Source of the DNA: Camellia lanceoleosa
Lineage: Eukaryota > Streptophyta > Magnoliopsida > Ericales > Theaceae
Direction of reading: 5' to 3'
Assembly (NCBI GenBank): GCA_025200525.1
Contig: CM045760.1
Location: forward strand, 46,147,932 to 46,211,931
Length of the DNA stretch: 64,000 nt
In this document: positions 1 to 64,000 of the stretch, one piece after another
How positions within the stretch are numbered: the stretch's first letter is position 1
Layout: the number at the start of each line of letters is the position of its first letter
Made by a program: the position numbers and the translations under genes
The notes under the pieces: generated by a model
Seen by the model: the letters and a program-made list of their open reading frames with translations, nothing else
What the model was told of the DNA's origin: nothing
Database searches by the model: none

Positions 1-1333
1 GATAGGTACAATGCATTACAATGCATGATGCTTAAGGAAAGCAATAAATGGACAAAGCGATGCTTTAGAAAGCACCTTATGAGGTGAGTGGCGGTGAACC
101 GCTCTTCTCCGACGGCGATCTCCCCTTGTGCTCTTCGAACACTTTACCTTCAACTCATAGTACAAAGGTTCTGAAATGCTGACAAGGGTTCTTCAGGTAG
201 AACACTTTGGACGCTACCTTTCTTCCTGATCATATTCACAACTTTCCCTATTCTCCAACGGGGTGACAGACTAGGTTGGTTCAGTATCCAGAATTGAGGT
301 GCATACACGCTATCTCAACCTATGGGGCTTCCATATAGATTTTAAGCCGAGAACACGCCCTTGGGTATTTAAACCAGACTTTAGTCCCGGAAATCCCGAA
401 CCTTTACGTTCTAGGCATCAGCCATTCGAACTCTAGTTTCCACCGTTGCAGTTGGTCTCCTAGGAACTCATTGCAACACAGCCAAGATGTCCCTGTCATG
501 AAATGGTCCTCGAGGAGAGCACTTCTAATTGCCATTTTGGCTTGAAGCAGACTTGATCTTGAGCTTGAGGTAGAGACACACTCATACTTCGGAGCATTGG
601 CAAGACTTGAAGAGGTACACACGAAATGTAGTCTCGGAACTTACCGAAGTTGAAACAAACTCAGATACCCGACATTTCCCTTCTTTTCTTTTGCTTTGTA
701 GTCTGGAACCCATATAGCTTCAAATAGGTCCTAGTTTTACTATTCTGACATGACCTGGGTTGAACCCTGCGGTTTTATGAAAGAACAAACTCTGTTTTGC
801 ACAAATGTGGAGAACGGCACGACACTTGGAGCACAAAATGATTTTATTTTTGAAATTAAGAGATGAGTTTTTGACCAGGTATTGAGCCTACGACTAAACA
901 CAGCAAAATGACTCAACATGGAAATAAAAGGCACACAACCTAGACACATCAAGTAACACTCGAGATGACTCAAAACAAGAATCGAAATAAAACAAAAAGA
1001 CACAACACTCAGATGTGCACAGGGAGCCTGTTTCACCGGGTATTGTTTCCCATCCTTTCTCACTTGTGATTCTCACATCACTTGGCACTCAATCTCTAGT
1101 TTTCTGAAAAAGCCCTTTTCTCACCTTTTTCTCTCAACGCACATCTCTCTATTCTTTAATCTCTCATTTTTTATCCCTCCCCTGGGTGGTTGATGGGTAG
1201 ACAAGAAGTTGCGGGCTCTTGTCCCTAGCATTCTGCTAGATCCTTTTTCTTCTGCGCACAGCTAGTGAGTTTTTCCCACAGAGGGGTTGCGCTACAACTG
1301 GGTGTGTAGCAAATCTGCAGCTAACATCGGTTG
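1..1333 (-). mobile_element. Element B, distal internal part (Ogre/Tat-like)
   Basis: No gene is present. Positions about 240-480 align by eye with 6310-6560 of element A (shared text around 'gggcttccatatagat' and 'ggtatttaaaccagac'). Positions about 660-1260 align with about 12180-12720 of element A. Orientation is the same as A. The homology picks up again on the far side of A at about 20440, so this is the severed other half of the element at 20239-29493. Its 3' LTR would lie to the left of the window. The 5.6 kb that in A lies between these two blocks, including the PMD gene and its repeats, is absent here. Confidence 0.75.
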
Positions 1334-1338
1334 ATGGT
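1334..1338. repeat. Target-site duplication of element A, left copy (ATGGT)
   Basis: ATGGT lies immediately left of the LTR start TGTAACG at 1339. The same 5-mer follows the LTR end GTCTACA at 20239. Five bases is the usual duplication length for Ty3/gypsy integrases. This shows that 1339-20238 is one insertion. Confidence 0.9.
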
Positions 1339-4050
1339 TGTAACGCGCCCGCGGGGGGACCTCTATGCTACAGTTCGGATTCCCTTTTGTGTCGTGGTTC
1401 TAAATCTGAACCAAAGAGGCCAAATCCGGCAAATCGTTTGAGAAAATAGATTTTTGAAAAAGTAGTGCCAAACATGGATCGCTTGCCGGACATGAGTCGC
1501 CACCTAAATATTTTAAAATGGAAAATTTAGGAAACCTCGACTCGGTCAAGGCCACATGTCCGCTATCACCAAAGTGGTCTTGGCTCGGGAGCTTGGGTAC
1601 GATCGGGAAGGTCTGCTATGAGCACCCCTTTCGCCGGTCCAAGACCGCCTCTACTAACCGTGATATCCGTTTTGAAAACTTTATGTTCTTATTCCGGTTA
1701 TTAACCTAGAATTACTATGTGATGCACAACACAAAAGTATAGACTAGATCGACTAACTTGGAAATAAACATTGCATATCCGCTTTGTCTCAAAACGTGTT
1801 AGATTTGTCGCCGCAAGTAGGCTAAAATACGGATTTCAATGAGTTGTTCCAACTCGTGCAATCCAACCTTCACCCACGTGCATTCAAACAGTAATATCAC
1901 CTAAGCACTTAGCCACATGGTAAGCATACTGTCATGGCAACATTCACACGCATGTGGTATGCTAAAGCATAAATACTTACATCGTACTCCGTGCCAAAAA
2001 CAAAAACCCGGTTAGCAAACATGCATGACCTAGTTCATGTTAAGTGGCTAATGCACCGTATACAGGGATGTAATCTAGAGTAGGCTCGGCTAACCCTAAA
2101 CATGACATGTGAAATGTGCGAATAGCATGTATTCAATTTGGAATTGAAAATTGCAATGCAGTTTGTATGATGTGCCGAGCCTGATGCATGTAAACAAATG
2201 CATGAATGCACGCATGCATTGCATAAGGTATGCGGAAATAGACGTGCCCTAATCTACCATTGAAAGCGGGTAAATAAAAGGGAGAAAGAAATGGGGGTTG
2301 GAAGACATACACCCACTCACACACACTTATTACAACTTTGCCCTCGCTCGGAGGGACCAAAAGAATAATACAAATTAATTAACTACGCAAGCTAATTAAT
2401 TATTACAAATTAACTAAATTAATTAAATAAATAAATAATCTAATTGAACAATAAATGCCTCGGGAAGAGGGCTCAAATGCGTCGTGCGCCCGGGACTCGC
2501 TCGGAATCGCACTGTCATGGAAGTGTGCCTCTGTTTTCCTTGCTACCCTCCTCTGAAGGCTGCCAAAGTCTCAGAAACACTTCCTTGCACTGAAATAATC
2601 ACCGTGGGTAGAACACCACCGGCCATAGGATGTGGCCACCGACACTGGTTGAAGCTATCGGCTTCCTATTTTCTTCCGGTCGGCACTAAACAAGGCTTGG
2701 CCGGCACAAAATTCTCAGAAACCCTGAACTCACAAAGCAGTAGAAGGCAACAACTTGCATGGCAATGTAATTCAAAGCATGTATGCACCAAACACACTCC
2801 TTATCATGTTGGTGACTCAAAGGAAGGTGTGCCTTGGTTCCTGACCACCAATCGCAAGATTTCCATGCATGATGGCCCAAGGACCAAGAATGCAACTTTG
2901 ATTTCAAATGCATGCAATGCAAACAAGCAAACAAGGGTGCTCAAACCTCTATCAAACTCACTTCAAGAGGCTTGGCATGCATGTCAATGAGATGAAGCTC
3001 TAAGCATGTCAACTAGGCATACAACATGGACAATGTGATGCACTTATACAAACATGCAAACAAGCATATAAGGCAAGCATGCAAACCAATGAAATGATGG
3101 ACTTAGACATGAATTAGGCAACTCAAAAAGGCCTAAAATCAGTAGTCAAAATACCTACAATTGGGGACTAAACACACACACACACACGTGTACATGTTAA
3201 GGTACCAAACCCAAGGCACAAACAAGCAATATTCAAGCACACTTAAAGAGGCCAAACATGGACTAATAGCATGCATTAAAAGCTCTGAAATTCATATTAA
3301 ACATGATGCCAAATCATGCAATGAAGCATGCCAAACAAAACATGCAAATGGTCTTAGGCTTAAGGCAAGCCAATAGGGGCATTGAACTACACCTATGCAA
3401 GGCAATTATGGCATGCACTTAACAACTCAAAACAGATTTTTAGCATGTCAAATTAGGCCCAAAGGACCACTTAGATGGCATCTAAGGGACATGGAATCTA
3501 AGGCATGCAATAAGGCCTAAACATGGAGCATATAACACAAGCTTAAGAAGTCACGAAGGAGCATGCAAGGTAAGCATACAAGCACACCAAATGGACTGAA
3601 ATAGCATGCTAGGTGATTCCAAACCATCAAAACAATGCAAACAAAGGCATGCTACACATCCAAACTCTTAAGGCCAACAAGCCAAATGCAAAGGGGCTAT
3701 ATTAAACATGCCAAGATTGACCAAAATACTTATGGACAGACCTAAAACATGGTAATATGAGCACAAAATCTTCACAAACACAAGTCTAAAACATGCTAGA
3801 AATGAAGGCATACCACCTAAGCATGTTAAGACATAAAGAGGCATTACAAGAGAACTATACTAAGCATGCATAGGAGACCAAAACCAACTTGAAAACATGT
3901 TATATCATGGCATAATAAGCATGAAAAACAACTCAAACATGTTCAATACATACTTGAGCATGGTGCTCTCTCAAGAGGTAAAACTTGCCCTTTTCAAGGA
4001 CATCAAGGAGAGGGGGCGGCCCTCCCCTTTCTAGGACTTTATGGCACCAT

Positions 4051-4088
4051 CTCCACCACTGAAATCCCTCAAGATTTCAGTGATGGAG
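4051..4088. other. Stem-loop in LTR A, copy 1
   Basis: CTCCACCACTGAAATC (4051-4066) pairs with GATTTCAGTGATGGAG (4073-4088) around a 6-base loop, with one mismatch. The 5' LTR carries the same structure at 19227-19264. It lies downstream of the LTR TATA motif, so it would be transcribed. Its function is unknown. Confidence 0.6.
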
Positions 4089-4593
4089 AGGCCCAAACAC
4101 ACAAGTCCCGGATCTCTCCAAAATAGCACAAAAAGGGACCCTTTTCAAGGTCTAAAGGGGGTCAAACCTCCCCAAACCACAAAACACTCTTAATGTACAA
4201 CCAAAAGGCTTAAAAAATAGAACTTTTATGTGCCAAACACTAAGCTCAAAAACTGTTATAAAGCAAGCAAAAGGAAGGTACAAGAATGGGATAAAAAGAG
4301 AGTTAGTGTCTTACCCTTGAAGCCTCTTCAACAAAGATGATGTGTTGGCTTCCTTGAGTACCAAACCAGCTCCAAAGCTTCAAAACAAACCTCTGGACCC
4401 TCAAGAACCAAAGGAAGGTGAAACACTAGGTGCTTGTGTGCAAAAGTGTGAACTAAAGCACCTAGTGTACTAAATAAGCAAAGAAAAGAGAGATAAAATA
4501 GATATATGATCTAACCTAAAACCAGAGCTTGGTTTCTCTCTAAAATGGCTGAAACCTCTCAAGAATTTCAACCTTGAGCCAAGAGAAGAGTCT

Positions 4594-4606
4594 TCTCTCT
4601 TATAGA
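4594..4606 (-). promoter_or_regulatory. Probable LTR TATA box, element A 3' LTR
   Basis: The minus strand reads TTCTATAAGAGAG here, about 445 bp in from the LTR 5' end, followed by a purine-rich stretch. TATA motifs occur in the first quarter of the other Ogre-type LTRs as well (28419, 55469, 60531), and the 5' LTR copy is at about 19776-19788. No experimental support. Confidence 0.45.
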
Positions 4607-5047
4607 ACTTGTAAGACTTACAAACTAAGCAACCAAGGGCTCATCCCTCCATACACGTGTATGGAGGGGAAACAAGAGCTAAACAACTGTCTAAAAATAT
4701 CTCAGAAAGCAGCTATAAAGTGATCGGTAGGGCAAAATGGTCATTTTGCCAAAAAGAGTGCCGACCGGCACAATATAGTGCCGGTGGCAACAACAGCCAG
4801 CCGGTGGCCTCTAGCCCCAGCCGGTGGTGTGTAGGGATGCCTCATAAGGCATTCCCTGCCCCTCAAAGGCAAAACACAAGTGTTTGGTGCAAAACCAGAC
4901 ACAAAACAGTTAAGTTCGGAGGTCCTGAGGCAAGGCGCGCGAGCCGAGAACTCCGGGAACTCCAAACAAACACAAACATGGATAATCACCGAGTGTTCGA
5001 GCGGTGACATCCAAGTCTTGAGGACGGTCAAAAATGGGGTGTCTACA

Positions 5048-5060
5048 GTTGCCCCTCTTT
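5048..5060 (-). other. Polypurine tract of element A
   Basis: On the minus strand AAAGAGGGGCAAC directly precedes the LTR start TGTAGAC. This is where plus-strand DNA synthesis would be primed. It fixes the element's orientation and the internal/LTR border. Confidence 0.75.
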
Positions 5061-7560
5061 GACAGAACTCGGAAGTCATAACAATGACGGGAGTGAATGT
5101 CAAAGCCCAGAGACGACCCATTTTTGACAAGGCCGAAGACTTGGACAAACATGCAAGACAAAACAAGGTATGCGCCCGAAGGCAGGGGCAAAATGCAACT
5201 GAAAATGCAAGAAGCCGGGCATAACTTATGATCATGCAAAGAAAACTGTAATGAAGCACACATGCAACAGTTATAAGCTAGCATACGCCGATCTACACTA
5301 CGATGCAGAAAGGATGTAAGAGAATTATGTAATTCTCAAAACGTCTCACGCGGAGGATACAATACCTGTGCGGCTCGCCTGGTTTCACCAGCGGTAAATG
5401 AACCGTACATATAATATCGTGCCTGCAAAGAAAGTAAACTTAACAGGTACAATATTGTCAGCCATCTGCATGGCAATGCGAAATGCAAAATGATATGCAA
5501 TATATACAAAATGATGTATGAATGCAAATGATAATGCAATGCAAACGAAACTATGCAAACTATATGCAAAGCAATTGAATCATGATTCAAACCGGAGCGG
5601 TTCGAATCCACACTAATGTCAGATAGATTGATGGAAGTAACAAGTCTGTCTACCATAGAAAAGGTGTCGAAGCCCTCAAGGCGCGAGCGCACACAGAACT
5701 ATGAGTAATGTAGACAGACACAAGAACAAGTATTGGGTGGATTGACATAAGTGGGGAAACGACCCGCTGAGGAAAGAATAATGATCCTAATGATGGATGC
5801 AACAATTACACTACAATGTAATAGAAATGGATATGGCACGCGGGCCAAACCGTATCTCGCCTAGGAAAGGCATGGACACATACAAGCCATGTCTAACACA
5901 GAAAAGGGTGCCGCAACCTCAAACCAACATACCAACGTGGAGTAGGCGCGATACACATGCAGAACTGTGCTTTAACGTGAAGAGTAAGGGCACATACCAG
6001 ACCAAGCTCAACAAGGAAAGGCGCAAGCCATAGATGGGAGATGGTGCAGTGGATGCATGCAACTACAATGCAATGGAAATGGATATTTACAGGAAATGCA
6101 TGACATATGCACTATACTATAATGGAATGCATGACATATGCATTTTTTGATTGATTTTTTTGAAATGCATGACATATGCGATATTTACAAATGATGCATG
6201 AAATGCATGGTTTTTTTTTTTTTTTGTGTGTTTTTTTTTTGAAATGCGCATGATGCATGACATATGCTGTATTTACAAATGATGCATGATAATGCACTAT
6301 GATGCAATGACTGCGATTGCAGTTTTCCCTATTCTCCCAACGGGGCGGTACACTAGGTTGGTTCAGTATCCAGAATTGAGGCGTAAACACGCCGCCTCAA
6401 CCTATGGGGCTTCCATATAGATTTCAAGCCAAGGGTACACCCCCTGGGTATTTAAACCAGACTTTAGTCTCGGAAATCTCGAACCTTTGCGTTCTAGGCA
6501 TAAGCCGTTCAAACTCTAATCTTCACCGTCCCCCTTTGGTCTCCTAGGAACTCACTGCAAACACAGACAGGTGGCTTTACCAGACCACCGAAAGTCGTTC
6601 GGGCACGACAAACACCGAAGGAATTGCATCTTCAGAGGATTTAAGGTCTCCTCGACCGTATGCAATGCATGACAATGCATGTTTTTTTTTGAAATGTGCG
6701 GCAACACGCGGCTTTACGAATGCATGACAATGCAAGAATTGAGATGCGGTGCACAAGTCAGTGTGATATGATGCATGCCGAATGCGATGAAGTGCATATC
6801 TTAACGCACCGAAGGTTTTGCACCTCCCGAGGATTTAAGGTCTCCTAGACCCCGGGGCGTGGTTTCAAAATACGCAGCTATTGAAATGATGATACCTGAC
6901 AATGCATGCGCCAAAGGTTTTGCACCTTCGAAGGATTTAAGGTCTCCTAGACCGCGCGTGTTTTAAGGTCTCGCCAGACCGGACGGGGCAACGATACAAA
7001 GCATAAATGCATGATGGTGCTTGTAATAAAGCACGTGACAATGCAGTCAAGCGGGTTTAAGGTCTCGCCAGACCGCGCGTGTTTTTGGTCCCGCCGGACC
7101 TTGTTTGTAAAATGAAATGCTCATGAGGCACGCATACCTCGTTTGGTGGAAAATGAAATGCAAAACGAGGCACACGTACCTCGAAATGTAATGAAAATGC
7201 GAAATGAGACACGCATACCTCATTTGATGGAACATGAAATGCAAAACGAGGCACACGTACCTCGAGATGGAAAATGAAATGCAAAATGAGGCACGCATAC
7301 CTCGTTTGATGGAAATGCGAAATGAAACACGTGAAGTAGTACACCTCACGTGGATCAAAAGGAAATGCAAAATGAAGCACGTGAAGTAGTACACCTCACG
7401 TGGATCAAAACGAAAGGCAAAAACGAGGCATACGTACCTCGAGATGCAATGAAATGCGAAATGAAACACATGAAGAAGTACACCTCACGTGAATCGAAAT
7501 GAGATGCAAGATGATCGAGAGTATGACACGCATGTCACATGACAATGCAAAACGTTGCAA
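5061..7560 (-). repeat. 3' internal region of element A with hairpin-rich tandem repeats
   Basis: There is no gene. 5061-6060 is unique-looking sequence with frequent 'atgcaa' words. 6060-6330 repeats 'aatgcatgacatatgc' several times. 6590-7100 repeats a palindromic phrase, 'ggtctcgccagacc' with variants, at least five times. 7100-7500 is an array of units in which a short inverted repeat (GAGGCACGCATACCTC, or a CACGTG-flanked version) alternates with 'aaatgcaaaatg'. Open frames on the minus strand at 7047-7469 are products of the repeat. Tandem repeats just upstream of the 3' LTR are a known hallmark of Ogre/Tat elements. Confidence 0.7.
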
Positions 7561-8336
7561 GTCGCAAGGGACGTGCAGGATGGCGCGCTACAATGCGCCG
7601 AACAATGTGATGGATGCGCGTGACGCACACGGGGCAACTTTTAAATCTCTGTAAACGATAAAAGGATACAATCTTCGCTTGAATTTGAGTGCCACGCACG
7701 GTAGACACAGTTCGAAGTCAAAACGGAGGCCGGTTGAGCATCGGAGATGCACTTTCTTGCACTTTCTTGAGCTATGAAGACCCGAAAACTCCTCATTTTG
7801 CCTAAAAAAGGCCTTGGGAACACCACCGGCTGGGTGGGGAGATCACCGGCTGCCACCGGCTGCCTAAACTTCTCCACCGGCACAATAATGTGCCGACCGG
7901 CACAAAATAGTGCCGACCGGCCAAAAATGGCTTATCGGGGGCAGTTTTGCCATTTCGACTTGGGTCTTTTAAAATAGGGTTTTAAACCCTATTTCCTTAC
8001 TCCTCCACCGCCGAAAAACTTCTCCCTCTCTCTCTAGAGTCTCTTTTCCTCCTCCTTCGCTCATTTCTTTGAGTTTTCGCGCCATTTTCGTCGTCCGATT
8101 CGCGAAGTTCACCGCGTTTCGGACATTTCCATCCGATTGAAATCTCGTTTCGGGGTCTCTTTTGCTATTTTCACCTTTTTGGGACTTGTTTCCCTTGATT
8201 TTCTCTTCATTTCCGTGCCTTTTCACTTTCCGGCTTTTCCGGCCATTTCCGACCCTCTCGGGGTTGACCGTCTCGGTTGACTCTTCGTATTCCGACCCGG
8301 TTTTCCTTTTCCGGTTATTTTCTCGCTACCACTACC
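7561..8336 (+). promoter_or_regulatory. Upstream region and probable 5' leader of the antisense PMD gene
   Basis: No coding region is seen. 7800-7930 carries a GC-rich cluster of 'accggctg' and 'gtgccgaccggcac' phrases like those in the LTRs. 7970-7992 has the palindromic 'agggttttaaaccct'. 8000-8330 is pyrimidine-rich with a CTCTCTCTCT run at 8023 and leads to the ATG at 8337 in context ACCATGG. A TATA box is not obvious. I infer a promoter and leader only from position. Confidence 0.35.
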
Positions 8337-8564
8337 ATGGCCGATGACGTTCCTCATGTCGGGACTCCCCCGGATCATGAGATGGATCCCGGGGTGGAGC
8401 TCCTCCCGCTGAGCGAGCGACCATTCGACCCGGCGACCTACCGCCCGGCCATTCACGTGCTTCCGCCAGACGGACTCCGCCACTTTCGCGGTTTTGACAG
8501 GGCTCTGGACCCGGAGCTTCTGCTACGCAAGTCGACCTCGCACCTCTCATTCGGCGCTTCCGAG
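8337..8564 (+). CDS. PMD gene exon 1
   Basis: Seventy-six codons from ATG (context ACCATGG) to donor GAG|GTAACC. The product is acidic and Pro-rich at first (MADDVPHVGTPPDHEMD), then has 'HFRGFDRALDPELL'. An upstream in-frame start exists at 8277, but 8337 has the better context. The exon ends in phase 0. Confidence 0.7.
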
Positions 8565-9241
8565 GTAACCCTTTTCTCTACTTTACTTTCTGCGATGTAG
8601 AATTGTAAACCGTAACCGCCATAGCCGACATAACGCTAATTGCTTAGCTTTAATACATCAGATCAGAAGTTGATCGAGACAACTTCACAACCGATATCTG
8701 CTTAGGACCGAGACATATGCACACACACCGCACCTCAATCACCCAAACACGACAATCAGATTTCATCGCAAACTCACCGATACCCGGATTTATTTGAATC
8801 AAAACCCGCACACATGCTAGATTTATCTTGAATCGAACCACTCGAACACGCCGACGATATATGTCAGTAGTTCACCGAGGCTTACTGTGACCCGTTATCT
8901 GCTTGAATCTGAAAAATGTGCACACATGCACCATATCTGTATGCTGTTCCTCACAAACATACTGACACATCACCGGTCGTAGTCCACCGTAGTACACTGA
9001 AACCTGACATTGGCTTGCATCTGAGAAACGTACACACGTGCACCATGCTTGCACTGCACCACTCAAAAACACACTGACGCATCACATATTGTAGTTTACT
9101 GTAGGCATACCGGCACCCGGTTTCTGTTTGAAAAGAAAAAAAAAACGTGCACACATGCTAGATTTGTATTGACTTTAACATGTTTCCTCAGAACTGTGTA
9201 TTTCATTTCATATTGCTTTGCAACCATTTGTTTGTAAACAG

Positions 9242-9898
9242 GGAGATTCCCATACCATCCGCGGGTATGGGAATGTTTCGGCTCGAGATTGGTACTCGGA
9301 GCTTCCCGAGGCAGTCCGACACATCGTGGACGAGGCGGGCTTCGGCTCTTTCTGCAGGGGTCTGACTCGGCTTACTGCCTGCAGGCCTCTCCTCGCGGCC
9401 TTGGCGGAGAGGTGGTGGGACACCACTGATTCATTCCACCTATCGGCGACCGGGGACATGACGATGACCCCTTATGACTTCTCGGTGCTCACCGGCATCG
9501 GGGTTGGGGGTGATCCGATCCCCTTCGACACCGATATGGACGAGTGGACTGCCGCTCAGATTCATTTACTCGGCGCGGCTCCGCCCCTTGCACGTCCAGG
9601 CTTTGTCCGCTATTCTTGGTTCGAGGTGCAGTTCAGGGTGCAGCCTCTTCTCGTTGACGCGGCTCCGATGACCGAGGTGGCCGTGGAGCAGTATGCACGC
9701 GGCTTTTTGATGTTCTTGTTGGGGACCACCCTATTCGCCGACCGGGCGAACACCGTGCCTCTTTGCCTACTCAAGACCGGTGGACGCCCGATGTCTTTGC
9801 GCTCGACTAGGTGGTGCGCCGCCACTCTCTATGGCTATATGAGCTCAGTCTCCCGTGGCAGCGGGCAGTTGCTTGGGGGCTACTGGCGAGCTTGGGAG
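9242..9898 (+). CDS. PMD gene exon 2 (domain core)
   Basis: 219 codons with no stop, between acceptor AACAG|GG and donor GAG|GTATG. It contains the most diagnostic PMD residues: the W-W-TTDSFHL segment, GDMTMTPYDFSVLTGI, and a later hydrophobic stretch (RGFLMFLLGTTLFADR) that matches the family's helical region. GC content is clearly above that of the flanking introns, as expected of coding DNA. Confidence 0.8.
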
Positions 9899-10113
9899 GT
9901 ATGTCTTCTTCTCTTATTTTTCATTTACATTTCAGACCAGACATACTCGCACACACCGTTGTTCCGCTTTTACGCTATCAGATAATCGTACACACGCACA
10001 CACATACCGCTTTATCTTGACCGCATAATCGCTCACATCAGTACACTCGCTCAATACACCGCGACAACACACGGCCCGCTTATTTCGCTTTATTCTCAGA
10101 TTCCGCTCGATAG

Positions 10114-10287
10114 ATGTTCGACATCTGCCTTGCGCCATGGGTCTATGCCTACTTTCGTGCTAGAGCGAAGACGAGACGGAGACTACTCGTTGTCCCTTTT
10201 CATGCCGCCACGACGGAGGTGTACCCGGAGGTCATGGAGACTTTCAGCTTCTTCCGCCGCTACTTTGACACCATCACTTCCGCCGAG
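10114..10287 (+). CDS. PMD gene exon 3
   Basis: Fifty-eight codons between acceptor GATAG|AT and donor GAG|GTATG, in phase with exons 2 and 4. It includes LAPWVYAYF and a basic run (RARAKTRRR). The in-frame TAG just upstream (10111-10113) lies in the intron and supports this acceptor. Confidence 0.65.
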
Positions 10288-10370
10288 GTATGTTTTACTT
10301 ACATTTCATTTAAGCTTTTCCCCTGTATATTTGCAATATCAGTAGGCAGTAAACTGTATTTCAATTTCAG

Positions 10371-10911
10371 ATCACCTGGCAGCCATGGGCTCCTCTGCCG
10401 GCGATAGATAGTTCGGGATAGGTTTGCCGGCGCGATCGAGACCTCGCGTTACCGGATTTTGCTGGAGGGCCCGGTCTGTCGGGCTTGGTACCTGGGTGAG
10501 CGCTTCTTGCGTCAGACCTCAGGGTTACCTGAGCAGATAGTCCCGGAGCACCCTCCTGAGCATATGAGGGACACCGAGCGTTTCACCGCCGAGCAGATGG
10601 CGGACTACACCATCACCGGGAGGCACGGCCAGGGCGAGAGCGACATCAGAGTACGTCCGGACCTTCATCATGCGCGGCCGAGTGGTGGTCGCCGAGCCAG
10701 AGAGACCATGGCGGCCTAGGGCAAGAGGTGGGAGGCGAGGCGGGACCGTCCTGAAGAGCTCGAGCTCGTGGCGAGAGGGTGCAGAGGGGACGAGGGACGG
10801 CCGCCCGCTCGCCTACTTTACTATCTTCCGAGGGTCGGATGGGGCAACCTATCGATCCCTTTGCTCCTCCCAGTGGTCATGAGTTTGTTGGTATCCTCGA
10901 CTTACCTCCAG
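10371..10911 (+). pseudogene. PMD gene exon 4, frame-disrupted
   Basis: Starts after TTTCAG and opens in phase 0 (ITWQPWAPLP), then hits TAG at 10419. The next frame shows family-like text (IVRDRFAGAIETSRYRILLE, then EGPVCRAWYLGERFLRQ) to about 10660. Beyond that, different frames look coding-like in turn up to donor CCAG|GTATG. At least two indels are needed. Length 541 bp leaves a net shift of one base. Confidence 0.6.
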
Positions 10912-10999
10912 GTATGTATTCGCATTTCACAAATCATTTTATTTCAGTTCAGTTCATTTGATATTCCACAGAATATTGATGCATCTAATACTTTTACAG

Positions 11000-11098
11000 G
11001 CTTCCTCTGAGTACACCCGGCAGTCATTGGAGCTGAATGCCTCCATGGCGGGGATGCTGCAGCGGACCTTCGAGTTCCTAGCCTTCTTTGGCCTTCCG
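11000..11098 (+). CDS. PMD gene exon 5
   Basis: Thirty-three codons (begins ASSEYTRQSLELNASM, ends FEFLAFFGLP) between TTACAG and CCG|GTATG. Phase 0 at both ends. Possibly a short helical segment. Confidence 0.55.
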
Positions 11099-11420
11099 GT
11101 ATGTTTTCTCCGACATAGTTCCAAACTATATACAAACTGCTTTGCATAATCTGATGCATAACACAACATCTGATAAACTGTTCACAGTACTTGGCACATT
11201 GTATTTATCCACGATTCGTGACCGATAAATCGCTCACGCATTCACACACTGCATTTCATACATCGTGCATTCTGATCCGATAAACTGCTCACGGCATTCA
11301 CACACTGTACTCATACATTGCATTCTGATCTGATAAACTGCTCACGTCATTCACACACTGTACTCTTCAGATGATAAATTGCTTTATGTATACTGATGCA
11401 TTTGCTTTTGTACTTTTCAG

Positions 11421-11696
11421 CCTCCCTTCCCGAGTCCTTCCGTAGGTGGCGGCACTCCATCTGGACCTCCCATTTCTACTCGGGATGGCAGGATATTCCC
11501 CCGCACCATAGGGGGGCGCGGCCATGTGGGAAGTAGCTCACGGGCTCCAGTTGCAGGGGATGGCGAGTCGGAGGCGGAGGCCTCTGAGGAGGAGGCCGGC
11601 GGCAACTCGGCTCCTGCCCGACAAATGACACTCGACGATGTTCTCGCTTCGCCTCAGAAGAGGGCGAGGACGGATCCCCTGGCGCGAGGCCATTGA
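11421..11696 (+). CDS. PMD gene exon 6 and stop
   Basis: Ninety-one codons and TGA after a TTTTCAG acceptor. The product is low complexity: a Pro/Ser/Gly-rich start, an acidic run (GESEAEASEEEAGG) and the basic patch SPQKRARTDP near the C-terminus. No indels are needed. Confidence 0.6.
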   Translation, partial: PPFPSPSVGGGTPSGPPISTRDGRIFPRTIGGRGHVGSSSRAPVAGDGESEAEASEEEAGGNSAPARQMTLDDVLASPQKRARTDPLARGH

Positions 11697-14600
11697 TGAT
11701 GATGATGACCCAGACTTTTGCTGTTTTTCTTTCATTTTCTTTTCTTGTACTTTTCTCTTTTTTGGTAGATAGAGTACTATGTACTGCCGCAGGCAGGTTT
11801 TTGCTTTTCTCAAACGCTGTATTTGGAAAAGATGGTATGAAATGAAACAAACTTTTGGTCTAAAAAAAAAGTGTTGCATTTGTATATTTCATATCCTGCA
11901 CTGCATTGCATCATATTACACCTCAAATGTAAACGATATTGATCTGTTGTCTGACAATTGAATACTTGCACTGTAATAATCGGATAACCAACCAACTAAA
12001 CAAAGAAAACAAATTTCATACAAACCACTGCTCAAAACTGGGTTCACAACCCATACTCTGCTAGGGACTAATCTGCTGGGGATTGATTTGCATACAGCCT
12101 ATAACACAGCATTTGGTTCATTCTGCACACAGCAAACCCTGAACAAATAGCCCCAATCTGACAAGACGGATCACAAAACTGATACGGTTGCAGTTGAAAC
12201 ACACTTGGAAGTCCCAAATTTTTCCCTTCCTTCTCTTACTTTGCACGGATGTAGAGAATGGCAAAGCATTCTGAGCACAAGCGATTACCTTTTGGAAGAA
12301 AACGGGTTTTCAACTGGGGTGTCGAGCCTACCACAGAACACGGCGAGACAGACTCAAACAAAGAAAGAAAAGGCACACGACCTAACACAACGAGACATAT
12401 TTGGAAAAGACTCAAAGCCAAAATTGAGACCAACAAATCAAAAGACACGATACACGGACGTGTTTAAAAGAAGAGACCTCAAATTTCGAGGAGCCAGTTC
12501 CTCCGGGTATACCTCACACCCTTTCTGATTTGTGATACTCGCATCGCTCGGCCCTCAGGCTTGGTTTTTCTCTCAAAAACCCTTTTCTCACTTTTCTCTC
12601 AACTTACTCCTCTCTATTCTTTATTCTCTCATTTTGCATCCCTCCCCAGGGTGAATGACAGATGACTAGGAAGTCGCGGGTTCACACCCAACGCTGTTAG
12701 CTCACGGCTATTCCTTCTGGTGGATAGAGTGCCCTGTTGGAAAGCATATTAACGGGGGGAAGATAGAGGACCCGACTCAATCGTGCCCTTAGTTCGTCAT
12801 TTCGACCATTTTTGTTTTCTTCCTAAAACAGTTTTGACCAAAATGAGAGTTGGATTAACACACTTATTCGATTTTTGATTTGAAAATCATGCGAATCAGG
12901 CTGTGAGCACTGAAAATTCTCCTTTTGGGGTCCAAACATGGTCCAATTTTGAAAACGAAACAGTTTTCGAGAAAATAAGTCAACCTCAGTAAAAATTTTC
13001 AAAAACTATTTTTGCAGACAATCAATGCTCAACGAGCGCGGAACTTACCCTCGAGATATGCAACCTCGGATCGGAGGCAATGGAAAATTGCCCCTGGCTT
13101 AAAGGGGGGAAGGCAACAGAAAGTTGCCCCTGGTTTGAACGGTAACTCAGGGCAACTTATGGCAATGGATGGCAACGGAAAGTTGCCCCTTGTTTGGATG
13201 ATGCCGCGCATGTTGTAAGCCGCCTTTTGTCGATGACGATCGGACCCTCGGATGCAGAGAAGTCGAAGATGGCTTGAATCAATATATGGACACAGTCACC
13301 TGGAAGGTGTTAGCGGTTTGGCTTCAAGATGAAGTTGGTCACGTAATTCCGGGTTGCTGCAATCAAGATATCGGATTCGGAGAAGGCAAAAGTGATCAAA
13401 ACCATGACATGGCCTGAGACGCTATGGAAGCGTTGGGGGCTGGACTTCAAGATGAAGTTGCCTACGTATCCCAAACATGGGAATCAAGCCTTACGTAGTT
13501 CCGGTTAAGGTACACTCGGGTATTTTAACCTTCACTATTTTTAGGCTCTAACTTTTGCCAAGGTGCCCAATGCGGGTTTTCGACCTTGCGAGCTATGTTT
13601 TTCTTCTTCTTCCTTTTTCTTTCCTCTTTTTTCTTCTTCTTTTTTTTTTTTGCATTTGTGTATCTTTGAATTTTTTTTCTCTTTTTTCTTTTTTTCATTC
13701 TTTTCTTTGCTCTAACTTTTGCCTGGGTCGCCCTTCCGGGTTTTCGGCCCAGCGAGCCTCTCAAAGGGTAAAAGTGTAGCTCGTCCATGCCAAATGGTTT
13801 TGAGATTGAAGCCTCTCTGTATCTAGGAGAACGACTATTGTGTTGATTTGCAGAAAGGTCCATCACGGCTACTTCTCGAGCTTTGCTTAGTGGGATCTGA
13901 TCTTCCTGATCGGACTCTGATGCCTCTTGCTCGAGGGCTGCTTCGAATTGGGCCACACAGGCGTCTCATGGCACTGGTCGTTTTGCACAGACTTTGGTTT
14001 GCAACAGATGAATCGAATCTCGAGACTGGGAGCAACCCTAGGCTGCACCATCTCAAAAGCGATTCCACACAGGTCTTCGCGAGACTTGCGCAAAATGTTT
14101 TGTTTTTGAAAGTTTTTAAGAAAGCGACAAATCGCTCATGTTGAAGATAGTGTGGAACCAGTCTGGATCAGGCCAGGGTCCTTCTCAGTACTCACACTGA
14201 CAAGCATAATTTCATTTATTAAGGGCTTAGCATGCCTCTCTTTCTCTCAAAATGGTCAAAATTTTGCGAAAACCCGAGAGATTCCTCCCTCTTTGTTTTT
14301 ATCACCGCAGTGTTTGAAAAGGGTTTTATGAAAAGCTTCGGTCATTGTGACAATGTTCAAAGCACAAGAGAGTAGGCGAAAAGCACTATCATTCCATTCA
14401 CATCTCTGGCGTGGTTGGTTCGAATAGTAACAAATACGGGACGTGATAGCCACAGCTGTTTCATTCAAATTTGTTGGCATAACTGGCTCTTCGGCAGAAA
14501 CAAACTTAAACAACAAAAGCAACTAATTGAAAGACAAAACGGTGTTTGAGGCAACAACCCCGAAATCACCTGGTATACTATACAAAAGGGACTGACTCAT

Positions 14601-14697
14601 TACAACAAGACAGACCTTGTAAGCAAAAGACTGACTCAATACAGAGAGACAGACTCAAAAACAAAACAAAAGACTGACTCGACACTCGAGTCAGGAT
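11697..14697 (-). mobile_element. Element A internal region between gag and the PMD gene
   Basis: No protease, reverse transcriptase, RNase H or integrase motif is seen in any frame, where pol should follow gag. 12190-14650 aligns with element B (12190-12720 with 660-1280; 12725-14650 with 20440-22390), so it is ancestral to both. 13594-13712 is a strong pyrimidine tract. 14560-14690 repeats 'agactgactcgata'-like words. The ORFs here (for example the Lys-rich one at 13525-13956) are by-products of base composition. Confidence 0.65.
13594..13712. repeat. Polypyrimidine tract, element A
   Basis: About 120 bp of nearly pure T/C, matched at the same relative position in element B (21187-21308). 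On the element's sense strand it is a long polypurine stretch flanked by the phrase 'tctaacttttgcc'. It could be an internal polypurine tract, but this is unproven. Confidence 0.55.
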
Positions 14698-15794
14698 TTA
14701 CAAAATTAGCATTGGCAGGTGCTCAAAAATGCGTGCCAAACGCCATATCCAAAAATGTACCAGATATTGCCCGCAGGCAGTTGAATCCCAATTACATACT
14801 CGCAGTATCGGTGTCCTCGGTATCTGTGTCCTCACAATCCAAGAACTCAGAGGACCGACGGCCGAGGTAGGCGGGAGGATGACCTTGTTATCAATCAAAT
14901 CCTGTACCTCATGACGGAGGCGGAAGCAATTATCAGTGGCATGGCCAGTCTGCTGATGGTACGCACAGTACTGAGTGGCATCATGGCCTGCTGGAAGGGG
15001 TTTGGGGAGCGGCCTAGGATCGAGGGGTGTAAGATGCCCCTTTTTGGCCAAAATCAGAAGTGCCCTAGACAAAGGCATGTAGAGAGGATGGAAGACCCTG
15101 CGCCCTCGGGGCAGGTACTTTGGAACCTGAGCACTCTTGCTAGATGAACTAGCGAATGGGTCAGCGGGTGCGGCTTTGGATTTCTGATTCTTTCCGGATG
15201 CAAGGCTGGGAGTGGGAAGAACCTTTTTGGCATGACGGGGCCTATCCCGATTCTCTGATTGACTGGAACTGCCCTCAGGCGGAGTAGGGAAAGCATCCTC
15301 CACAGCTTTTGTCGTAACTGCAGATATCTGTTGCTTGTTCATTCCCCCGGCTTTCAAAGCCTCTACTGCCCACAGCAGTTGTTCGATAGGGTCGGCGTCT
15401 GCTTTCATCTCACCTTTGTCTCCGGCCTCAGCCTGGTCTAGAACTTGGTTTGCTGCGTCGTTGCCACAGTTGGAGGCCATCTCCGGTTGGCTGAGTTCGA
15501 TCACAATTGGCCCCAAAGAGTGGGGGCTCTGGGTACAAAGCCTCATATATGATGCATTGGCGAAACAGACATCCCATAGGCGAGATCCGCTACGGACCTT
15601 TGAAGATCACCTATCATTCCCATTAGTTCAAAAGTAGTAGGCTCACGAGCCTGATATAGGTGAGGGGTCCAAATTGGGTGTGCGGCAGGCGACCTGGGCG
15701 GATGCGGCATGTCAACAGTAGCTTCATCTTGTGGGGTGGTTCCTTGACTCATTGCGGCCATCATGACCACAATTTCTTCTGAGTTTTGCGTCAT
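14698..15794 (-). pseudogene. gag: gag of element A, core deleted and frameshifted
   Basis: An ORF from ATG at 15794 (MTQNSEEIVVMMAAMSQG) runs to 15543. A second frame (15546-14698) follows. The C-terminal part carries the zinc-knuckle-like motif C-x2-H-x4-H-x4-C (CAYHQQTGHATDNC, about 14926-14967), followed by FRLRHEVQDLIDN, as in plant Ty3/gypsy gag proteins. Upstream, 'RVFHPLYMPLSRAL' matches 'RVFTLLHMPLSKAL' of element B. The capsid core present in B (RFDGSGDP... through the Trp/Arg-rich region, roughly 170 residues) is missing. The protein could not form a normal capsid, so A would rely on another element for particles and enzymes. Confidence 0.75.
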
Positions 15795-16504
15795 GTTCGG
15801 TCTTGTCTCAGCAAGGAGAAGACACTAGCTATTCTGACTCAACTCTCTGAATCTCTGAACTGAAACGGAAAACAAGCAGTATTTTAGCCCCAAACAGATC
15901 AAACACGGGTGTAGTCGAACAACTGCACTCTACTACTGAACACTGTTCCCCGAAGTCACTGTCCCAAATCTGAATCTGACACCCGCAGATATAACTGATT
16001 CACAACAACACTGATACTGGTGCCCTCAGGCCTGACACCCAAATTTTGCAAACTGATATGCGCATTCCCTGTAGAGATACACTCTAAAAGCACATAGCAT
16101 GTAAAAGAGAGCCAATACACCCCTGTGTTGGGGTAGGGTTTCCCTGTCCTATTTTGTCAGGAGCTAGGGTTTTACTACGCACGCAGCGGTTTCAAACAAC
16201 CTATAATCGGGTAAGCAACCTGTCCTAGTTTGGAATGGTCACTATGGATCCGAATATGCACTAGGTCGAATGGTCGAAAAGGGTGCCCCGGTAAAACCGG
16301 GGTTTGTGTTCCCATACTGGCAGAGCCCGCAACCGGTCAGCCTTATGGTCATGCCTTGACAAGACAAGCCTCCAGCAAACCGCTCAGGAATAGCAGATGG
16401 CCAACACGGTGTCCTAGGCGCACCAATGCACATGCAATGCAAAGAAACACATAAGTGAAATCAAAACAGGATATCACGAGTTCGAGTCAAGCTCTCTAAA
16501 GACT
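15795..16504 (-). mobile_element. 5' untranslated leader of element A
   Basis: Lies between the primer-binding site and gag. No gene. 16080-16470 is clearly related to 24360-24750 of element B ('ggggtagggtttccct', 'cggtgtcctaggcgcac'). Confidence 0.6.
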
Positions 16505-16522
16505 CCCAAATAGAAGTCGCCA
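16505..16522 (-). other. Primer-binding site of element A, degraded
   Basis: The minus strand reads TGGCGACTTCTATTTGGG, five bases downstream of the 5' LTR. It matches the better-preserved site in element B (TGGCGACTCTGCTTGGGA) with several changes. The TGGCGACTC start is the type reported as tRNA-Arg-complementary in Ogre relatives; that assignment is from memory. Confidence 0.55.
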
Positions 16523-16527
16523 GAATC

Positions 16528-19500
16528 TGAAGGGACCTCTATGCTACATTCGGACTCCTTTTGTGTCATGTTCTAAATCAACCAAAGAGTCCAAATCCGC
16601 AAATCGTTTGAGAAAACAGATTTTAAAAAAGTAGTGCCAAATATGGATCTGCTTTGCGACATGAGTCGCCACCTAAATATTTTAAAATGGGAAATTTAGG
16701 AAACCCCGACTCGGTCAAGGCCACATGTCCGCTATCACCAAAGTGGTCTTGGCTCGAGCTTGGGTACGATCGGAAGGTCACTATGAGCACCTTTCGCCCG
16801 TCCAAGACCGCCTCTACTAACCGTGATATCCGTTTTTGAAAACTTTATGCGTTCTTATTCTGGTTATTAACCTAGAATTACTATGTGATGCGCACAACAC
16901 AAAAGTATAGACTAGATCGCCTAACTTGGAAATAAACATTGCATATCCGTTTTGTCTCGAAAAACGTGTTAGATTTTGCTACTCGCAAGTAGGCTAAAAT
17001 ACGGATTTCAATGAGTTGTTCCAACTCAGGCAATCCAACCTTCACCCACAGGCATTCAAACAGTAATATCACCTAAGCACTTAGCCACATGGTAAGCATA
17101 CTGTCATGGCAACATTCACACGCATGTGGTATGCTAAAGCATAAATACTTACATCGTACTCCGTGCCAAAAACAAAAACCCGGTTAGCAAACATGCATGA
17201 CCTAGTTCATGTTAAGTGGCTAATGCACCGTATACAGGGATGTAATCTAGAGTAGGCTCGGCTAACCCTAAACATGACATGTGAAATGTGCGAATAGCAT
17301 GTATTCAATTTGGAATTGAAAATTGCAATGCAGTTTGTATGATGTGCCGAGCCTGATGCATGTAAACAAATGCATGAATGCACGCATGCATTGCATAGGG
17401 TATGCTGAAATAGACGTGCCCTAATCTATCATTGAAAGCGGGTAAATAAAAGGGAGAAAGAAATGGGGGTTGGAAGACATACACCCACTCACACACACTT
17501 ATTACAACTTTGCCCTCGCTCGGAGGGACCAAAAGAATAATACAAATTAATTAACTACGCAAGCTAATTAATTATTACAAATTAACTAAATTAATTAAAT
17601 AAATAAATAATCTAATTGAACAATAAATGCCTCGGGAAGAGGGCTCAAATGCGTCGTGCGCCCGGGACTCGCTCGGAATCGCACTGTCATGGAAGTGTGC
17701 CTCTGTTTTCCTTGCTACCCTCCTCTGAAGGCTGCCAAAGTCTCAGAAACACTTCCTTGGGCACTGGAAATAATCACCGGCTGGGGTAGAACACCACCGG
17801 CCAAAGGATGTGGCCACCGGCACTGAATGAAGCTATCGGCTTCCAATTTTCTGCCGGTCGGCACTAAACAGTGCCGGTCGGCACAAAATTCCTGTAAAAC
17901 CTGCAACTCACAGCAGCAGAAGGCAACAACTTGCATGGCAATGTAATTCAAAGCATGTATGCACCAAACACACTCCTTATCATGTTGGTGACTCAAAGGA
18001 AGGTGTGCCTTGGTTCCCGGACCACCAATCGCGCATTTCCATGCATGATGGCCCAAGGACCAAGAATGCAACTTTGATTTCAAATGCATGCAATGCAAAC
18101 AAGCAAACAAGGGTGCTCAAACCTCTATCAAACTCACTTCAAGAGGCTTGGCATGCATGTCAATGAGATGAAGCTCTAAGCATGTCAACTAGGCATACAA
18201 CATGGACAATGTGATGCACTTATGCAAACATGCAAACAAGCATATAAGGCAAGCATGCAAACCAATGAAATGATGGACTTAGACATGAATTAGGCAACTC
18301 AAAAAGGCCTAAAATCAGTAGTCAAAATACCTACAATTGGGGACTAAACACACACACACACACGTGCACATGTTAAGGTACCAAACCCAAGGCACAAACA
18401 AGCAATATTCAAGCACACTTAAAGAGGCCAAACATGGACTAATAGCATGCATTAAAAGCTCTGAAATTCATATTAAACATGATGCCAAATCAAGCAATGA
18501 AGCATGCCAAACAAAGCATGCAAATGGTCTTAGGCTTAAGGCAAGCCAATAGGGGCATTGAACTACACCTATGCAAGGCAATTATGGCATGCACTTAACA
18601 ACTCAAAACAGATTTTTAGCATGTCAAATTAGGCCCAAAGGACCACTTAGATGGCATCTAAGGGACATGGAATCTAAGGCATGCAATAAGGCCTAAACAT
18701 GGAGCATATAACACAAGCTTAAGAAGTCACGAAGGAGCATGCAAGGTAAGCATACAAGCACACCAAATGGACTGAAATAGCATGCTAGGTGATTCCAAAC
18801 CATCAAAACAATGCAAACAAAGGCATGCTACACATCCAAACTCTTAAGGCCAACAAGCCAAATGCAAAGGGGCTATATTAAACATGCCAAGATTGACCAA
18901 AATACTTATGGACAGACCTAAAACATGGTAATATGAGCACAAAATCTTCACAAACACAAGTCTAAAACATGCTAGAAATGAAGGCATACCACCTAAGCAT
19001 GTTAAGACATAAAGAGGCATTACAAGAGAACTATACTAAGCATGCATAGGAGACCAAAACCAACTTGAAAACATGTTATATCATGGCATAATAAGCATGA
19101 AAAACAACTCAAACATGTTCAATACATACTCGAGCATGGTGCTCTCTCAAGAGGTAAAACTTGCCCTTTTCAAGGACATCAAGGAGAGGGGGCGGCCCTC
19201 CCATTTCTAGGACTTTATGGCACCATCTCCACCACTGAAATCCCTCAAGATTTCAGTGATGGAGAGGCCCAAACACACAAGTCCCGGATCTCTCCAAAAT
19301 AGCACAAAAAGGGACCCTTTTCAAGGTCTAAAGGGGGTCAAACCTCCCCAAACCACAAAACACTCTTAATGTACAACCAAGAGGCTTAAAAAAAAGAACT
19401 TTTATGTGCCAAACACTAAGCTCAGAAACTGTTATAAAGCAAGCAAAAGGAAGGTACAAGAATGTGGTAAAAAGAGAGTTAGTGTCTTACCCTTGAAGCC

Positions 19501-20238
19501 TCTTCAACAAAGATGATGTGTTGGCTTCCTTGAGTACCAAACCAGCTCCAAAGCTTCAAAACAAACCTCTGGACCCTCAAGAACCAAAGGAAGGTGAAAC
19601 ACTAGGTGCTTGTGTGCAAAAGTGTGAACTAAAGCACCTAGTGTACTAAATAAGCAAGGAAAAGAGAGATAGAATAGATATATGATCTAACCTAAAACCA
19701 GAGCTTGGTTTCTCTCTAAAATGGCTAAAACCTCTCAAGAATTTCAACCTTGAGCCAAGAGAAGAGTCTTCTCTCTTATAGAACTTGTAAGACTTACAAG
19801 CTAAGCAACCAAGGGCTCATCCCTCCATACACGTGTATGGAGGGGAAACAAGAGCTAAACAGCTGTCTAAAAATATCTCGTAAGCAAAGAAGTGGTGGCA
19901 GGCAAAATGGTCATTTTGCCAAAAAGAGTGCCGACCGGCACAAAATAGTGTCGACCGGCACAATATAGTGCCGGTGGCAACAACAGCCAGCCGGTGGCCT
20001 CTAGCCCCAGCCGGTGGTGTGTAGGGATGCCTCATAAGGCATTCCCTGCCCCTCAAAGGCAAAACACAAGTGTTTGGTGCAAAACCAGACACAAAACAGT
20101 CAAGTTCGGAGGGCCTGAGGCAAGGCGCGCGAGCCGAGAACTCCGGGAACTCCAAACAAACACAAACATGGATAATCACCGAGTGTTCGAGCGGTGACAT
20201 CCAAGTCTTGAGGACGGTCAAAAATGGGGTGTCTACAA
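16528..20238 (-). repeat. 5' LTR of element A
   Basis: 3711 bp, nearly identical to 1339-5047. Minus-strand start TGTAGACACC at 20238. The far end reads ...CCCTTCA, where the 3' LTR ends CGCGTTACA, so about 13 bp at this edge are lost or changed. Differences are not uniform. Most of the LTR differs at well under a few percent of positions, but 16540-16860 has many single-base indels and 17755-17915 differs strongly from 2575-2745. TATA motif at about 19776-19788, stem-loop at 19227-19264. Confidence 0.9.
19227..19264. other. Stem-loop in LTR A, copy 2
   Basis: Same 16-bp stem and 6-base loop as at 4051-4088. Element B's LTR holds a related inverted repeat at about 27462-27483 (CCACTGGATTTCAGTGG), so the feature predates the split of the two elements. 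Confidence 0.55.
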
Positions 20239-20243
20239 TGGTG
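20239..20243. repeat. Target-site duplication of element A, right copy (ATGGT)
   Basis: ATGGT follows the LTR end GTCTACA and matches 1334-1338. Element B sequence continues immediately to the right. Confidence 0.9.
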
Positions 20244-22527
20244 CTCTGCTGAGGAGTTTGAACGCGATCAGATCTGTCCAGACGAGGGAATGGAATATCC
20301 TGCCCCAGTCTAGTTCGTGCTTCGCACTTGGCTTGATAACTCGCTGCTTGGAGGGTGATAGAGCTTTTAGCCTTTTTGCGGTTAGCTTCAGTGGTGCCCT
20401 TTTCTGGCAGGTAGAGTGCCCTTGTTGGTAAGTATGGTGCCCTTTCTGGCAAGTATTTTGACAAAGGGGATAAGACAGAACACCTGATTCAACTGTGCCC
20501 CTAGTTCATCATTTTGACCATTTTTGTTTTGGTTTTTTCTACTAAAACAATTTTGACCAATATGAGAGTTAGATTAACATGCTTGTTCAATTTTTTATTT
20601 GAAATCATGCGAGTTAGGTTATGAGCACTGAAAAATTTCCTTTTTTGGGTCCAAGAAAATGGTCCAGTTTTGGAAAATGAAATAATTTTCCAGAAAATTA
20701 GTCAACCTCAGTAAAAATTCTCAAAAACTATTTTTGCAAACGGCCACTTGCTCAACGAGCATGAAATCTACTCCTGATATGCACAACCTCGGATCCAAAG
20801 GAAAACTGCCCCGTGCTTGAAGAGAGCTGCATGGCAACGGAAAGTTGCCCTTTGTTTGAACGGCACCGCGGCGCATTGAATGGCAACGGAAAGTTGCCCC
20901 CTTGTTTGAATGGCACCGCAGCGCATTGTAGACAGTCCATAGAGTGATGAACGCAACCAAACCCTCGGATATAGTGAAGACAAAGACCAGAACCATCACA
21001 TGGACATAATCAATTTGGAAGTGTTTATGGCTGGACTTCAGAATGAAGTTGCCTACGTATCCCAAAGATGGGAATCAAGCCTTACGTAGTTCGGGGTTAA
21101 GGTACACTCGGGCATTTAACCTCTCCTTTTTATGCTCTAACTTTTGCCAAGGCGCCTGTTGCGGGTTTTCAACCTTGCGAGCTTTGTTTTTCTTCTTTTC
21201 GATTCTTTTTTTTTTCTTTCTTTTCTTTGCATTTTCTTTGTTTTTCTTTTTTTTTTCATTCTTTGCATTTTTTTTTTGTTCTTTTTGTTCTTTTTCTTGC
21301 TCTAACTTTTGCCTGAGTCGCCCTTCCGGGTTTTCGGCCTAGCGAGCCTCTCAAGGGTAAAAGCGTAGCTTTGTCCATGTCAGATGGTTTTGAGATCCTG
21401 AAGTCATCTGAATCCAAAAGATTGGCTGCTGTTCGTTGACGATGCAGGAGCGCTTCCAATGGGGGCCAAATTTGCCCCTAGTGTTGTGGATAGGAACTTG
21501 GTGACTCATCTTTGACTCTTCGAGCGCAATTTGGCATCTTTTGCCCCTAGTTCGAGTGGTACTTCTGATGTAGCTTTGCAAGATTCTTTTGACGACATCT
21601 AATCTTCTTGATCTGACTTCCCTGCCCCTAGTTGGAGGGCTGCTTCTGATCCGGCCACACAGGCCTCACATTGTGGTTGACCATTGAACATTCTGAATCT
21701 AAGTTCAAGGTTCGAAAGTAAGGGGTCGAGTCTCGAGGTTGAGAGCGATCCTAGGCTGCACAATCTCAAGAGCGATTCCACACAGGTCTTCGTAGGATGG
21801 CGCAAAACATTTTTGAAACCTTTTAAGAAAGCGACTAATCGTTCGCGCTGAAGACAGTGTAGAACCAATCTGGATCAAGCCAGGATCCTTCTTAGTACTC
21901 TCATTATCAAGCATGATTTCATTCATTAAGGGCGTAGCATGCCTCTTTTTCTCTCAATTGATCAAATTTTTGCAAATCCCGAGGAATTCCTTCCTCTTCG
22001 TTTTGACCGCGGTGTTCAAAAAGTTTCGAAAAACTTAGGTCAATGCAATAATTTCGAGGCACAGAAGAGCAGGTGAAATGCACCGCCGTTTCATTCAAAC
22101 TTCTAGCACAACTGGCACAAGGCAGAAGTAAACACAAGGATGTGAAAATCACTGTTGTTTCATTTCAGATCTGTTGGCACAACTGGCTCCGTGGCAGAAA
22201 CAGACTCAAGACAAAACGAAGAGACAAACGCAAAACAAAATGGTGATGCCCAAGGTAACACCCCCGGAATCACCCGACCTTTTGTATAACAGGACTGACT
22301 CGATATAACAAGACAGACCCTTAACAAAAAGACTGACTCAAAACAAAGAGACAGACTTAAAACAAAACCACAGAATTGACTCAACACCCAAGTCAGAAAC
22401 TATAAAACTAGCATTCGCAAATGCTCAAAACAGTGCCTGCCATTTCCACATCTGGAGTAAATCGAGCGCCACTCGCAGTAGGTTCAACCCCTGATCACAT
22501 CACATTATCCCCCCACAAGTTCCTTAA
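20244..22527 (-). mobile_element. Element B internal region downstream of gag
   Basis: No pol motifs and no gene. Aligns with element A 12700-14690. Contains a pyrimidine tract (21187-21308) flanked by 'tctaacttttgcc', and 'gactgactc' repeats at 22290-22390. The single-frame ORFs here look like chance. Confidence 0.65.
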
Positions 22528-23907
22528 TCAAGTGTCGATAGACTTTGCAGGACCTGGTGCAGCAATGACCCCATTGTCAAACAGATCTTGTACATCATGG
22601 CGCAAACGAAAGCAACTGTCGATGTCATGACCGGTTTGTTGATGGTAGGCACAGTATTTAGTCTGGTCATGCTTTGCAGGGATAGGATCAGGTAGGGGCC
22701 GTTGTTCCAACGGTTTCAAATGTCCTTTCCAGAGTAAAACCTTTAGAGCCTTTGACAAAGGCATATGAAGTAAGGTGAAAACCCTCTTGACTCGAGGTGG
22801 ATATTTGGCCGTCTGTGAGCTACTTCCAGACACACCGGTGAATGGGGTAGCTGTTTTTGATGCGGTGGTGGTGACCATGCCCACTTCAAAAGATCTCACA
22901 GCTGTATCACCATTGGTGGTCGCATTCTAACTGCGGGAAAACGCCCTCCTGGACTGTTCCTTCTCCTGGTCAATGAGGCCCTGCTTCATAGCGTCCTCAA
23001 TCTGTACTCCCATCTCATGTAAGTCTGAAAAGGTGGGGAAGGGGAGAACAATCATTTTCTGCATAAGCTTGGGTTGGAGATTGCGCACAATCATCCGAAT
23101 CTGATCTTTGTCAGTGGGCCTAGTGGTCATCATTGAGGCCTTGGCTCTCCACCGAGTTACGAAGTCAGAAAAACTCTCTTTAGGCTCCTGCCTAGTTGTC
23201 TCGAGATCACGGGTTGTGACCTCGATCTGTGTATTATAGGAGTATTGAGCGACAAAAGCCTCGGCCATCTCATCCCAATTCCTCTTAATATCGTCTTCCA
23301 ATTTTGCATACCAGATGGCCGCTACACCCGACAGGGTCCGGCCGAATAAAGAAAGCTTCTGTGGTCTGGTGAGGCCCATCGGCCGTAGTATATCTGAGAA
23401 CAACCGTAAGTGCACCATGGGATCCCCTGACCCGTCAAAGCGGTCAATATGTGGCATTTTAAAGCGGTCTGGCAGCGTCATGGCCACATTGGTATACCCA
23501 TCCTCAATGTCCGGGATGGACTTGATGCCCTGTGATTTCTTGAACAGCTTTTCAAGCTTGCTCACCTTCAATGCTATGGGGTCCACCTCGGACTCAAAGG
23601 GAGAATCCGGCAGGTTGGTGGGTGCTTTAGATAACTGCGGTAGGATCGGGGGCGGAGGTGGCCCTGTCGGAATGTCCGTACCCTCCTGGACATTTAGTGT
23701 TTCCCCGGGTGTCTGAACCCCTAGTGGGGGAGGAGCTTGATGTGAGGCTGATGCTCCAGCTTGCTGCTGTAGCCGGGTAATTAGCTCCGCTTGCTGGGTC
23801 ATAATTGTAGCCTGCTGTTTGGAGAATTCCGCTTGGCGGGCAGCGTTCTCCTGCATGAGCTTCATACTTTCTTGAAGCTGACGCATCATTTCTTCCATCC
23901 CTGCCAT
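22528..23907 (-). pseudogene. gag: gag of element B, one in-frame amber codon
   Basis: Start chosen at 23907 (MAGMEEMMRQLQ); an upstream in-frame ATG at 24099 gives a less gag-like N-terminus. The first ~40 residues are Gln/Met-rich and probably coiled coil. A Pro-rich linker follows, then the Ty3/gypsy gag core starting FDGSGDPMVHLRLFSDIL with W-Y-A-K-L and 'SFSDFVTRWRAKASMM'. TAG at 22927-22929 interrupts the frame. The same frame continues through RVFTLLHMPLSKAL to the knuckle CAYHQQTGHDIDSC and a stop at 22528. About 460 codons, normal for the family. The amber separates capsid from nucleocapsid, so it is either a disabling point mutation or a readthrough site; I favour mutation. Confidence 0.85.
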
Positions 23908-24783
23908 ACTGCCCTGATCTAGCTGAATAATAGGTGTAACTCCCTGAGGTATCTCAACCCAACTGCACACAGGTGAGATGGATAATGACTGCTGATCCGA
24001 AGAATATTGAACCGATGATCTGTGCTTGACTGGCCTTTTTACCATACCTCTGGTGAAGGAACACTGATTTTCCCTTAAACTGAATTTCCAACCTGACAAA
24101 GTCTATCAACACGGATCCAATGTACCTGGGGGATATTGGAGCCTTCTAAAGCTATGGTTCTCAGACTACCTAGCAAAAGAGAAAACATGCAGCATCTTAG
24201 CCCAATTTCACCTAAACAGATACGAGCATAGTTGAATAAGTGTGCTCTCTACTGAATTCTGCCCAAAATTCTGTCGGTAAACTGATATCCTCAAGTAAAA
24301 CTGATTCTTCCAAATACTGATGCCCGTAGGCCTGATACCCAGACTTGCAAACTAACACATACAACCTATAGAGACACACTCTGACAGCACGTATCAAGCA
24401 AGTAAGAGCCAAAACACCCCTATGGAGGGGTAGGGTTTCCCTATCCTATTTTGTCAGGAGCTAGGGTTTCACTACGCACGTAGCGGTTTCAAACAACCTA
24501 TATCGGGTAAGCAACCTGTCCTAGTTTGGAATGGTCACTATGGATTCCGAATATGCACTAGGTCGAATGGTCAAAAGGGTGCCCCAGTAAAACCAGGGTT
24601 TGTGTTCCCATACTGGCAGAGCGCGTAACCGGTAAGCCTTATGGCACGCAGCCTCTGGCAAACCGCTCAGGAATAGCATATGGCAAACACGGTGTCCTAG
24701 GCGCACCAATGCACATGCAATGCAAAGAAACACATAAATGTAGTCAAAACCAGATATCATGAGTTCGAGTCAAGTTCTCTAAA
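23908..24783 (-). mobile_element. 5' leader of element B
   Basis: Untranslated stretch between the primer-binding site and gag. 24360-24750 is homologous to the leader of element A. No gene. Confidence 0.6.
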
Positions 24784-24801
24784 TCCCAAGCAGAGTCGCC
24801 A
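24784..24801 (-). other. Primer-binding site of element B
   Basis: The minus strand reads TGGCGACTCTGCTTGGGA, five bases after the LTR end. Position and composition are right for a tRNA 3'-end complement, probably tRNA-Arg by analogy with Ogre. Confidence 0.7.
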
Positions 24802-27559
24802 GAAACTGTAGACGTCCCCGAATGCCCCGGGAGGGATGAGTCCCCCGTTCTGTTCATTTTGGGCTCACTACAGTTCAGGACTCAAATTGTCACGGTTCGT
24901 AATCTGAACCAAAGAGTCCAAATCCAGAAAATCGTTTTGAGAAAACAGATTTTTTGAAAGAAGTGCCAAACATGGATTGCTTTGCCAGATGCAGAGTTGC
25001 CACCTAAATATTTTATTTCTGGAAAATTTAGGAAACCCTGACTCGTGCCTAAGGCCACGTGTCCGTCATCACCAAAGTTGCCTCGGCTCGGGAACTTGGG
25101 TATGATTGGGGAAGGTCACTTCGTGAGCACCCCTGCTTGCCCGATCAAAGATCGGCCTCTACTAACCATAATATCTAGTATTGAAAACATTATGCATTCT
25201 TATTCCGGTTATTAGCCTAGATTTACTATGTGATGCGCACAGCATACAAGTATAGACTGGATCGCCTGAATTGGAACAAAACGTTTCATGTTTGTTTTTT
25301 TAAAAGATGGTTTGTTACTCGCAAGTAGGCTTAAAATGAAGATTTTGCCACCCTCAGGTGGGCTTAGGAAAGACGGTTTTGCCACTATCTAGTGGGCATA
25401 AAACTTACAGTCAATGCATTGTTCCAATCCAAATAACCCAACCTTCACCCACAGGTATTCAGGCAGTTATATCACATAAGCAAATAGCCTCATGGTAAGC
25501 ATGCTATCATGACAGTCACTCACACACATGCAAGGATGCTAAAGCATAAAAACTTACCGAGTACTCCAAGCCAAAACAGAAGCTAATTAGAAATCATGCA
25601 TGATCCTAACTATACAGAAATGCCTAATGCAACACACGCAATAATGCAACTAAGATAGGCTGGGCTATTCTAAACATGGCATATGGAATACTACAGCTAA
25701 CACGGACTCAACTTGGAATTGAAATACAATGCAGTGAGTTATGATGCGCCGAGCCCGGTGCATGCAAAATAGATGAATGAATGCAAACATGCTATCATAC
25801 TGTATGCTAATTGAAACATGCCCTAATCTAACCATCATAAGCTGGTAAATAAAAGGGAGAGAAAGACGTGGGGTTGGAAGACATACATCACACGCACGCA
25901 CACTTATTACAACATTGCCCTCGCTCGGAGGGTTCAAATAATAATATACAGTCCCAAATAAATAATACAGTCCCAATAAGTACAAAATCCTAATTAATTA
26001 ACAAATTAATCTAGGAAAGCAATAAATGGCACGCAAATCCACGGACCGCCTTGGCTCTGTTCCAAATGATAAATGATGCATGCTCGGGTTGCTTGGTGCG
26101 GAAATCCATTGCGACGGCCCAATTAGCCTCTGTTTACAATTGAACCCGAAATGTTGCGCGAATCCCCAAAAGATTGATGGTTTGATTTGCTGCAACAGAG
26201 AGCAGAAAAGGGGCATGGCAATGTATTTTCACATATGTATGTTGACTACTCTTCAGGGAGTGTAGTCCACGATCCTCGTGCCACCAATCAAGCATCTTGA
26301 TGCATGATGGCCGAGGAGTCGAATTGCACGACTCAATATGGAATGAATGCACATGAAGACATAACAAGGCCTAGGCTCCATCATGGATAATCCGGAGTGT
26401 CGGCGACAGGGAATTGAGACACGTTCCGTCACTCGAAGTACGAAACGTCCCTCGTTTCCCGTGCTCGGGCTAACTCTTATCCCAAGCACAATGCAATATG
26501 CATGACATGCATGAATGCAATCCTAACATGCAACCTAGCATACGCAATGCTATGTAATGGCATACACAATGCACGATGTAACATGGCATACATGATGCTC
26601 TAACATGCAACCTAGCATACGCAATGCTATGAAATGAAATGGCATACGCAATGCATGATGGACTTACACCAACATGAGTGGACCTCAACCACACTCATAT
26701 CAGCGGCCATAAGATGAAAATGAGACACTCGAGATACGTGCACACATGCACGCAAATCAAGGACCGAACCTAAGGCACGAAATGCCACTCTAACAAGGCA
26801 TGGCAAGGGATGCAATATGGCATACAGGCATGTGAATTTCAGCACAGAAATGTGATGCAAAATGATCCCGAAACATGGAAACATGGCACCCGATGCATGG
26901 AATGGTCCCGAAACACAAAACTAGGCACATGTGTTGACCTATAGCTATACAAAGCATGCATTATTTGACCATAAAGTATAAAGACATAACCAAGGCAGTC
27001 CCAAAACATGAACATTTCTAGTTCAAAGAATGGCCAAAAGATGCTAGCAAGATGGCCTAACATAGCATGCAAGTTTGACTAACAAACATGGGTTACATGG
27101 CAAGTACATGAAGCAAGTGAGAACTCATCAAACCAGCAAAAATCAATGAACAAAACATGCCAAAATATGCCCAAATAAACATGGAAAGGCAGCCATCACA
27201 TGCACAAATGAGGGGCTCCTTTGGAGGGCATACAAAGGGTTTATTAAGCACATGCATCAAGGACACTTAGCATGGCACAAACAACTCTGGAAATCACATA
27301 TGATAGCTCCAAACTCACCAAATTAACCCCGAAATGTGACTAAGAAGCATGCAAAGAGGGGTCCCTTTGGAAGGCCAAAATGACCATCAAGCAAGTCAAG
27401 GTGAGAGGGGGGTCATCCCCCTCTGATTTGGGGGCTCAAAACAGTGTGTTAGCCACCAAAAATCCACTGGATTTCAGTGGCTAGATGGCCAAACAAAGCA
27501 TGCAACAAGAGCCTAGGTGTAGGGCTCAAAATAAGAGACAATCAAGCATACAAGGGGGC

Positions 27560-28140
27560 ATATGATCTCGAAAAAAAATGGGACCTAAAAAAACTTGAAG
27601 ATGAGATTAAAACAAGACATTTTTCAGTTTATGACAACTCTAAAAAATGAACATAAGTAGGGCTAATCTATCATGCAAAAATGGCCCTAAAAGAGAGATT
27701 GGAGACAAGGGACAGTAATTGGCCCCAAATAGCAAAGAGCCCCTCAAAAAAGTTGAAGAGGGGCTCAAAATAAATCAGTTTACAGTTTATGGAAAGTCTA
27801 AAAAATAAGCACAAGTAGGGCTAAACTATCGTGCAAAAATGGGCCTACAAAGAGAGATCGGAGACAAGTGGTAGTAAATAGCCTCAAACAGAGGAGATCC
27901 CTTCAACAAAGTTGAAGAGGGGCTGAAAAAAAGACATTTTAAAGTTTGGCTCGGAGCCCAGAAATGCTAAAAAAAAAGGCTAATATATCATGCAAAAATA
28001 GGCCTAAAAGAGGGATAGAGAGACCAGAGATTGTAGATGGCCTCAAACAGAGAAAAACCCTTGATCAAACATGAAGATAAGCTCAAAATAAAACCATTTC
28101 CAGTTTGGGTTGGAGCCCAAAAATGTAAGAAAGTATGGCT
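27560..28140. repeat. Tandem repeat in LTR B (~190 bp, about 3 copies)
   Basis: The phrases 'gttgaagaggggctcaaaataaa', 'agtttatg', 'tcatgcaaaaatgg' and 'gagagatnggagacaag' recur in order three times with substitutions. LTR A lacks the expansion, which helps explain why LTR B is about 1 kb longer. Confidence 0.6.
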
Positions 28141-28418
28141 TATAGATGAAGCAAGAAAAGACTAGAAAAGGAAAAAAAGAGACTCACCCTTGTAGAACCA
28201 GACTTCAGCAGCTTTTGGACCAAGAAGAGAAGCTCCTAGCCTCTGAAAATCAGCCTCAAAGTGTTGGAATGGAGGATGGAGGTGTGGTGCTATGGGGTGT
28301 AGGGTAAATGGTGCAAGAAACCAAGGTTTAGGAGCTTGAATGAGAGAGAGAGGGGGTTTGTAAGTAAAGGCTCTCAACAATTTTTTGTAACCCCTCAAAA
28401 TGGGTGTGGGGGTGTTGG

Positions 28419-28426
28419 TTATATAG
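28419..28426 (-). promoter_or_regulatory. Probable LTR TATA box, element B
   Basis: Minus-strand CTATATAA with C/T-rich sequence around it, about 1.07 kb from the LTR 5' end. Equivalent motifs occur in LTRs A, D and E. Confidence 0.45.
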
Positions 28427-29493
28427 GGAGAGGAGTGGAGGAAAGGGGGGGAAAATCAAATTCAAATTTTCCTCCCAAAAGGGCAGATCCCCGGGCAGGG
28501 GTCTGGGGGAAAACAGAGGGTATAGCTGTAAGGAACCAGGAGAGAGGAACATGGCCGACCAGGTTCAGAGGATTCAGGTGGCCGGCCGGCCACCTCCCAT
28601 GACCGGCTGGCCAGGGTCAAAAGGGTCAAGTTCAATTAGTGGCCGGCCACCCCAAAAAGGTGGCCTCTCATGTGTGTACAACACAGCTATATGGAGAAAA
28701 ACTAGGAAATGTGACCCAGGAGAGAGAAAAACTAACTTTTTAGAGGGGTTCAAAAGGGTCAGGAAGAGTTGATGGCCGGCCAACCCATATTGGTGGCCTC
28801 CCAAGTGTGTACAACACAATGGTGTGGTGGAAAGTCAGAAAAAGTGGCCTGGGGATGGAAAAAGTCAGCTTTCTAGTGAAGAAAATGGGCGATCAAGAGC
28901 GATGAAGTTATAAAGCTGGTCTTCAGAACAATTGTTGGCCTCCCACCCTTCTAAAACCTTCCTAACAATGAAAATAAGGTCCATGCCAAAAATGGACCCA
29001 AACCGATGCAAAACGAAGGTTCGGGGGCCAAAACGCGCAGCCTGGGGCCCCGAAAATTGACTGTTAAGCACCGGAGGTGGCGTTTGACCATGAAGTTGGT
29101 CTCTCGAGCAACAGTGTCCCTCAAAATGGAGTAAACAAGATGTATGCCAAAAACCGGAGCAAACAGAGGTGGTTAAGCGGTCCCGAACCGAGGCACACGA
29201 CCAACGGCTCCGAAAATTGAGAACCGGGCTCCAAACGGGAAAAATGGCCTACAACCACGAAACGTAGCCTACAGACACTGAGAGATGATCTACGAGACCT
29301 CTCCCTCCCTTCGAAAAGAGAAAACGAGACCTAGTTCGCAAACCGAGGCAAGGTACAAAAGAGTCCGGAAGTCCGGAGGCAAGGCTCGTAGCCGTGACTT
29401 CGCAACTTCAGAACGAGCACAATATGCAACATCACCGAGTGCTCAGTTGGTGACGTCTGAGTCTTAAGGTCGGTCAAAAATGGGGTGTCTACA

Positions 29494-29985
29494 CATACGT
29501 GCACTTGTCAGAAGTAGACAACCTGATAAACTCTAATAACTTGGGTAGCACGGAATTTGTCCTCCACGTGGTGCTGGACCAAGACAGGCGCTTAGCTGAG
29601 CTATCTCTAGCTGTGACTGAACCTGCATAGCTCGACCTAACCCAGATTTGTTCTTTCAGTCTGAGCTAAACCTGGCTGGTCAGCCCTCGTAGGGTCTTTA
29701 CAACTCGGCCAAGCACGTTTAGCTCAGTCAAGTTACTTCCATTTGTAGTCAGGTCACATTCCACGCAGCCATGTAGCTTGGTCCAAACTTACAACTCGAC
29801 AAGGACTCGCGCCTCTCCTTTAGCTCAGCCAATCTTTATCAGTTTTGCTCGGCCAATCATGGAATATTGATCTTAGCTCAGTTTGTTTTGTTCAGTGAAA
29901 ATTCCCCTCTCAACTACCTTCTCTACTAATGATCCTCTTCTCTTTAAAATTATCCGGATCTTTCTTCACCTTCGAGAAAGAAAAT
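29494..29985. other. Flank of element B, no gene
   Basis: Ordinary sequence with repeated 'agctcggcc/tagctcagt' words at 29580-29880. No ORF of interest. The partner copy of the B target duplication is outside the window. Confidence 0.5.
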
Positions 29986-30247
29986 TAAAGCCAAGTTTGG
30001 CAAGTTGCCAAAAAGTCAAAAAGTTACTCAAAAAGTTAAAAAGTTATCACTATTCACCAAAAGTAAAAAATTACGGTTGCACAACTCTCAATCCTAATTT
30101 TCTCCTACACACTAATTTATACAATTTTTCAATACACATTTTTTCATAAAAAGTCAAAACGTTAACCCAAACATTCATATTTTTTTCTCAATTTTTAGTT
30201 CAAAAAGATAAAAAGTACACTTATTTAGGACACATCAAACAACCCCT
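29986..30247. mobile_element. Degenerate MITE related to 30318-30539
   Basis: AT-rich, with 'gttgccaaaaagtcaaaaagttact' style text as in the two clearer copies. Ends are decayed: left 'ttaaagccaagtttggc', right complement 'tttaggggttgtttga'. Boundaries are approximate. Confidence 0.45.
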
Positions 30248-30317
30248 AAATGTGAAAAGGTGAGGATGACTATGCGTTGGATTGGCTGGATGGACCTCTC
30301 TGTTTTGGAAGACATTA

Positions 30318-30539
30318 AGGCCTCTTTTGGCAAGTAGAGATTTCAGCCAAAAAGTCAATAAAAAAAATCAAAAAGCCAACAACTTATACTAAAAAGTCAA
30401 AGATTCCATTTTCTCTCTACTTTTTGTACATCTTTTTGTAAAAAATTAAAAAGTCATCCCAAACATACTAATTTTTTTACATCATATTTTATCTAAAAAA
30501 ATTAAAAAGTTATTAAAAAAGTCTGCTCCTAAACAAGAC
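30318..30539. mobile_element. Tourist-like (PIF/Harbinger-type) MITE
   Basis: The left end after TTA reads AGGCCTCTTTTGG. The right end before TTA reads CCTAAACAAGAC, whose complement GTCTTGTTTAGG matches imperfectly. The inside shares 'caaaaagtcatcccaa' and 'ttctctctactttttg' with the MITE at 56457-56686. The TTA duplication suggests PIF/Harbinger. Confidence 0.6.
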
Positions 30540-30542
30540 TTA

Positions 30543-31345
30543 AATTGATTTTGTTTATTGTTTATGGAATTTTTCATTCTACAAATGAAAATAAATATTT
30601 TAGAGAGAAATTTTATAGTTGCAGAAACTTTGGGTTACAATGTTGGTGATGTACTCGTGGGCAGCGAAAACAATGTTATTAGTCCAATTGATTTTAATCG
30701 TTAGTATTTTTTTATGATAAATGTGCACAAGAGCAGAATGTGTGATGTTTTTAGTAGTAAAATTATAAATTTGATTATTTTAGTGACTTAACATCAATTA
30801 ATTTAGTGAAAATTTTAGGCCAAAAACCTTAACAGCATTATCAATTTGACCAAATTGATGCAAAAACTAAAATTAAGAGTCAAAATTGAGATAATTGAAA
30901 CTGTAATGGCTAAAATGATGCAAACGGCAAAATGTAAGGACTGTCGATATAATTTTTCTTTTTTCTTTTTTTAATTTTAAAGAAAAACCTAATAAAATAA
31001 ATACATTATAATTTTTAAATCAACCTAATTATATATATATATATAACTTTTTTAAAAACATAAATAGTTAAAATCATTGAAACCCATAATGGACATCATA
31101 AACCCGAAAAACGCCTCCAGATTTGAAAGAATCTCCTCGCATTCATTAATTAAAGCGACCACAACTTCAAGAGTAGTATTATTCTAACCAAAAAATTAAA
31201 CTCATTTTTTAAACTCAATAATCAATCAACTAATCAGTCTCCTATATTATTTTTCTATCTTATATTTTCTTTAATTATCAATCAATTATTTCACTTATAC
31301 ATTATTAGATCTAAAAAATAGGCTTCTAAACTACCAATAGATCAT
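30543..31345. other. AT-rich intergenic stretch
   Basis: No gene. Contains an (AT)n run at 31027-31046. Positions 31190-31340 share a repeat ('aaactcaataat', 'attatcaatcaatta') with 39735-39850. Confidence 0.5.
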
Positions 31346-32163
31346 AATAGTTGGATTTAATTCTCATAAAGTCCTACTGAAAATAAGTCATAATAAAATT
31401 GTAACTAAATTTTTTTTTTTATGACCTTGGCATATGTTGCTAAAAATTAATAATTAGTGACTTTTTGTCAAGATTTTTATAAATTGTCGCTAAAATTTAG
31501 TAATTTTTTTGTGACAAAATTTTCAAACTGTCGCTGAAAGTTAAAAATTAGCGACTTTTTTTCTAACAATTTTTTTAAACTATCACTAAAATTTATAATT
31601 AATGACATTTTTGTAACAAAATTTTCAAGCTATCGCTAAATTAACAATTAATTACGTTTTTTTAATATTGCTTGATGAAAAAAGTCATTAATTCTCACAG
31701 GACCTATTGGATAATAAGTCCATCTATTAAGACTTACACGTAGCTCTCTTATATATAAAGTACCAATAAGTATTGATAATTAGATTTAATTCCATCAATC
31801 CTATTGAAAATAAATCCCAATAAAATCATCTTTAAAATAATTTTTTTAAACGATCTTTTACATATGTTGCTAAAAATTAATAATTAGTAACTTTTTGTTA
31901 TCATGATTTTTATAAATTGTTGCTAAAATTTAGAATTAGTGACGTTTTTCTATGACTAATTTGTCAAACTGTCACTGAAAGTTGAAATTAGTGACTTTTT
32001 TGTGACAATTTTTTTCAACTATCACTAAAACTTATAATTAATGACATATTCTGTGATAAAATTTTCAAACTGTCTCTAAAAATTAACAATTAGTGACTTC
32101 TTTTTTTTAATAATGTTTGATGAAAAATGCCATTAATTATCATAAAATGTATTGGACAATAAG
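31346..32163. repeat. Duplicated AT-rich repeat (two ~400-bp units)
   Basis: Unit 1 (31346-31750) and unit 2 (31776-32163, continued at 34696-34735) share their order of phrases: 'catatgttgctaaaaatta', 'gactttttg', 'attggacaataag', then 'cctacacgta'. Inside each unit a 'tgtcgctaaaatt / gtgac' motif is repeated in a way reminiscent of transposon subterminal repeats. Unit 2 is interrupted by the solo LTR, and unit 1 shows the empty site. Confidence 0.6.
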
Positions 32164-33197
32164 TGTGATATCCCTGTTCCGTAGAATGTTAATCCTTAAT
32201 TTGAGTATGATTATGTGTTTAGCATAATTTTATGTGCCATTATGTGAATATATGTGATTTTGAAATTGTATCTGTCACCGTAGGAATATCTGTTTGAATA
32301 ATCTGTTTTGGAAATTAAATTGAGGGCCTTATCGGCCACAGAACCCGAAATTGATTGCGCCATTGTGATTGGCATAATTTTTAGAGCCTACGGTGAAATT
32401 TAATTAGAAATTGATTCGGATCAAATTAATTGGATTAAAATAATGACTTAGTGCTCAAATATGTAATGTTGATGATTGTAATTAAGTAATATGGTATTTA
32501 GTGGAGCAATTTACACCAACCCCTCTCTTTTTCTTCATTTGGTCGAAATCAACTCCAAGAGAGGATAGGGAGAGCCGAATTAGAGAGGAAAGGTGTAGAA
32601 GATTGAGGTTTTGGTCTTGAGGCTTGGAGTTTTAGAAGATTACTCAAGAAATTGCTTTGGATTGAAAGGTTTGAGCCTCCAGGTAAATAGATTCATGAAT
32701 ATTAACTTATAATTTGTGAATTAAAGATAAATTGGTGACCAAGAACAAGAGTTGTTCTATGATTGATGAATTTGAAGTTAAAAATGCACATGCATGTGTA
32801 GGGTCACCATGATTTTGCATAATCAAGCATGTATTAAGTTGAATATGAAAATATGAGTGTTGAATCATACATGCAAGCGTAGTTTTGTTGAGTTTCATGG
32901 TTAGAAGCACCATTTGTACCATTTGAAATAGAAATGGAGTCAAGAATTGACATGCATGCATGATTGATGAGGATATGAAGCTTAAATGCATGAATTTAAT
33001 GTATTGGAGGTAAGTTTGGTATAATTTGGGTTTGCATGTGATTGATTCATGGGAATTGAGCTTCAATATGTTGTAATTTGGTGTTTATATCATGTTGGTA
33101 TATGTATATGAGTGCTATGGGCTGTGAAATGCAAGAAATATCAGTTTGAATGTGTATTTGAAGCTCAAGAATAGTTCTGGAAAACCTAGAAAGTTTG

Positions 33198-33427
33198 GTG
33201 CCCGCTCCAGCGGGGAAACTGTCGCTTGAGCGGAGAATTCGAGCTCTGCAATTTTTGAGACATAGTGCCGCTCGGCCGAAGGAAGTTTACGCTCGAGCGG
33301 GAAGCTATGTAGATAGGCAGTCCACTCGAGCGGCCGAGTTCACGCTCGAGCGGGAATTTGAGGTAACCAGCACTTTTGCAGGCTCAAGGGTCCGCTCGAG
33401 TGGGGAAGTCCACGCTCGAGCGGGGAC
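33198..33427. repeat. CTCGAGCGG repeat block in solo LTR F
   Basis: The phrase 'cgctcgagcggg' and variants occur about eight times at irregular spacing in an otherwise AT-rich LTR. CTCGAG is a short palindrome. It is a local GC island, possibly a regulatory cluster. Confidence 0.6.
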
Positions 33428-33734
33428 CTTGTTTTCTGAAATTCTGAAAATGCGTTATGTGTTCTGTTTTCCGTTCCCTTTCACTTCTAAACACTCTTGG
33501 GCATGCATTGAACATTGTGATTGAATTAAAGAGATAAGAATAAAGCCTAAAGAGGAATGTGTGAATTAAAGAACGGATTGAGCTATTTGTGACCCATATG
33601 TGTTATATGATATGTAGGGTCAAGCTCCAAGGCAAATCCACATGCCGACCACTGTGAGTAATATCTAAATTATGTTATTGTCCCATTTGCTTACTCTTAT
33701 GTAAGTTTTGTAAAGTTCATTAATTTGAATAGTG

Positions 33735-34090
33735 GACAAGTTTGATATGAAAGGCCTATGTGCCAGTTTGATATGAAAGGCCTATGTGCCAGTCTGTATG
33801 AAAGGCCTATGAGCCAGATTGATAAAATATGGGCCGGAGGTCGTTTGATATAAAATGTGGGCCGAAGGCCGATTGATATATATGTGGGCCGAAGGCTGAT
33901 TGATAAAATGTGGGCCGAAGGCCGTTTGACACAAAAGTGTATTTGGGCCTAAGAGCCGTTTTGACACAAAAGTGTATTTGGGCCTAAGAGCCGTTTGACA
34001 CGAAAGTGTGATTGGGCCAAAGGCCGTTTTGACAAGAACGAATGAGTGGGCCAGAGGCCGTTTTGACATAAATGAAAGATAAAGAGGCCA
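33735..34090. repeat. GGCCGAAGGCC tandem repeat in solo LTR F
   Basis: Units of 30-45 bp ('gtgggccgaaggccgtttgata', later 'gggcctaagagccgttttgacac') repeat about ten times. Each unit holds an inverted repeat able to form a small hairpin. LTR G near the right edge of the window has a comparable 'gagggtcac' array. Confidence 0.65.
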
Positions 34091-34747
34091 AAAGGCCAGT
34101 ATGTTTAGAACCACAGTCACTTGACTTACATTGTGTATATATATGTTAATTAGAAATATGAATTGGGCCCAAGGCCATTCGGAATATGTTGTTCTACATA
34201 TTGTTGTATCTTCTTATTTGATATTATTCACTGGGCTTTTGCTCACGCTTATTCGTGTGTTTGTAGGTGAGCTATGAGAGGTCCAGACCCAGCTCCTGTG
34301 AAGCCAGTGTGGAACAACCAAGTCTTTGAGAGTCAGCCTTTGTGTCTCACGTACGAGACCTGTCTTTGCCATTTTGTCATGTATTATATTTTGTCATGTG
34401 GGCGAGGACTTTGTGTATATCTGTATATAGTTTTGTTTGGCTGACTTAGATTTGAATGATCCCGTCTGTACATAATTTTATGTCATTGTACTTTCTTTCG
34501 TGAGTTATTAACATATGTGTGTAATGATGTGCATATAAGCACGGCTCTATGGACAAAGTTTCAAATTGCTTCCGCTTGGCCCCCATGAACTCTGTTAAAA
34601 CACGTTTGGTTTGGTTTGAGGCCGTAGGTAATCTCACGATTACTGGCCGGTTATGTCCTTAATCCACGGGGGCGGGTTCGGGTCATGACAATAAGTCTAC
34701 CTATTTAGACCTACACGTAAGTTTTAAAAACTAAGTATTTTTTTTTT

Positions 34748-34845
34748 TTGGTCTCTAAATGTATAAATTTTGTTACAAAAAATATTTAAGTTTGGTCTCT
34801 AAATGTATAAATTTTGTTACAAAAAATATTTAAGGACTAATTTCA
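34748..34845. repeat. Perfect ~50-bp tandem duplication
   Basis: 'tttggtctctaaatgtataa' through 'aaaaaatatttaag' occurs twice back to back with no visible change, so it is recent. Confidence 0.75.
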
Positions 34846-36627
34846 GTTGTCGTAAGGACAGTCACTAAAAGGTAATTCCGAAAAATAAACAAAAGAGTTT
34901 TTAGGATAAAAATTTTAAAAATGTCGCTAATAAATATACTTTTAAGACAAAATAACTTAATTCCAAAAGTGTTTACTTGTAAGACAAACTTTTAGTCCCA
35001 AAAGATTAATAATTTATAACCAAATATTCAATTTTATCACCAAAAATTAAATAATAATACTTATAGTGACACAAATATTTAATATCTAAAAAATAATTTT
35101 ACTCTTAAATTTTTGTTTTTTAAATCTTGAATTTTTGTAATGGTGGGTGACAAAACTCAGCGCTACTAATTTCTATTACAATTCGTCGTTGATCGGACAA
35201 CACTGCCTGCGGGACCATTGAAAGGGACAATATAAACCAAGGGAAATTTTTAATTGGTCCCATACAAAAGAGGTTCTCATATTGTAATAACCTAATGGTA
35301 AATTCTTTCACACTTTAAGAAGTTTTACCCACTTTATTTTTTTTTTTAAATCGTCCCAATATAAACGAAAGGAAAATTAAGTAGTACAAATCGTTCTCTC
35401 TAAACTAAGGTAGTGACACAACTCGTCTCTTGTAGTATGGTTCGTCTCATACTTTGAATGTGAAAGAATAGAAAACTTTTGTATAAAAAATATTCAACAA
35501 TCACAGAAAGCCGAATATTTGAAGAAATAATGGAAAGTGTATATATAAAACTTCTAAAACACCATACAATTGTTCAAACCTTTACATAATTGAAAATCAA
35601 AAAGAAAAACTACTTTCATGGCTAGGGTTTCATTAAAACCCTAGAAAAGACGACTAGCCACTCATGGAGGAGTGAGAAGAGGAAGAAGACGAGGAAGAAG
35701 ACCCCACGGAAGTATCCTTCAAGCTTTTTGGAGCAAATCCTCTCTTGAAACCCTAGCCTCTTTTTCCTTTCCAAAACAATTTCAGAACCCTAATCCAGCC
35801 TTTTTCTTTCCTATTTATGCTTATCTTGCCTTTCAAACAGGTTTAAAATATTGAGCCCATTTTCCAAGAAAAATCAACGCACGTGTGGAAAAGTCAACGC
35901 ACTTGCGGACAAAGTCAACGTACGTGCGGGAATTTGTTTTCTCTCCAAATTTTATCTTTTTGCCCATTTTATGCTCCGACTATGTACAACTTGATTGACA
36001 TTAAACACACACAAAATATACAGTTTGACAAGCAAGTAAAGTTAAGAGATCCTAATTAACGACCTCAATATTGCACAATTTGGCCTTAATCGCATCCCTC
36101 AACTTACAACTTGTTAGTCCTCAACCAAGTAATAAATAAAATTAAATTTAACAAAATCTAGCTATTTCTTCTTTCGTGGGAAAACGGTTGCATTTGGCAT
36201 ATGCAACAAGCCTTTAAACCACAAAGTTACTCCAAGTGAACGAGTAAAGTCTCGTAAGGTTTCCAGAAATGATACTCACAAACATTAATATATTCATATA
36301 ACAATTGACCACACTACTCCACCTAACAATCAACTTATGTGCCACTACAGTGTGATATTGAGACATAATGAGTCATTAAAGGCACAGTGGACAAGCATGA
36401 AGGAACTTATTGAGTCAAAACCACAATTCAGTTAATACAAAAATAAAGTCCCCTGTACTTGTGTAGGCTAGTAGACAAATCATCAGTACCATCGGTGTAA
36501 AGTGCAATCTCCATATTAGTTAACTGTCCACTATAATAGCCCAGTGTAACTCATAATAACACCCAACATATACAGGAAAACTAAACTGCAGCAGCCAAGA
36601 TTCTCAAAAGTTTTTTTTTTTTTTTTA
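34846..36627. other. Intergenic, no gene recognised
   Basis: AT-rich. 35870-35935 repeats 'gtcaacgcacgtgcgg' three times. 35680-35720 is GA-rich. The small ORF at 35672 has no recognisable domain. This may be the untranslated part of the retroelement whose ORF lies at 37820-38855, but I see no LTR pair. Confidence 0.4.
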
Positions 36628-36985
36628 GATGACTGTGCAATGTCCTGATCCATTAAGCTTTCTAATTAACCTATTCAAACAAGCATTGGGCCAATGACTC
36701 CCAAACTAGACGGTTTTAGGGCACTAGGTGTGAAGAAACCCCTACGGGCTTAATAACTCGAGTTGAAAAGGCTACGAATCCGGACAAGTCATTCTCCTTA
36801 TTGTTCCTTAACCGTGCAATGTTTAAGTTCCTTAAGTTTTCTAATTAACCCATGTAGCAAGTATTGGGCCAATGACTCCCAAACTTGACAGTTTTAGGAC
36901 ACTAGGTGTAGAGACACCCCTATGGGCTTAATAAGTCGAGTTAAAAATGTTACGAACCCAAACAAGTCAAGTATTATTCTTAATT
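36628..36985. repeat. Diverged ~185-bp tandem duplication
   Basis: Two units (about 36628-36800 and 36815-36985) share 'gtgcaatg', 'ttctaattaacc', 'attgggccaatgactcccaa', 'cactaggtgt' and 'gggcttaataa' in order. A degenerate (ATT)n run follows at 36985-37008. Confidence 0.7.
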
Positions 36986-37819
36986 TTATTATTATTATTA
37001 TTATTATTTAAGAATCTTGGCTCCTCATTTACTCTTTTCTGTAATCCTAGCCATTATCAATGATGTACACCAGGGATTATAATAAAAAGGTCACCGCTAT
37101 GATAGTGTGTTCATGTGAATTAAGGCATACTCATGACAAGTGTACTAATACCACAAACACAGACAACTCTCCTAGTACAAACATCACATGCAAGTATCTA
37201 CCCAATAAACCCTTTTCATACAAGTCTACTATGCTTCCCAATTAACATATACAAATATCATCACCTTACTAGCAACAAGTCACATCAAGTGAAGTAATGC
37301 AATCAAGTGAAACAGGTATAAGCATGAATTATGACCCAAATGGAAATGCACAAAAGAAAATATAACTCTCATCCCCCAACTTGAATATGACATTGTCCGC
37401 AATGAAAAAGTAGAGAGAAATGAGAGAATATTACCAGAAATTGTAGGGGCACATCTAAGTAGGCATAGAGTAACAGACACACACTTCACACACTTTTTTT
37501 TTTTTGAAAAGAAGAAATAACTAAAAAGAAAAAAAAAACAAAGATAAGCCGGTAGTATAGAGAATCCGGTGGCGGTGGCGGTGGTGGTGGTGGCAGGAAA
37601 TGCTGGGCAAACAAGGCGTTCATCAAGGATCACGTCTCAAAGGCTTCATCCTGAACCCGTTGGCGAGCTGATCGAAACACTTTTGACTTGACTCTCGATA
37701 TGTATAAAAGTCAGTTTGCAGTGATGCAACTGACTTCTGAATGTCGAGCTGGCGAGCGTGTAGCTGGTCGAAGGCCGCCTGAGAATAGTCTCAATGCGCC
37801 AGAAAATTCATGCGCAACC
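36986..37819. other. Non-coding stretch next to the retroelement ORF
   Basis: No gene. Contains a GGTGGC/GGTGGT run at 37567-37595 and an A/T-rich low-complexity patch at 37494-37540. Confidence 0.4.
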
Positions 37820-38855
37820 CTATGAGACTCCGATAGTGATCACGAAGAGTACTGTGGACCTCATCCACAGAGTGCTGAAACTGTAAGTACTCCTCGCAAG
37901 TAATGTAGAATGGGTCCCTTGGAGAGGCACGGAGGGGGGGGCAGGATAAGGTGGGTGGTCATGGACGGGGTCCGGGGCTTTATCGTTTGGGGCACCAACC
38001 TGCTGCGGAAAGCGAGATATGCTATGTTGCCATTCCCGCTGCCCGAAAGTCGGATAAGCTCGATCAATCTCCTCAGTCGAAGCAAGGGGGAGGCCGTTCA
38101 GCTCGAAGACAAGTGTGAGCATGTTGGCAAATGGCAGGGGCCAAGTCAGGTTCTGCATAGGTTGAGGCCGAACTGCCTCTCGTAAAAATTTCCGCATATG
38201 GTTCAAGATGATGTGCGCAAGCAGAACCTGATAGCCATGCTGATAACTGTGTAAGACCTAAACAAACTCCAAGCGGGGCTCAGCTTTATGCCCAAATGGA
38301 AGGGCATTCTTATGGATCACGGAATCAATGAATAGCAAGCGGCCGGGCAGCTTGCTCTGCACAAGCATGTGAAACTAGTGTCACCGTGGGCCCCCAGGAA
38401 GTTTTGTTGGATGAGACTATGTATGGGTTGTTGATCCTCAACTTCCGGGAAGGACTGATATTCTAGCTTAGAGAAGAACCCTAAAGTGTCAGCAGTCATG
38501 GATTCGGTGATGTTGACGAGATGGCCATCAATGGTGGATAGTAGCCCGGGCTCGGTGAGTGACTCATACAGGTTTTGGTAGAATAGTCGTACCAGATGAG
38601 GATAAGTATGTGTTGTAACTGTACAAAGGTCTAACTGCTGCCAGAGTTGGAGCTGCTCAACAGCCCAAGAAGTGGCCGAGTCACGTTGAAAATATGCAAT
38701 GTTGAACTGCGTAAGGTTGTGAAGTGGCGTGAAGCCCACTCCCGCTGTGGCAAGTCACCTGATGGTGGTGGTGACGGTGATGGTGGTGGCAGTGGCGCTG
38801 AGGAGGTGGAACCTTTGGCCTTTTTGGAGGCCCAGGTGGATAGCTGTCTACTCAT
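37820..38855 (-). pseudogene. Broken retroelement-type ORF ('putative plant transposon protein'-like)
   Basis: Three overlapping frames read in order on the minus strand. A start at 38855 (MSRQLSTWASKKAKG, then a Pro/Ser-rich stretch) is followed by 'HLVRLFYQNLYESLTEPGL' and later by 'NHMRKFLREAV' and 'NLTWPLPFANMLTLVFELNG'. The pattern 'RLFYxNL ... LPFxxMLT' resembles the hypothetical protein common in plant non-autonomous retroelements and annotated as a putative plant transposon protein. At least two frameshifts and an in-frame stop break it. The family match is from memory and is tentative. Confidence 0.5.
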
Positions 38856-40015
38856 ATCCTTTAAGTAGTGAAGAAAAAGAGAAAGAATGATGATTTGTCA
38901 GAAAAAATGGTGGTCGCTGGAGATTCGACGAACGAAGAGGAAATAGGGTGCCGACAGTGAGATGGTGGTGAGAAAGAAGGAGGGTGAAGGTTGGTGATGG
39001 TGGGGCTTGATGGAGTTTGTGGGTGTGTTGGGTTTAGAGAGAAAAGAAGAAGATGAGAAAGATAGAGTGAGAGAGATGGTTGGGAAAGTGATAGTCAACA
39101 AGTGTGGTAGGGTTCGGTTAAAGTTTAAAAAATATATATATATATACATGAATTTATTTTTTTATTTTTATTTTTATTTTGATGAAATATAAAATAGATA
39201 AATAAACATAAATAAATAAACAAACTGCAGAGAAATTTTTTTTTTTGGAGCAACACGATCACCTAACCGAGCTCAAGGCCATCCGCTTAGCAACTAAGTC
39301 AATGGTGTTGGTAAGTGCTCCCTTTGTTCGTTTTCCAATTTGCACATCTGTTTGCTTATCATCTCAAGTTGAGAGAGTATTTAGATTTGGTAGACGATGA
39401 TCCAAACCGTTAACTTTTTAAAACTTGTTTAGTAGAATATTTATGTAAAAAATAAGATGATTGGATATTGGTAACTATATTTGAATAATATTTGTTTTAA
39501 AAAAATAGATGATAAATATAATTTTAAGAATAATCATTTATTTTTTATAATATAAATTTGAGTCAAACATTTAGAAACTGATGTCTGATAATCTTAATTT
39601 TTTATATGAATATTCTATTCAACAAATCCTAAAAAGTGAACGGTTTGAATTATCGAAATGGGACATATGGTGGACTCTATGGACCACTCAAATTCTCTCA
39701 TATTGAGATCTCAACATGAGAGAAAGTCAACATTTTTTAAACTCAATAATTTAGCAATCAATTAGGATATTTAAGATGACATATGTCTCATACTTTTCTT
39801 AATTATCAATCAATTATATTACTTTCACATCATTAAATCTAAAAAGTAAGTTTAAAAAGTAGAATTATACATCATTCTCCATTTAATGATATAATTTCAA
39901 GTAAGTTACTATTACTTTGGATACTTCATTTAATTCTAGTTTGTTTAGCTCTTATTACTGATTTCCGAACTTCTTCATTCGTATCACCAAAACCATAGTT
40001 CTCTTTTCAGTTGCC
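38856..40015. other. Intergenic region upstream of the UGT relic
   Basis: No gene. (AT)n at 39131-39146. 39735-39850 repeats sequence seen at 31190-31340. A UGT promoter may once have lain at 39850-40015; nothing diagnostic remains. Confidence 0.45.
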
Positions 40016-41175
40016 ATGGACCAAACGCCTCATGTAGCTTTTCTACCAATTCCAAGTATGGGCCATCTCATCCCTTTCATTTAATTTGCCAAGCAACTCG
40101 TCTAGAACCACCACTTCTCCGTCACCATCCTCATCACCTTCGCCGAACAACCCACCAAAGCCCAAAAAACAGTCCTCAAAACTCTCCCCAAAACCATCCA
40201 CCACATCTTCCTCCCACCTGTTAAATTACCCAATGACCCACTCAGTGCTCTAAATCTTCCTCAAAATCACTCTCTCTCTCTCCCCTCTCTCAAACACACT
40301 TTAGCATCCTTATCCACTACGTGGTTGGTTTCTCTCATCCTTGATCATTTTGGCATCAATGCCATCAATGTAGCCAAGGAGTTAGGCGTCTCACCATACT
40401 TGTTCTTCCCTTTAGCAATCTCATTGTTGTTTTGCCTTCATTTTCTGAAGATCAATAAGACGGTTACGGGCAAGTACAGAGACCTACCTGGACCGATACA
40501 ATTCCCTGGTTGTGTACCGGTTCATGGTAGAGATCTCCCGGACCCAGTTCAAGACTGGTCAAACAAAGCATACAAAGGACTCATTGGGAATTTTAAGCTG
40601 TATAGTTTAGCCGAGGGCATAATTGTTAATACCTTCATGGACATGGAAGAGGGAGCTATAAAAAATTTGTTGGTGGACAAGCCAGGCAAGCCGTCAGTTT
40701 ATACGGTTGGACCGCTTATGCAAACTGGTTTGAGTGATGGGTCAGAACGGCCCGAGTGTTTGTAATAGTTAGATGATCAGTTAAGTGGGTCAGTAGTGTT
40801 TGTGTCATTCGGAAGTGGTGGGACTCCCTCTCATGACCAGCTCACTGAGTTGGCATTGGGTTTGGAACAAAGTGGCCAAAGATTTTTATGAGTTGTGAGA
40901 TGCCCTAGTGACAATGCTAGTGTTGCATTTTGCAATGCACATAACCAAAATGCCTTTCTAGCTTCTTGCTAAAATGGTTGTTGGAAGGGACACAAGGCCG
41001 AGGCCTAGTGGTGCCATCATGGGCACCGCAAATAGACGTTCTAAGCCACCGTGTCACCGGTGAATTTTTGACAGTGTGTATGGAATTCGATTCTGGAGAG
41101 CACTGTCCACGGTGTGAAAATTCACCAGAGAATGGAAGGACTCAAGGATGCTGCTGCAAAGGTCTTAAGTGGTGA
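40016..41175 (+). pseudogene. UGT72-like UDP-glucosyltransferase pseudogene, 5' part
   Basis: From ATG at 40016 the frame reads TPHVAFLPIPSMGHLIPF, the N-terminal acceptor-side signature of UGT72 enzymes. TAA at 40082 and TAG at 40103 interrupt it. The same frame then runs to 40765 with 'VAKELGVSPYLFFP', 'FPGCVPVHGRDLPDPVQD' and 'AEGIIVNTFMDMEEGAIK'. After stops and frameshifts comes the start of the PSPG sugar-nucleotide box ([13 protein letters not shown], about 41010-41050). The rest of the box and about 70 codons beyond it are deleted. The tail ([11 protein letters not shown]) is cut by the CACTA element at 41176 and resumes at 50906. Living UGT72 enzymes glucosylate phenolics and monolignols; this copy cannot. 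Confidence 0.9.
41173..41175. repeat. CACTA target-site duplication, left (TGA)
   Basis: TGA precedes CACTGCTGG; TGA also follows ...CCTGTAGTG at 50906-50908. Three bases is the CACTA standard. Confidence 0.85.
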
Positions 41176-41194
41176 CACTGCTGGAAATTGGATT

Positions 41195-41500
41195 TTTAGG
41201 GGCGTTTAAAAAACGCCGCTAAATGTATGAAAAACGCCGCCAATTCTTTTTGTGGCGTTTAGTACCAAGCGTCGAAGATGCGGCCGTCGCTGTAACTTTG
41301 TGACGTTTCAAAAACGTCGTAATATTAGTATAGGAGGCGTTTTAAAAAACGCCGCTAAATGTCCTACTATACGCACGCTGACGTCACTAACAATATTTAG
41401 CGACGTTTTGAAAACGCCGTGGTATCTGTTTTACAAAAATATGACCGTTAGTATTTAGGGTTTAGGAGGCGTTTGTAGAAACGCCGTCATATCCCTTTTC
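41195..41500. repeat. CACTA subterminal repeats, left
   Basis: About ten copies of 10-20-bp inverted motifs such as 'ggcgttttaaaaaacgcc' and 'gacgtttcaaaaacgtc', with 'gctaaatg' spacers. In En/Spm-type elements such motifs bind the transposase. Confidence 0.75.
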
Positions 41501-41510
41501 CTTTTTTTTT

Positions 41511-42220
41511 TTTTGGTTTGAAATTGTGCTAATTTTATTTGATTGAATTTAAAAAATGCCTGTAATAAAACTAAAATATAAAATATTAACTCCCATTCAA
41601 ATACCTATAATAAAACTAACATATAAAATAATAACTCCATTCAAATAACAAATGAAACATTAATTCAGTATCTCATTCAATCAATATCCAATCACCATTA
41701 CCTACAAAATAACATTTCCAAAATCCAAAAATCATGTTTTAACATTAACCACAAACTAACATATATCCAAAAATCATGTTTTAGAAGTTACTAATAAAAA
41801 AGATTGGCTATGCCTCAGGGATGAATGAGAAACAGTTTTATCCATTCATTATGATTAAAAGGTAAATCATAACGACATAAAAAAATAAAAAAGATTGGGG
41901 ATTGATAAAATATTTCTTCCTGTAGTGATGTCATATTTCTTTACATCCAGCAAGAAGGGATAAAATCTTTTTATGAATGGAGCATATGCTATGTCGGCCT
42001 GCAACATAGAAATTTTGACACAGATTAGGGGTTCCATTACAATTTACAAATTGACTATATATTCACCAACTTCTTGGAAAGTATATATTAGTTCGCACTT
42101 CTTTGACTACAATGCATAACACAACTGCATTTGTAGTTTAAGTAATACATAATAATTTTAAATATAAGAACAGTAAAGATGGAAAACCAATATCAAATTA
42201 GTAGAGTGCAACTAACTTAC
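41511..42220. other. CACTA interior, AT-rich, no gene
   Basis: No coding sequence or recognisable exon. Short direct repeats ('aaaataacatt', 'ccaaaaatcatgtttta') around 41560-41790. Confidence 0.5.
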
Positions 42221-42221
42221 T

Positions 42222-44154
42222 AGACCCGACCAAGGAAGAAAGGTCCATCAGTAAATTTGAAGAGAGCTGATTCGAGGTAATCAAAAGCAGTACCTGTCAA
42301 GGTTTATTAGAGCGGGTCACATTATGATTCATATAAAATGTTAAATTTCTTTCTAGATCGTAGTACTTAAAAAAAAAAATACCACGTCTTGAATCTTATT
42401 GATTTCATTTTCAGATCCTCCCTTCAGTGAAGTGATCACGGCCAGATTAAAGGTGTTTGTGTAGGATAGCAACTCCTCAGCAAATTCTCTCTTGGTGGGA
42501 TCCAAGAGACATTTGATACGCTCTAGAATTCAAATTTTTGAAGCGATAGAGAGTTGAATTTTATGTCAAGAGTGAAAAATCTACTTACATCAGGGTAAAG
42601 AGCTGGTCCTTCAAAGTAGCTATCAATATATTTTAGCAAATCAAGACTCTCTCCTCGAATTTCATTATTGTGCTCTAGTGATGGCACCTACTAATTTTGA
42701 AAAGGAAAAAAGAAAAGAATCTGCAAATATCATAATCTATGAAACAAGAGGGCTCTCAACAGATTTTGTGATTTTTTCCTCATTTGATAGATATAAATTT
42801 CTGCAATTTTAAGAAGAGAACGAGGAACACAAAAATTACCAAACAGTATTTTCCGAACAATTAATTATGGTTGAGAATGTAACCTTATTTGGTGGGTAGA
42901 CTTTTTCCTTGTACAAATCTGGCCTATTTTGAAGATCAATAGGAACTAATTTGATCTTCTCTTGCAGACCCTGCACAAAGAAGTAAAGAAATTTCAAATC
43001 GAGAATTGCAGTAATATGAATAAAAGAAAAAAGAAAAGAAATAGTAGAGCAGAAAAATTATCCATAAAATTTAACACAACCTTGTAATTCCGTGCAATCC
43101 AAACACGCTGCGCATACGGACAAATGTAAGAGGTGTACAACCTTCAGGAAATAAAAATGGAACATGGTGATCAACAAATGCATGAGAACACGCAGAAACA
43201 CACACAAACGTGAAACACACACACACATGTATCCCAATTGAAAACCAGCAAAAAATTTCAAACAGTGATAGTAACATATTAACTTGGCATGATTCAAAGT
43301 TCAGACATTGATAGTGTGTCCTGTGGAATTTGATAACCAAATCATTTGCTTCATCTGTCTTGATGTTTTAGCACACAAAATTGCACCACGAATATATTCT
43401 GCTAAAATGTAGGCTAAATTTTAATCCACTCACAAATGTATGTGTCATATAAAGTTGTTCTATACAGAACTCGAAAAGGATGTACCCAATGCACAAGCAC
43501 CCACTTTGCAGCAGGGTCTAGAGTGATAATAAATCACACACATTTAAGATGGAAAAGAAGAACAAATGCACATGAATGATAAATCACACACAGACACAAA
43601 GAACACAACGTCACCCCCAAAACTAGGTTATGTCCACGGCTGTTGTCATTTCACTGATAATGTCTCCTCTCGACTATATATTCTTTAAAAATTAAGACAA
43701 TAGGTCATAAGTGCGGAAATAATAATAATAGCCATCTTCCAAATTTATGGTTGAAATTCGCAATTGAATGGTTAGTGTCTATTAATTATAGGATTCACAC
43801 TACCCAACAAATTATACAAACTAACGGTGAGATGCATTTATAATTTTATATTTACATTCTCGGATAGTTTGATGAAAGAGAAAAATTAATTAGCACATTT
43901 TCTAACGATTTGATGAACAGAGTTATTAGATGTGACAATTACTAGATTGAAAAGAAATTATTCAAAAAGAAAAAGCGTGACAGCATTCACACCTGCAATT
44001 TATATAATAGAATAGAAATACACATGTAATGGAGATAAAGGTAAGAGTGAGATTTTTAAAACGAGCAAACCTTGTGGTTCCATCAAAAAGAGGAGGTGGG
44101 TCAGAGCTAGAATCAAGAACAGGGGGAAGAACTTCCTCAACATCACCACCAACC
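42222..44154 (-). pseudogene. Captured Lambda-class glutathione transferase (GSTL) fragment
   Basis: Exon-like blocks in order on the minus strand: 44071-44154 (VEEVLPPVLDSSSDPPPLF, DGTTR), 43081-43141 (TSYICPYAQRVWIARNYK), 42884-42970 (LQEKIKLVPIDLQNRP), 42589-42687 (VPSLEHNNEIRGESLDL), about 42412-42515 (DPTKREFAEELLSYTNTF) and about 42222-42296 (FDYLESALFKFTDGPFFLG, ending at a TAG). Boundaries at the first four are GT-AG and in phase. The CPYA site holds the catalytic Cys typical of Lambda GSTs, which act in glutathione-dependent reduction. The last part of the C-terminal domain is missing, and there is no proper start. Introns are retained, so capture was from DNA, not mRNA. Confidence 0.85.
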
Positions 44155-44323
44155 CTGCCAAATGCCAATATTATACAAAGCTATATCCACCATTAAATAT
44201 AATGATTATATGCATATAGAACTCATTTGACTCGACCTTGAAACTTCTGGTCAAGATCATAACATTAAACAGAGTCATGGTCTCATTGACATTGATTTAG
44301 GAAAGTGGATATATTTTTTTAAC

Positions 44324-45306
44324 CTGTATAAATGTCGAAGGACCCCCAAGAATATCAAAATACTTCTTAAGCCGCTCAACAATCTGTTTAAAGGAAAAAT
44401 AAACCATTAGCATTGGTGCAAGTAAATTTAGTGCCAAAAATCAACTTTTTTTTAGCCATGACATCATCCACAAGAACTTTAATGTTTGGTTAATAAAAAA
44501 ATAAATTTGTGCCCGCATGAAATAAAAATGTTTAAAGTGAGTACACCATAAAAAACCAAATACAATGAAAACAAATCCATGTCTGAATGATAATTATTAA
44601 AACAAATCATCTTGCATTTACTTTCAAGACATTGATCGACAACATAATTCAATACCGAGAATGTAACCAACATAATCAGAAGAGAAAGTACACAGAGCAA
44701 ACCTTGGGGTTTCTGAAGATGTCATTTGGATCATTTATCACAAACCAACCAAGTCACCAACCGGGGACTATCCATCACTTTGATAAAGAGCCAAGCGTGA
44801 GAACTGGAACAACTGAACCAAAAACTCCCATCAGCACAAAAGGATTAGCCCCAAAAGCAAGGAGGCCATAAACTTCATCAGCAATTACAAGAATTTTCAG
44901 CCTTTTTGCAGTTTCAGCAATCTAATTGCAATAAATCAGTTAATAGAAAACCCAATGCTTATTGTAACCATAAAACCAATTATGAAGTGAAGAATACCTT
45001 CTTCAAATGTTGATAAGTATAGACATTGCCACATGGATTCCCAGGATTTACGATTACCATTGCAGCAGTGTTATGGTCTGCAAGAGCTTCGACAGCATCA
45101 AGATCAAAATGCCGAACTTCAAGATGTCTAAAAGCGACAAAGTTAAGTAGATTGGGAACCCTGGCCTTGGAAGCAAAATATTCACTCCCGGGCGAGCTAA
45201 CATTGACAATGCTACATCAATAGCTTGAGTGCAACCAGATGTGACAAAAGCATCGTCGGGTGATAACTTGTAAGGGAGATCATGTGACAAATATTCGGCA
45301 ATTGCC
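44324..45306 (-). pseudogene. Captured tyrosine aminotransferase-like fragment
   Basis: Minus-strand exons: 44998-45306 (AIAEYLSHDLPYKLSPDDAF, SGCTQAIDVALSMLARPG, LLPRPGFPIY, then after a frameshift HFDLDAVEALADHNTAAM and VNPGNPCGNVYTYQHLKK), 44703-44921 ([14 protein letters not shown], then the PLP-lysine motif GSLSK followed by a stop) and 44324-44383 (IVERLKKYFDILGGPSTFIQ). Splice sites are GT-AG. The text matches plant TAT/SUR1-like PLP enzymes. N- and C-terminal exons are absent, and stops follow the lysine and occur once more downstream. It lies directly upstream of the GSTL fragment, in the same direction. Confidence 0.88.
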
Positions 45307-45779
45307 CTGTTTAAAGAAAAAACAAACAAAATGAACATAAAAAAAATCCCATTTTCAAATACCAATTCCACATCTGGATCATTTGTTTAATATGCTGTTA
45401 CTATAAGTTTGCTTCGCTTCTTCAAGCTCCACCCCTTACTAACTAACTAATCTGACAAACTTAAACTCTCAAAACCTAACCCTCCATGCAATTACTGGAA
45501 ATTCCTAGGAAAATAATAAATTAAATTTCAACTCTTAACTCCTACAGTTCATGTTCTTTTTGTTTCAACAAGCAAAAAAACTCCATGATTTAAAAAATAA
45601 CAATAAAATAATTTCAAATCAGCCAAAACTTGTTGGCTGCTAGATTCTTGGCTATTTGGGAGCCAAAATCGTGAGAAACCTAACATCATCTTTTAATAAA
45701 TATCCTTTCCTGTATTTCCTTCTAACAAAGCAGAGCAATAATTTAAATTCAACCCTAGTTTCTTTACATCTACATTTTC

Positions 45780-45975
45780 TCAGCAACGATCACATGACGT
45801 TTAAGTTTATGACGAAGCTCTTGCAGCCAACGATCACATGACGTTTATGACGTTTAAAAACGTCGTAAAATTAGTATAGGCGGCGTTTGTATAAACGCCG
45901 CTAAATGTGGCAGCCAACGATCACATGACGTCACACAGGCATTCAGCGACGCTTCAAAAACGTCGAAATAGCATT
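45780..45975. repeat. Internal copy of CACTA subterminal-type repeats
   Basis: 'gcagccaacgatcacatgac' appears nearly three times, with 'ggcggcgtttgtataaacgcc' and 'gctaaatg' as in the left terminus. It separates the TAT/GSTL block from the ALA/PP2C block. Confidence 0.65.
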
Positions 45976-48421
45976 TTTTATATTTTAAAAAACAACGAGT
46001 TCAGATAACAACTTGCATTGCATGGCAGGGTATATCTCATATTTGAGAGAGAGAATGATGCAAGGCTTTGGACCCCACCCCACCACCACACCCACACACA
46101 TCGATCCTTCTTGGCAAAGCAAATGCAATGCTAAGGGTACCATCCAGTGTTCACACCATGTGATGCAGACCCCAAGAACAACCCCACGTCGTGGAAAAGG
46201 TACCATCCAGTGTTCACATCACCCTTTTTTTTTGAATTTTTATTTCAACTACAGTGTTCACACTATTGTAGAATTATTTTAATACAGGTATCTAATGCAC
46301 TCCTTTGGCACATAATAGGTATCTAATGCCCTCTATGAGATCCGTAGCTGGGAAAAAATAATTTACCCGCTTGATCAAGTATGTTTAGTAGTAAATAAAC
46401 TACTAAACATGTGCACATGAATGGAAGTGTTCACCTACACATTACTTATTACCATGCTGGAACAATCAATGTAATTAATCCGTTGATCCCGATTTTTTTA
46501 TCTCACCAAATGGTACTCTTTCCATTTGGGTATATGTTCTCTGTATAAGTTTTGAGTCTATAACATTGTAATATGATACAATAATGCAAAAACACAAATA
46601 TTACAGTGCTGAAACTGAGTCTTAACTAGTCTAATAAGAACTTGCCATGAGTAGATTTAATTCACAATACTATAGTCAGAAATTGATTGGCATGAGTGGA
46701 AACTGGAAAATTGCAAGAGAATGGGCTTCTACATTAATAATCAACAGTGACATCATTTTCGTTTCAGAACAAAAGATAGACTACTACAAAGAAACCTGAT
46801 TTGAGACTATTTGGAACTTGTTCTGTTATCCAACCTTTATCTAAAATCTACATGTCACACAATCCTACTATCTACCATGCCTAGGTTAAGGAGGTAAAGA
46901 GGCATTCGAGAGCGAATCAAGAAAAGAATAACAAACGCATTTCACATCCCCTCTCCCTCAAGGGCCATAAAGCTTCTGAAGCCCTTCAGGGTAGAGCAGG
47001 TGAGACTTGCTTTCCTGTTAATATGCGCAAGACTTTAACAGAATGGTAACTCACCGTGCTTAAGACCGTCAGCTTGTGTTGGTACTGGGAGCAGCTGCAA
47101 GAAATAGAGGACCGAGTATATCTTTGGATTGTATTCAACACATCACCTTTCATTTCTTTTAAGTGTTTTGAGAATCAAACACCTCATATTTACATGAAAC
47201 TATTGTAATACTTTTGTTTTTCTCTACTGGTACTCCTGACATTTACCTTGATGAAATTCCGACTACAGATTCTGCTTATATGCTAGTTCCAACAGTAAAC
47301 CCCACAAATATCAACAAAACCCTAAAAGAACTCTATCCCACTCCTCCCCCCATTTTCCCTCCCCGACCACACCATCTTATCATTAGTATCAACCAAATCC
47401 TCACCCTCCCTCCGGCTCTGCATTCCCCCTCTCTTCCTTGGATCTGCACTTCCCTCTCTTCCCCTTGTGTCATTTTAAATGCTAAATCCAATTGGAATGA
47501 TGTCAGCTTGTGTCACTTTCATATGAACTGCAGGGAAAAATAAAAATCATTAAAATGGGTCCAGCTAAATGTGATTGCTTCCACACTACGGAGGAAGCAG
47601 GAGGCATATCTATTACATAAGGACTGATCTCTGAACTGCCCATTTTATCATGAAATCTGTGAGTTATTTCTCATGGTATAAGTTTCCTTGAACTTACAAT
47701 ACATACATCTATACTATTTATATTATTATATAATATAATGTGAACACATATTTTAAGGTCCGTCACGCTACCTCTTTGTCCAGAAAAACCATGTCATATG
47801 TCTCTGCTTTTCATCATAAAAGGGATAAACATGTAAATATCAAGTCGCCACCGAAGTTCAGAGAAAAATCATGACAGTTTCAACTACCTACCCTCAACCA
47901 TATCTCTATTTAAACAGAAATACAAATTCATATTACGAATTTTACAAAAAAAAAGAGGACCAAAATGAATTGCTACGCATTGCATGGGCCCAAAATGCTA
48001 ATATATATATATATATATATGTATACACAAGTACATATTTCTTTTAACAAGATATACTAATTAGACAGTTACATATTTAACATGATATGTACACACAAGT
48101 GCAGAATTCAATTAAAGAGAAAGATGATGATGAAAGTGAGAAAATGGGTTGACCATGGGGTTTAACATATGGCTAGTTACTGTTCGAGAAAGCTCATGCC
48201 CATAGGTGAGAATTATTTTTCTCCAACCACAGAGACAGAGAGCAAGGAAGGTACCCTGAATGAAACAGAAAAGGAATAGATGTATAAATGAAACTGAACT
48301 TACCATTAAATTTCACATTTGGCTGGACAAACTCTGGCCAGGTCATAGCAAATTGGATCAGTTAATAATATACATATTAATGGAACTGGATCGCTTAGAC
48401 CCAAAATAATTAGGTTCTTTT
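45976..48421. other. CACTA interior, no gene recognised
   Basis: 2.4 kb without a recognisable protein. Weakly exon-like minus-strand patches occur at about 46950-47100 (ending in a GTGAG donor) and 48190-48260, but I cannot name a family. 46130-46225 holds a direct repeat, 'aaggtaccatccagtgttcaca'. (AT)n at 48000-48020. Confidence 0.4.
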
Positions 48422-49113
48422 TCAAGATATCTCGGCTTCTCTAGCTATCTGGATATCTGAAGGCCAAAAATTTTGATGTATAACTTTCCAAATAAAGCGA
48501 GGAGTAATGCGAAGACTATTATAAGCAAGATGGAGAGCCAATATGCGGTGACTTTGCGGATGGTATATTGTCTGATGAAGACAAAAACATATTAGCTCCA
48601 CATTGTGAAATGGACAAAATAGAAGTATGCAAAGTGGTCCTATTTGAATCAAAACACTAACCCATAATTGGGGAAGATGGGTATAGAATCCAATACCACC
48701 ACACGGGCATAAGTAATGATTATTGATCCCCAAATCAAGAATGAGTAAGTAGCAACCACCGCTTAATGTCCATTGCCAAGTGCATATTAACTAGGATAAC
48801 AAGCGCAATCGCCCACAAACTTCCCATGCCCCATATGTCAATAGTGCTCTCCTATAGGTGAATAAAAGTACATAGAAGAGAACAAGGCTCGCCATAGTGT
48901 GTCAAACATTGTGATCCGGAAGAGGTACATATTGTAACTCTCCTGTCTATGGCCTGCACCATAGAGTTTTGGATCTTTGAAGTAGTGTCTTATCACTCAA
49001 GTCCTTGTCCGTAATACCGGAGAAATGGTAGGTCTTGAAGTATAGATAACGAATAGAATACACTACTCCAATCATAATGCAGTAGTTGAGAAAGCTGTGC
49101 ACAATATATACCT
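48422..49113 (-). pseudogene. Captured P4-ATPase (ALA-type flippase) C-terminal exon
   Basis: Read on the minus strand this matches the C-terminal transmembrane part of ALA1-like aminophospholipid ATPases: 'AFSTTAL' and 'WSSVFYSL', then 'TDKDLSDKTLLQ', 'KLYGAGHRQESYNMYLF', 'NMHLAMDIKRWLL', 'LDSIPIFPNYG' and finally LPRFIWKVIHQNFWPSDIQI with a stop just after REAEIS. Several indels shift the frame and one in-frame stop is present. The catalytic head is absent. Intact proteins flip lipids across membranes and run to about 1100-1200 residues. Confidence 0.82.
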
Positions 49114-49303
49114 GGAAATAACATAGCAAACAAATTATTCCACATAAAGAAGAGAATGTGTTGCCTTGTGGATAATTAAATAAAGACATGAAGGAATACC
49201 ATGAAATCCAAAATATTCAATTTGGCCTCATAAATTAAGCCATGTCAGTTTTGTCAAAATCAAAGAGTGGGTATGTCAAAATCATAAGCAAAACAATGCA
49301 TAC

Positions 49304-49398
49304 CAAAAGAGCATCAATACAAAAACAGCATTCCGGTAGAAGTTGTAAAGAACCAGATAACCAGCATGCTGATAATTCCAATGTCCATGCACCAAAAG
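49304..49398 (-). pseudogene. Captured ALA-type flippase exon, upstream piece
   Basis: Minus-strand LLVHGHWNYQHAGYLVLYN, then FYRNAVFVLMLFW and a GTATGC donor. This is the segment that precedes the next exon (48422-49113) in ALA1-like proteins. Its 5' border is not a splice acceptor: it is joined directly to the nicalin-like exon at about 49398. Confidence 0.8.
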
Positions 49399-49471
49399 TA
49401 ACATCATTCTTCTTGATATCAGCTAACACAACATTGATATCGTCATCCTCAAAAGCAAAATACACAGGATA
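49399..49471 (-). pseudogene. Captured nicalin-like exon fragment
   Basis: After a TTACAG acceptor the minus strand reads YPVYFAFEDDDINVVLADIK (then KNDVT). I recognise this as the plant nicalin (nicastrin-like, ER membrane) sequence, from memory. The frame does not continue properly into the ALA text that follows, so the fusion is out of frame. Confidence 0.5.
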
Positions 49472-50235
49472 CTGTAACCAAATATAGCATCATCAAGATA
49501 GTTTCCATGATAAAATCACATTGAAATATAGAAAGTGAAAAGAAATTTGGGGATGTGAAACACCTTGATTAATGAGTAGGCCAATAAATTATAGGACATG
49601 ACAGAAAGTCAAATGTCCTGGCCATTAAATGGTTTCTAAGAATCCTACAGAGCAATATAATATATATGTATCCTGAGTCCATTTGGGAGCCTGTAACAAA
49701 CACTGCAGGTTACTTTGTTTAGAGTGTTTTGATAAAGTTTTTGCATACTACACAAACATAACTTCAACAAAATTTGAAAAAATATGATTTTTTGAGTATG
49801 TGGGAGGATACTTTTAACTTCTACTTTCTTATTATCGGCCAAAGACAAAGAGGTTTGCAACAAGCGAGACTGATATCACTCACAGTATTAAAGCATTTGG
49901 TTAGAATGAAAGGAAACAAGTGTACTACTCAGATAATAAACAGGTTGGTAATTGAATCAGTCCATTTGATTTACATTGCATTTTAACTAACAAAAAAAAG
50001 GAGAGTGATATTCTAAGCATAAAAAAAAATTTAGTCATCCAGGGCCCTTATTCTAGAATACCGTTGGGGCAACAATTATGTGCATATTCACTTAAATGCA
50101 ATTAGGAGGAGAATGGACAAATTCACTATGTAACCAGGAAGAGAATATACATATTCAACTACAATTAAAAGAATAAACGCCACATCAATCCTAATGAAAC
50201 GGGCAAAAGTTGGGAAGTTAAAGATGCATTCTGAC

Positions 50236-50432
50236 CTTAAGCAGCTTGTGAACGAATTGAACAGCATCACTTGGTCCAAAAACCTGACAGTTGTTAACAA
50301 CATCAACTTTATAATAGAACTCGGAAAGTGTGTTGACAAAATAGTTTTAAAATGAAGGCAAAAGAGATAGTAGACAGATGATATACCCCCCACAAGCCAT
50401 CACAGCCAAGAATGATGAAGTGGTCTCGCTCT
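50236..50432 (-). pseudogene. Captured PP2C phosphatase exons
   Basis: About 50387-50432 reads ERDHFIILGCDGLWG before a GTATAT donor. 50236-50283 reads VFGPSDAVQFVHKLLK between CTGTCAG and AAG|GTCAG. Both match the late catalytic region of plant type 2C protein phosphatases (the DGLW motif with its metal-binding Asp). The following 'TTISRRLVREA'-type segment is not seen. Confidence 0.68.
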
Positions 50433-50606
50433 GTAAGCTTCGATGGAGCTTCGAAATCAGTTGGATCTGGAGCTTCGATGGAGCTTCAAAATTGCTTCGA
50501 TGGAGCTTCGAATATCTGAATCTTCGCTGGAAATCACTGAATCTTCCACGGAGCTTCGAAATCGGTTCGGTCTAGAGCTTCAAAATTGCTTCGATGGAGC
50601 TTGGAG

Positions 50607-50656
<50 letters not shown>

Positions 50657-50660
50657 AGGG
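50433..50660. repeat. Minisatellite and (GA)n run in the CACTA right arm
   Basis: 50433-50600 repeats 'gcttcgatggagcttcgaaat' with changes about six times. 50617-50655 is a (GA)n microsatellite. The ORFs here are repeat artefacts. Confidence 0.7.
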
Positions 50661-50751
50661 GGGGGCTCAGATAAAATGATGTATGCGTATGGGTTGAGAG
50701 AGGGCCAGATACAAAATAAGGATTGAAAAGGGGCGTGTGGTACACCGCATT

Positions 50752-50905
50752 CGGAGGCGTTTTTCAACGCCTCCTATTACAAAACGGTGCCGTTTTGGTT
50801 AAAAGAATATGCGACGTTTATAAAACGCCGTTAAATGTTAATAACAGTGACGTTTAAAAAAACGTCGTTAAAAAAACGCCACCATAACCCTTTTTTCCTG
50901 TAGTG
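50752..50905. repeat. CACTA subterminal repeats and right terminus
   Basis: Inverted motifs 'ggaggcgtttttcaacgcctcc', 'gacgttt', 'aaacgccgttaaatg' and 'gacgtttaaaaaaacgtc', ending in ...CCTGTAGTG. They match the left arm in type. Confidence 0.75.
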
Positions 50906-50972
50906 TGAAGGTTCTTGTACAAAATCACTATCTGAATTGGCATTCAAGTGGAAAAATCAAAAGAACATTTGA
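50906..50972 (+). pseudogene. UGT72-like pseudogene, 3' end beyond the CACTA element
   Basis: Without one copy of the TGA duplication the frame from 41175 continues directly here: GGTGAA then SCTKSLSELAFKWKNQ and TGA at 50970-50972. This is the usual C-terminal end of UGT72 proteins. The perfect continuation proves where the CACTA element landed. Confidence 0.88.
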
Positions 50973-51797
50973 GGCCAAATCAATCATTGTTTTGTTCCAG
51001 TTCAGTTCACTGCATTTAGTTTTCATTGTATTGGCTAAATTGTACCGTGTAATATTGTTGGATTCTTATATATTCAAATAAAAAAATCTTTCATAGAACA
51101 TGAAATGGATCTTAAATAAATTGCACCAAGTTTTTTTGTGGTTGGCGTCGGGAGAGTTTATGCGCACATCGAATATTTCAGAATTTACTTAAAGCGCATT
51201 CTCCACGTGAATTCAGCAAATCTCGAGTAGAGCGGCAGGTGTGGTCCAAATGAGTTGATATCATCTAGTGAAAGAAATCTAAAGAGAGCATACCCTTAAA
51301 CCCCAAACAACACCCACCAAGACAACATGTTATATCGATATGGTATATCGATCCGTTGTAACTCTATTAGCTAATTGATTGACTTGAAGGTGTAATTACC
51401 GATGATTCATGTGGGTTCATAATCATTTGAAAAGGCTTGTTAATCTAAAGTAATGGTTCGAAGTTGTAGGAGATTTGCTTATTTCGTATACCAATAAAGC
51501 TCCGGAGCTCTAATTAGAGCTGCAAAAGTGCAGCTCTAATGAGCTGTCAGCCACTTAAAAAAAAAAAAAAAAAAAAAAAACAGTGAGATAAAGACAAAAA
51601 AGAAGGCACAAAAAGACAAAATAATGCTCATTTAGTACTGGTTTTTTAGAGGTCTGGAGCATGACTGTATACCCATCTGTGTTTACTTTATTCCGCACCG
51701 GAATTATTCCAGCGTGTGAAGAAAACACTTTTAGTTTAGTTTTTAAAAGTTATTTTCATAATTTTTTACTTTTAGTGAAATTTTGTTATTTTAAATT
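50973..51797. other. Intergenic, downstream of the UGT relic
   Basis: No gene. A poly(A) run at 51557-51580 and AT-rich DNA. May include the old UGT 3' untranslated region. Confidence 0.45.
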
Positions 51798-51800
51798 TTA

Positions 51801-52362
51801 GACCATCTCCAACGGTTCAGCTAATCCAACACCAAATTTAAATTTTGATGAAAAATGTCCCTTTTCATGCTCCAACGGTTTCATCAGATTGATATCAAAT
51901 CGACAATTCAGCAAATCTTTCACCAAAGCGAGTCTGGTGAGCATTTCACCAAATTTCACCAAATCACTGTTCCTGACCGTTGTTTCAGAGACCAACCGGT
52001 CGACCATCCGGTTGACCAACCGGTTGACCAACCGGTCAACCGCCTAAAGGTTCAAACGGTTCGAAGAAACAGTTAAAAAAAAAAAAAAAATTTTTTTTTT
52101 GCCTAGGTGGTCGACCACCCGGTCGACCACCCAAAAGTTCAAACAGTTCAGGAAAAGGGGTTCAAACCGGTAAAAAAAAAAAAAAAAAAAAAAATTTTTG
52201 CCGTCACCGGTCGACCGGCCGGGCGACCACCCGGTTGTCCCAGACAGTCCCAGACAGATTTGATATTTGGTGAACCATTGGAGCCTCTTGTATCAAATCA
52301 GGAAAAGAGTGATTTTTTTACTCAGATTTGGTGAAAAGATTGATGAACCGTTGGAGATGCTC
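51801..52362. mobile_element. MITE with GACCATCTCCAACGG ends
   Basis: Left end GACCATCTCCAACGGTTCA, right-end complement GAGCATCTCCAACGGTTCA (one difference), flanked by TTA (51798-51800, 52363-52365). Length 562 bp. The inside holds a 'ggtcgaccacccggtcgacc' type of short tandem repeat and poly(A). A TTA duplication fits PIF/Harbinger-like MITEs. ORFs at 51798, 51855 and 52107 are artefacts. Confidence 0.8.
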
Positions 52363-52365
52363 TTA

Positions 52366-52805
52366 GTCAATTTTTTTTAGATGCATATGATTCAATAAAA
52401 ATAATCATAAAAAAAATAAAAAAATGTCATATGTCATTTTTTATTTTTTTTATTTTAAATATACCTAATTTATATGTACTTAAAAAGTAAAATATTTATA
52501 AAATAAAAAATTTTAAAAAAAGTTTCATAAAAACAAAAAGTATGGAAAGCCAAAAAAAAAAAAAAATCTAACTATATAGGGAAATTCTATTATAACACTC
52601 CTTGAAAGGAGTGTATCATATGCACTCTTAATTATGTCATTTTTTTATTTAGTTATGACCAATTTTCTTTGTTAGTTATAAGTCATGAAATCTTTGATTA
52701 TATCTCATGTGGTATTTGATTATGATTTTTTTTTTTTTTTAAATTATGACTCAAAACATATAGAGTTATACCATTTTTTTTTTCTTTAGTTATTATAAGG
52801 TATAT
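52366..52805. other. AT-rich spacer
   Basis: Long A/T runs and no gene. 52580-52810 repeats 'agttat' and 'atgacc' words. The left border of the viral sequence lies at the end of this stretch. Confidence 0.45.
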
Positions 52806-54290
52806 ATGGTACATACTATTACCCTGACTCTTCCTAATGAAAATGATGAGTTAGTATTAGAAACGGATGCAAGTAACAATCAATGGAGTGCGATATTAAA
52901 AATAAAGGAAAATAATAAGCTATGTAGGTATTGTAATGGAAGTTTTAATCAAGCAGAATGTAATTATCCCACCATAAAAAGAGAATTATTAGTCATAATA
53001 AAAGGAATAAAAAAGTTTTTAATATTTTAGCTCCAAAACTGTTTTTAATAAGAATTGATTGTAAAGTCTTACTAGGCTTCGTAAATAAGAATTTATCTAA
53101 CATGCAGGCATAAGAGAGATTTTTATGATGGCAACTCTGGTTAAAACAATTTACCTTTGATATAAAATATATTAATAGTAATAAAAATAGTTTAGCAAAT
53201 ATTATAATTCGAGAACTTACAGATGGCATCTAGAATCACAAGACTCACACCGCCAGAGAAAGAAATACTCCCGACAAAGATCAAGAAATACTAGACTTGG
53301 TGACATAAGACAGCGCTAAAACTATCAAAAAAATGTAGGCTGTATGGAAGAGCTGTTCCCTGAACAAGCTCATTAGGACAACCCATTTAATTGCCCAAAC
53401 TTTTTTAGGATTAAAAGTATTATATTTGTTTCTTCAACTCTTCTATGACATCCAAGATAAAATAAGACGTACTTTCATTAAGTTATTTCTGAAATGGTAT
53501 GAAGAGTGTCACCTATCTAGGAATTCAATGTTGCAATTTCAACAGACGGACATCCTTGTACAGTTATATAATGCTAAATGTTTCATTTGATCTAGACAAG
53601 GACATTAGCCCAAAAGATCCTTTAGTTCAAATGTGAAAATTGGGAATAGTCAATACATACGATGTTCCATCTCACCCACAGGATACCATATTCTGTCAAC
53701 TCACTAAATTCTAACAATTCATGATCAAGAGAATTTATGAAATCTATAAAGAATATCCAAGCATGGAACCCATCACATTTACAACTGCCTAAACGGAGGT
53801 AAATGATGAACGTTTAAATGCGGCTCATTATCTGATAAAAGTCAAAGACAAAAATAATGTGATCTCCTACAAATGTGATTGGTTCAAAGATTGGGAAGCA
53901 CCTTTTATAATAGATCCAACAAAAGCCAAAGCAAGAGGGTTTTTCATAATATGTCACGAAACTACAGAATTATCAAGGGTTAGGTTTAACTTAGTTTATT
54001 ATAGAAAGACTACCTTTGCAGTAACACCATCCTTGGCCAAAAAAAAAAAAAAAAAAAACTTGTTCTAGGATTGCCTTATAAATCAGTATACGATTACTTG
54101 GAACATGTATATTCTGAAACATATTTATCAGAAAGATGACGTAAATTTTTGAAAAAATATATGATGGAACAAGATCTAGAAGGATGGGATGAAATGTTTG
54201 AAGAATGTAATGAAAATTATAATCTTAGTAATGTCATGGGTGGTGAGAGGATATGGAATCTAGAGAATACAATAGGTTAACAAAACTATG
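52806..54290 (+). pseudogene. Endogenous pararetrovirus (Caulimoviridae) fragment, decayed
   Basis: 52806-53030 reads a reverse transcriptase/RNase H junction: LPNENDELVLETDASNNQWS with the RNase H catalytic Asp in ETDAS, then FNQAECNYPTIKRELL. The frame shifts near 53025, and RNase H-like text continues to about 53230 with stops (for example GFVNKNLSNMQA). 53250-53850 is disrupted by many stops. 53859-54290 holds a second block (CDWFKDWEAPFIIDP; later YKSVYDYLEHVYSETYLSER) with a poly(A) run at 54041-54058. Retrotransposons usually lack this style of RNase H. Genus cannot be set. No frame could make a working protein. Confidence 0.72.
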
Positions 54291-54403
54291 GGCAATTTGG
54301 CAAAACAATGAGCTGAAGGTTACACATCCATGTGACTACACCACCAAGTGTCTCTTATTCATAAATAATATATGATCACCATGTGATTACACTACCTGCC
54401 TGC
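54291..54403. other. Border between pararetrovirus fragment and LTR D
   Basis: About 110 bp with 'atgtgattacactacc', which repeats 'tgtgactacaccacc' from 54340. No gene. Confidence 0.4.
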
Positions 54404-55066
54404 TGTAACATGCCCAGGGGGGACCCGTGGGCGTTGAACAGTTCGGACTCCTGAGATCTCTTTGATCTAGTCTTACAAGTGCAATATAAAACATAGACGA
54501 GAGTCCACATTTGGCAAATTTTAAAAAATCCATTTTATTGAAAAAAAAAACATTTTGTTAGAAGTGGATTGCGTCATCAAAACTCAGAGTCGCCACCTAA
54601 TATTTTGAGAAATTAGGAAACCCATGACTCGTGCCAAGGCTATTGTTTGTCATAACCAAAGTTGTCTCGGTTCAGAACCTTAGGTATGAGGAGGGAAGGT
54701 CATTAATTGAGCACCCATGCTGTCACCCGATCAAAAGATCAACCTTTACTAAATCATGATATGAATTTTATTTACTTTATATGTTTATATTTCGATTATT
54801 TAATAAATCGTAAAATTTACTATGTGAAACATTTAAGTATAGACTATGCCACATACTTTGGAATAACTTGATTTCATGTAGTTTTGAAAGAGTTTTGAAG
54901 ATGTACAACCTAAATAAATTGAGTTTACAAACATGAAGATCAACATCATTCCAAATTAAGCGACACAACTTCTATCTACTAGCATTCATAGAGTTATATC
55001 ACATAAGCAAATAGCCTCATGGTAGAATGCTAAACATAGTAAGAAAAATATACACAAGCGGGATGC
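54404..55066 (-). repeat. LTR D (Ogre/Tat-like), first part
   Basis: Starts TGTAACATGCCC like LTR A (TGTAACGCGCCC) and keeps its markers: 'gagtcgccacctaa', 'ggaaacccatgactcgtgcc' and 'cacccatgc'. It is cut at 55066 by solo LTR E and continues at 59029. With the insert removed it is about 3.0 kb. Orientation is minus, as for A and B. No flanking duplication is convincing (CCTGC against CCGGT), so I cannot say whether it is a solo LTR. Confidence 0.78.
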
Positions 55067-55468
55067 TGTAGACACCTCATTTTGACTGACCTCAAGACTT
55101 CGACGTCATTGGTTGTGCAGTTGATGATTGCGCATGTTTGTGCTTGTTTTGGGCGCCTGAGGGTCGTAGCTGAGTGTCATGTCTTTGAGCCTCTTAACAC
55201 TTTGTGTTTTGGCCTTGGTTTTTGGGCCAAACCTTGATGCTTCTTGCCTGAGGAAGGGGAAGGGCTTGCCAGCCACTTTTGGCATCTGCCGGCCACTTTT
55301 CTCTCTTGTAGGCCACTTGGAGTGGTCGGCCGACTGGCCGGTGGCCAATTTTTCTTCTTTTTAGATATTTTCAAATCTTTTGAGCCAACTGTGGTTCACT
55401 GAGACTCATCCTCCATATACGTGTATGGAGAGATAAAAGCTTGTTAAACAAGCTTTTGCTTGCTTTGT

Positions 55469-55477
55469 TTATATAAG
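55469..55477 (+). promoter_or_regulatory. TATA box of solo LTR E
   Basis: TTATATAAG, about 400 bp from the LTR start, followed by 'gggg' and then a (CT)n tract at 55528-55590. The best TATA match among the four Ogre-type LTRs. Confidence 0.6.
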
Positions 55478-55527
55478 GGGAGGTCCTTCCCCCTTTAGAG
55501 GGGTTCAGAAAATTGAGGAGCTGTAAT

Positions 55528-55557
55528 CTCTCTCTCTCTCTCTCTAGAATTCTCACA

Positions 55558-55589
<32 letters not shown>

Positions 55590-55590
55590 A
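55528..55590. repeat. (CT)n microsatellite in LTR E
   Basis: Two TC runs separated by 'tagaattctcacac'. In the equivalent place LTR D has (CT)n at 60241-60278. Confidence 0.8.
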
Positions 55591-56456
55591 TATATTAGCT
55601 TAAAAGTGTGTTTTCTTCACATATTTGCACTAAGACACCTAGTCAAACACCTTCACTTTGAAGCTGAGGTCCATTGAAGCTTGATTTGAGGTCTTAGACT
55701 TTGTTTTGGCTCAGAATTGTTGCTGTCTTGCTGCTGTTCTTCAAGGGTAAGCTTCTTGTCCCTCTTAAGCTTTGTTTTGTTTAAGTACTTGAGCATGCTT
55801 TTATACTCTTTTGTGACTTAGTTCAAGCATGTTTTTGGCTTTATTTTGAGATGCTTTAACTCTGTTTTTGGGTGTTTGGGTCACCTCTTGCTTGTTTTTG
55901 GTACTTGTAGTGCAATTGTGCTTGTTAGCCTAACATGCTTCATGCTTTAGCCTATCATTCTAGCATGTGTTAGTCTAACTTTAGCATGCTTTTACCACTG
56001 ATTTTGCATGTTTTAACTCCGTATTGAGTGGTTTTGGTCATATGAGACTTGCTATGCATGGTTGTAGTGCAAAGGCCCTTGACTAGCTTTGAGTTTCAAA
56101 GTCTATAGCATGCTTTGCTTGAGTTGTTTTCATGTATTAGCCTTATTTCTAACATGATTTTAGTGTATATAGTGTAGTCACACTCTCACATATTTCACTC
56201 TTTTATAGCTTTCGAGAGTTGTGCTTTATGCCTCGTTTATGAGTCAATACATGAGCATGATTTTCTTGTTTTTCATGCTATCATCTTAGCACATTTTAGC
56301 CTCTGTTTTGACATATTTGAGGTCTTTCCAGAGTTGGTTTGGTCCTTTGAGTTTGATATTACATGCTTCTAGAGTGATGCTCTTCACTAGTTTAATGTAT
56401 TTGGCTTTTTGAGCATGCATTACAGGAGTTGTTTGCATTGCTTTTTTAATCACTTA

Positions 56457-56686
56457 GGCCTCGTTTGGGGACAGCCTCGTTTAGCCAAAAAGACAAAAAG
56501 TTACTAAAAAAGCCAAAAAGCCAACCATCCATACCCAAAAAATCAAAGATTCTCTTTTCTCTCTACTTTTTGCACATCTTTTCGTAAAAAGTCAAAAAGT
56601 CATCCCAAGCATATAAGTTTTTTTTAGCTCATATGTTAGCCAAATAGCCAAAAAGTTACTAAATTAGCCTGTTCCCAAACGAGGCC
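56457..56686. mobile_element. Tourist-like MITE inside solo LTR E
   Basis: Inverted ends GGCCTCGTTTGGG and CCCAAACGAGGCC, flanked by TTA (56454-56456, 56687-56689). 230 bp. Ends are perfect, so it is young. Same family as 30318-30539. Confidence 0.88.
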
Positions 56687-59600
56687 TTAGCATGCTATCT
56701 CCATGCTGAAATATGTGTCATTGCACTCCGTTGTTTTAAACTTTCATTCACCTTGAAAGTGGCCTTAAACCCCTTGTTGGATTGAGCATGAACTTAAGGC
56801 ATTCATATCTAATGGTTTTAATCCTCCCTCGAGGATTTCTACTAACGAATAGCATGATACTTTCTTCATGCTTGAGGCACTCGAAGCTTAGGTCATCTTT
56901 CAAATTAGAGGACTTTGCACATTGAACTTAACCGGTTAATGGACTAATTGGTAAGCTAAAATGAGTAAACAAGAATTGAGCAAAGTAAAACATGCCAAGA
57001 TAACATATGTGTGTTGCATTGCATGTGTTTGGATCAGACGTTAATCCAAACACAAGAAATGTGGCAAGTTTCATACTCAAAGTGATGAAACGTGTCGCGT
57101 TTCTTGGTCGTTGTCACCCTTGATCATGCATGATAGGGTGACGACACTTTGAGTCTTATGTGCGTATTCACTAAAGCTTGTACAAGCTTGGTTCTTGGGC
57201 CATCATGCATTAAGATGCTTGGTTGGTGGCTTGAAAGCCAAGTACCACACTCCTTTAAGCTTGAGACATGATGATGAGGGTGGTAGTACACACATTTCTT
57301 GCCAAATACATTGGCTTGGCTCTGTTGCTCTCTATTGCAGCAAAGGTAGAATTTTGGAAAGAGAAGTGGCCGGCCGGCCACTTGCACTAGCCTACCGACC
57401 ACTTATACTGGCCAGCTGACCAGTTGAGGTAGCCTATCGACCAGATGAGGTGGTCGGCTGGCCACCTGCAAAAGAAATTGTCCAAAATGTTCCTATGTTG
57501 GGGCAGATGCAACCTGGAAGTTCACATGATGTTCTGAGATCACTGCGAATGCAAACAGAGGCAACTCATGGCAAGGCAATGCATTTTCGGGTGAAGCACA
57601 CCGAGCATGCATGTCTCCCTCCCCTCGAGGCCATTTTTTACTACTTTACTTAGCTAGTTAATTTACTGGTTTTGTAATTAATTAGTTAATGTGCTTAGCT
57701 AATTTAATTCATTTCTGTAATATTTTAATTAACTTAGCATAGCTAGTTTCAATTCGGTTTGTAATAATTAATTAGCTAGATTAGTTAATTAGTTGGTTTG
57801 TAATAGTTAGCTTAATTAGCGTAGCTAGTTGGCTTGTTTATTCGGACCCTCCGTCGAGAGGGCACAATGTTGTAATAAGGGTGCGCGTGTGTGTGCGTGC
57901 ATGTCTTCCAACCCCACATCTTTCTCCCTTTTATTTAACTATTTTCGATGGTTAGATTAGGGCATATTTTCGATTAGCATACCTTATGCTTGCATGAGTG
58001 CATCATTCATTTGTCTTGCATGCACCGGGCTCGGTGCATCATTTAAACCGTATTATATTTCAATACCTACTTGAATACGTGTTTCAAAGCATGTTATCAA
58101 GTGTTACATTCATTTGCCATCTTAGCAAGCCGAGCCTATTTTAGTTGCATTTTTACATGCGTTGCATTCGGCATCTTGTATGGTTAGGATCATGCATGAT
58201 TTGTAACTAGCTTTTTTTTTGGCTCGGAGTACACTGTAAGTGTTTACGCTTTAGCATACTTGCATGAATGTGAGTGTTGCCATGATAGCATGCTTGCCAT
58301 GAGGCTATTTGCTTAAGTAATTAACTGCATGAATGTCTGTGGGTGAAGGCTTGATTGCCTGAATTGGGACAATTCATCAAATGTATGTTTTAAGCCCATT
58401 TTGCGAAGTGGCAAAATCATCATGTTGTAAGCCCACTTGAGGGTGGCAAATTCGTGCTTTAGCCTACTTGCGAGTAGCACTTTCAAACCATTTTCGAAAA
58501 CAAACATGAATTGTTTTGTTCCAATTCTTGTGATTGAGTCTATACTTGTATGCTGTGCGCATCACGTAGTAATGTTAGCTAATAATCGGGTAAGAACACA
58601 TGAGGTTTTTTAAAAACAACATATCATGCTTAGTAGAGGCCGATCCTTTGATCGGGCGAGCGGGGGTGCTCATTTCAGGACCTTCCCCTCTCGTACCCAA
58701 GTTCCCGAGCCGAGGCAACTTTGATGATGATGGACACGTGGCCTTTGGCACGAGTCAGGGTTTCCTAAATTTTACAAAAATAAAATATTTAGGTGGCGAC
58801 TCTGTAATCTGGCAAAGCATTCCATGTTTAGCGCTTTTTGATTCAAAATTGATTTTTCAAAACCAATTGCCAGATTTGGACTCTTTGGTGATTTATCAGT
58901 TTCGCATTGCACTTTGTGAGATTAGATTTAGAACCATAATGGGAGTCCAAACTGTAGTAGCATGGACCCGATTCGCGTCCTCTCTGAAATAGGGGCTCGT
59001 AAAGAGAGTTCGGGCGGTCTACGGATACTAAAGCATAAAAACTTACATGTTTGATGTCTCGCGAACAAGTTACAAAACAAGGTTAGTAAAACATGTATGA
59101 TCTTATATACAAAATCCTAATACAATTCACTCATGAGATGTAACTAAAGATTCAGCTTCTAAGGTATGACATGTGAATCATCTCAAGAACATAAGGTGGC
59201 GCACATAATCACATAAGAATTTATTAAACCCACAAATGCAAAATTAGCCGAATCAAGATGCATGAAACATGGATGCAAAGCATGGATATAATAAAAGACA
59301 AAATATGATGCATATTCACAGATAAAAAAAACAAGTAAAAGAACGGGATAGAAAGAAGTGGAGCGGGGAATTATTACAACACTTGAAAAAAATAATTACA
59401 AACCAAATTAGAGAAGGATGAGGAGAATATTACATCAAAATAAAAACCTCGCAAAACATTCAAAATAAAAATAAATAAAATAAAAGTTTCATGTTCCTTG
59501 GAAACATCGGCGGAAATTGGTCAACATTGGGAGATTACACCATTATGTCTGAAAGAAGCTAATCGACTGGCCAAATAGGCCGGCCGGCCAACTAGGTTGA

Positions 59601-59754
59601 GTAAAACTTGCTTTGTTGCGGAACCAAGAAAATAAACAAACAAGAAATATGTAGGTGACTCAACTAACCACTACCAGTTAGCTTACAACACAACTAATAT
59701 GAAACAAGAGAAAGCAAATAAGCAAAAAAAATAATAATAATAATTATGAGCTAA

Positions 59755-60068
59755 ACAAACCACTTGGATTGCAACAACACACTATGAAATATAAAATATG
59801 AAAATAAATACGAGATAAACAAACCACTTGGATTATAACAAAACACTATGAAATAAGAAGTAAGAAAATAAATATGAGATAAACAAACAATTTGAATTAT
59901 AACAAAACACTATGAAATATAAAGTAAGAAAATAAATATAGATAAACAAACCACTTGGATTATAACAAAACACTATGAAATAAAAAGTAAGAAAATAAAT
60001 ATGAGATAAACAAACCACTTGGATTATAACAAAACACTATGAAATAAGAAGCAAGAAAATAAATATGA
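59755..60068. repeat. ~62-bp tandem repeat in LTR D, about 5 copies
   Basis: 'gagataaacaaaccacttgg' followed by 'attataacaaaacactatga' recurs five times with few changes. The minus-strand ORF at 59833-60018 is the repeat translated. Confidence 0.85.
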
Positions 60069-60240
60069 GATAGAAAATATAAGAAAATGAAAGACTAGAA
60101 ATTCACATTCCAAAAACAGATTGAACTTCTTGATTTCCAAACTTTCTTTTGCTCACCCTCAAGTTTAGGAAGTGTGTTCTCAATCCTCAATTCGAAACTA
60201 GAATGGAACTCTAGGTATGTATGGTGGAAAAGTGGCTAAC

Positions 60241-60281
<41 letters not shown>

Positions 60282-60530
60282 TTTAACTTTCAACAACATT
60301 CACTCTTTCCTTTGATCAATCACTACTGAAATTTATCTACTTCAGAATTTTTTGAGGAGTTTTGGGTGTAGGAAAGATGGAATTTCAGTTTGTATGGAAG
60401 GTATGGGGTGCATATTGAAGATAAGAGTGTTTTTTGCTCAAAAACTCAATTTTTTACTCTTTTTTCACCATTTTGTCACTATTTTCTCTTCAATTTCATG
60501 GTTCTCCCTCTCTCTTACAATTTGATCATT

Positions 60531-60538
60531 CTATATAG
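60531..60538 (-). promoter_or_regulatory. Probable TATA box of LTR D
   Basis: Minus-strand CTATATAG, in the same relative place as the TATA motifs of LTRs A, B and E. Confidence 0.45.
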
Positions 60539-60820
60539 GCAATGAGGGAGAGTCAAGGTTAAAAAGAAGATGAGAGACAAGAATGTGATAGGAGGGCAAA
60601 TTTTCAAGGTGGTTGTATGGGATACTCCTTTATGGATGCAAACAAAACATTTCTTTGGCAATGAGAATGATTAGGTATGTATTTGGTGATATATGGGTTG
60701 ACCAATAGGGTAGGGGAGTGTCCTACACATAAGAAAAAAAAATGCAAAAAATACATCTTCTTTGCTTGCTGGTTTGAAATAGTCAAATATTATTTAAAGG
60801 GAAATATAACATAATGCAAA

Positions 60821-60890
60821 GCTTTGGCAGAGTGGTTAAGTTGTTGGCTGTGGAGTCTTAGGTTGGGGGTTCAAACCCCTTCACCAGCAT
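60821..60890 (+). ncRNA. tRNA-like sequence, possible SINE head
   Basis: An A-box-like TGGCAGAGTGGTTAAG (60825-60840) and a B box GGTTCAAACCCC (60868-60879) are spaced as in a tRNA. GGGGGTTCAAACCCC would form the T-arm. The 5' and 3' ends do not pair well into an acceptor stem, and no clear anticodon arm is seen. It is a tRNA relic or the head of a SINE; no SINE tail or flanking duplication was found. Confidence 0.5.
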
Positions 60891-61376
60891 TCCCTAAATT
60901 CATCTTTTTAGGTAAAGACAAGTCAGCGTCACATCATCAGCAAGGACCAATCCAGTTATGCCACGTCAGCGTCACAGTCAGCATTGATGGAATATTTTGC
61001 ATATGGACAGAATATTCCTTGACTTAACAAAATATTCCCCCACATAACAGAATATTCTCTAAGTTTTGAAAATTATAATTTGGCCCAGAAGTTTCAAATA
61101 ATTGTGCTGTAACCCAGATTTCGGGAGAATTTTTCAGTGAGGCCCTCGGAAGTGCAACGAACGTTGATCCTAACTAAATGAACCATTCTGGATGCAACTG
61201 TGAGGTCAAAATATTCCCTTTGAAAGGTAATTTGTGGCTGATTAGGGTTGGAAACAGGGCTCAAATTCTAAGTTTTCTTATTGAGGATTCTGTGAGATAC
61301 ACTTTCTTATTTTCATCATCGGGTGATAAAAAAGAAGTGCCCAAGTCTTAGGGCCGGTCAAAATGGGGTGTCTATA

Positions 61377-62389
61377 CCGGTTTGTCTTTTATTTATCTTT
61401 TAGCAACAATGAAATATAATATGTAAAATATTTTATGTTTATAGTAGGGCTGTATAGATAACCGATTCATTTAAAAAACTCAACTCACACCGACCAAACC
61501 GAGCTCCCTATGAACAATTTTGAAATTTCAACGGTTGGAAGCAGACCTTATTATGAAAATCTATCCATTTTTTGGTCAAGTGATGGGTGTGCCAAAGGAA
61601 ATTCGTCGAAATCAACAGAGTAAGTATCTAATGCTAAGTATGTTACGTCATAGTTCCACTGATTATATTCATATTTTCCAAGACAGCCTTATCACCTCAC
61701 CTCTTTCTACTCAAACTTTGAATTTCACGCTTGTCTCTCTCCCTTTTAGTCTCTCTCATCTCTCTCATGGTCTGACCTTTCGCCTTCTCATCTATTTTAC
61801 ATAGTTCTCTCTTATGCTCCCACTCTTTAGTCTCTCTTTCCATAAACCCTTTTGCCCTTTTAATCTCCCACTTTTAGTGGCGATTGTGAGAAATTTGTAG
61901 TCGATGATGACAATGGTGTTATTCAACATTGACGGTGATGATGTTGATAATGCTTAGATCAGCTCAAATGTACGATGAACGTGACAATAATGCTCAGATC
62001 TATGTTTAGATATATATATTTTTTTAATCTCAACTGTTCTCTCAAATCTATGTAAAGATTTATAGGAATATGTATGGATCTATCTATGTTTTTTCTATTT
62101 CAAATCTGAACATCTTTATAGTTTTCTTTGTTTTATTTTTCTTTTTCTTTTTCTCAAACTCTTCTCCCATATCTATCCAACTTTGGGTTTGATTTCAAAT
62201 TGTATGGTTTCGATTACTAGTATAGTCAAAATTGGTTGATGAAATTTTCTACCCGATAAAATTGGTTCGAGTGACTGGCCATACAGCGATCCAAGTTTAG
62301 ACCCGACCCAATTATTGCTTTTGAATCTGGAAAACCATAACCATAGCGGTCATTCTTCCCTCTTTTCTTGTTGGGTTTTGGCTTTGAGG
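61377..62389. other. Intergenic, no gene recognised
   Basis: T/C-rich and AT-rich DNA. The ORF at 61520-61804 looks random. 61930-62060 repeats 'tgctcagatcta' words. Confidence 0.45.
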
Positions 62390-62650
62390 GTCGACATTGT
62401 TCTTGGTGTTGTCAACATTGCCTTCTTTTATTTGTTTTGTTCTGTTCCTAGGGTCGACACCAGTCTTCGTGGTGTCAACACCGCCTTGTTGTTGTGCTCT
62501 TGGTGTGGCTATTGAAATTTGGGATCAACACCAGTCTTGGTGGTGTCGACACTTGTCCCGTTGTTGGCCTCTGGGGTCGATACCAGTTTGGGTGGTATCG
62601 ACACTATCTTGCTGTTCAATCTTGGAAATTGATACTGAAAAATAGGGTCG
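62390..62650. repeat. ~58-bp minisatellite with GTCGACAC palindromes
   Basis: Four diverged units of the type 'gtcgacaccagtcttggtgg' then 'tgtcgacacc', each an inverted repeat. ORFs at 62315, 62397 and 62494 are by-products. Confidence 0.65.
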
Positions 62651-62660
62651 ACACTATGGG

Positions 62661-63621
62661 TGTCACGACCCATTCCAGTGGCCAAGAATGGGATCGCAAG
62701 TAGCTAATTCTAAAATTTCTCAAATTAATTCCAAGTAAATTAAATTAAATAATGCATCGGAATAAAATAAAAGATGTAGATAAATATTCGAAGTGTACAT
62801 GGAAATTATTATTTATGTAACAATGTAACATCGGTTAGATAATGATTACAAGAAAAAAAAAATGATATTCATGTCACATTTGGGTTTTGATCCATGGGGT
62901 AAAACCATCATTCTTTAAATTTCTTCACTTGAAAGGGTTTTAATAGTTATAAGCACATGGCAGAGTGAGAAATATTATACTGAGAGCATGAGGGTATAAA
63001 ATCACCATGGATAATTATTTAGGCTAAATGATGAATAGTTTGGTTCGAATAAATTATTTTTAATAACAGACATATAACAAAAAATCATATAAACAAAATA
63101 ATTATAACCATGGTACAGAACAGAACAGAGGGTCAATGGATCCATGACAAACAGAGGGTCACGAAGTGACAAATCAGAGGGCCAAATGTTATTTAAGTCC
63201 CCCAAGGCATGAGACTGTCAGAGGGTCACTAACGTGACAATTCAGGGGGGCAATGATTATTTAAGTCCTCAAGGCATGGGACCTCCGTGGTGGTACTTAT
63301 TCAAAACGAATGTTTATCAAATCATTGTCAAATATTTTCTAAAATTAAAACAAACATATCTATGGGTTTCAATTTAAGTAAATAAAGTTCACAAATTAAA
63401 AATGCTAACATAATTTATAAAACACAATTTTTATAAAATAAACTATGATAACTCAAAATATACATAAAACATATAATGGTAACTCAAGCTATAATAGAAT
63501 TCACTTAAATAGCGATTCCTAATTTTGCTCCTGCTCACCACGAGCTGACTCCCACTATGGTTATGTTTGTACATGGTTGTTGCTGTTGTTGTTGTTGTTG
63601 TTTGTTTTTTTTGTTTTTTGT

Positions 63622-63652
<31 letters not shown>

Positions 63653-64000
63653 ATTTTGCTTGTTCTCCTATTCATAGCATCTCTCCCCCTTTTATACTAA
63701 GCTATCATACTTGCTTAGTACGTTCTAGGGTGACACGTAGCCAACACGTCACCTCTCTATGCTACATCCATTATGATACTCTAGAAATGAAACTTATCCC
63801 TCAGATATGAAATTTATCCTTCAAATGGATAAGTTTTAATAGTTGTTTAATTATCCTTGAGCCCAAATTCTAACATAATTAAACCAACGTAATTAGATTT
63901 CATTTTAGCACACACCATTTAAATATTTTCCTAGTATTTTGTTTTACTTATTTATTTATTTATTTATTTTATTTATTTTTTAAAATTAATTAAACAATTA
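62661..64000 (-). repeat. LTR G, probably chromovirus, cut by the window edge
   Basis: Begins TGTCACGACCC, the reverse complement of a GGGTCGTGACA LTR end, so the element runs on the minus strand. The other end lies beyond 64000. 63147-63282 is a ~68-bp tandem repeat ('cagagggtcac...gtgacaa'). (GT)n at 63627-63652. No protein is encoded. Confidence 0.65.

Follow-up and report, generated by a model that had tools for sequence, protein, structure and literature searches.

An Intron-Bearing Plant Mobile Domain Gene Carried Antisense in a Pol-less Retrotransposon Family of Camellia lanceoleosa

Introduction

When the introns of retrotransposon cargo lie in the sense strand, the first cycle is expected to remove them. 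The question of how a gene with several introns can nevertheless travel in such an element is raised by a stretch of 64,000 nucleotides from Camellia lanceoleosa (contig CM045760.1), referred to here as the window. In the original prediction, made from the letters of the window alone, a plant mobile domain (PMD) gene was placed on the plus strand of a minus-strand retrotransposon designated element A.

PMD-bearing Ogre/Gypsy elements were reportedly described by Steinbauerova in 2011, according to papers citing that work. PMD cargo on Gypsy elements is known from published work, with a share of 57% among Ogre elements; accounts of such elements include Neumann 2019 (PMC6317226), Ikeda 2017 (PMC5418596), and Alvarado-Marchena 2022 (PMC9289625). 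These elements resemble element A in being large Ty3/gypsy-type LTR elements with an extra PF10536 gene. The extra ORFs of Neumann 2019 are single ORFs of at least 250 codons obtained with getorf, and thus spliced genes fall outside that model (PMC6317226). No word starting with "intron" occurs in the main text of Ikeda 2017 (PMC5418596), and the available portions of the papers on PMD-bearing Ogre/Gypsy elements do not describe cargo introns, intron homology with MAIN/MAIL genes, or selection in pol-less copies. A search of the PMC literature, within the text that it made available, likewise returned no description of an intron-bearing PMD gene in Gypsy elements.

The PMD gene lies antisense in a pol-less element

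Exon 2 of the gene matches PF10536, the PMD family, with 55 bits (E 9.5e-15) against a cut-off of 34.9, which confirms the predicted identity on the plus strand (Table 1). A PDB search with the PMD protein P0005 gave no relative at E 1. In the window copy, exon 4 has no single open frame and a stretch of exon 2 reads unlike its relatives, indicating that this copy has decayed; it also lacks the CAG that serves relatives as exon-3 acceptor ahead of TTGTGGGTCTATGCC.

Table 1. Features of element A and its PMD gene, in window coordinates
Feature	Position	Strand	Remarks
TSD ATGGT, left	1334..1338	.	by inspection
3' LTR	1339..5047	-	96.6% identity to right LTR; border inspected
Repeat block, PMD gene to PPT side	7106..7514	.	
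PMD exon 1	8337..8564	+	open, ATG start, donor GTAACC; median dN/dS 0.107 among copies
PMD exon 2, domain core	9242..9898	+	PF10536; median dN/dS 0.096 among copies
PMD exon 3 body	10138..10287	+	relatives start exon at CAG acceptor, absent here
PMD exon 4	10371..10911	+	frames broken in window copy
PMD exon 5	11000..11098	+	95% over 20 aa to P0006
PMD exon 6 with stop	11421..11696	+	
gag-like ORF, C-terminal remnant	14701..15606	-	302 aa; zinc-knuckle-like C-terminus by eye
Primer binding site region	16490..16526	-	minus-strand sequence TGGCGACTTCTATTTGGGA...
5' LTR	16527..20237, start approximate	-	first bases inferred from TG...CA edge
TSD ATGGT, right	20238..20242	.	by inspection

The predicted minus-strand element with matching LTRs and an ATGGT duplication was likewise found. 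Element A is an LTR retrotransposon with paired 3.7-kb LTRs (K2P 0.0236 over 3669 columns) and a TSD at both ends. The minus-strand orientation of the gag-like ORF makes the PMD gene antisense to the element, and the gene lies in the interval separating the gag remnant from the 3' LTR. This is the position and orientation of an aORF-3R, and it is found in the window element and in three further copies, cp13, cp15, and cp17. The PBS-like motif TGGCGAC is present in the window element and cp13, and none was seen in cp15 and cp17; the primer binding site of element A may be of the tRNA-Arg type. No domain of pol, be it protease, RT, RNase H, or integrase, was detected in the 13 scanned of 21 minus-strand ORFs of at least 70 aa, and on this sample, which leaves room for short relics, element A is non-autonomous (pol-less). 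The matches of one scanned ORF to TMEM126-like and DUF7082 were unrelated and below threshold. Element A is termed Tat/Ogre-like here as a likeness; membership of that lineage would turn on an RT/INT phylogeny and a second RNase H domain, and the element contains no pol.

The label "gag-only" was overstated. The 302-aa ORF (median dN/dS 0.2, six pairs) contains no Pfam domain, and an intact gag protein in the window copy was rejected for this reason. The adjoining element B, a relative, keeps a Retrotrans_gag domain and carries no PMD gene; possession of the gene is therefore not general throughout the wider element group. This group is very large, as a 27-mer from the LTR/PPT has 9,066 exact genomic matches.

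Multiple copies retain the introns

At 89% identity or more, 40 places matching exon 2 were listed, the window's own included. Four further copies were fetched as larger pieces, and in three of them the same pol-less layout surrounds the PMD gene. The one-off insertion that had been named as refuting the original prediction is therefore not what was found. TGTAG stands on both flanks of cp17, whereas the TSDs of cp13 and cp15 are unclear. In the fourth copy (L040), a PMD fragment is flanked by LTRs that turn their outer edges towards it; the reading as a PMD-only mini-element was dropped on this account, nested insertions being likelier.

Intron retention was scored on the 30 loci returned, again including the window's. 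Introns 1 and 2 are each kept in 30 of 30 loci and intron 3 in 29 of 29, which supports the proposal that antisense introns survive the RNA stage. The donor GT is kept in every mappable copy, the window's included (28/28 for intron 1, 29/29 for intron 2, and 22/22 for intron 3), while an exon-3 acceptor was found by a crude test in 16 of 29 copies. Splice sites are mostly conserved among the copies; in the window copy, the predicted model of six exons with GT-AG introns holds for the donors of introns 1-3 and fails at the exon-3 acceptor and the exon 4 frame. Joined exons occur in two short public contigs (exons 1-2 in P0026 and exons 2-3 in P0109); among 15 short-contig homologues, eight continue into intron 2, and the two joined ones could be intron-less DNA.

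Copies have decayed individually, with lesions differing between them. With intactness defined as 95% of codons in frame and no stop, exon 2 is intact in 15 of the 30 copies and exon 1 in 22.

Exons 1 and 2 are under purifying selection

Exons 1 and 2 are strongly constrained by purifying selection. Among the 30 copies, picked by exon-2 similarity and forming non-independent pairs, the median dN/dS of exon 2 is 0.096 with dN 0.028 (406 usable of 435 pairs), and that of exon 1 is 0.107 with dN 0.042 (378 pairs). As a control, reading the intact subsets (15 and 22 copies) in shifted frames gave a dN/dS of 1.6-2.6. Exons 3 and 4 are under weaker constraint (0.30 and 0.43). Pooled pN/pS is 0.121 (jackknife 0.116-0.125), the relation for those 325 of the 435 pairs that have enough sites is dN = 0.016 + 0.043 dS, and differences amount to 0.028 at second codon positions versus 0.173 at 4-fold sites. 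Intron K2P is 0.170 for intron 1 (21 copies), 0.382 for intron 2 (12 copies), and 0.159 for intron 3 (28 copies), such that introns 1 and 3 diverge about six times as much as exon 2 does in dN. LTR-pair divergence in the window element and further copies is 0.023-0.027, which places the bulk of the gene divergence before insertion.

It could be argued that the antisense transcript matters rather than the protein, forming dsRNA with element RNA that feeds host phased siRNAs, with the PMD frame as a relic. PMD genes account for 175 PHAS loci in tea, where the totals are 476 21-nt and 43 24-nt loci, and PMD-derived phasiRNAs target PMD transcripts (PMC10673657); dsRNA from antisense aORFs has also been proposed (PMC7264820). 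However, a non-coding role does not predict an exon-2 dN so far below introns 1 and 3 or a dN/dS of about 0.1, and we consider this explanation improbable. Still harder to credit is that the low dN/dS stems from host-level selection on domesticated copies or from gene conversion by a host gene. Many such Camellia copies are indeed named MAIN-LIKE or MAINTENANCE OF MERISTEMS in public annotation, but three of the four fetched copies sit inside LTR elements of recent LTR divergence, the introns diverge freely where conversion would have erased that divergence too, and host MAIN-LIKE 2 is very distant.

A weightier objection is that selection acted in autonomous, pol-bearing carriers of the PMD gene, of which the pol-less copies are recent, short-lived heirs. 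The differing lesions of single copies fit such a history, non-autonomous elements require a partner, and PMD is known from Ogre elements, whose definition as a lineage draws chiefly on RT, RH, and INT. The size of the wider group means that autonomous partners may exist. Yet the four structurally verified pol-less copies (window, cp13, cp15, and cp17) have one gag-to-PPT layout and, over their six pairs, a dS of 0.17-0.34 with omega of 0.04-0.107. Barring repeated loss of pol at the same place or a deletion spread by recombination, this combination indicates that selection continued after a pol-less ancestor. We therefore regard selection confined to autonomous carriers as unlikely, though deserving of serious consideration.

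The gene shares intron positions with host MAIN-LIKE 2

The element gene was compared with three host MAIN-LIKE 2 loci (L006-L008). Introns 2 and 3 fall at alignment columns 306 and 363, the same as those of MAIN-LIKE 2, all in phase 0, and intron 1 falls at column 76 versus 78. These common positions point to one intron-bearing ancestor. MAIN-LIKE 2 (MAIN/MAIL, PMD-C) thus resembles the element gene in its PMD domain and in the identical position and phase of introns 2 and 3, but it is a host gene whose protein sequence is distant. In the tree, which sets the element PMDs against MAIN-LIKE 2 and PMD-B-like rows, they fall apart from both as a clade with support 100/99, and a long branch divides them from MAIN-LIKE 2.

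The original prediction regarded the gene as host-derived. Had a single element picked up a host PMD gene recently, in a one-off event, this would explain the host-like introns and their positions in common with MAIN-LIKE 2, but not the many copies, the context shared by three of the four fetched copies, or the deep split between the element clade and the host genes. PMD-A clades were moreover found exclusively on Gypsy elements (Ikeda 2017, PMC5418596). Recent capture is largely refuted by copy number, layout, and tree, and we give it almost no credence.

Discussion

The reading that we consider reasonably probable, taken as a whole, is that the PMD gene is a selected accessory gene of a pol-less Tat/Ogre-like family, spliced in its own mRNA, passing unspliced through the element's cycle, sharing ancestry with host genes, and acting on silencing. 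Transcription would start from a point within the element, running along its opposite strand, and splicing would then yield the PMD mRNA and protein. The element's genomic RNA would carry the PMD stretch as a reverse complement in which splice signals go unread, so that reverse transcription would copy the introns intact. Element and host PMD genes would derive from one ancestor with introns, and the gene is apparently ancient, its passage in unspliced form having apparently lasted very long. Element-level selection would have preserved the protein, probably because of a nuclear action on the host MAIN/MAIL-PP7L silencing system, in which it may serve as a mimic, competitor, or chromatin co-factor. 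A comparable anti-silencing role has been the subject of published speculation on MULE-borne PMDs (PMC5418596). Strong constraint in pol-less copies implies action in cis or for the element's own lineage.

Known antisense aORF elements share with element A the antisense orientation, the position, and a suspected nuclear role, but encode another protein domain (PMC7264820; PMC11963269). Some Retand carriers are likewise non-autonomous, and no word starting with "intron" occurs in that account (PMC11963269); in its available portions, PMC7264820 merely calls for antisense and spliced transcripts to be examined. Deltaretroviruses also possess spliced antisense genes in a reverse-transcribing element (HTLV-1 hbz and HTLV-2 aph-2; PMC10186651), splicing being predicted in element A, whereas their protein is unrelated and the gene of element A has several introns, two at host-gene positions. 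New here are the retention of introns across multiple copies, the pol-less layout in three of four copies, the constraint on exons 1 and 2, and the intron match with MAIN-LIKE 2.

A bolder version is offered tentatively, as possible though doubtful. It holds that antisense, unspliced carriage of the element gene predates the divergence of MAIN-LIKE 2 among the listed eudicots, that host silencing PMD genes may have been domesticated from an antisense retrotransposon gene with their introns included, and that elements, even pol-less ones, keep the gene against silencing. Ikeda 2017 leans to element-to-host domestication while calling ancestry "fully open" (PMC5418596). If the bolder version is true, host MAIN/MAIL silencing genes and the retrotransposon genes would carry one and the same set of introns.

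The introns shared with MAIN-LIKE 2 bear directly on the direction of descent between Gypsy PMDs and host genes, and intron positions in the PMD-A, B, and C genes of angiosperms are now usable as characters. Element PMD genes may also explain the abundance of tea phasiRNA loci at PMD genes. The findings raise the puzzle of why a parasite of a parasite retains a coding gene, and an antisense multi-intron gene lasting many cycles would represent a route by which reverse-transcribing elements carry ordinary eukaryotic genes.

Structure and coding content of the window copy

The window lies at C3:46147932-46211931 within a 3.0-Gb genome. As the original prediction held, it carries a plant mobile domain (PMD) gene antisense in an LTR retrotransposon, element A, whose paired LTRs differ by a K2P of 0.0236 (3669 aligned columns) and which is bordered on either side by an ATGGT duplication. 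Membership of the PMD family is confirmed by a profile search, in which exon 2 scores 55 bits against PF10536 (cut-off 34.9). At their U5 ends, the LTRs of element A differ by a short indel (window 1339-1360 vs 16527-16540).

Coordinates of the elements and of the PMD gene exons
Feature	Coordinates	Strand	Basis or remark
Element A	20237 to 1339	minus	LTRs 3.7 kb, 96.6% identical
Element B pieces	window 1-1333 and 20243-29493; L009 (piece upstream of the window) 1-4517	minus	
PMD gene exon 1	8337-8564	+	alignment to relatives
PMD gene exon 2	9242-9898	+	profile search
PMD gene exon 3	10138-10287	+	alignment to relatives
PMD gene exon 4	10371-10911	+	alignment to relatives
PMD gene exon 5	11000-11098	+	alignment to relatives

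A sixth exon comes after exon 5. Relatives align across exons 1 to 5; the window copy is decayed: the CAG that precedes exon 3 in relatives is missing, and exon 4 has a frame change. All three other copies translated across this part carry their own, separate lesions. No pol domain was found in the 13 scanned of 21 minus-strand open reading frames (ORFs) of at least 70 aa. The minus-strand ORF 14701-15606 contains no Pfam domain, and its C-terminal end is, by eye only, zinc-knuckle-like. Sub-threshold TMEM126-like (E 0.002) and DUF7082 (E 0.046) matches, both in one and the same ORF, were put down to chance.

Element A sits inside an older relative, element B, which it splits. The LTRs of element B, at ~24809-29493 and in the 9.5-kb stretch preceding the window, are 94-96% similar, and a Retrotrans_gag domain is retained (ORF 22930-24102). 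The PMD block is missing from element B, as 6569-12240 of element A corresponds to only ~310 unmatched bases. When 120 PMD homologues were used in tblastn, matches were concentrated at 8-11 kb of the window, with four isolated ones in the 0, 6, and 7 kb bins and none in the upstream piece. A full-length LTR in opposite orientation, 82% similar to that of element A and possibly a solo LTR, also lies inside element B (L009 5687-9363). Elsewhere in the window, 57781-58889 on the opposite strand is 74-81% similar to the LTRs of both elements, representing a further related element or fragment, and an open stretch at 40106-40765 (+) resembles, by eye, a piece of a plant UDP-glycosyltransferase.

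Copies across the genome

Searching the genome with exon 2 gave at least 40 places, counting that of the window, with identities of 89-100%; this is the number scored from 6,176 first-look candidates. Thirty of these loci, again including the window's own, were compared across introns and exons. The space between exons 1 and 2 spans 566-800 bases (30/30 loci), that between exons 2 and 3 spans 191-253 bases (30/30), and that between exons 3 and 4 spans 73-87 bases (29/29). GT donors are present in 28/28, 29/29, and 22/22 cases for introns 1, 2, and 3, and AG acceptors in 29/30, 16/29 (by a crude test), and 22/25, respectively.

Four copies were examined in larger pieces: cp13 (L047/L041/L044), cp15 (L048/L042/L045), cp17 (L049/L043/L046), and L040. 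The first three share the order LTR, PPT side, repeats, antisense PMD gene, middle, gag remnant, and LTR, except that element A has no match to the outer portion of the 3′ LTR in cp13 or to the stretch adjoining the 5′ LTR in cp17. Their LTR pairs give K2P values of 0.027 (2772 columns), 0.026 (3520), and 0.023 (3423), respectively. In L040 (1-10000), a 3.0-kb PMD fragment (element A 7629-10623) is immediately flanked on each side by the outer edge of an LTR, the two LTRs having the same orientation, an arrangement most readily explained by nested insertions. The 40 exon-2 places and the repeated layout make a one-off origin for the PMD-bearing element very unlikely. The 27-base LTR/PPT junction has 9,066 exact genome matches (reversed control, 0), thus the wider element group, counting all members whether PMD-bearing or not, is very large.

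Introns shared with MAIN-LIKE 2

Three loci of this genome (L006-L008) hold genes of the MAIN-LIKE 2 type. Among the 120 listed of 433 proteins, the joined L006 exon model matches over 98-100% of its length at 77-99% identity; those named are mostly "MAIN-LIKE 2", the others being hypothetical, "phosphatase 7 long form", or "Aminotransferase-like", and their sources include Camellia, Vitis, Quercus, and Theobroma among a wide range of plants. In an alignment of seven element-type and six MAIN-LIKE 2 type proteins, introns 2 and 3 have the same positions in both types (preceding columns 306 and 363, respectively), while intron 1 falls at columns 76 and 78 within a gapped stretch. All three introns are phase 0 in both types. 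At five other host PMD loci (L001-L005), the PMD is uninterrupted by an intron, over the full profile in three and to about position 295 in two.

A 32-row tree places 20 element-type rows on one side of a branch (support 100/99), only six being copies from this genome's family and 14 being database proteins grouped by similarity. Seven MAIN-LIKE 2 type rows (88/96) and five PMD-B-like rows (100/100) fall outside this clade; the PMD-B and PMD-C row labels are provisional names after Ikeda 2017 and general background on the family. The branch leading to the element clade measures 1.54 changes per column, and the MAIN-LIKE 2 rows differ little from one another. Given this deep split, the shared introns predate any recent capture, and the original description of the gene as host-derived is unsupported as a recent event.

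Selection on the PMD gene

Pairwise Nei-Gojobori estimates, from copies selected by exon-2 similarity and from non-independent pairs, give a median dN/dS of 0.096 for exon 2 (mean dN 0.028, dS 0.258; 30 copies giving 406 usable pairs out of 435) and 0.107 for exon 1 (dN 0.042, dS 0.342; 30 copies, 378 pairs). Shifted-frame controls on intact subsets (15 copies for exon 2, 22 for exon 1) give 1.6-2.6. Although dS is possibly inflated by methylated-cytosine decay, the comparison with introns is independent of it: intron K2P is 0.170 (intron 1, 21 copies), 0.382 (intron 2, 12), and 0.159 (intron 3, 28), exceeding divergence at nonsynonymous sites. Uncorrected exon-2 differences are 0.028 at second codon positions vs 0.173 at fourfold sites. 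Omega is 0.04-0.107 in the six pairs among the four structurally verified copies, and pooled pN/pS is 0.121 (0.116-0.125 when any single copy is omitted). The regression dN = 0.016 + 0.043 dS (r 0.37), fitted to the 325 pairs, out of 435, that had enough sites, has the shape expected from strong constraint before insertion plus a small neutral part after it. Exon 3, at 0.30, and the second part of exon 4, at 0.43, are under weaker constraint; for the gag remnant, with only six pairs, the value is about 0.2.

Expression, proposed mechanism, and significance

Among 15 homologues from short public contigs, eight continue into intron 2, two have joined exons (exons 1 and 2 in P0026, exons 2 and 3 in P0109), and five are uninformative. 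The two joins are as spliced transcripts would show, but they could also come from intron-less DNA. The PMD introns would be backwards in the element's genomic RNA and hence kept through reverse transcription, a logic of the original prediction judged right, with introns kept in 30/30, 30/30, and 29/29 loci. The mRNA could arise from an internal antisense promoter, on the model of that described for Grande gene23 (PMC7264820). The strong constraint argues that the PMD protein matters to the element lineage. In Arabidopsis, the PMD proteins MAIN and MAIL1 are described as acting in transposon silencing and interacting with PP7L (PMC5418596; PMC7156037), and the retrotransposon protein might compete with or redirect this silencing.

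The pairing of PMD with retrotransposons is itself already known. PMD is reported in 57% of Ogre elements (PMC6317226), as the commonest extra domain when LTR elements from 121 angiosperm genomes were screened (in 10 species, or 40 when unfiltered; PMC9289625), and, for the PMD-A clades, as confined to Gypsy (PMC5418596). Antisense accessory ORFs (PMC7264820; PMC11963269) and spliced antisense genes of deltaretroviruses (PMC10186651) have likewise been described. In the mainly open-access literature, as far as its accessible text extends, no report was found of intron-bearing PMD cargo, of PMD-cargo introns common to MAIN/MAIL genes, or of selection on PMD cargo in pol-less copies. Tea is reported to have 175 PHAS loci at PMD genes, with totals of 476 21-nt and 43 24-nt PHAS loci (PMC10673657), and those at PMD genes may be cargo of such elements. 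Retained host-homologous introns and strong constraint in pol-less copies set the present case above the ordinary PMD-Gypsy pairing.
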